DNA of 32,859 bases from a virus, in IMG/VR virus record IMGVR_UViG_3300042345_000439, positions 1-32,859 of that record; one strand, given 5' to 3'. The position numbers were made by a program, and so were the translations under genes. A model generated the notes under the pieces. It ran no database searches and was not told the origin of the DNA. It was given only the letters and a program-made list of their open reading frames with translations. Every line of letters starts with the position of its first letter. The first letter of the stretch is position 1. Positions 1 to 32,859 of the stretch are shown one piece after another.

Positions 1-913
1 GCATAACTATCTGTAATGTTTGTGCTGATGCAAAGTTTAATGTACTATTATTTGTAATGCTACCATAATTACTAGTACCGTTAAATGTATAGTAACCTGT
101 GTTAGCAGAAGGTAAATCTAAAAATGTACAGTTGTTTTTATTACCACTTATGTCATACCAAATATTGCCTGCATTCTGTAGTAATTCTTCGATACTAGGT
201 TCAGTGCCGTCACATAAGTCTACTCTTGGTTGATAGAATTGCAATCTTGTGGTGTTATCTGCGCAATAATACAAATAGGTTCTATGTACACCCGTTGTAG
301 AATTATAACTCCACTTTAAGTCGCCGGTGCCAATATTACAACCGTTAATATCTCCTACTCTACCGTTAGTAGTATAATAACCGGTGTTGGGATTTCTTCC
401 TGTGTAAGTTGTATTTGCTGGGTATACATGTCCTACCCACAAATACCATTGATTCTGTGTTAGTAAACCTGTACCACTACATTCCCAGTAGGCGTTTCCT
501 TCTACTGTACTGTTATCCATGCGGCGCGAGCCATCACCATTAGCATACATTCCGAAATAAAATGTGCCACCTGATGTACTTGATGTTCTGCGAACCCATA
601 CAGAATAACGATACATTTGTGTGTTATCAATATTAAATGAGTCTGTATTCCAGCCACCGTCATCATTTGTTTGTGCCAATGGTCTTGCTTCCCAAACTAC
701 AGCATTGTTTCCCCAAGGATTGCTTGCAACTACTCTTTCATTTTCTGCTGTTTGACCGTTTTGATTATATCCAGTAACACCGCCTGAACCTGTAGTCCAG
801 TTATTCCAATTAATAATTGAACGATTACCTACAATCGATTGTGGATTGGTAGCATCTAGCATTAATGCTAATCCGCTAGTACTTGCAAAATTAGGACCTG
901 TTGTTACACTCAT
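1..913 (-). CDS. LamG-type lectin with N-terminal jelly-roll domain, partial (3' end outside window)
   Basis: An open frame begins at the ATG at 913 and reads without a stop to the left edge, about 304 codons, so the C-terminus is missing. The first residues (MSVTTGPNFASTSGLALML) resemble the start of the two-domain lectin at 2499-4016. A middle part at roughly residues 85-235 (YRYSVWVRR, QWYLWVGHVY, LQFYQPRVDL) looks like a carbohydrate-binding jelly-roll of the kind found in phage tail proteins. Around residues 250-300 the typical LamG opening appears (WYDISGNKNN, YYTFNGTSNY). The ATG overlaps the upstream stop as ATGA, and GGGAGA lies 8 bases before it. Inferred role: receptor or glycan binding on the virion. 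It is the last visible member of the lectin array. Confidence 0.82.
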   Translation of the reverse strand, partial: MSVTTGPNFASTSGLALMLDATNPQSIVGNRSIINWNNWTTGSGGVTGYNQNGQTAENERVVASNPWGNNAVVWEARPLAQTNDDGGWNTDSFNIDNTQMYRYSVWVRRTSSTSGGTFYFGMYANGDGSRRMDNSTVEGNAYWECSGTGLLTQNQWYLWVGHVYPANTTYTGRNPNTGYYTTNGRVGDINGCNIGTGDLKWSYNSTTGVHRTYLYYCADNTTRLQFYQPRVDLCDGTEPSIEELLQNAGNIWYDISGNKNNCTFLDLPSANTGYYTFNGTSNYGSITNNSTLNFASAQTLQIVM

Positions 914-1620
914 ATACCAAATCTCCCGCGCAGTGCATTAAAGTTTTGACTTACATTCGCTGCTGTAAAATAAGTGTTGTATATTTTTGCTACTGCAATA
1001 TTTCCTAACAGATTGTAATAAACATCATTTGGATTATTACCTATAGAAATTGCCATACTACTCCAGATAGTTGCCCCAGACCAAGATCCGCCGCCGGAAC
1101 CAGATGCTCTCACTACATTGTCTACATAAATTAATGCATCAGTGCTATTTCTAGTGCATACTATATGATGCCATTGATTGTCAAAACAGTTAACGCCTGT
1201 AGTTTGTAAACTAACAATATAAGATGCTGAGGGCCATGCATCAGTATTATATATATAATATGTTATCGATCCACCAGGCCCTATATATGATATTTGTCCG
1301 TAATCAGGACATATCAATCCACCTACGTATTTTCCTGAACCTAAACCCGGGCTCTTAACCCATATCTCGTATGTTTGATTTGGGATAGCACCTATAGTAT
1401 TGACTGATGGTGCATATATAATATCGTCTACACCATCCATAACTAATGAACCTAAATTGCTACTACTATATCCTACGCCATTAGTAAGACTGCCATTAAA
1501 ACCATTACCGCTTATATCTGTTAACGTAGTTCCTGATCCAGGATAACTGCGTGGGTTGGCAGCATCATAATAAAATCTTATACCTGATGTTGCGATTGAT
1601 GGATTATAGCCTATGCTCAT
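910..1620 (-). CDS. LamG/concanavalin A-like lectin domain protein
   Basis: This single-domain protein of 236 residues has the array's shared start (MSIGYNPSIATSGI, DAANPRSYPGSGT) and shared end (ALRGRFGI). LamG hallmarks are MDGVDDIIY near residue 63, YEIWVKSP, NQWHHIVCTRN and ALIYVDNVV. The ATG at 1620 is preferred over an in-frame GTG at 1635, because it aligns with the start of the paralogues. The upstream 64-residue gene stops at 1629, so there are 8 bases between them. The leader has no strong Shine-Dalgarno sequence, unlike most genes of the array. Its 3' end provides GGGAGA for the next gene. The likely role is glycan recognition on a virion appendage; this is inferred from the fold and the position downstream of the fibre genes. 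Confidence 0.86.
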   Translation of the reverse strand: MSIGYNPSIATSGIRFYYDAANPRSYPGSGTTLTDISGNGFNGSLTNGVGYSSSNLGSLVMDGVDDIIYAPSVNTIGAIPNQTYEIWVKSPGLGSGKYVGGLICPDYGQISYIGPGGSITYYIYNTDAWPSASYIVSLQTTGVNCFDNQWHHIVCTRNSTDALIYVDNVVRASGSGGGSWSGATIWSSMAISIGNNPNDVYYNLLGNIAVAKIYNTYFTAANVSQNFNALRGRFGI

Positions 1621-1628
1621 ATAATTAT

Positions 1629-1823
1629 TTACCACTTATTAAGTGGACATACCTCATTTAATAGTGTACCTAATACCGGCACAGGTTTATTATCGCTCAT
1701 AGTGCAACGCCCATACATAGCAGTTTCATCATACACATACATCTCGCATGTTGTACAAATTGCTATTCTTGCTGTGCGCTGATCTTCTTGACAAACAAGT
1801 ACATCAGTTATTAATTCTGTCAT
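1629..1823 (-). CDS. small Cys-rich protein, putative zinc-binding, embedded in lectin array
   Basis: The 64-residue protein has Cys at 11, 23, 26, 40 and 59, with a CxxC pair (CTTC) and the ending CPLNKW. This layout (CxxC, a later Cys, and a terminal CP-x-x-K-W) resembles small zinc-ribbon-like proteins common in phage genomes, whose function is not known. One metal site formed by C23, C26, C40 and C59 is plausible. It starts at an ATGA overlap with the lectin gene that ends at 1820, and uses the GGGAGA inside that gene's conserved 3' codons as its ribosome binding site. It is therefore part of the same translationally coupled chain. A role as an accessory or chaperone for the lectins is only a guess. 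Confidence 0.72.
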   Translation of the reverse strand: MTELITDVLVCQEDQRTARIAICTTCEMYVYDETAMYGRCTMSDNKPVPVLGTLLNEVCPLNKW

Positions 1824-2497
1824 ACGCCATATCTCCCACGCAACGCATTATAATTTGTTAATATTTGACTATCAGTTAATGTAGCAAGATAGAGTGTAGC
1901 GTAAGAGATCCTACCATTCCATGTTCTCCCTGCATCAGAGCGACCTATCATCTGTATAGGGTCTCCCCCTGGATTACCTAATACTGCGCCCTGCGCACCA
2001 CTCCAAGTAGCACTCAAACTACCATTCACATAATATTTATGTTCTGTTCCTGTAGTGGTGAAGCCGGCATATGTCCAAGCCCCTGCGGGAAATACAGCAA
2101 GAGAACTATTGTTTATATCACCTAATCGTATTCTTGTGTAAGTTGTATATATTTCAAAATGACAGTTGACTCCACTGACACCATAATGACCCCATATACC
2201 ATTTGTTATTCCTGCTCCTGGGGTAGAATTTAAATAGACCCAACTAAAAAAACTAAAAGGTAGATTAGTTCTAGGTGGTGCGAAAGGCAATGAGATGTAG
2301 TCATCAACATTATCAAAAGTAAAATATCCGTTCGTTCCGCTAGTATATGTAGGACCGTTAGTAAGAGTTCCGTTATAACCACTAGTCGTCACATCATAAA
2401 CAGTTGTGCCTGTGCCGGGATACGACCTAGCATTACCGGCATCAATGCAGTATAAAAGATTACTAGTAATGATTGATGGATTATGTCCTAGTGCCAT
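1820..2497 (-). CDS. LamG/concanavalin A-like lectin domain protein
   Basis: The 225-residue protein starts MALGHNPSIITSNLLYCID, the second of the two start types used in the array, and ends NALRGRYGV. LamG features are FTFDNVDDYISL near residue 60, FFSWVYLNS, WTYAGFTTTG and KYYVNGSLSATW. A longer frame reaching 2563 exists, but its extra 22 residues match no paralogue and overlap the preceding gene. The ATG at 2497 lies 1 base after the preceding TAA and is preferred. Its 3' end overlaps the 64-residue Cys-rich gene by 4 bases. Glycan binding is inferred from the fold. Confidence 0.85.
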   Translation of the reverse strand: MALGHNPSIITSNLLYCIDAGNARSYPGTGTTVYDVTTSGYNGTLTNGPTYTSGTNGYFTFDNVDDYISLPFAPPRTNLPFSFFSWVYLNSTPGAGITNGIWGHYGVSGVNCHFEIYTTYTRIRLGDINNSSLAVFPAGAWTYAGFTTTGTEHKYYVNGSLSATWSGAQGAVLGNPGGDPIQMIGRSDAGRTWNGRISYATLYLATLTDSQILTNYNALRGRYGV

Positions 2498-2498
2498 A

Positions 2499-4016
2499 TT
2501 ATACCCCGTACTTGCCTCTTTGTGCCATGAAATTTTGATATACTTCATTAGCAGTAAGTTCACGATTGTGTACAGTGAAATAACTCAGTTTACCCGGGAA
2601 AGGATAACTGGTTGGACTGCTAGCATATCCACCTATAGTACCGCTTGCTGATGCTGTTCCGCTTGTTGCACTACCAACTCTTTGTGTCAATGATTGTGAT
2701 ACACCGTTTATATAAATCTTATTTTGATTAGTATAATTTCCGTTATAAAACACAGCGGCGACATGAACCCATTGATTAGCATAACTATTAAAATCTAATC
2801 CATAACAATCGCCGTTGCCGTTATTAAATCCAAGATTACCACTAGGCATCCATAATCTGTATCCACTACCAAACTCCATAGGGAACCCACCCGCGCCGCC
2901 GGTCCAATACATCCACATGCTTACTGTGTTATATCCACCACCTGATGTGTTGACGCCGTTCCAGTTTGCTGTGATATAATCATTGACCCCATCAAAACTA
3001 AATGTATTGTCATTAGCATAAGTCAATGCGTTTGCCGTGATAGTATTGTTTGCTGTCAGATCAGTTAGTACTTGTGTTGTGCTTCTTGATCCTAACATCC
3101 AATTGCTTGCTATGCCACCACTATTGACTTGCACTTGCAGATCGGCCATATCAACATCATACGGCGTTGCCGCTGCAGGTGGAAACCAGTATTGATAAAA
3201 ATTAAAAGTGGCGCTTGCTGTCCATGTGTATACAACTTTTTGCCACGATGTTGTTAGTGTGGTTGAACTACTAAAAGCAGATGCGGCCCCGAAATATGTC
3301 GTATATGTCATTGAAACACCTGACCCCCTACTATCAGGAGTTCGTAACCAAAAACTTACGGCGATAACATCACCTGCAGTGACAGGTGTGTATACTCCAT
3401 ATGCCATGCCACCGTCTACACCTACTGTTCTTGTAACATGTATGCGCATACAGTTTGTGCCAGGCACATATCCTCCACCTTCAACTATTTCTTTGACATG
3501 ACACGTGTTAGGCAAATGAGGATATCCCCACCACATCGTAGGAAAACTGGTGCTATTAACAGATATTCTTTGATCTAATGCGATACTATCATAAACTTTA
3601 AAATTACCTGTGCTAGGATTGATATAACCTTGACTACCGTTTTCTGAACTATTATATTGATGTAGACTGAATTGTGTATCATTTATTTTTTTAACAAAAT
3701 AATTTGTATTAGCAGTTAGTCCGCCACCTGATGTCTGTGGTTGAACTGCGTCATATGTCCTAAAAGGATGATTACCTGAAGTAGTGATGATATTACTTGA
3801 TACACTCGCTATAGTACCTATAGAAAAGAAGTTGCCACCGTTATACTGATTAGTATTGTAAGTACCCCAATCATTACTTGTAGTGAATCTACCATTAGTA
3901 CCAGGACTAGGAAGTATATTTGTACCAGGACTGCCGAGCATAGACCTATTGTTGTACATATCATATGTAAACAACAAACCGTTTTCTACAAGTTTAGGTC
4001 CGGTATTTATTGTCAT
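2499..4016 (-). CDS. two-domain lectin: jelly-roll module plus C-terminal LamG domain
   Basis: At 505 residues this is the longest complete lectin of the array. It starts MTINTGPKLVENGLLFTYD, related to the partial gene at the left edge rather than to the MSIGYNPS/MALGHNPS type. Residues about 65-125 hold a small beta module (HPFRTYDAV, GGGLTANTNYFVKKI, FSLHQYN). Residues about 190-300 look like a carbohydrate-binding jelly-roll (AVSFWLRTP, WQKVVYTWTAS, DVDMADLQVQV). A typical LamG follows from about 330 (FSFDGVNDYI, WVHVAAVFYNG, IYINGVSQS), ending MAQRGKYGV. The ATG overlaps the stop of the upstream lectin, with GGGAGA 8 bases ahead. Extra domains suggest a longer reach or a second ligand; this is inference. 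Confidence 0.85.
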   Translation of the reverse strand: MTINTGPKLVENGLLFTYDMYNNRSMLGSPGTNILPSPGTNGRFTTSNDWGTYNTNQYNGGNFFSIGTIASVSSNIITTSGNHPFRTYDAVQPQTSGGGLTANTNYFVKKINDTQFSLHQYNSSENGSQGYINPSTGNFKVYDSIALDQRISVNSTSFPTMWWGYPHLPNTCHVKEIVEGGGYVPGTNCMRIHVTRTVGVDGGMAYGVYTPVTAGDVIAVSFWLRTPDSRGSGVSMTYTTYFGAASAFSSSTTLTTSWQKVVYTWTASATFNFYQYWFPPAAATPYDVDMADLQVQVNSGGIASNWMLGSRSTTQVLTDLTANNTITANALTYANDNTFSFDGVNDYITANWNGVNTSGGGYNTVSMWMYWTGGAGGFPMEFGSGYRLWMPSGNLGFNNGNGDCYGLDFNSYANQWVHVAAVFYNGNYTNQNKIYINGVSQSLTQRVGSATSGTASASGTIGGYASSPTSYPFPGKLSYFTVHNRELTANEVYQNFMAQRGKYGV

Positions 4017-4681
4017 ATACCAAATCTCCCGCGCATTGCATTAAAGTTTTGTGCTACTTGTATGGCAGTTAATGCAACATTATAAACTTTAAGATTGTAA
4101 ATTCTACCATTAAGTTGTTCCGGGCCAACTCCGCCATTGGTATTTGTATCTGCACCTATTCTAAAGTTTGGGCCTGCAGGAACACTTCCCCCTAGTGATG
4201 CCGTTGCAACTGAAACACCGTCAAGATATGTGACACAATTGCCACTACCATCTCTAGTACAAGTTACACAATGTATACCTTGCGTAGCAGTAGCATAGTT
4301 AGGTACATAACAACTACCACTTATATAAAAACCTAATGTTGCTACCCATAAATAGTTTGTAGTATATCCTGTGCCGTAATTACCAAACAATTCTCCATAT
4401 GCTCCTGATACTAGATTATACCAACATTCAACAGTAAAAGGATTAGTACCAGTAACTATATTAGTTGTATTAAGTTCTACATAATCATCAATACCGTCAA
4501 ATATTAATCCACCATTATTAGTAGCACTATACGTAGGACTGTTGGTCAATGTACCTTTAGTTGTGCTTCCCATAGCATCAGCCCAATTAGTACCGCTACC
4601 TGGATAACTACGCGGATTGGCTGCGTCTAGGCATAGTACTAACCCTGATGTCGCTATTGATGGGTTATGTCCTAGTGCCAT
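4013..4681 (-). CDS. LamG/concanavalin A-like lectin domain protein
   Basis: The 222-residue single-domain protein starts MALGHNPSIATSGLVLCLD and ends NAMRGRFGI. LamG motifs are FDGIDDYVEL at about residue 61, FTVECWYNL, a central IHCVTCTRDGSGN and VTYLDGVSV. It begins 2 bases after the stop of the upstream lectin. GGGAGA in that gene's last codons lies 14 bases before this ATG, a longer spacing than in the ATGA-type junctions. The stop overlaps the ATG of the two-domain lectin. The middle differs strongly from its neighbours while both ends are conserved. Confidence 0.86.
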   Translation of the reverse strand: MALGHNPSIATSGLVLCLDAANPRSYPGSGTNWADAMGSTTKGTLTNSPTYSATNNGGLIFDGIDDYVELNTTNIVTGTNPFTVECWYNLVSGAYGELFGNYGTGYTTNYLWVATLGFYISGSCYVPNYATATQGIHCVTCTRDGSGNCVTYLDGVSVATASLGGSVPAGPNFRIGADTNTNGGVGPEQLNGRIYNLKVYNVALTAIQVAQNFNAMRGRFGI

Positions 4682-4683
4682 GA

Positions 4684-5367
4684 TTAGATTCCATATCTCC
4701 CGCGTTGCGCGTTGAAGTTTTGTAATATTTCCGCGGCAGTCAATACACGATTATAAACTCTGCAAATAGATAATGAACCATTATAAAAATAGCCGGCAGC
4801 GCCACCATATACTCCAATCCATTGACCACCGGTATTTGTTGATATTGTTCCGGCTTGACTGTCTGAATTGACTTGCACACCGTTAATATAAAGTATTCTA
4901 CTACCCGAAGTGAATGTACCTACGATTTGGTACCAATTGCTGGTATTCATATACGTTGCAGTAGTTGTAGAAAGATTGGTTAATCCTTGACCAGAACTAA
5001 AAAATTGACGCCATTGTATTACTGCACCTTCTTGGAATAAACTATATTGCGTGTTAACTGTACCCTTCTCAAACCAAAAACCATTTTGCGTAGTAGCGTT
5101 TGTCTTAACCCATACTTCAACACTTGGAGTTTGTGTATCTAGTGCTGTATTATTACTTGCAGTAGCATAATCATTTACTCCATCAAAAGTAAAAAATCCA
5201 CTAGTACCACTTGTATAAGTTGGACTATTTGTAAGAGTATAATTAAATCCCGAAGTGGTAGCGTCATTCCATGCTGTTCCACTGCCGGAATAACTTCTAG
5301 GGTTACCGGCGTCAACACACAGGACTAAGCCTGATGTGACAATTGATGGATTATAGCCTATGCTCAT
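4684..5367 (-). CDS. LamG/concanavalin A-like lectin domain protein
   Basis: The 227-residue protein starts MSIGYNPSIVTSGLVLCVD and ends NAQRGRYGI. LamG motifs are FFTFDGVNDYATAS near residue 60, PSVEVWVKTN, NWYQIVGTFTSGS and ILYINGVQVN, followed by GSLSICRVYNRVLTAAEI. It overlaps the upstream lectin by 4 bases (ATGA), with GGGAGA 8 bases before the ATG. The WY-x-hydrophobic strand and the YINGV turn are the usual core of the laminin-G_3 type fold. Sugar binding and placement on the virion are inferred. Confidence 0.87.
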   Translation of the reverse strand: MSIGYNPSIVTSGLVLCVDAGNPRSYSGSGTAWNDATTSGFNYTLTNSPTYTSGTSGFFTFDGVNDYATASNNTALDTQTPSVEVWVKTNATTQNGFWFEKGTVNTQYSLFQEGAVIQWRQFFSSGQGLTNLSTTTATYMNTSNWYQIVGTFTSGSRILYINGVQVNSDSQAGTISTNTGGQWIGVYGGAAGYFYNGSLSICRVYNRVLTAAEILQNFNAQRGRYGI

Positions 5368-6097
5368 ATACCATATCTCCCGCGTGTTGCGTTAAAATTT
5401 TGAAGTACTTGATCTGCTGTTAACACTGCATTGTATAATCGAAATAAAGCAATGTTTCCACCGAATGCTTGGTTGGGATCAAAACTACCACCAATACTAT
5501 CTTGTTCTTGCGCAAGTACTAACGCACCACCTGTAGCGATTAATGTACCAGCACTTAAAGTACCAGTATACTGACTTACACCATTAACATATAATGTTTC
5601 GGCCCCAGTAGTTCTGTTGCTTGTTCTGACAACTTGTTTCCAATTGCCATCATTTATACTTACACCTGATGCTACTGCTGTTACTCCTACATATAATCCT
5701 AAATTACTAGGATCAAACATAAGAAAATCATTGTCAGCCGCAGAACTTGCATAACTTATTATTCCTGTTCCACCAACTGTAGTTTTACACCATATCTCAT
5801 AACTCAATGTAGTTGTAGGCATAGATATAGGATTTTTGATCATATAGTTAGCAGTAGAGCCATTGGTGAAGGTCCACCCTTGTGTAGCAGAATATGTAGG
5901 GCTTCCACCAATAGTCATATTGTTGTTATTACCGCTTACATCGATAGCCGTGCTGCCACTACCATTATAGCATCGTGCGTTATAAGAATCAATACAGAGT
6001 ATTAATCCTGATGTCGCTATTGATGGATTATAGCCTATGCTCATATACCATATCTTCCGCGTAGTGCATTAAAATTTTGCGTCACTTGATCTGCGGT
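5331..6097 (-). repeat. conserved junction repeats of the lectin array (example pair)
   Basis: The junction at 5331-5420 and that at 6008-6097 match at 75 of 90 positions by hand alignment, including a 36-base identical core. Another pair, 910-948 and 4013-4051, matches at 38 of 39. Each junction holds the end of one lectin gene and often the start of the next. Confidence 0.8.
5364..6044 (-). CDS. LamG/concanavalin A-like lectin domain protein, divergent core
   Basis: The 226-residue protein has the standard start MSIGYNPSIATSGLILCID and end NATRGRYGI. It lacks the FDGVDDY strand of its paralogues: in its place is WTFTNGSTANYMIK. The rest of the fold is recognisable (LSYEIWCKTT, NWKQVVRTSNRT, ETLYVNGVSQ, GNIALFRLYNAVLTADQV). 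The ATG overlaps the upstream stop by 4 bases. Here the upstream Shine-Dalgarno copy is GGAAGA rather than GGGAGA, because the upstream gene uses a different Arg/Gly codon pair. Loss of FDG may change a calcium or ligand loop. Confidence 0.84.
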   Translation of the reverse strand: MSIGYNPSIATSGLILCIDSYNARCYNGSGSTAIDVSGNNNNMTIGGSPTYSATQGWTFTNGSTANYMIKNPISMPTTTLSYEIWCKTTVGGTGIISYASSAADNDFLMFDPSNLGLYVGVTAVASGVSINDGNWKQVVRTSNRTTGAETLYVNGVSQYTGTLSAGTLIATGGALVLAQEQDSIGGSFDPNQAFGGNIALFRLYNAVLTADQVLQNFNATRGRYGI

Positions 6098-6694
6098 TAA
6101 TGCTACATTATACATCATGACATCTGATATATTACCTTGCCATGCGTAGCCGCCACCTGCTGACCAGTAACCTACTCGCAAACCTTGGCTCCAATCTGCT
6201 GTACCTGTTGTTGATTGCTGTCCTTGATATACACCTTGACGATATATTGAAACATTACTACCATTATAAACTACACAATAGCATCCCCAAGTGTTTAATG
6301 GTATGCTTGTAGGCTTAGAATAATAGTATTCACCCCATACACCGCCGTGAGTGTATGCCCAACTGTTGTCTCCATACCAATAAAATGCTGTACTTGTCCT
6401 GCCAGCAACAGGCATTCTATTTTCTGCACTTCTATATGCCCAGTACATTATGGTATAATTTGCCATAGTGCCTAAATTGCCTGAAAAATCTACATAATCA
6501 TCAACACCGTCAAATACTATCGATCCTAAATTTGAACTGCTGTAAGTTGATCCGTTGGTTAATACACCTGTATTAGTATTTCCAACAAGTTGTGCCCATG
6601 ATGTACCGCTACCTGGATAACTGCGTTGATTGGCCGCATCTACACAGAATAATAATCCTGATGTCGCTATTGATGGATTGTGTCCTAGTGCCAT
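6041..6694 (-). CDS. LamG/concanavalin A-like lectin domain protein
   Basis: The 217-residue protein starts MALGHNPSIATSGLLFCVD and ends NALRGRYGI. LamG motifs are IVFDGVDDYVDF at about residue 60, YTIMYWAYRS, WGCYCVVYNGSN and SIYRQGVYQG, with an aromatic-rich centre (FYWYGDNSWAY, WGEYYYSKP) that could form a sugar-stacking surface. It starts 2 bases after the stop of the upstream lectin and overlaps the next one by 4 bases. Function is inferred from the fold and from the array context. Confidence 0.86.
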   Translation of the reverse strand: MALGHNPSIATSGLLFCVDAANQRSYPGSGTSWAQLVGNTNTGVLTNGSTYSSSNLGSIVFDGVDDYVDFSGNLGTMANYTIMYWAYRSAENRMPVAGRTSTAFYWYGDNSWAYTHGGVWGEYYYSKPTSIPLNTWGCYCVVYNGSNVSIYRQGVYQGQQSTTGTADWSQGLRVGYWSAGGGYAWQGNISDVMMYNVALTADQVTQNFNALRGRYGI

Positions 6695-6696
6695 GA

Positions 6697-7344
6697 TTAG
6701 ATTCCGTATCTCCCGCGATAAGCATTGAAGTTTTGTGCGATCTGTGCAGCCGTCAAAACTGTGTTGTATACTAGCATGAATCCTATCTGTGCGTTTGAAA
6801 ACTCGCTACTACCTGCATATGATCCTATAGCAAATCCATTTGGTCCGGCAGAGCCACCTGTGCTTGGACCTGTATTTAAAACTCCGTTGACATAAAAATT
6901 ATAACTGTCTCCTGAAATATTTCCTGAAGCCGCATAGATACGCCAGTTATTGTCACCGGGGCCTGCCCCTACCGCTGTCACCCAACCTTCAGCATAATGA
7001 TTCTCCGTTGTTCCGCTCCAATGTCCCATGAGCCAGTTGTTATTTTTTGCTGAGAATGTACGATTTCTACCGGTTGCGCCTATGTATCTTGATACTCCCA
7101 TTATTGTATAATTTGTCGTAGATAGATTGATAGGTATATCGATATAATCATCTGTTCCATCTAGTACGAATAGACCACCGTTGCTTGTGGTATATGTGAC
7201 TCCGTTGACTAACGTGCCAGTATAGCCATTGCCGCTAGCATCGTATATTGTAGTGCCGCTTCCTGAATAAGTTCTAGGATTTGCAGGATCAAAACATGCT
7301 ATCAATCCTGATGTCACTATAGATGGATTATGTTGTAATGCCAT
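6697..7344 (-). CDS. LamG/concanavalin A-like lectin domain protein
   Basis: The protein is 215 residues from the ATG at 7344 (MALQHNPSIVTSGLIACFD) and ends NAYRGRYGI. A longer frame up to 7377 would add 11 residues that no paralogue has and would overlap the preceding gene. The ATG at 7344 shares one base with the TAA of the 90-residue gene (TAATG), so it is preferred. LamG motifs are VLDGTDDYIDI at residue 60, YTIMGVSRYIG, NNWRIYAASG and YNFYVNGVLN. It follows a non-lectin gene, so it does not use the lectin-type GGGAGA overlap. Confidence 0.85.
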   Translation of the reverse strand: MALQHNPSIVTSGLIACFDPANPRTYSGSGTTIYDASGNGYTGTLVNGVTYTTSNGGLFVLDGTDDYIDIPINLSTTNYTIMGVSRYIGATGRNRTFSAKNNNWLMGHWSGTTENHYAEGWVTAVGAGPGDNNWRIYAASGNISGDSYNFYVNGVLNTGPSTGGSAGPNGFAIGSYAGSSEFSNAQIGFMLVYNTVLTAAQIAQNFNAYRGRYGI

Positions 7345-7616
7345 TATGGATTCTCTGGGTCTACTGGTTCTGTCCAAGCAGGTGTTGACATGACTTCCAG
7401 TGTCTCATCGTGTGTCATATATGGACCCTTAGTAGTCAATGACTGCACACATGAAGGAACTCCTGTGTGTGAATACCACTTGACTAGTGTTTGCAATCCA
7501 TCTACGCTACGACGGCATGTTTCAGCCGATGTCTGTAATACCTGATTGAAATCTATCTGATCTAGTTCTGACACATTGAATATCACATATGTCAATCCGT
7601 TGTTTTCTGTTACCAT
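7344..7616 (-). CDS. small conserved-looking phage protein of unknown function
   Basis: The 90-residue protein is not a lectin. It begins MVTENNGLTYVIFNVSELD, continues with a helical stretch (QIDFNQVLQTSAETCRR) and a short segment with WYSHTGVPSCVQSL, and ends in an acidic, proline-rich tail. I believe similar small proteins occur near tail genes of marine T4-like phages, always unassigned, but I cannot name a family with certainty. AAGGAGA lies 7 bases before the ATG, and a late-promoter-like octamer lies just upstream. It may start a new sub-transcript inside the lectin array. The TAATG junction couples it to the lectin at 6697-7344. Confidence 0.72.
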   Translation of the reverse strand: MVTENNGLTYVIFNVSELDQIDFNQVLQTSAETCRRSVDGLQTLVKWYSHTGVPSCVQSLTTKGPYMTHDETLEVMSTPAWTEPVDPENP

Positions 7617-7635
7617 TGTTCTGTCTCCTTATATC

Positions 7636-7643
7636 TATTTAGA
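7636..7643 (-). promoter_or_regulatory. possible late promoter box inside the lectin array
   Basis: TCTAAATA overlaps the stop of the first lectin. The predicted start would leave a leader of about 14 bases beginning at AAGGAGA. The match is imperfect and could be chance. Confidence 0.3.
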
Positions 7644-8322
7644 TGCTATATCTCCCACGCGTGGCGTTGAAGTTTTGTAATACTTGGTCTGCGGTGAGTG
7701 CGGCATTATATAATCTCACTATTGAAATAGGCCCGTTATGATATGTATGAAAGTTTGCACCGCCCACTCTATAACCTTCACTACTACTAAAAAATGTTGC
7801 TGAACCACTGGTCAGAGACCCTACTGATACTCCATTCAGATATAATGCTTGTGCGGTACCATTGCTCACTCCTACCATCTGATACCAAACGCCGGTGTTT
7901 ACTGTAGCAGAGTACGTGACCCCAAAATTACTGGTTCCGTAACGTTGATATAGCAAGATACTTGATCCTGTATTATACCATAATCCATATGTTCTGTTAG
8001 TGCTATCACCCTTGCCAAACACTCTAACCCAATCGCTTGCTGTAGCATCTAACTTGAACCAGCATTCGCAAGTCATAGTGCCGGTCAAATCTGTAGTAGA
8101 AGTGCTAGTGCTTGAAGTATAATCATCAACGCCGTCAAAGTCTAGATAGCCTCCATTGGTGCTACTATACACTGGGCCATTAACTAATGTCCCGTCGTTT
8201 CCACCTGTGGTTGATGCATCACTCCATAGTGTTCCTGAACCCGGATAACTGCGTTTGTTGCCCGCATCCAGATTTAGTACTAAGCCTGTAGTCGCTATGC
8301 TTGGATTGTAACCAATTGACAA
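7639..8322 (-). CDS. LamG/concanavalin A-like lectin domain protein, TTG start
   Basis: The 227-residue protein is the first of the lectin array. No ATG fits: the start is TTG at 8322, giving the same first residues as the paralogues (x-SIGYNPSIATTGLVLNLD). The TTG is backed by a strong AAAGGAGA six bases upstream that overlaps the stop of the 1973-residue fibre gene. LamG motifs are LDFDGVDDYTS at residues 60-70, MTCECWFKLD, WYQMVGVSNG at about 146 and ALYLNGVSVG at about 159. The end is NATRGRYSI, with Ser replacing the usual Gly. It is probably cotranscribed with the fibre gene. Confidence 0.86.
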   Translation of the reverse strand: MSIGYNPSIATTGLVLNLDAGNKRSYPGSGTLWSDASTTGGNDGTLVNGPVYSSTNGGYLDFDGVDDYTSSTSTSTTDLTGTMTCECWFKLDATASDWVRVFGKGDSTNRTYGLWYNTGSSILLYQRYGTSNFGVTYSATVNTGVWYQMVGVSNGTAQALYLNGVSVGSLTSGSATFFSSSEGYRVGGANFHTYHNGPISIVRLYNAALTADQVLQNFNATRGRYSI

Positions 8323-8328
8323 TGTGTA

Positions 8329-8336
8329 TCTCCTTT
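8329..8336 (-). promoter_or_regulatory. ribosome binding site deciding a TTG start
   Basis: AAAGGAGA six bases before TTG at 8322 supports that codon as the start of the first lectin, since no ATG is available near the conserved N-terminus. Confidence 0.75.
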
Positions 8337-11300
8337 ACGCATATGTTGCGCTTAGAGTGTACCATTGTGTTGTTGATGTTGCTACGAATTCAAGTCTGCC
8401 GCCTGCTGCTAGTGAGTAGGCTGCGTTTGTCGCGCCGGCGTTAATAGCACCACCTGTAGCAGGGTACACATTCAATGCTGTTGCGCTAGTATTGATGATG
8501 ACTATTCTCATACCAGCAGTAGTTGTTGGCATGACAACACCTTGACCTGAACTTACTGTGCTGACTACGTTGATTGGACGAGTCAATGCAGTTGCAGTAC
8601 CCTGTGTTGAACCTGCTGCGCTGATGCCTGTGCTTACACCAAATGCTACAAAGCCGCCGCTTGGGGCAAGATTGATAGTACCAGTATCACTTACTGTGAT
8701 CATTGGTATGCCAGAAACATCGTTCACGCTGAAGATGTTACCAGACATGCTATCAGTGATGCTGAATAACTGACCTGCGTTACCTGACCATGCTAGTGTA
8801 CCACCATTCAACATCTGACTGTTGATAGTGTTTGCACCGTTTGGTGATACGTAAGCGATATTTGATTTAACGCTAAAGTTACTGAAGTAACTATTTGCAT
8901 TAGCACCTATACCACCTGCTACGATCAATGCACCTGTTGTAGTGCTTGTTGCCGCAGTAGTTGATTGTATGTTTGCGGCACCGCTTACAGTCAATGATGT
9001 CAACGTACCAACACTAGTGATATTGGGTTGTGCCGCAGTTGTTACTGTCGCGGCTGATCCACTTACTGAACCACTGATAGTGCTTGATACAGTCAATCCA
9101 GATAGGGTACCTACGCTAGTGATGTTAGGTTGAGCCGCAGTCGTTACAGTACCTGCTGTTGTAGCGGCACCTGACAATGTTCCAACAAACGTTGTTGATG
9201 TCACACTTGATAGACCAGCAACAGTTGTTACTGTTGAACCTAATGTCAATGCAGTGCTACCTAATGTCACGCTAGCATTTGCTAATCTTGCTTGAGCAAG
9301 AGTGCCAGTTGAAATATTGCTTGCATTTAGTGCTGTTAAGCCGCTACCATTACCTGCAAATATACCTGTATTTGCTGTGATGTTGGCTGCTGTGATGTTG
9401 CCACTTACACCTAATGATCCTAATGTTCCAACTGTTGTCAAACTTGAAGTTACAACTGTTGAACTTAATGTTGTTCCAACAATGTTACCGGCCTGTACAC
9501 TGCTTAATCCGTTAGCATTACCAGTGAATACACCAGTGTTAGCAGTAAATGCTACTGCTGTTACTGTACCATTAACACCTAATGATGATAATGTGCCAAC
9601 TGATGTGATGTTTGGTTGTGCCGCAGTTGTTACAGTACCTGCTGTTGTAGCACTTGTCGCCGCACCGCTCAATGCACCTACAAATGTAGTTGCATACAAT
9701 GCACCGTTGCTTGTATTTGCTACGAATGTTGCGTTTGCTGTTTCTGCAATGTTACCAGTCAATGCATTACCAAATAATAAGTAAGCATTGCCACTTGATT
9801 GTGTAGTTACATTGATATGATCTGTGACGTTAGCGTATGCTACGTTCAAGTTTGCTACGCGAGTTGTGCTTGACACTGTTAGTGGGGCAGTACCAGTTGC
9901 TACGTTTGAAGTCAATGTGCTTGCTACGACTGCGCCCGCAGTGTTCAAGTTACCTGCTGAAGCATTACCTGTTACTGCTAATGATGATAATGTACCAACA
10001 CTTGTGATATTCGGCTGAGCCGCAGTTGTTACGGTGCCTGCTGTTGTAGCACTTGACACAGTACCTGTTACGTTAGCACCTGCGATTGCGCTTAAGCCGC
10101 TACCGTTACCAGTAAATACACCAGTGTTTGCTGTGATGTTTACCGCAGTAACAGTGCCGTTTACGCCTAATCCAGTTAGTGTACCAACACTAGTGATGTT
10201 TGGTTGTGCAGCCGTATATACTGTGCCAGCAACTAGAGCATTTGCTACTTGACCACTGACGTTACCACCAGTGATGCTTGCTAGATTTGCACCTGACAAG
10301 CCTGCTGCGAAAGTTGCGCTTGAACCTACAATACTATTCCAAGTACCAGTTGTTACTGTGCCCAATGCTGTAACTTGTGTCTGTGAAGCATTTACACTAA
10401 ATGTTGTACCAGTTAGGGTTAGACCAGTTCCTGCCGCATAAACCTGCGAACTACTGAACTGTGCGAATGTGATGTTGCTAGTACCAAATGTGATTGTTCC
10501 ACTAGGTGCGTCTAGAACATATGCGCTACCCTTGTTGACACTACCGCCTGAAACAAAGAAGTAATCGTTGAGGCTTAAACTTCCTGCTCCTACACCATAT
10601 TCATCGGCATCAGAAGCACGAACGATTGTAGTTGCGTTAGCCCAAGTATAGATACCATTATGTGCCGCATTTGCTTCGTTCTTGACAAGTATACGAGTTC
10701 CTACTGTTTGAACGTTAGCGGTATCAATCAAATTGAATGAGCCAGTAGTGACAAGGTTTGCACCTACTCCACTTGCACCGTTGTTGTAAGTGATCGTACC
10801 GCCAGTAGCAGTAGCCAATGTACCAGTTGTGGCTGCTGTGACACCTTCGTGATATACAAGAGCAGTTGATGCTAGATCGTCAACATATTGTTTAGTTGCC
10901 GCATCACTTGCGTTTGTTGGTGTAGCAAGATTGATGATAGTGTTGCTAGTCATGTCTAGGTTACCAGCAATACTGCTGACACCTGTACCAGTTACACTCA
11001 ACACACCTGTTGTTGTCAAGTTACCGGCTGCAACGTTTCCTGTAACTGCTAGTGAACTTAGTGTACCAACACTAGTAATATTTGGCTGAGCATTAGTATA
11101 AACTGTGCCTGCCACTAGAGCATTACCTACTTGACCAGTTACGTTGCCACCTGCTAGTTGTGATAAACCACTACCATTGCCTGTGAATACCCCTGTATTT
11201 GCTGTGATATTAGCAGCGGTAATGTTACCATTTACACCTAATCCAGTTAATGTACCAACTGATGTTACGTTTGGTTGTGCCGCAGTTGCTAATGTACCTG

Positions 11301-14256
11301 TTAGTAATGTACCGCTTACGTTACCTGCGCTTACATTTCCGGTTACAGTTAGTGAACTTAATGTACCAACTGATGTAATATTTGGTTGAGCCGCAGTTGT
11401 TACAGTACCTGCTGTTGTAGCCGCACCGCTTAGTGTTGCTGTGATGATATTTGCGCTGAAACTTCCATTAATATCACGAATTACAACTGTATCTCCGGTT
11501 GCTGTTGTCGCTGTACTATAGCCATCAAGTAAGTCAGCATTCAAATTGGCAACTTTTGTTGTTGATGTTACTACTAATGGAGCAGTACCTGTTGATACGT
11601 TACTGATCAATTGAGGAGCAGTTACGTTTGCTGTTGCTAATACTTGCGCAGTACCTAAATTACCTACATTGGCATTACCTGTTGCATTTAGTGTACCTGA
11701 TATGTTTGCGCCAGTGCTTGTGACTACTAGTTCAACAGTACTACCGGCTGCTTGAATTGAAACGTTTCCGTTAGCAGTGATTGCAATATTGCTATTACCG
11801 TTCTGTAACAATCCACTATTGATAGTTGTGATGTTACCAGTAGTTGCGATTAAGGTAGTTGTACCTAAGTTACCTGTATTCGCATTGCCGGTTACGCTCA
11901 AGTCACCTGCTGTAGTTAAGTTACCACCTGATACGTTACCTGTTGCTGTGATTAGACCGGCAGTACCTAAGTTACCAACGTTAGCATTACCTGTTACACT
12001 TAATGTACCGCCAGTTGATAGGTTACCTGCCGTTGCTGTTCCTGTTACTGTTAATGATGTCAATGTACCAACACTAGTAATGTTAGGCTGTGCTGCCGTG
12101 ATTACTGTGCCTGCTGTTGTTGCATTACCGCTTAGGTTTGCAGTTACAATGTTAGCACTAAAACTGCCGTTTGTGTCACGAATGACTACTGTGTTTGCTG
12201 TTGCGGCTGAGTCTGTGCTATAACCATCTAATAAATCAGCATTTAAATTTGTTACTTTAGTAGTTGATGATACAACTAATGGGGCAGTACCTGTCGCTAT
12301 TGAAGATACTAATTGACCAGCAGTTGTGATATTACCACCAGTAACGTTGCCCGTTGCTGTGATCAATCCAGCAGTGCCTAAATTACCTACGTTAGCATTA
12401 CCTGTTGCATTCAATGTGCCTGTTACATTCGCACCAGTATCTGTTACAACTAATACGTTAGCCGTTCCGTTAACGCTGATGTTTACGTTGCCGGCTACGG
12501 CTGGAATATTTACATTACTGTTGCCATTTGCTAATGCACCACCAGTGATATTACCTGCTGAGATATTACCGCTGACAGTCAAAGATGTGAGTGTACCAAC
12601 ACTAGTGATGTTAGGCTGTGCTGCCGTTGTTAACGTACCAGTTAATAAACTTGCGCCTATAGTACCTGAGTTAGCAAACACGCTACCTGCTGTCGCTGTA
12701 CCAGTGACAGTCAATGATGTCAATGTGCCTACGCTAGTGACGTTAGGCTGAGCCGCTGTTGTTAATGTGCCAGTTAATAAACTTGCGCCAACGGTGCCGC
12801 TATTAGCATAAACGTTGCCGCTTGTAGTGTTTCCTGTTACTGTTAATGATGTCAATGTGCCTACGCTAGTGACATTTGGCTGTGCGGCAGTTGTTAATGT
12901 GCCAGTCAATAATGAAGCACCAATCGTGCCTGAGTTAGCATAGACATTACCAGCAGTGACATTGCCTGTAACTGTAGCACTAGTTAGTGTACCAACACTA
13001 GTGATGTTAGGTTGTGCTGCCGTTGTTAATGTGCCGGTTACAAAGTTCGCTGTTAATAAATTACCGGCGTTAACATTACCTGCGCTAGCATTACCTGTGA
13101 TAGTCAAGCCTGTTAATGTGCCGATACTTGTGATATTCGGTTGAGCGGCTGTTGTTAGTGTGCCGCCTAGATAAGTTGCGCTAACTAAGTTAGCACCTGT
13201 TACTTCTGATGTTGCGCCGCTTAATGTGATGTCTGCGTTTGCAGCCATTGTCAAGCCAGTCAATGTACCAACACTAGTGATATTAGACTGAGCCGCATCA
13301 ACTACTGTGTTTGCTGTGCTTGCATGTGTTGCATTTGCTACCGTACCGGTTACGTTAGCACCAACGATAGAACTTAAACCATTACCATTACCTGTAAATA
13401 CGCCGGTGTTAGCAGTAAATGCAACTGCTGTTACAGTTCCATTAACATTTAGACCTGACAATGTGCCAAGACTTGTGATGTTTGGTTGAGCATTGGTTGA
13501 TAATGTGCCAGATACTGTAGTGAAGACTGCGTTGTTGCCACCTATGTTTCCAACGTTTGCATTACCTGTTACAGATAATGTTGACAATGAACCGATACTA
13601 GTGATATTTGGCTGCGCGGCAGTAGTGAGTGTACCAGTCAAATAAGTTGCGCTGACTAAGTTTGCTCCGCTAATAGCAGAGTCTACACCGCTTGTAGTAA
13701 CTAGTGCGTTAGCAACTAATGTTAGTCCTTGCAAAGTACCTACACTTGTGACGTTAGGTTGTGAACTAGAAGTCAATGTACCAGTAACAAAATTTGCTGA
13801 TACTAAATTACCAAGATTAGCGTTAGCGGCTGTTAAGTTACCTTGAAGTATGACAGCATTACTTGTTTTATCAAACGTGAATGCTCCGGAGCCACCAAAT
13901 TGATCTGAATCATTGAACTGAATCTGTGAATTTGAGCCGCCAGGCAGTTGTAAGTCCCATGGATTACCGTTAGCATAAAGAAGATTGTCTGTCTTGATTC
14001 TAGTGGCAGCAACGTTACCAGTAATCGTTAATACGTTATTGTTCTTGTCCCATACAAAATCGTTGTCACCACCAATAGCAGTGCCGTCAGTAAATAATAC
14101 CTGTGTGTTAGCAGTAGATATTGTGGGGAAAGTGTTTACGTTTCCATCACTGTCCTTAACAGACATTACACCATAATCGTCTATGAAAAGCGTGGCCTTA
14201 CCTGAAGACGGTGTCGGTATGCTGTTGGCTGATTCTTCTTTAAGTATTATTGACAT
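8335..14256 (-). CDS. giant repeat-rich tail fibre-like protein
   Basis: The 1973-residue protein is dominated by beta-type repeats around the motif AQPNITSVGTL, of which I count 18 copies, followed by strands like SLTVTGN and linkers such as NVTGTLLTGTL. The start MSIILKEESANSIPTPSSGK is unlike the other three fibres. Residues about 90-135 hold LLYANGNPWDLQ and NSQIQFNDSDQFGGS, a module shared with the fibres at 14972 and 18812. Residues about 1115-1275 hold a DAATKQYVD segment followed by RILVKNEANAAHNGIY, known from many phage tail fibres. LNADLLDGYS/SFSAN modules occur twice. The last 90 residues (GQGVVMPTTTAGM, EFVATSTTQWYTL) form a distinct C-terminal domain. A GATAAATA box lies upstream. 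Likely role: receptor-binding or structural fibre. Confidence 0.88.
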   Translation of the reverse strand: MSIILKEESANSIPTPSSGKATLFIDDYGVMSVKDSDGNVNTFPTISTANTQVLFTDGTAIGGDNDFVWDKNNNVLTITGNVAATRIKTDNLLYANGNPWDLQLPGGSNSQIQFNDSDQFGGSGAFTFDKTSNAVILQGNLTAANANLGNLVSANFVTGTLTSSSQPNVTSVGTLQGLTLVANALVTTSGVDSAISGANLVSATYLTGTLTTAAQPNITSIGSLSTLSVTGNANVGNIGGNNAVFTTVSGTLSTNAQPNITSLGTLSGLNVNGTVTAVAFTANTGVFTGNGNGLSSIVGANVTGTVANATHASTANTVVDAAQSNITSVGTLTGLTMAANADITLSGATSEVTGANLVSATYLGGTLTTAAQPNITSIGTLTGLTITGNASAGNVNAGNLLTANFVTGTLTTAAQPNITSVGTLTSATVTGNVTAGNVYANSGTIGASLLTGTLTTAAQPNVTSVGTLTSLTVTGNTTSGNVYANSGTVGASLLTGTLTTAAQPNVTSVGTLTSLTVTGTATAGSVFANSGTIGASLLTGTLTTAAQPNITSVGTLTSLTVSGNISAGNITGGALANGNSNVNIPAVAGNVNISVNGTANVLVVTDTGANVTGTLNATGNANVGNLGTAGLITATGNVTGGNITTAGQLVSSIATGTAPLVVSSTTKVTNLNADLLDGYSTDSAATANTVVIRDTNGSFSANIVTANLSGNATTAGTVITAAQPNITSVGTLTSLTVTGTATAGNLSTGGTLSVTGNANVGNLGTAGLITATGNVSGGNLTTAGDLSVTGNANTGNLGTTTLIATTGNITTINSGLLQNGNSNIAITANGNVSIQAAGSTVELVVTSTGANISGTLNATGNANVGNLGTAQVLATANVTAPQLISNVSTGTAPLVVTSTTKVANLNADLLDGYSTATTATGDTVVIRDINGSFSANIITATLSGAATTAGTVTTAAQPNITSVGTLSSLTVTGNVSAGNVSGTLLTGTLATAAQPNVTSVGTLTGLGVNGNITAANITANTGVFTGNGSGLSQLAGGNVTGQVGNALVAGTVYTNAQPNITSVGTLSSLAVTGNVAAGNLTTTGVLSVTGTGVSSIAGNLDMTSNTIINLATPTNASDAATKQYVDDLASTALVYHEGVTAATTGTLATATGGTITYNNGASGVGANLVTTGSFNLIDTANVQTVGTRILVKNEANAAHNGIYTWANATTIVRASDADEYGVGAGSLSLNDYFFVSGGSVNKGSAYVLDAPSGTITFGTSNITFAQFSSSQVYAAGTGLTLTGTTFSVNASQTQVTALGTVTTGTWNSIVGSSATFAAGLSGANLASITGGNVSGQVANALVAGTVYTAAQPNITSVGTLTGLGVNGTVTAVNITANTGVFTGNGSGLSAIAGANVTGTVSSATTAGTVTTAAQPNITSVGTLSSLAVTGNASAGNLNTAGAVVASTLTSNVATGTAPLTVSSTTRVANLNVAYANVTDHINVTTQSSGNAYLLFGNALTGNIAETANATFVANTSNGALYATTFVGALSGAATSATTAGTVTTAAQPNITSVGTLSSLGVNGTVTAVAFTANTGVFTGNANGLSSVQAGNIVGTTLSSTVVTSSLTTVGTLGSLGVSGNITAANITANTGIFAGNGSGLTALNASNISTGTLAQARLANASVTLGSTALTLGSTVTTVAGLSSVTSTTFVGTLSGAATTAGTVTTAAQPNITSVGTLSGLTVSSTISGSVSGSAATVTTAAQPNITSVGTLTSLTVSGAANIQSTTAATSTTTGALIVAGGIGANANSYFSNFSVKSNIAYVSPNGANTINSQMLNGGTLAWSGNAGQLFSITDSMSGNIFSVNDVSGIPMITVSDTGTINLAPSGGFVAFGVSTGISAAGSTQGTATALTRPINVVSTVSSGQGVVMPTTTAGMRIVIINTSATALNVYPATGGAINAGATNAAYSLAAGGRLEFVATSTTQWYTLSATYA
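8900..13780 (-). repeat. coding repeats of the 1973-residue fibre
   Basis: Eighteen copies of a motif around AQPNITSVGTL are spread through the gene at irregular spacing. Copies are imperfect at DNA level, so this is protein-level repetition kept by selection or recombination rather than a fresh duplication. Confidence 0.85.
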
Positions 14257-14284
14257 ATTCGTTCTCTGCTAATGCTATTCATTG

Positions 14285-14292
14285 TATTTATC
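14285..14292 (-). promoter_or_regulatory. late promoter-like box before the 1973-residue fibre
   Basis: GATAAATA in the 41-base gap after the 217-residue gene, with a predicted start near 14279 and a leader of about 23 bases. It probably serves the long fibre and the lectin array. Confidence 0.65.
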
Positions 14293-14297
14293 TTAAT

Positions 14298-14951
14298 TTA
14301 CACCGCGCTATTATCGTGGACATAAGACCAACGATTGTTAGTACCATCCCAAAATGCAAGCATACCGGCTGGATTGCTGTTAGTTACTACGGCTATCTGA
14401 CCAATACTACCTACAACGGCTGTTAATGCTGTGTTGCTATACGTAGTTAATTTTAAAAACGCACCTCCGTTGATAGAGCCAGGCACTGATAAATTTCCTG
14501 ATGTCTTATCGAATGTAAATCCATTATTTCCTGAAGGTTCTCCGCCATCGTTAAAAGTTACTTGCGTATCTGTACCTGGGGCACCTTGACCACTCACATC
14601 TATCAATGCACCATCAATCTCTAATGTTCCATTGACAGTTAGAGGTGTCCCAAATAATCCCTGATAGTTAGCAGGAATAGTTAACGTATTACCTGCATCG
14701 ATAACGATAGGCATCGGAGCCGCACTTTGCGTAACTGATACAGTAGTCCAAGTTAGATTACCTGAACCATTAGTTGTCAATACTTGGTTGTTACTACCAC
14801 CAGTAATGATAACGTTACCGTTCGCGCCTAGATTTGAAATTCCGTTAGCAGTAAAATTAACGGTGGTGATATCACCGTTAGCCTGTACTATCGTAACAGC
14901 AGGATCTCCTGTAGAGAATCCTGCTATGGAATTTAAAGGTCTGACTGCCAT
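14298..14951 (-). CDS. short fibre-like protein
   Basis: The 217-residue protein has the same opening as the fibres at 14972 and 18812 (MAVRPLNSIAGFSTGDPAV, then ANGDI). It carries one copy of the module NNQVLTTNGSGNLTW and one of DTQVTFNDGGEPSGN/FTFDKTSGNLSV. Its C-terminus (GSIGQIAVVTNSNPAGMLAFWDG, RWSYV) looks like a compact end domain seen on phage tail proteins. It starts 20 bases after the stop of the 1267-residue gene, with no late-promoter box between, so it is probably cotranscribed. It may be a short fibre, or an adapter using the same attachment site as its larger relatives. Confidence 0.82.
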   Translation of the reverse strand: MAVRPLNSIAGFSTGDPAVTIVQANGDITTVNFTANGISNLGANGNVIITGGSNNQVLTTNGSGNLTWTTVSVTQSAAPMPIVIDAGNTLTIPANYQGLFGTPLTVNGTLEIDGALIDVSGQGAPGTDTQVTFNDGGEPSGNNGFTFDKTSGNLSVPGSINGGAFLKLTTYSNTALTAVVGSIGQIAVVTNSNPAGMLAFWDGTNNRWSYVHDNSAV

Positions 14952-14971
14952 CTTCTTTCGTTACCTAACAA

Positions 14972-17900
14972 TTATATAGTTCTATACTGAGTTACCCATA
15001 AAGTTGAGTTAGAACTTGATGGGGTTACTTGTAGTGCTATATTACCGCCTGAGATATTAACTGCTAATGTACCTGTAGTACCTCCTAATGTCACGCCGCC
15101 GAATGTTGAGAAATCAACAACTGACCCGTCTGTTACGGCCTGCACTGTTGCTACCGTGTACTTGCTACCAGTTGAATCAATACCCTTGACTAACCATTGA
15201 ACACCTGTTATACCAGTTGTTGATATAGTTGAGATAGTCTGGTTAGCCGTAGTTGCTATTGTAGTGACTTCAGCCCAAGTAATCTTAGTATTACCAATAT
15301 TGACTGCTGTATTTGCAGTCAAATTAGTTGCTACAATGTTACCTACGCTAAAGTTACCTGATACACCTAAGTTACCTGTTACATTAGCACCGGTATCAGT
15401 CACAACGAATGATGTATTACCACCTGCTGTGATGTTTACGTTACCGTTAGTACTTGGTATCGCAACATTACTTGTGCCATTTATCAATGTACCAGTAAAG
15501 AAATTAGCAGTAACTAGATTACCTAGATTTGCATTGGCTGCTACTACATTACCACTAAAGTTTGCTGTATTGCCAGCAAGTGCTAGATTTACAGTTAAAT
15601 TACTTGTTGTGACATTACTTGCAATATTTGCAAAATTTGCTGTTAACAAGTTACCTGCATTTGTGTTTAATGCAACAACGTTACCTGAGAAGTTAGCAGT
15701 ATTGCCTGCTAGTTCTAAGTTTACAGTTAAATTTGGTACGATCACGTTACCGCTGAAGTTTGCTGTGTTACCCACCAATGCTAGATTTACTGTAGCATTG
15801 CTTGTTACAAGATTAGCAGAAACGTTTGCGCTTGCTGTGTTCAACCAATTATTTGATGTAATGTTGTTTGATGTTGTGTTACCACCAACAACCAAGAAGT
15901 TTGATACATCGCTATTATTGCTATAGATATTAGCATTGCTATCAATATCATAAGTTACTTGTACATTTCCTGCAACAGTCAAGTTGCCGGTAATATTAGC
16001 AATGTTACTGATGCTCAAATTATTGGCTGTGACATTACCGTTGCTTAATGTATTCCAAGACAAACTACTGAATGTTGCGTCACCGAGATTTGGTGTTACA
16101 AGATTTGCGCTTGTCTTGACAACGATATTACCTGCACTAATTGCAGTAGTGTCATTGTCCACGTTTGCACTTATAACAGTACCATTGATTGCGATACCAT
16201 TACCTGCACTATATGAACCTGATGCACTAAACTGACTGAATTGTATGTTTGTGAATCCAAACAATATTTCACCAACCGGTGAAGTTACAACGTATGAACT
16301 ACCTGCATAACTTAGACCTTGTTGCACAAAGAAATAGTCGCCGTAGCCCAATGACGTAGTTGCTGTTGGACTGTATGTATCTTCATCTGTCGCTCTTGTT
16401 AGTACCCAAGCAGTTGAACCGTCACCTACTGTTGTTACAGTATAGACACCGTTCTCAAACTGATTTGTCTGACCTTGAACAAGAACTCTATTTGTTGATG
16501 CTAATGCAACGCTATCGATAGATAGTGCCGCATTTGCTCCGTTGTTAGTCAATGTTGCGCCAACACCAGTGTTTGCTCTTGCTGTCTGTGATAAGCCAGT
16601 ACCGTTAGTTAATGTAGTGACTTCAGCACCGAAATAGCCTGCCTTGACTGTGATAGTATCGGCTGCTGGAGTGCTGTAGACAAAGTATGGGTCATCACCA
16701 ATAATATTATTGAATGAGTTATCCCAAGCAAGTTCATCGCCCACTGATAGGCCGTGAGCGGCACTAAACTGTATTGTTTTACCACCAGTGATTGCAATAG
16801 TAGTCAATACACTACCACCGTTAGCATATGTAGCATTTAAGTTTGTTACGCTTGTTACACGAACTGCTGTGTGAATCGTTAAACCTTGTGAAGTGCTATC
16901 AACATATTCTTTTGTTGCCGCATCATTTGGATTAATCGGACCATTAACTTGTATGATACGTGCTAATGACGCATCGATCACACCATTAGGGCCACCAGGA
17001 ACAAGATTGATGTTGACATTTGAACCTGAAGCAGTAATCATTAGATTACCATTTGCTGTGATGTTTGAAGTTAGTAAACTACCAACATTTGCTTCACCTG
17101 TTACATTGGCATTCGCGCTGTTCAAGAAACTATTGGCTGATATATTACCATTAGCAAGAACATTACCTGCTGTTGATTCTATGTTGCCTACTACTAGTAA
17201 TGAATTACCAGTAAATGTTGCAATGTTAGCAGTGCCATTGATACTGATCTCAACGTTTGAGTTACTATAAACTTTAACGTTGCTGTTACCGTTCGCTAAT
17301 GCTCCGATCAAGTTTGGAGCAACAACATTGCCTGTGAAATTTGCTGTGTTACCTGCAAGTTCAAGATTTACTGTTAAGTTTGGTACTACGACATTACCGC
17401 TGAAGTTCGCAGTGTTACCTGTTATATCATTGTTTACCGTCAATGCATTAGTGATTGTTGTTCCAGTGACGTTTGCATTTGCAGTGAATACAGTTGAATT
17501 TGCAGTAACGTTTTGTGCGATAGTAGCACCGGTAAAGTTGGCTGTATTACCAGACAATTCTAAGTTGACATCAAAGTTATTGACTTGAACATTGCCTAAG
17601 AAATTTGCTGTATTACCTGCAAGTTCTAAGTTGACATCAAAGTTATTGACTTGGACATTACCTAAAAACTGTGCTGTATTACCAGCAATATTTAGGTTAA
17701 CTTGCAAGTTGTTAGTGATAGTATTACTTGCAACGTTGACAAAGTTAGCATTTGCTACGTTGCCTAAATTTGCATTATTAAACTGACTATTACCTAATAC
17801 TGTAAAGACTTGAGTAGTATCGTTGTATGTTAAATTCGCACTGGCTGCAAAGTTGTCGCCCATGTTATACTGTATTTCAGTATTTGAGCCTGCTGCTTCT

Positions 17901-18775
17901 TGTAGGTCCCAAGGCACTCCGTTAGCATACAATAGATTGTCGGTACGTACATTGCCTGCTTGCATTGTATCAGTAACATTGACGTTACTTGACGCATTGA
18001 CAAAGTTGGCTTCTGCTAGGTTACCGAGATTTGCATTTAATGATGTGATGTTACCACTGAAGTTTGCAGTATTACCTGATAATGCAAGATTTACAGTTAA
18101 GTTGCTACTTATAATATTACTTGCAACGTTGACAAAGTTAGCAGTTGCTAGGTTACCGAGATTAGCATTCAATGAAGTCACATTGCCACTAAAATTACCT
18201 GTTACAGCATTTAATGTGTTGGTGACATTAATGTTGTTGGCGTTAGCAATATTACCTTGAACCACTAAGTCATTGGTAAAGTTTGCATAATTGGCAACGA
18301 CAAGATTACCGAGATTAGCGTTTAGAGTCTTTATGTTACCACTGAAGTTTGCAGTGTTACCTGCTAGTTCGAGGTTGACAGTTAAATTACTAGTTATAGT
18401 ATTTGACGCAATGTTAGCAAAATTGCTTGTGACAAGATTGCCGAGATTAGCATTGTTAAACTGTACGTTACCCACTACAGTCAATAAGTTAGTGACCGAA
18501 TCAAACGTTAAGTTTGCGCTGGCACCAAAATCATTGTTATTGTTGAACTGTATCTGTGTGTTGGATCCTGCAGCCTGCTGCAAGTCCCAAGGTACACCGT
18601 TACTATAGTATAAATTATCTGTCAGTATACCATAGGCAGGATTAGTGTTGCTAATCGCAACGTTTCCTACGAAAGTACCTTTATTTGCTGTGATATCTGC
18701 ATTCGCTAGTATCACATTAGCAGGGATTTCTCCTACTGAGAAGCCGCCTACTGAATTTAGTGGTTTAAGTGCCAT
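14972..18775 (-). CDS. repeat-rich tail fibre-like protein
   Basis: The 1267-residue protein starts MALKPLNSVGGFSVGEIPAN. It contains ten copies of a repeat centred on GNTANFSGNV, usually preceded by TVNLELA and alternating with LNANLGNLVTANF. Two LLYANGVPWDLQ/NTQIQFNN modules lie at about residues 50-105 and 280-335. A DAATKEYVD segment followed by NRVLVQGQTNQFENGVYTV at about 617-853 matches the equivalent module of the 1973-residue fibre. The last 110 residues (QWLVKGIDS, GSVVDFSTFGG, NIALQVTPSSSNSTLWVTQY) form a C-terminal domain that also appears on the 992-residue fibre. It has its own GATAAATA box and GGAG site. Inferred role: tail fibre. Confidence 0.87.
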   Translation of the reverse strand: MALKPLNSVGGFSVGEIPANVILANADITANKGTFVGNVAISNTNPAYGILTDNLYYSNGVPWDLQQAAGSNTQIQFNNNNDFGASANLTFDSVTNLLTVVGNVQFNNANLGNLVTSNFANIASNTITSNLTVNLELAGNTANFSGNIKTLNANLGNLVVANYANFTNDLVVQGNIANANNINVTNTLNAVTGNFSGNVTSLNANLGNLATANFVNVASNIISSNLTVNLALSGNTANFSGNITSLNANLGNLAEANFVNASSNVNVTDTMQAGNVRTDNLLYANGVPWDLQEAAGSNTEIQYNMGDNFAASANLTYNDTTQVFTVLGNSQFNNANLGNVANANFVNVASNTITNNLQVNLNIAGNTAQFLGNVQVNNFDVNLELAGNTANFLGNVQVNNFDVNLELSGNTANFTGATIAQNVTANSTVFTANANVTGTTITNALTVNNDITGNTANFSGNVVVPNLTVNLELAGNTANFTGNVVAPNLIGALANGNSNVKVYSNSNVEISINGTANIATFTGNSLLVVGNIESTAGNVLANGNISANSFLNSANANVTGEANVGSLLTSNITANGNLMITASGSNVNINLVPGGPNGVIDASLARIIQVNGPINPNDAATKEYVDSTSQGLTIHTAVRVTSVTNLNATYANGGSVLTTIAITGGKTIQFSAAHGLSVGDELAWDNSFNNIIGDDPYFVYSTPAADTITVKAGYFGAEVTTLTNGTGLSQTARANTGVGATLTNNGANAALSIDSVALASTNRVLVQGQTNQFENGVYTVTTVGDGSTAWVLTRATDEDTYSPTATTSLGYGDYFFVQQGLSYAGSSYVVTSPVGEILFGFTNIQFSQFSASGSYSAGNGIAINGTVISANVDNDTTAISAGNIVVKTSANLVTPNLGDATFSSLSWNTLSNGNVTANNLSISNIANITGNLTVAGNVQVTYDIDSNANIYSNNSDVSNFLVVGGNTTSNNITSNNWLNTASANVSANLVTSNATVNLALVGNTANFSGNVIVPNLTVNLELAGNTANFSGNVVALNTNAGNLLTANFANIASNVTTSNLTVNLALAGNTANFSGNVVAANANLGNLVTANFFTGTLINGTSNVAIPSTNGNVNITAGGNTSFVVTDTGANVTGNLGVSGNFSVGNIVATNLTANTAVNIGNTKITWAEVTTIATTANQTISTISTTGITGVQWLVKGIDSTGSKYTVATVQAVTDGSVVDFSTFGGVTLGGTTGTLAVNISGGNIALQVTPSSSNSTLWVTQYRTI
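17558..17689 (-). repeat. 66-base direct tandem repeat in the 1267-residue fibre
   Basis: Two adjacent 66-base units encode the 22-residue unit FLGNVQVNNFDVNLEL-GNTA. The first 30 bases (17558-17587 and 17624-17653) are identical. The near-identity suggests a recent in-frame duplication. Confidence 0.8.
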
Positions 18776-18799
18776 GTTTGATAATCTCCATCATTTTAG

Positions 18800-18807
18800 T
18801 ATTTATC
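18800..18807 (-). promoter_or_regulatory. late promoter-like box before the 1267-residue fibre
   Basis: GATAAATA on the minus strand between two fibre genes. The predicted start is near 18794, and GGAG precedes the ATG at 18775. Confidence 0.65.
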
Positions 18808-18811
18808 AATA

Positions 18812-21790
18812 CTAGTCATAATATGCTGTCACCATCATTTTGTGCGTCATTAAGTTTGCACTCTGTGGTGACATAACAAGTTGTATAGTAGCAGGGCTTA
18901 TCACGTTTCCTGCATTATATAATACTTGAAAATCCCCTGTATACCCATTTACGGGTAACGTACTGTATTCTACATAATTTAAGGATGATCCTATGCGTAC
19001 ACATGAGATTTTCACAAAATTACGTATATTATTGTCTGTCGAAATAATTGTATAATCAACCCCTGCTACATTACCCCCGCTCACTCCGTCATCTGCTTCG
19101 ATAGATAACAAGATTTGATTAGGAGAAACACTACTTGTAGTAGCAAAATAAACGTTACTATAACTAAACTGATAGATTCCTGAACCTATAGTTAAAGCAT
19201 TCGCAGTTAAATTACCGGCGATTTGAACGTTATTAGATACCTCGTTAAATGTCAAGAATGGACTGCCGGCAAATGTACCTTGACTATTATATTGAATCTG
19301 AGTATTACTACCGCCCGGTGTGCCTCCACCGTTGCCGCCGCCTGCATTTTTCCAACTTAAGTTACCTGAACCGTCTGTGCTGAGTACATATCCATTAACA
19401 CCGCCACTGATATGTATGTTGGCCACGTTTCCTAAATTGACATTCGCAGATCCATCTGTGTTTAAATTGCCTGCTACTGTCAATGTCCTAGTTGCTAGCA
19501 ACGTAGTGTTTGATAAACTTATGGTACCACTTAAGTTCGCTGTTCCTGTAGCAGTAAAGTTGGCAGTATTCAGCGTTGTCAACACATTCATCGTACCTGC
19601 AACGTTGGCATTGCCTCCCAAGTACATATAATTCGTTACTTTATTCCAAGTTAACGTATTGTCTCCGCCGAATTCGCCGGCATCATTAAATTGTATCTGT
19701 GTATCTAATCCGCCAGGGATGCCATTGCCTCCGCCACCATTTGCTTGTGCTACCCAACTTAGATTACCTGCTCCGTCTGTGCTTAATACATAGTTGGCAT
19801 TGCCGCCCAATATAGTGATGTTTGCTATATTTCCTAGATTGCTCTGTCCTACCACAGTCAATGATGACAGATTACCTATACTTGTGATGTTAGGTTGTGC
19901 CGGAGTAGTCAATGTGCCTATTAATAAATTAGCCTGCACATAATTACCTGCATTCAAGTTGCCAGTAATATTAATATTGCTACCTACACCTATGCCACTC
20001 ATACTACCATTAAATGTTATATTACCGTTACTATTTGGTACGCTTGTATTAACATTTAACCAGCCCACATTTCCTAGATAGTTTATATTCTGTTGTGAGT
20101 TTGTAGTTAATGTTCCAGAAATAAAATTCGCTGTTAGTAGATTACCAGCATTCACGTTACCTGCTGTAATGTTTCCTGTGACTGCTAATGTATTAGCATT
20201 GGCTAGATTTGAGGAAATATTTGAAACGTTTAGTGTATTTGTGATCGTGACATTGCCGGATACCGACAACTGATTTAAAGCGTTATTCCAAATGAAGTTG
20301 GTACTACCAGCAAAACTGCCGTTGTCATTATATTGAATCTGTGTGTTACTGCCACCTGGGGTGCCGTTACCGTTTCCACCTACGCCCCAACTCAAATTGC
20401 CGGTGCCGTCAGTAGTCAACACATAACCATTAGTACCGCCGCCAATTCTTACATTTCCTACACTACCTAGATTAGAAATACCATTAACGTTTAATGATGT
20501 TAATGTACCTAGACTTGTGATATTAGGTTGTGCATTTACTGATACTGTTCCGGCTAATAATGCTGTTGCTGAGTAATTTGCATTTGTAGCATTTGTTGCA
20601 AAATTTGCTGAATTTGCTGAATTTGCTGTTAACGCGCTGTTTGCAACTCCATATAGATTACCTACAAAATAGTTTGCAGATACACTATTACCTAATGTTG
20701 TGTTACCGCTGACAGTCAATGATGTGAGCGTACCTAAACTTGTAATGTTAGGTTGTGCTCCTAACGTTACATTTCTAGCAAGATTGGCTACACCGAACAA
20801 ATTACCGATGAAATAGTTTGAAACTACTTGATTTCCTAATGTAGTGTTACCAACAACAGTTAAACTAGTTAGATTGCCTACACTTGTGATGTTTGGTTGT
20901 GCTGATGTATAAACAGTGCCTGCGACTAATGCATTTGCTACTTGACCTGATACATTTGCGCCGGCTACATTATTCGCTACGTTAGCAAATCCTACTTGAC
21001 CACTGACATTTGCTCCTGCTACATTATTTGCTACGTTAGCGAAAGCAACTTGACCACTGACATTGGCTCCAACTAAACCAAATAAATTATATCCATTACC
21101 TGCAAAATAACTAGCATTGATCCAGTTAGCATTTGTTATATTGGCTGACAATGTGATATTTGATGCTAAAACATTTGTTACTGATAACGTGCTATAAATC
21201 GTAGCATCTGTTACCGATAAATTTACGCCGGTAATAGCATTGCCGGAAGATATAGTATTTGCTACTGAAAGAGTATTGCTGACCTTGTTATAAGTGAATC
21301 CTGCATCTCCGCCGAATACACCTGCATCATTAAACTGAACTTGTGTGTTTGCACCGCCGGGAACACCGTTTCCTGTATTACCGCCGTTACCTGCAGGCGC
21401 CCATGTGAGATTACCTGCACCGTCAGTCTGTAAGAAATATCCGTTAGTACCACCTAAGATGACAACGTTTGATACGTTGCCTAAGTTGGCATTACTACCT
21501 ACTTGAAGTTTAGTTACTGCTAGAACATTAGTAGAACTGTTGAATGTGAATGCTGAACTCGCGCCCAACAATCCGTTGTTATTGTACTGAACTTGTGTGT
21601 TTGACCCTGAAGCACCTATGCTTAGTGGTGAACCATTCGCATAAAAATATGCATTAGCAAATACACGATTAGCGGTGACGTTGGAGTTAGGTGCGTTGAC
21701 GTTATTGACAACGTTACCATTAGCATCTATTACTAACTCCGGCGGGATACCAACTGAGTACCCACCAAGCGTGTTAAACGGTTCTGACAT
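18812..21790 (-). CDS. repeat-rich tail fibre-like protein
   Basis: The 992-residue protein starts MSEPFNTLGGYSVGIPPEL. Its signature is a four-times repeated block: NLGNVxNVxIxGGTNGY, then LxTDGAGNLSW, a Gly/Asn linker, NTQIQFNDAGxFGG and TWNKVTN. Between these are AQPNITSLGTLTSL-type repeats like those of the 1973-residue protein, and short repeats such as NVAGANVSGQVGFA. The last 120 residues (ILLSIEADDG, DYTIISTDNN, TIQLVMSPQS) resemble the C-terminal domain of the 1267-residue fibre. It is the first gene of the fibre block and has a GATAAATA box and AGAGGA before the ATG. It is divergent from the plus-strand zinc-finger gene. Confidence 0.87.
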   Translation of the reverse strand: MSEPFNTLGGYSVGIPPELVIDANGNVVNNVNAPNSNVTANRVFANAYFYANGSPLSIGASGSNTQVQYNNNGLLGASSAFTFNSSTNVLAVTKLQVGSNANLGNVSNVVILGGTNGYFLQTDGAGNLTWAPAGNGGNTGNGVPGGANTQVQFNDAGVFGGDAGFTYNKVSNTLSVANTISSGNAITGVNLSVTDATIYSTLSVTNVLASNITLSANITNANWINASYFAGNGYNLFGLVGANVSGQVAFANVANNVAGANVSGQVGFANVANNVAGANVSGQVANALVAGTVYTSAQPNITSVGNLTSLTVVGNTTLGNQVVSNYFIGNLFGVANLARNVTLGAQPNITSLGTLTSLTVSGNTTLGNSVSANYFVGNLYGVANSALTANSANSANFATNATNANYSATALLAGTVSVNAQPNITSLGTLTSLNVNGISNLGSVGNVRIGGGTNGYVLTTDGTGNLSWGVGGNGNGTPGGSNTQIQYNDNGSFAGSTNFIWNNALNQLSVSGNVTITNTLNVSNISSNLANANTLAVTGNITAGNVNAGNLLTANFISGTLTTNSQQNINYLGNVGWLNVNTSVPNSNGNITFNGSMSGIGVGSNINITGNLNAGNYVQANLLIGTLTTPAQPNITSIGNLSSLTVVGQSNLGNIANITILGGNANYVLSTDGAGNLSWVAQANGGGGNGIPGGLDTQIQFNDAGEFGGDNTLTWNKVTNYMYLGGNANVAGTMNVLTTLNTANFTATGTANLSGTISLSNTTLLATRTLTVAGNLNTDGSANVNLGNVANIHISGGVNGYVLSTDGSGNLSWKNAGGGNGGGTPGGSNTQIQYNSQGTFAGSPFLTFNEVSNNVQIAGNLTANALTIGSGIYQFSYSNVYFATTSSVSPNQILLSIEADDGVSGGNVAGVDYTIISTDNNIRNFVKISCVRIGSSLNYVEYSTLPVNGYTGDFQVLYNAGNVISPATIQLVMSPQSANLMTHKMMVTAYYD

Positions 21791-21814
21791 TATTATACAA
21801 GTCCTCTATTATTA

Positions 21815-21822
21815 TATTTATC
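21815..21822 (-). promoter_or_regulatory. late promoter-like box before the 992-residue fibre
   Basis: GATAAATA on the minus strand, with a predicted start near 21809 and AGAGGA in the leader. Confidence 0.65.
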
Positions 21823-21871
21823 AAATATCTTTTGGGTAGACCACTAAAAAAAGAACCAACTAGAACTTTTT

Positions 21872-21879
21872 TCTAAATA
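21872..21879 (+). promoter_or_regulatory. possible late promoter box before the zinc-finger gene
   Basis: TCTAAATA (6 of 8 to TATAAATA) lies five bases before the ATG at 21885, the same geometry as the 76-residue gene. It would give a leaderless transcript. Confidence 0.45.
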
Positions 21880-21884
21880 TCAGT

Positions 21885-22253
21885 ATGTTAACAAAGCAAA
21901 AATCTCGCCCTGTATGTAGTCATTGCGGTCTAGTACCGGCGAAACCTAATGGCATAAGCAAGTTAGGATTCAAAAAATGGCACAAATATTGTGTAGATTG
22001 TAGCAAGATGATGTATAATGACAACTACAAGCATCTACAAAACAAGGGTGATCGTTGTGATTTTTGCGGATTTAAAGCAGTAGACAAATGCCAACTAGAA
22101 GTAGTCTTTAAAGATGGTAATAAGAAAAACAAGAAATCCGGAAATCTTAAAACATGTTGTAAAAATTGCGGAAGCCTATATAAAAAACGTCTTCGTAAAG
22201 GTAAGAAGTCAGTGATGAACATGACTGTCGATACAGATATTAGAATCGCATAA
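21885..22253 (+). CDS. degenerate HNH-like zinc-finger protein
   Basis: The 122-residue basic protein has two CxxC-paired zinc sites: C11/C14 with C36/C39, and C58/C61 with C92/C95. The second half follows the HNH nuclease layout (CDFCGF, LEVVFKDGNKKNKKSGNL, CKNCGS). The first HNH histidine, normally in xHxDGN, is Phe75, and the last, normally CxxCH, is Gly96. DGN and the later Asn are kept. Nuclease activity is therefore unlikely, but DNA binding is possible. It is the only plus-strand gene between the head and fibre blocks and lies next to the capsid gene, where phage homing endonucleases often sit. It has no Shine-Dalgarno sequence; a TCTAAATA box lies five bases before the ATG. An inactivated homing endonuclease or a recruited DNA-binding protein are both possible. 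Confidence 0.78.
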   Translation: MLTKQKSRPVCSHCGLVPAKPNGISKLGFKKWHKYCVDCSKMMYNDNYKHLQNKGDRCDFCGFKAVDKCQLEVVFKDGNKKNKKSGNLKTCCKNCGSLYKKRLRKGKKSVMNMTVDTDIRIA

Positions 22254-22276
22254 AAAGAAAGGGCGCCGAAGCGCCC
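22252..22276 (-). terminator. rho-independent terminator after the capsid gene
   Basis: On the minus strand a GGGCGC/GCGCCC stem (22261-22276) is closed by a TTCG loop and followed by TTTCTTTTT. This is a textbook intrinsic terminator for the head operon. Read on the plus strand the tail is weaker (AATCTTTT), but it may also end the convergent zinc-finger gene. Confidence 0.9.
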
Positions 22277-22302
22277 AATCTTTTGAACAACAAATCCAAC
22301 TA

Positions 22303-23499
22303 TTATTGGAATGTTAAGTTCTGTACAGCGATCTCACCAACGTAGTCCGCAGCATTACCGAATGATGATGCTGTGTTAGTTAATTCGATATAGCCATAAC
22401 GTGTCATGAATGACACGACTGGTTCGAATGTTGATGGATCTAGAACAACGCCGCTTGACATCAATGGGATGTATGGGCAGTAGAACGCGGCTGCGTCAGT
22501 CTCACTTGAACCCTTATAACCAACCAATACTGGCTGAGTATCTGGGGCGTATGAGTCAACGAATACGCGCATTGCACCGTTCAATGTACCAACGAACTTA
22601 GTGTTAGTTGGGGCTTCGAATGTGCCTTCAGTTGTTCTTGCGAATGCTGAAGTTGTTGCTGACTGTAGAACAGTCAATGATGCTGGTGATACAACTGCCC
22701 AGTTACCTGCACCGCGACGAGTGCGCTGTGCAATCAAGTTTGCAACGCGGTTGATTAGAACTGCTAGAGCAGCATGTTCGTCACCGACGTATGTTGCAGT
22801 ACCTGATACTGTTGCTTGGTTGTATGTGAACTCTGTTGAAGCAAGAGTACGCAATGACAACAAGATTTCTTGATCGATTTCAGCAGTGATTTCTTGGGCA
22901 AGTGCTGCCATGATTTCTGCTTCGATGTCGATACCGTGCTGTGACTGTGCATCCTGTGCTGCTTCAAATGTCCAACGTGCTTGCAACTTACGTGACTTGG
23001 CTTCAACAGCCTGACGCAAGATTTGTACGCTGATCTGCTTACCACCGTTACCTTCAAGGGCAGCAGTATCATTACCAGTGTAGTAATTTGATGTAGTTGC
23101 GCCTGATGGTGAACGTGAATAGGCCTGAGCAATTTTGAATGGGCTCAATGCTTCTTCACCAGCAGTTACGCTTGTTGCGGCTGCTGAGTTGTCAGTCAAT
23201 GACTGAGCGTAACGCACACGTAGTGTGTGGATCTGACCAACTGGACCAGTCATTGGCTGAACGCCGACTAGTTCGTTAGCGATAACAGTTGGCATAACAC
23301 GACGAATTACTGGAAGAATAACGCGATTTAGTGTTGCGATATTACCAGCAGTTGTTGTGCCAGCAGTAGATTCTGCGAGCAACTGCTTCTTGGTGTTCTC
23401 TAATATAACACCCATTGTGGAACGACGAGTTCCCTTCAAGCCTTCTAGTAGGGCCTCTTTTGTCTCGTCCCAACGGCTTTCTAAGAGTACTTTTGACAT
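22303..23499 (-). CDS. 23: T4-like major capsid protein
   Basis: The 398-residue protein carries gp23 family hallmarks in its first third: RVILPVIRRVMPTVIANEL, VQPMTGPVGQIHTLRVRY, then TGEEALSPFKIA-like and EQISVQILRQAVEAKSRKL-like segments. It is shorter than T4 gp23 (521 residues). A probable prohead protease site is LAE at residues 41-43, before STAGTTTAGN, which would remove a 43-residue N-terminal peptide. This is inferred from the known (L/I)-x-E preference of T4 gp21. The start has TTAGGAGA nine bases upstream. No late-promoter octamer was seen in the gap to the scaffold gene. A strong terminator follows the stop. Confidence 0.96.
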   Translation of the reverse strand: MSKVLLESRWDETKEALLEGLKGTRRSTMGVILENTKKQLLAESTAGTTTAGNIATLNRVILPVIRRVMPTVIANELVGVQPMTGPVGQIHTLRVRYAQSLTDNSAAATSVTAGEEALSPFKIAQAYSRSPSGATTSNYYTGNDTAALEGNGGKQISVQILRQAVEAKSRKLQARWTFEAAQDAQSQHGIDIEAEIMAALAQEITAEIDQEILLSLRTLASTEFTYNQATVSGTATYVGDEHAALAVLINRVANLIAQRTRRGAGNWAVVSPASLTVLQSATTSAFARTTEGTFEAPTNTKFVGTLNGAMRVFVDSYAPDTQPVLVGYKGSSETDAAAFYCPYIPLMSSGVVLDPSTFEPVVSFMTRYGYIELTNTASSFGNAADYVGEIAVQNLTFQ

Positions 23500-23523
23500 T
23501 TGTATTATCTCCTAATCTATGTC

Positions 23524-24636
23524 TTACTTAAGCCCTGCCAGACGCTTGAGATCGATCACATTATTTTGCAATTCTGGATCTTGCTCAACTTTCTTATTGG
23601 CAGTTTCTTTATCACCAGTTACTTCTTTTACAACACTTTCTGTGAGGGCAGTTTTAGCGCCTGCTTTTTCACTTCCAGTATTAAGAACTGCTGGTAGATA
23701 CTTGTCGAAAGCGGCTTTCAATTTTGGTGTCTGCACGCTTTCAAGCAAAGCCTTCATTACATCAGCCTTCTCTTTGTTTAGAGGAGATAGAAGTTTTTCC
23801 ATATCCTTTTCACGCTGAGTTGATTCTTTTATAATTCGGACTTCACGATCCTTTGTTTCGACTAACTTCTGGGCTTCTATAGCCTTTGAAGTAGCCTCAG
23901 CCAATGCTCTTTCTTTTTCTGCAATAACTGAATGAAGTTTGCGAGCCTCTGCCTTATCGTTTAGATAAGTTACAGAGTATTCACTTGCAAACGCTTCAAA
24001 CAACTTGCGTCCAAAAGCATTTTCTCGGGCTGTTTTGATGTCTTCTCTGAGTTGTGATAGTTCACCCTTCAAATGACCAGTAACAGCGGCGTTGACTCTC
24101 TTAGCACTTTCTGCAACAAATTTTTGCTTGAGTGCTTCAAGTTTCTCACGACCTTCTGCGACCAACTTGACACGAGCCTCAACAACTGCTTGTTTGTCTT
24201 GATTAAATTCCTTGATCTCTTTTGCAAGAGCATGTACAATGAATTTCTCTAACTTTTGTTGATTCTCTGTCTGGACTTTACGATCATTACGTAGTTCTCT
24301 GATTTCTTCGGCTAGTTTAGTAACCATGAACTCATTGAACTTCGATGCATTTTCTTGCAATTTGATCTTAGCCTTTACGCGGTCTTCGTTTAAAGCCTTT
24401 CTCTCATCGTGAAATTCTGCAATTTCAGTTGAGAGGCTTTCTGTTACCATCTTATCAAGGGCTTCAACCATCACGCTACGATCATGCTCGTAACGTTGCG
24501 CAAACTCTTCTCGGAGTTCTGCACGTACTTGATCGCGGGCTTCAGTCAACTTTGACTCCCAGACCTTTTGAATTTCGCCTGAGACTTCTTCATTGATTAG
24601 ACCACTCTCTAGTAATGGTTTGATAGCATCTAACAT
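23524..24636 (-). CDS. 22: prohead scaffold protein, gp22-like
   Basis: The 370-residue protein is almost entirely charged alpha-helix and coiled coil from about residue 20 to 285 (for example VRAELREEFAQRYEHD, AEEIRELRNDRKV, LKGELSQLREDIKTA). A short C-terminal helix ends in VIDLKRLAGLK. Length is somewhat above T4 gp22 (269 residues). Position between the protease and the capsid gene matches T4 order. Its role is to form the internal core on which the gp23 shell assembles, later degraded by gp21. The start is 4 bases after the protease stop, with AGGGGA overlapping that stop. Confidence 0.9.
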   Translation of the reverse strand: MLDAIKPLLESGLINEEVSGEIQKVWESKLTEARDQVRAELREEFAQRYEHDRSVMVEALDKMVTESLSTEIAEFHDERKALNEDRVKAKIKLQENASKFNEFMVTKLAEEIRELRNDRKVQTENQQKLEKFIVHALAKEIKEFNQDKQAVVEARVKLVAEGREKLEALKQKFVAESAKRVNAAVTGHLKGELSQLREDIKTARENAFGRKLFEAFASEYSVTYLNDKAEARKLHSVIAEKERALAEATSKAIEAQKLVETKDREVRIIKESTQREKDMEKLLSPLNKEKADVMKALLESVQTPKLKAAFDKYLPAVLNTGSEKAGAKTALTESVVKEVTGDKETANKKVEQDPELQNNVIDLKRLAGLK

Positions 24637-24640
24637 GCTT

Positions 24641-25288
24641 TTATCCCCTATTATTTAATTTAAGATCCTTGATGAGACGTTTAACTTCCTCACCTAAGTA
24701 TCTTTGTACCTTTTTGTCGCCCCTTGCTTCTCTAGCGATATCCATAACTTTATGACCATGCTTCATATTCATGAGGCTTTCGTATATTGCTTTAGGATAT
24801 GCGTTAGGTGCGCTTGGTTGTGCGACTATATCTACAGTGATGATTTCAAAATCACTGACCTTGCCATCTAAGTCGTTCACATTACCTGATCCACGACTTG
24901 AAACGCCTAGTTTCACACCGCTCTCCAACATAGTTCTTACTAATTGACCCATTGGAGTTGGTAGAATTTTTAATTTACCGAAACCGTTTGCGCCATCCAT
25001 CCACATACTTGTGATCATATGACTTACACGGTCTAGGTTAATCTTTAAATCGTCTGGGTGATCTACTTCACCCAACACTGAATAACCTTCAGATATTTGC
25101 TTGTTCAACGTTTCGACTGCGGTCTCAATTTCAGAAATGGGGTAAACACGCTCATTTGCGTTCTTTACCCCTCCCTGAATGAAGATACCCTTCATATAGA
25201 GGGTCTTCAGATCGCCGTCTTCCTTTACGGATTCGACAACCATGTTCGCTCTATCGAACGTTAGGTGCTCTTTGAGATACAAAGCCAT
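24641..25288 (-). CDS. 21: prohead core protease, gp21-like
   Basis: The 215-residue protein matches T4 gp21 (212 residues) in length and place. Expected catalytic features of this herpesvirus-like serine protease family are visible: His77 in GEVDHPDD, Ser130 or Ser131 in LGVSSRGSG, and an acidic residue in TVDIVAQPS (D153). NANERVYP at about 43-50 and SMWMDGANGFG at about 94-104 are also family-like. It matures the prohead by cutting scaffold, core proteins and the capsid N-terminus after (L/I)-x-E. TTGGAGA precedes the ATG. The C-terminal basic helix (EVKRLIKDLKLN) may act as a propeptide or anchor. Confidence 0.94.
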   Translation of the reverse strand: MALYLKEHLTFDRANMVVESVKEDGDLKTLYMKGIFIQGGVKNANERVYPISEIETAVETLNKQISEGYSVLGEVDHPDDLKINLDRVSHMITSMWMDGANGFGKLKILPTPMGQLVRTMLESGVKLGVSSRGSGNVNDLDGKVSDFEIITVDIVAQPSAPNAYPKAIYESLMNMKHGHKVMDIAREARGDKKVQRYLGEEVKRLIKDLKLNNRG

Positions 25289-25310
25289 TGTTCTCCAAGT
25301 TTCCTTTTAA

Positions 25311-26105
25311 TTAGCCTTTGGCCACGATGCTCTTGCTATTTGCAGAGCCATCTTTGGTTACGGGTTTTGGTGCAGCAGTTAAATCAACTTTTGCTTTACC
25401 ACCTGGTACGTTCTTGAATGAACCTGCACCTGGTAGATCGCCTTCTTTCTTGCTGTACTCATTTGATGGGCCTTTTGGACCATTTGGTACAGACTCAGCA
25501 GCGCCTGCGAATTTGACAGGCTTGCTGTCCATTCCCTTTGCTCCTGAATTTGCTGTTACTGGGCTCTTTGTTTGAGCGCCATTATCACCGTGTGTTACTG
25601 ATACTTTCTGAAGTTGTACTGCTTCCATAACTTCTTCTTCCATAGCATCATCTGACATTTCCATCATGTCATCTTCAACTTCTTCTTCGTCGCCCATGTC
25701 TGCGTCACCGCTCATGAGTGATTCAAATTCAGCCATTAGATCATCTAGTTTATCTTTGATGTCGCCTAAGTCAGCCTTATCAACTGAACCTTCTTCATCA
25801 TGATCTGCTTCTAGATCGCCAGTTAAATCGTCGCCTGCTTCTTCTGCTTCATCGTCAAAATCGATGTCTGCTTCGTCTTCGGCTTCTACAACGTCACCTG
25901 ACTCTTCGGCTGAGATTTCGTCCATTAGATCGCCTACTTCGCCCACCATTGATGATTCTTCAGTATCCATCATCTCTTCATCCATGATTGACTCATAGAT
26001 TTCACGGGACTTTTCGACCACGATCTCGTGGAATAATTCTTTTGCTCTGTCTTCTTGCTCATTGATAATGAGGTCAATAAGCTGTTCAAATTTCTTGTTT
26101 TCCAT
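25311..26105 (-). CDS. 67: acidic prohead core protein, gp67-like
   Basis: The 264-residue protein has a helical N-terminus (FEQLIDLIINEQEDRAKELF, then VVEKSREIYESIM). This resembles the start of T4 gp67, the prohead core PIP precursor, which also has a short helix followed by a long Asp/Glu run. Residues 43-165 are extremely acidic. The last 100 residues are low complexity, Gly/Lys/Ser/Pro rich. T4 gp67 is only about 80 residues, so this form is three times longer. It sits between portal and protease as gene 67 does in T4. A terminator and an ACTAAATA box lie upstream; the ribosome site is CAGGAGA. The assignment rests on position, composition and the N-terminal helix. Confidence 0.72.
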   Translation of the reverse strand: MENKKFEQLIDLIINEQEDRAKELFHEIVVEKSREIYESIMDEEMMDTEESSMVGEVGDLMDEISAEESGDVVEAEDEADIDFDDEAEEAGDDLTGDLEADHDEEGSVDKADLGDIKDKLDDLMAEFESLMSGDADMGDEEEVEDDMMEMSDDAMEEEVMEAVQLQKVSVTHGDNGAQTKSPVTANSGAKGMDSKPVKFAGAAESVPNGPKGPSNEYSKKEGDLPGAGSFKNVPGGKAKVDLTAAPKPVTKDGSANSKSIVAKG

Positions 26106-26141
26106 TGTAAGTTCTCCTGGTTAAAAATGGCTTTGTAAAAT

Positions 26142-26149
26142 TATTTAGT
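26142..26149 (-). promoter_or_regulatory. possible late promoter box before the prohead core gene
   Basis: ACTAAATA lies directly downstream of a terminator hairpin and 36 bases before the ATG. The position makes a promoter expected here, although the match to TATAAATA is 6 of 8. Confidence 0.5.
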
Positions 26150-26159
26150 GCGTAGTTAT

Positions 26160-26187
26160 AAAAAGCACTCAATAAGTGCTATTTTTT
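26160..26187 (-). terminator. rho-independent terminator after the 76-residue gene
   Basis: A 6-base perfect stem AGCACT/AGTGCT with a 5-base loop is flanked by A/T runs on both sides. On the minus strand the stem is followed by TTTTTAT. It separates the portal/76-residue unit from the prohead core gene. Confidence 0.72.
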
Positions 26188-26223
26188 TACGTTTTTGTGG
26201 AAATAAGGCTAAGAATAGCCAGA

Positions 26224-26454
26224 TTAGGCAGCAGCCTGTTCTTGAGGCTGATTGGCCGCGCCATACTGCTCACGCACTTTCTTTAGATGTTCTCTCTTTT
26301 CATAGTTACGAACATCCAACATCTTGCGCAATTTACGCAATTGTTTCAACGTTAATTTAGTTTTGCGTGAAGTTCTCCATACAGGTTTGCTGTTATCTTG
26401 ATTGACATCTTGATAACCTGCTATTGGAGCATCAAACATTTCAAATAGTTTCAT
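26224..26454 (-). CDS. small basic protein between portal and prohead core genes
   Basis: The 76-residue protein is strongly basic in the middle (RTSRKTKLTLKQLRKLRKML, then EKREHLKKVREQYG), has an acidic/aromatic start MKLFEMFDAP and a Gln/Ala tail. It is helix-forming and has no recognisable enzyme motif. It occupies the interval where T4 has the small prohead core genes 67 and 68, so a head core or packaging role is plausible but unproven. No Shine-Dalgarno site is seen. GATAAATA lies directly between the portal stop and this ATG with five bases to spare, suggesting a leaderless late transcript. A terminator follows its stop. Confidence 0.75.
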   Translation of the reverse strand: MKLFEMFDAPIAGYQDVNQDNSKPVWRTSRKTKLTLKQLRKLRKMLDVRNYEKREHLKKVREQYGAANQPQEQAAA

Positions 26455-26459
26455 ACTAT

Positions 26460-26467
26460 TATTTATC
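26460..26467 (-). promoter_or_regulatory. late promoter-like box before the 76-residue gene
   Basis: GATAAATA fills the gap between the portal stop and the next ATG. The same octamer precedes three fibre genes. Five bases separate it from the ATG, so T4-type spacing puts the transcript start on the A of the ATG. Confidence 0.55.
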
Positions 26468-28267
26468 TTATACTGGTGGACTTGCGGGAGTAGCGGGTGC
26501 CGCGGCGCCGCCTGTTTCAGGTCCTGTTCCCGCAGGAGTTGCGCTTACTGGGCCTGCAACATCCATACCTTCTTCACCTTCAGGAGGTGCCTCCATCTCG
26601 TCTCCAGTCTGTTCGTCTGTTTCGATGTCAGCATTACTTACACCCACGCTACGTAGATCGTTGCCTTTAGGTTCCTCTAACGGTTCTTTGCCGTTCTCTT
26701 CACGCCACATCTTCTCATTTTGTGTTATCTCTTCTTCAGATAAACCTAAGAAACGTTCCATAGCAAAACGTTTACTCATGTATGGAAACGCTTCCATTGT
26801 TTGGAATACACTAACTCTGGCTGTATCTAATTCGCTTTGGCGATATGCAGCAAAGTTCTGTGGTGGATTGAATGTTAATTTAAAGAGACCACTATCAATA
26901 TTGAAGCCTCTCCAACGTAAGAACAATTTGAACTCTTCGTCTAGTGTGATAGACATATAGTTCTGTAGTCTTTCGCAATATTGATTAAAACGATATTCTT
27001 GAATCAATGCTGTGCCAACACGACCATCACTTAATGGTCTATCGCTGTCATCTGGACCTGTTGGTAAATATGAACTTGGTACACGCAATCCACGTGCTAA
27101 TCTGTTATTGAAATAACGCAAGTCATCGATCTCGCCTAGATTCTGACCACCTGGCATGACTTCTACACTTGATCCACGACCATCTGCTGTGACGGGAAAG
27201 AAATAGTCTTCGTTCATCGACAGTGGATTATACGTAGCATCTACGATAGATTGCCCACCATACACGCTTGGTATTCTACGTTGATGAATCTCATTCTTGA
27301 TACGCTCAACGAATGCCATAGCCATGTGACTTGGCATGTTACCTACATCAATCTTGAACAATCTACGTTCTGGTGCACGTTGAACACGATAGATTAGCAC
27401 AGCATCTTCAAGCAATTCTTTTTGCTTATAGACTTTGAAGATGTTTTCTAATATACTCTGACCAAACGGCCAAAATCTATCTAAACCTTCAGTCAGACTT
27501 AAATGTACTATATGTTTCGCATCAATAGCGGCTTCACTCTGACCTAATGTAAAACGGCTACCAGATGTATTGTATGGCATTGCTGGAACTGTGTATGGCG
27601 TGTTAGTTCCGCCTCCACTACCGCCTAATCCAGTTGCGGGGTTAGCGGCAAAATCAGTGTTCGTTTTTTGAGCCACCGATAGATTCTGTAAATTAATATT
27701 AAGGTCTTTAATAACATATTGTTCCGGTAATTTACCTTCACTCTCATTGACAATGACTTTGATCACTTTGACCATATCGACCCAATATAGTTTAAAGTTT
27801 TCCGGGTCGCGAACGAATACTTGATCACCGTATTTGACAACGTTACGGAATATCTTAAAGATTCTTTGATCAAATTCGTTTAATTTACACCATTGCTGTA
27901 ACTGTTGCTTCAATATATTAACTTCATGAGGTGTGGGATCTTCAGTGAAATCAATATTGAATGGTGTGCCATTGTGTTCGTTCTTCTGTGTACTGAATTC
28001 TGAAATGATGTCTAAACATGCGTTGATTTCTGCGTCAACGTCCATCATCTCATACTGATTATAACGTTCTATTCTATTTGGATGCCCTGTATAAACTTCA
28101 GGGAGCCTACTCATATAGTTGCGGTATCCCCAATCGGCATTATTATAGCCGTCGCTAACACCCCCATTATTATTTGGGCTATTGTTCCATGTGCCCGAAT
28201 TGCTGTTAGCGCCGCTAATAGGGCTAGTGAAACCGGATTTGTTTAAGAATCGTTTAACGTATGGCAT
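26468..28267 (-). CDS. 20: portal vertex protein, gp20-like
   Basis: The 599-residue protein carries T4 portal signatures: MMDVDAEINACLDIISEF at about residue 74, IFRNVVKYGDQVFVRDPE, LSLTEGLDRFWPFGQSILE, LLEDAVLIYRVQRAPERRLF, FVERIKNEIHQRR, and YFNNRLARGLRVPSSYLP. It forms the dodecameric DNA channel and the initiator of prohead assembly. It is longer than T4 gp20 (524 residues). The last 70 residues are an acidic then Pro/Ala/Gly-rich tail (EMEAPPEGEEG, TPAGTGPETGG), and a Gly/Asn-rich stretch lies near residues 10-35. ATG at 28267 follows the tape-measure stop by 16 bases. No clear Shine-Dalgarno sequence is present; ACTAAATA lies just upstream. Confidence 0.95.
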   Translation of the reverse strand: MPYVKRFLNKSGFTSPISGANSNSGTWNNSPNNNGGVSDGYNNADWGYRNYMSRLPEVYTGHPNRIERYNQYEMMDVDAEINACLDIISEFSTQKNEHNGTPFNIDFTEDPTPHEVNILKQQLQQWCKLNEFDQRIFKIFRNVVKYGDQVFVRDPENFKLYWVDMVKVIKVIVNESEGKLPEQYVIKDLNINLQNLSVAQKTNTDFAANPATGLGGSGGGTNTPYTVPAMPYNTSGSRFTLGQSEAAIDAKHIVHLSLTEGLDRFWPFGQSILENIFKVYKQKELLEDAVLIYRVQRAPERRLFKIDVGNMPSHMAMAFVERIKNEIHQRRIPSVYGGQSIVDATYNPLSMNEDYFFPVTADGRGSSVEVMPGGQNLGEIDDLRYFNNRLARGLRVPSSYLPTGPDDSDRPLSDGRVGTALIQEYRFNQYCERLQNYMSITLDEEFKLFLRWRGFNIDSGLFKLTFNPPQNFAAYRQSELDTARVSVFQTMEAFPYMSKRFAMERFLGLSEEEITQNEKMWREENGKEPLEEPKGNDLRSVGVSNADIETDEQTGDEMEAPPEGEEGMDVAGPVSATPAGTGPETGGAAAPATPASPPV

Positions 28268-28274
28268 TGTCTAG

Positions 28275-28282
28275 TATTTAGT
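28275..28282 (-). promoter_or_regulatory. possible late promoter box before the portal gene
   Basis: ACTAAATA differs from TATAAATA at two positions. It lies between the tape-measure stop and the portal ATG. The predicted start would be only about two bases before the ATG, and no Shine-Dalgarno sequence is present. Confidence 0.4.
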
Positions 28283-28283
28283 G

Positions 28284-31200
28284 TTAGGCTTGACTATACT
28301 TCAATAACTTGTCTTGTGTACTATTACTTGTTTCAAGCCTATTGATTACTGAATCTAATTTATTAGACATCATTTCCATCATTGATTGATTGATAGCGAC
28401 TAACTCCTTGAACGCTTCTGGATCTTTACTACCCATTGCGGCTGCTTTGTCTTGCATTTGTGCCTGTATTTCTGTATTAGTTTTCTTACCTAATTCTGCT
28501 AAGAAACTGTTAGGATCTAGTGGCACGATCATTTCATTACCGTGCAATGTTGCTGGATATCCAGTTTCTGGACCCATTGCTAATCCACCTGCATCCGCGC
28601 TAACTTTTGTAGGTATTTTACCTGATCGCAATGCTTCTGCAAGAGTCTTTCCTTCAGTAGCCTGTTTATGACTTGATGTTTCGCCGTGACCAAATACCAT
28701 AGACGCGCCAAATTTAGACATCAAACTTTTACCTAAATCAAATCCTGATTTTAATTGTGCGGTGCTTACATCAGAATCGTCTTTTGCTACTAAAGAAATA
28801 CTTACAGAGTTGCTATTAGTAAGTCCAGGTTGCTTGTCTGTTTTTCCTGCGTGCCATGCTTTTTGATCTCCAGGGACAAATTCTGTGATAGAGCCGTCTT
28901 GATCAACCATGTAATGGTAACCTAGACCTCTAGCCTTAAGTGTCGATATAGCACTTTGCAATCCTCTACCACCTGTATGGTGAACTATGATACCATCTGT
29001 CTTTTTTCTAGGTCCTTTTGCTGCGTCTCCTGCATCAGCCGCTCCCATTTTTAATGGGCCTGCAGGACCGCCACCTCCACCACCTACTTTTCCTTCAGCG
29101 TCATCAGATGGTACTTTCTCAGAATCTTTTGATCCGCCACCTAATAATTTAGAAGCCCATCCAGAAGCCCAATCCATCACTCCACCACCGGATGGCGTTG
29201 AAGGAACACTTACTCCGCCACCGCCACCGCCAACAGCCGCGGCTGGTTTACTACCGCTTCCTCCCCCGCCACCACCTGTTCCGCCTCCGGTAGTAGCACC
29301 TGGCTTAACCGGTTTAGCCTGCGGTGCTGCTGTTCCTCCGCCTGCCGTACCACTCATTGCTGAACTATAGGCAGCAAATGCTTGTCCTAATTTTAACGCT
29401 CTATCTGGATCAACATCAAGTTTAGTAAACTTGACGAATTTACCCATGACATCATCACCACCAAACATTTTGACGATGCCACCAACGATGTTATCTGCGG
29501 CATTCGCGAGTTCTCCGCCGCCTTTAAATTCTGCTAATGCTTGACTAAAATATACGAATGCTTGTGCGTTAGTTTTGACACGTTTAGCACCATCTGACCC
29601 TAGATCGATCTTAGCAAATTTTTCCATCTTATTATAAGGTGCGTCAATTTGGAAGAATGATGCTACTCCCTCACTTAACGTACCCCACATGCCTTGATCA
29701 GTACCTTTATATTTCGACATCGCATCGCCAAACGATGCCATTGCTTCTGCGTTATTTTTTACATTTGCAGAATTGATCTTGAGTTCACCAAACTCTTGTA
29801 GTTTCTTGAACGGGCCTTCTATTCCTAATCTACTTGAGATTTTATCTGTGAATCCACCTATCAAGTTGCCCATGCCGCCCACTGCTGATGCTCCACCGCC
29901 TACAGCAAATGCTTTATTGAATGCCATGAATGCTTCAGCATTCTTCTTGACTCTATCGCCGTCTATCTTGAGTTTATCGAACTCTTCAAGTTTCTTCATA
30001 GGACCATCTACGCCTAAGAAATTACCTAACTTATCACTTAGACCTCCTATGATTCCACCGATGCCTGCGGCCGCACCACCTGCACCGAATACAGCAAGAC
30101 CACCACCTATAGCAGCGATACCTTTGCCTGAATCAACTAACTTACTGCCGTCTAACTTCTCAAATGGTTGCAAGCCTTCTGCTAATGAAGGTAGTGCTTT
30201 GCCCATGATCCATGTAGCACCTGCAAGACCTGCGCCTACTGCGGCTATCGCTACACCGAATCCTGCCGCACCTGCAAGAACCATTGGGTTCGCAAATGCT
30301 TTAAGACCTTTTGCCGCGCCTTCTAATATGTTACCACCACCTGCACCTAATGCTCCGGCTGCTTTACCTGCATTTCCGGCGGCGCCGGCTGATGCCGGAG
30401 ACACATTAGGTATGCCAGATGCACCGCCGGGCACTACACCACCTGTGCCAGGCAACCCTCCACCTGCACCACCACCGAACGGCATTATTCCTTTGATCTT
30501 GTCCATGACGCCACCAGCGGACGCTTTCTTGGCGGCTAGGACTAGCATACCTAATGCTCCTGCGGCTGCAAGAGCCGCAGTTGCCATTATTGGGAGTTTC
30601 ATCGCTACGTCTTCTACTGCACCTGATGCTTTTATAGTTGCTTCTTGAATTTTAGCCTGAGCGTCTGCTGGTGCATCTTGACCTGGTTGTTGTGCTTTTT
30701 TACGTCCAGCTCGAATATCTATTAAATCTTGCTCTAAATTTTGATTCATTCTTTGAGAACGTTTCTTGTTGTCTTCTACGTTATTAAAGTCAAAATCTTT
30801 TCTTGCTTGTTCCGAAACAAGCAATGCTCTTTCGCTTGATCTTAATCTGTTCTTTTGCTCTGCATAGTAATCTTGTTCTACTTTTGCTGTTGCAAGTTGA
30901 GCATCTTTTCCTTCTTTCAATGAGTTAGCAAACTCAGCCATTGGACCTTGCATATTGTTACGTGCAAGTTTTCTTGATTCTTCACCAGATATAGTTCCAG
31001 TGATAAGCATTTCTTTAGCACCTTTTCTTAGTGCTTCGGGTGCATCGGCTAATGCATCTAATGCTTTTTCGCGTTGCTCCATTTCTCTTCTAACGGCTGC
31101 GGCTTCATCTAGACGACCTGCTTTAGTTAGATCATCAATCTTAATTTGATCCGCCATCAGTTTTACTTGGCGTTGAGCATCTAGTGCATTTTCTTTTTGT

Positions 31201-32108
31201 TTTTCTTTAAGTGAAGCAACATCTTTACCAGTCAATGACGCAAGATCCATCAAACTAGTTTGATAATCTATGCTTGCTCTTCTTAATTTTTCTCTATCTT
31301 GTAATTCACCTTTAATTGAACGTCCCGATGCCGCTTGTAATGCAAGATAATCTGCGGTACCCTGCATCATCTCTTCTTGGGATATGCCAAGACGCATCAT
31401 CTCTGCACGTTCTTCTGATGTAGCCTTGACTAACTGTGCGAATTCTTTTTGTGCGGCGCCGGCATTATTACCAAGAATCATTATATCAGAGCCCAAACCC
31501 TTCATAGGTTTGATCATGCGACCTAATGTCTCGGCATTTAGGTCCGCATCACGGGCCATCTTTCTCAATGATTCAGTAGTATGGGCTCCTGCGGCGCCCA
31601 TCTTGTTTAATTCATTTTTGCCGTCTAAGTAACTCTGTGTTATTTTTAGTTGTGCTTCAAGTAATACCGTAAGACCTTTAGTCAAACCACCTATGAGTAG
31701 CGCCCAACCACCTAATGCCTTACCTACACTTAGTGCGGCATCACCGACAGAACTGATGGCTCCGCCGAATTTAGTTATATTAATAGACTGATCTAGTAAT
31801 GCGCCGCCGAATGATCCTAACGCTTGTTTTGCTTTGTCAGACGCATCTTTGAGATGCATCTCGCTTTCACGTAGTTTTTTCTGTGCTTCAAGTCTGGCTA
31901 ATTCGGCTTCAGTCAATCCCCTCGCACTTCTAGTCAGTCCGTCAATCGCTTGACCTGCCGTTTGACCTGCGGCACCTTGCGCTTTAACGCTGCCTGTAGT
32001 CTTTATACTGACTTGTCCAAAATCAGCCAAATTGGTCGATAGGGAGTTTAGCGTCCTATTTAAACGGTCTATGGAATCATTCAGTTCGTCTATGTTGATA
32101 TCAGCCAT
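28284..32108 (-). CDS. tape measure-like protein with embedded amidase domain
   Basis: This 1274-residue protein has coiled-coil regions at about 60-100 and 270-460 and hydrophobic segments near 133-155, 505-527 and 608-635. Five repeats of about 60 residues lie at 646-905, each built around EFxKLKIDxDRVKKNAEAF. A Gly-rich linker spans about 921-1020. Residues about 1036-1160 look like an Amidase_2-type peptidoglycan amidase: IIVHHTGG (His1043/1044), YHYMVDQDGSI, AWHAG, FGHGETSSHK (His1141/1147) and ATEG. After it comes GPETGYPATLHGNEMIVPL, a C-terminal motif typical of tape measure proteins. It probably sets tail length and helps the tail pass the cell wall. It has its own TATAAATA promoter and lies just before the portal. 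Confidence 0.85.
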   Translation of the reverse strand: MADINIDELNDSIDRLNRTLNSLSTNLADFGQVSIKTTGSVKAQGAAGQTAGQAIDGLTRSARGLTEAELARLEAQKKLRESEMHLKDASDKAKQALGSFGGALLDQSINITKFGGAISSVGDAALSVGKALGGWALLIGGLTKGLTVLLEAQLKITQSYLDGKNELNKMGAAGAHTTESLRKMARDADLNAETLGRMIKPMKGLGSDIMILGNNAGAAQKEFAQLVKATSEERAEMMRLGISQEEMMQGTADYLALQAASGRSIKGELQDREKLRRASIDYQTSLMDLASLTGKDVASLKEKQKENALDAQRQVKLMADQIKIDDLTKAGRLDEAAAVRREMEQREKALDALADAPEALRKGAKEMLITGTISGEESRKLARNNMQGPMAEFANSLKEGKDAQLATAKVEQDYYAEQKNRLRSSERALLVSEQARKDFDFNNVEDNKKRSQRMNQNLEQDLIDIRAGRKKAQQPGQDAPADAQAKIQEATIKASGAVEDVAMKLPIMATAALAAAGALGMLVLAAKKASAGGVMDKIKGIMPFGGGAGGGLPGTGGVVPGGASGIPNVSPASAGAAGNAGKAAGALGAGGGNILEGAAKGLKAFANPMVLAGAAGFGVAIAAVGAGLAGATWIMGKALPSLAEGLQPFEKLDGSKLVDSGKGIAAIGGGLAVFGAGGAAAGIGGIIGGLSDKLGNFLGVDGPMKKLEEFDKLKIDGDRVKKNAEAFMAFNKAFAVGGGASAVGGMGNLIGGFTDKISSRLGIEGPFKKLQEFGELKINSANVKNNAEAMASFGDAMSKYKGTDQGMWGTLSEGVASFFQIDAPYNKMEKFAKIDLGSDGAKRVKTNAQAFVYFSQALAEFKGGGELANAADNIVGGIVKMFGGDDVMGKFVKFTKLDVDPDRALKLGQAFAAYSSAMSGTAGGGTAAPQAKPVKPGATTGGGTGGGGGGSGSKPAAAVGGGGGGVSVPSTPSGGGVMDWASGWASKLLGGGSKDSEKVPSDDAEGKVGGGGGGPAGPLKMGAADAGDAAKGPRKKTDGIIVHHTGGRGLQSAISTLKARGLGYHYMVDQDGSITEFVPGDQKAWHAGKTDKQPGLTNSNSVSISLVAKDDSDVSTAQLKSGFDLGKSLMSKFGASMVFGHGETSSHKQATEGKTLAEALRSGKIPTKVSADAGGLAMGPETGYPATLHGNEMIVPLDPNSFLAELGKKTNTEIQAQMQDKAAAMGSKDPEAFKELVAINQSMMEMMSNKLDSVINRLETSNSTQDKLLKYSQA

Positions 32109-32142
32109 ATTGCTCTACTTTTTTCTGGGTGTTTTTTATACC

Positions 32143-32150
32143 TATAAATA
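32143..32150 (+). promoter_or_regulatory. late promoter-like box before the gp26-like gene
   Basis: A perfect match to the T4 late promoter core TATAAATA. By T4 spacing, transcription would begin near 32156, giving a leader of about 46 bases with GAGGA before the ATG. It faces the minus-strand box at 32158-32165. Confidence 0.75.
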
Positions 32151-32157
32151 ACAATAC

Positions 32158-32165
32158 TATTTATA
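32158..32165 (-). promoter_or_regulatory. late promoter-like box before the tape-measure gene
   Basis: Read on the minus strand this is a perfect TATAAATA. The predicted start is near 32152, giving a 44-base leader. Together with the plus-strand box it makes an 8-base inverted repeat with a 7-base spacer. Confidence 0.75.
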
Positions 32166-32201
32166 ATTGGAAACATATCCAATATTTAACGAGGACAAAA
32201 C

Positions 32202-32859
32202 ATGGAAAACAACCCACTAAAGCAGTATTTTCGTAGACCAGCAGTACATTTCAGACTTCCCAGCGAGGGTAAAGGATACATGCTTGGTGTCATAGACATC
32301 CCTGAATCAGGGGAAGTTCCTGTCTATCCCATGACTGCGCTTGACGAAATTACTATCAGAACACCCGACGCATTGTTTAATGGTAGCGCGGTTGTAGAAT
32401 TGATCAAGAGTTGCATACCTGCAATCAAAAATCCATGGCGATTAAACGCAAATGACTTAGATGCGGTATTGATCGCTATCAGAGCGGCAAGTGGTCAAGA
32501 TCAGTTAGAGGTTTTAACAACATGTCCAAAATGCGAGACAGCATCAACTTATGGATTGAAACTAAATGCTATATTGGCTCAGTTGAAGCAAGGAGATTAT
32601 GATACTCCTTTATTAGTGAATGACTTGAGTATCAAATTCAGACCATTGACATATAAAGAGATGAATGAAGCATCCGTTGAACAATTCAAGATACAACGTC
32701 TTTATGGAAACATTGACGACATCAAGGATGAAGAAGAAAAGAATAAAAAGACACAGGACGCAATACGTGCTATCACAGAAATAACGATGAAAATCATTGC
32801 AAACACTGTTGAATATATCGAAACTCCTAATGCAAGAGTTGAAGAAAAACAATATGTCG
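32202..32859 (+). CDS. 26: baseplate hub protein, gp26-like, partial (3' end outside window)
   Basis: The frame opens at ATG 32202 (MENNPLKQYFRRPAVHFRLP) and runs 219 codons to the window edge without a stop. The start and the middle (IPESGEVPVYPMTALDEI, TPDALFNG, CIPAIKNPWRLNANDLDAV, TTCPKCE, FRPLTYKEMNEAS) match the T4 gp26-type baseplate family; T4 gp26 is about 208 residues, so little should be missing. The CxxC at 108/111 could bind zinc. GAGGA lies 7 bases before the ATG, and a perfect TATAAATA lies 52 bases upstream of it. It is divergent from the tape-measure gene. In T4, gene 26 belongs to the baseplate hub cluster with 51, 27, 28 and 29. Confidence 0.88.
   Translation, partial: MENNPLKQYFRRPAVHFRLPSEGKGYMLGVIDIPESGEVPVYPMTALDEITIRTPDALFNGSAVVELIKSCIPAIKNPWRLNANDLDAVLIAIRAASGQDQLEVLTTCPKCETASTYGLKLNAILAQLKQGDYDTPLLVNDLSIKFRPLTYKEMNEASVEQFKIQRLYGNIDDIKDEEEKNKKTQDAIRAITEITMKIIANTVEYIETPNARVEEKQYV

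Follow-up and report, generated by a model that had tools for sequence, protein, structure and literature searches.

The window analysed here is the complete 32,859-base record IMGVR_UViG_3300042345_000439, from a T4-like phage, and every gene described below lies on its minus strand. A gp23-type major head protein (22303–23499), used as the query for finding relatives, is followed by three fibre-like repeat proteins, fib992 (18812–21790), fib1267 (14972–18775) and fib1973 (8335–14256), the last of which has a C-terminus conserved in relatives. Downstream of them are nine complete LamG/ConA-type genes and a tenth truncated where the contig stops; because the array runs off the end of the record, ten is a minimum. 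The gp23 gene and the array lie in one structural region. The placement after the fibre genes given in the initial annotation was confirmed, as g1 (7639–8322; 227 aa; PF13385 match at 2.7e-21) stands directly behind fib1973, with a TTG start and its own Shine–Dalgarno sequence (AAGGAG) after the fibre stop. It is followed by orf90 (7344–7616; 90 aa), a small companion protein of LamG arrays with a late-promoter-like CTAAATA ahead of it at 7642, and by g2 (6697–7344; family F2), whose start (MALQHNPS, at 7344) overlaps the orf90 stop as TAATG. Next come g3 (6041–6694; F4), g4 (5364–6044; F20), which also has a Pentaxin match, g5 (4684–5367; F1), g6 (4013–4681; F17) and the long gene g7L (2499–4016; 505 aa), whose LamG domain is C-terminal and whose N-terminal part differs. 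The ATG of g8 (1820–2497), at 2497, lies 2 nt past the g7L stop, and the g8 stop is overlapped by cys64 (1629–1823), a Cys-rich ORF of 64 aa with a weak match to PHROG 13558 (0.005) and a similar ORF within the array of a related locus, L090. The series ends with g9 (910–1620; F19; MSIGYNPS start at 1620) and the long, truncated g10 (2–913; F3). The ten LamG genes originally described as consecutive are therefore present, but the array is broken up by two small non-LamG ORFs, orf90 and cys64.

PF13385 (Laminin_G_3) has nine matches on the minus strand (within 949–8136; 36.5–77.2 bits), all exceeding the Pfam curated cut-off of 27.6 bits, and an array of LamG genes is thus real and far beyond chance. 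At the protein level, eight proteins passed the same cut-off. The truncated g10 has no LamG match itself, the domain falling past the contig end, yet over 259 aa it is 80–89% identical to relatives whose full ORF has a C-terminal LamG domain (e.g. 3917–5263 in locus L099). The AlphaFold model of g5 shows, with high confidence (pLDDT 94.6, pTM 0.92), a jelly roll of one domain, with residues 14–19 as first strand and 211–225 as last helix. Its comparison with ConA-type sandwiches gave Z scores of about 20–21.6 (VIA-align), the best match being the C-terminal sugar-binding domain of the arabinanase AbnA, while profile matches included pentraxins and chains named sialidase or neuraminidase. This structure prediction and fold search support the proposed lectin-like fold; none of the cassettes yielded an identifiable glycan-binding site. 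Pfam matches were of LamG type only, and neither a gp38 PHROG nor a Gly-rich fold was found. For orf90 (model pLDDT 84.4), the fold search returned no match with E below 0.65.

The genes share their ends and differ strongly between them, as first noted, with a mean core amino acid identity among window paralogues of 0.32 against 0.63 for the N-end and 0.67 for the C-end. The claim that both ends are common to all ten genes holds only in part: the C-terminal NF(N/M)AxRG(R/K)(Y/F)G(I/V) is present in each of the nine complete genes, with slight departures such as NYNAL and RGRYSI, whereas the N-terminal NPSIxTSGL/SYPGSGT is found in 8 of 10, g7L starting with GPKLVENGL and g10 with GPNFASTSGL instead of NPSI. 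The comparison set comprised about 60 related arrays on contigs that are fragments; loci L090–L167 were found by conserved-end patterns, which favours genes having such ends. Across this set, orthologues with cores 67–81% identical have N-ends that are only 0.60–0.63 identical. In nucleotides, N-end identity was 0.637 between orthologues (mean core identity 74%), 0.633 on average and 0.699 at best between paralogues of one array (cores <40%), and 0.597 with other arrays (Wilcoxon 3e-5, an optimistic value because the contigs are related by descent and not independent). The similarity of the ends at silent sites is modest (0.40 within an array versus 0.33 between arrays for the N-end). In these sequences, the ends do not track the cores.

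The shared C-end seems to hold a second function. In genes whose stop abuts the following start codon, the C-terminal RGR has AGR as its second arginine codon in 119 of 119 cases, compared with 21 of 42 elsewhere, and restricting the count to 25 mixed contigs gives 71/71 against 17/31 (permutation p ≤ 5e-5, optimistic for the same reason). At the end of g3 (6041–6067), for example, the joint GCACTACGCGGAAGATATGGTATATGA encodes A-L-R-G-R-Y-G-I-stop and contains the Shine–Dalgarno sequence GGAAGA as well as the ATG of g4. The AGR codon thus probably gives the next gene its Shine–Dalgarno sequence, and this apparent signal inside the shared C-end is a new finding, missed in the initial annotation. 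In spaced genes, a late-promoter-like TAAATA is found at the stop in 29 of 50 cases, against 1 of 156 coupled ones. The RGR amino acid motif itself is kept in 31 of the 50 spaced genes and in 11 of 22 genes without a next gene; since it persists in so many uncoupled genes, a protein-level constraint on RGR also exists.

Orthologous cores turn up in different relatives, in different orders and numbers. Those of g2, g3, g4, g5, g6, g9 and g10 have orthologues of 65–90% identity, each in a different subset of relatives: the g3, g4 and g6 cores are 90%, 76% and 79% identical in locus L099, and the g9 core is 90% identical only in L090. The g1 core is weakly shared, its best orthologue reaching 54% (locus L108), and for g7L and g8 no core orthologue was found among the compared arrays. 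Sixty of 84 core clusters are restricted to a single contig, and array orders differ. Close relatives with a gp23 95–96% identical carry the same slot without an array or filled with other tandem genes (Gly_rich_2). Between loci L120 and L128, every core is replaced while the flanks are 93–94% identical, with breakpoints about 27 nt into the first gene and 18 nt ahead of the last stop. More broadly, of 54 homology-block ends that fall within LamG genes, 44 lie within 100 nt of the gene start or 80 nt of its end, stretches that make up 21% of the length, although most cannot be placed to the base because the conserved ends lengthen alignments, L120/L128 being the clean case. With nrdA as an anchor, the best 80 loci came mostly from phages with another gene order, so that only about a dozen were informative. 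In bacterial genomes, 11 loci were found, with single genes or pairs in metagenome bins, and none of them held an array comparable to that of the window. The idea of a modular repertoire is thus supported, as related arrays have acquired, lost, replaced and rearranged families and close relatives lack the array altogether; the possibility that all ten genes are kept as fixed orthologues is contradicted by the swapping of whole sets. Adjoining the fibres and being exchanged among close relatives, the genes behave as expected of adhesins.

Ordinary duplication and divergence, with ends conserved for folding and translational coupling and no special role for recombination there, would account for part of this pattern. 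In the g5 model both ends belong to the jelly roll (strand 14–19 and helix 211–225), and the persistence of RGR in uncoupled genes fits such a constraint. We nevertheless consider this explanation unlikely, given that N-ends diverge even between orthologues with well-conserved cores, that they are closer to neighbours in their own array than to other arrays, and that phages with nearly identical flanks differ in their whole set of cores. A slightly less probable alternative is that the proteins decorate the capsid or tail sheath, or serve as general particle or polysaccharide adhesins (Hoc-like), rather than forming receptor-binding tips. Lectin domains, including LamG, are reported in the fibres and in head and tail surface decorations of jumbo-phage virions (PMC7824862), and gp23 and the array share a structural region. 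Decoration fits less well with an array directly behind the last fibre, in a slot that is empty or filled by Gly_rich_2 genes in relatives, or with the presence of the same domain as the C-terminal portion of large cyanophage proteins that carry a virion structural annotation, e.g. in S-PM2 and Syn1. It is very improbable that the genes encode glycan-binding enzymes or decoys acting in the infected cell or outside it. 'Glucanase' is a frequent annotation of ConA-like folds, and a gene that stands alone may be non-structural, yet the matches are to binding-type and not catalytic domains, and homologues carry structural annotation, including stand-alone ones in Flavobacterium phage immuto (deposited as 'structural protein').

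How the cores vary bears on the mechanism. The expectation that variation is confined to loops did not hold: core strands (2.70 bits of entropy) are as variable as core loops (2.51 bits). Orthologous cores have a dN/dS of 0.03–0.10, indicating purifying selection, and in groups of near-identical contigs the arrays are 99.8–100% identical and never more variable than the flanks. Loop hypervariation was therefore rejected, and no strain-level hypervariation of the kind expected of a diversity-generating retroelement target was seen. Neither a reverse transcriptase (RVT_1) nor a recombinase (Resolvase, Phage_integrase) was found in 12 array-bearing records, several of which are fragments, and inverted repeats around the segments were limited to weak, short matches (longest 30 nt at 70%). 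Hypermutation and phase variation are accordingly contradicted or without support, and with strands as variable as loops and identical arrays in near-identical phages, the pattern points to cassette exchange and not to hypermutation. Programmed diversification by a retroelement or an invertible shufflon, which the constant ends and variable middle superficially recall, can be all but dismissed, since all genes lie on one strand, no strong inverted repeats were seen, the enzymes sought are missing from these 12 partly fragmentary records, and arrays and cores are conserved as described.

We consider it probable that the array is an operon of interchangeable, mostly single-domain LamG/ConA jelly-roll proteins in the adhesin position behind T4-like tail fibres. 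In sequence, each cassette joins conserved N- and C-ends to a core of its own. Comparison across arrays shows that these cores are gained, lost, reordered and exchanged as whole sets, and that the breakpoints cluster in the conserved ends. The signal for expressing a gene appears to sit in the C-end before it, either as a Shine–Dalgarno sequence in the RGR codons with a stop/start overlap or as a late-promoter-like TAAATA over the stop, so that translation would be kept whichever cassette came before. Swapping may occur by homologous recombination between ends, both within an array and between co-infecting phages. The N-end, the 90-aa companion or both may anchor all the proteins at one shared site on the fibre or baseplate, and the set may give one phage several glycan or receptor specificities. 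We infer that the cassettes are displayed on the virion and act in host recognition; the structural annotation of homologues in cyanophages and in phage immuto lends indirect support to this. The orf90-type protein was found only alongside such LamG arrays, with a homologue in phage immuto next to two adjoining stand-alone LamG genes. A bolder version, possible but somewhat less than evenly likely, is a recombinase-free adhesin cassette system in which the joint is at once C-terminus, Shine–Dalgarno sequence or promoter, and homology arm, orf90 serves all cassettes, and arrays draw any number, in any order, from a shared pool.

Shufflons and invertible tail-fibre segments (Mu, P1, R64) combine constant ends with exchangeable specificity segments, and diversity-generating retroelements of the BPP-1 type diversify phage adhesins. 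The array resembles the former in its constant ends and exchangeable middle, but no recombinase or inversion was seen, all cassettes look expressed, and exchange takes place between genomes over evolutionary time. With the latter it shares diversified putative adhesins, without a detected reverse transcriptase, strain-level hypermutation or the C-type lectin fold. Small adhesin-like genes right behind the last fibre gene recall the distal gp37–gp38 slot of T4; here, however, about ten genes stand in series instead of one, with a LamG jelly roll in place of the Gly-rich fold and no gp38 homology found. The T4-like phages of Synechococcus (S-PM2 p176, S-SKS1) and immuto have the same domain with an NFNA.(R/K).RFG(L/I)-type C-end, although in one or few copies, often fused in large structural proteins, and with no ten-gene operon. 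Metaviromic islands, or host recognition clusters, of marine phages are likewise variable regions rich in lectin-like, carbohydrate-binding, Gp38 and fibrinogen-like genes; the parts consulted describe this variability, and not a cassette joint, core/end mosaicism or a companion protein (PMC3909814, PMC7029224). Our literature search on LamG tandem arrays returned nothing directly on point.

The variability of phage host-range genes is already known; how a phage holds and reshuffles many adhesins while expressing all of them is less clear. The sequence suggests a rule, by which one handful of codons serves both as exchange joint and as expression signal, and orf90 is a candidate for functional study. 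If the model is true, similar ends would let a virus reshuffle what it sticks to, and the identity of joint and signal makes the evolution of multi-receptor repertoires in uncultured large phages testable.

The array occupies positions 2-8322 of the minus strand and consists of ten LamG genes (g1 to g10 in order of transcription), of which the last is truncated by the contig end and the other nine are complete, together with two small ORFs located inside it (7344-7616 and 1629-1823). ORF-list starts are too early for several genes; read from the sequence, those of g2, g8 and g9 are at 7344, 2497 and 1620, respectively. The array closes the minus-strand gene order of this phage fragment, which is one complete IMG/VR record of 32,859 bases: tape measure-like, portal and prohead genes, gp23-type head protein, fibre-like repeat proteins and array. 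Among cultured phages, gp23 links it to Vibrio phage 2.275.O (68%) and to Pseudomonas jumbo phages, for example PA5oct (66%). The tape measure-like protein (1274 aa, 28284-32108, minus strand) contains an amidase/endolysin-type domain at about residues 1030-1180 (PHROG 1794, 7e-14) and is possibly a virion-borne peptidoglycan hydrolase. Between gp23 and the first fibre, a small HNH-type ORF is encoded on the other strand (21885-22253, plus), with homologues in the same location in the related loci L010 and L011.

Amino acid identity among the window paralogues falls from 0.63 over the first ~34 residues to 0.32 in the core and rises to 0.67 over the last 24, and mean column entropy across 95 aligned relatives is correspondingly highest in the core (N-end 1.24 bits, core 2.66, C-end 1.05). 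Core strands vary as much as core loops (2.70 versus 2.51 bits). AlphaFold, given the 95-relative alignment, modelled g5 as a full jelly roll (pLDDT 94.6) to which both conserved ends belong. The top structural match of the model was an arabinanase C-terminal sugar-binding domain (Z 21.6); many further ConA-type sandwiches matched, among them clostridial toxin binding domains in their N-terminal halves (Z ~20), a resemblance of the predicted fold alone, with no bearing on toxicity.

The joints between cassettes carry expression signals. In the example CGC GGG AGA TAT GGT ATA TGA, which encodes R-G-R-Y-G-I-stop, the following ATG overlaps the stop. Among 161 genes with the RGR motif, the second Arg was AGA or AGG in all 119 coupled genes (next ATG -13 to +8 nt from the stop) versus 21 of 42 others (Fisher 5e-15); restricting the count to the 25 contigs that hold both classes leaves 71/71 against 17/31 (permutation p at most 5e-5). 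In coupled genes the first Arg was unbiased (72 CGN versus 47 AGR), as was another conserved Arg (38 versus 26). Conversely, [ATC]TAAATA was present at the stop in 29 of 50 genes with a spaced next start versus 1 of 156 coupled genes (background 1.5%); it is similar to the T4 late promoter TATAAATA and to NATAAATA of S-PM2 (PMC2984593). In the window, motifs of this type precede the tape measure, portal, prohead and fibre genes and orf90, the 90-aa ORF at 7344-7616 (motif at 7642). The other three minus-strand copies within g2-g10 (6879, 4010, 2040) all lie inside genes, one overlapping the start of the long gene g7L. Given this distribution, g2-g10 look like a single late operon with coupled translation.

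The joints also coincide with breakpoints. Loci L120 and L128 have flanks alike at 94% and 93% and no array cores in common; their near-identity ends ~27 nt inside the first gene and returns 18 nt before the end of the last gene's stop codon. In a set of 57 representative loci, 54 homology-block ends fell within LamG genes, and 44 of these lay no more than 100 nt from the start of the gene or 80 nt from its end, regions that cover 21% of gene length (p 2e-21, a guide only, because the locus pairs lack independence and alignments are lengthened by the conserved ends). The ends do not track the cores: orthologues with 60-90% identical cores have N-end identities of 0.60-0.63, barely above paralogues. 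N-ends are more alike between own-array neighbours than between arrays (0.633 versus 0.597, p 3e-5) and nearer to a neighbour than to the orthologue in 37 of 53 genes, the effect being weaker for C-ends (20 of 53). These sequence comparisons indicate that arrays change by exchange. Hypermutation is ruled out as the mode of change, since arrays of near-identical phages are 99.8-100% identical and orthologous cores have dN/dS of 0.03-0.10, several dS values being near saturation.

Orthologous cores of the window genes are scattered over different relatives: g9 in L090 only (90%), g3 in L099, L122, L116 and L287 (81-90%), g4 and g6 in L099 only (76-79%), g5 in L287, L111, L120, L113 and others, g2 in L090, L287 and L122, and g10 in five relatives (80-89%). 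The g1 match was weak (54%, L108), and g8 and g7L had no core orthologue among the relatives compared. Clustering of cores from 22 loci gave 24 families common to at least two loci and 60 restricted to one. Loci contain 1 to 13 LamG genes, and cassette order varies (F2-F4-orf90-F1 in L101 versus orf90-F2-F4-F20-F1 in the window, F denoting core families). The F3 gene of L101 (15051-17294) has ~900 extra nt relative to L122 and L134, ~50 nt past the start, as if a domain had been inserted behind the conserved N-end. Three LamG genes of array type were found in a bin labelled Parcubacteria (L373, L374, L375; CALRBF010000001.1, CALRBF010000006.1), the best segment of one being 53% identical to the query; they may be true host genes or misbinned phage.

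The space from the last fibre to a conserved ~147-aa ORF and nrdA varies in content among relatives with near-identical gp23. It is empty in L011 (gp23 96% identical), holds a tandem trio of Gly-rich ORFs in L021 (95%; the first of them was tested and is Gly_rich_2) and giant multi-LamG fibres in L028 and L029. A fibre C-terminus search found at least ~15 loci running directly from fibre to 147-aa ORF to nrdA, and LamG genes in the slot of L286 (same contig as L090), L287 and L309; other tandem sets take it in L252 and L267. The array is thus one optional occupant of an adhesin slot. Tandem paralogues with N-termini alike within each set lie in or near the slot at L199 8325-11158, L252 1051-6550 and L267 1684-5550; members are Gly_rich_2 in the first two, and the tested L267 member had no Pfam match. 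A Fibrinogen_C-like gene (3.8e-5) ends the LamG array of L090 (14538-15290), with similar genes in L099, L111 and L092.

Of 58 distinct LamG loci, 29 have an orf90 homologue, in single copy with one exception, and 31 of 34 homologues lie within 100 nt of a same-strand LamG gene; none was found in three control sets of LamG-less loci (79, 80 and 75). Among 50,697 phage records, only S-SKS1 and immuto (six records) encode it, both with LamG genes nearby. PHROG, Pfam and fold searches gave no match; our guess is a chaperone or adaptor.

Phage fibres with LamG domains are already known, as are variable host-recognition islands. A limited search of open-access literature found no description of a cassette array combined with joints serving as both homology arm and expression signal and with a companion protein, and this combination seems new. 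Indirect evidence for display on the virion comes from annotations: homologous LamG domains form the C-terminal parts of S-PM2 p176 (residues 630-1057) and Syn1_217, both annotated as virion structural proteins, and two stand-alone immuto genes, gp050 and gp051, carry a structural annotation. Lectin-like and carbohydrate-binding genes of variable phage islands have been tied to host recognition (PMC3909814, PMC7029224, PMC7824862). Given these annotations and this published link, we favour the array as a host-recognition repertoire, whose products would be displayed on the virion and act in binding.
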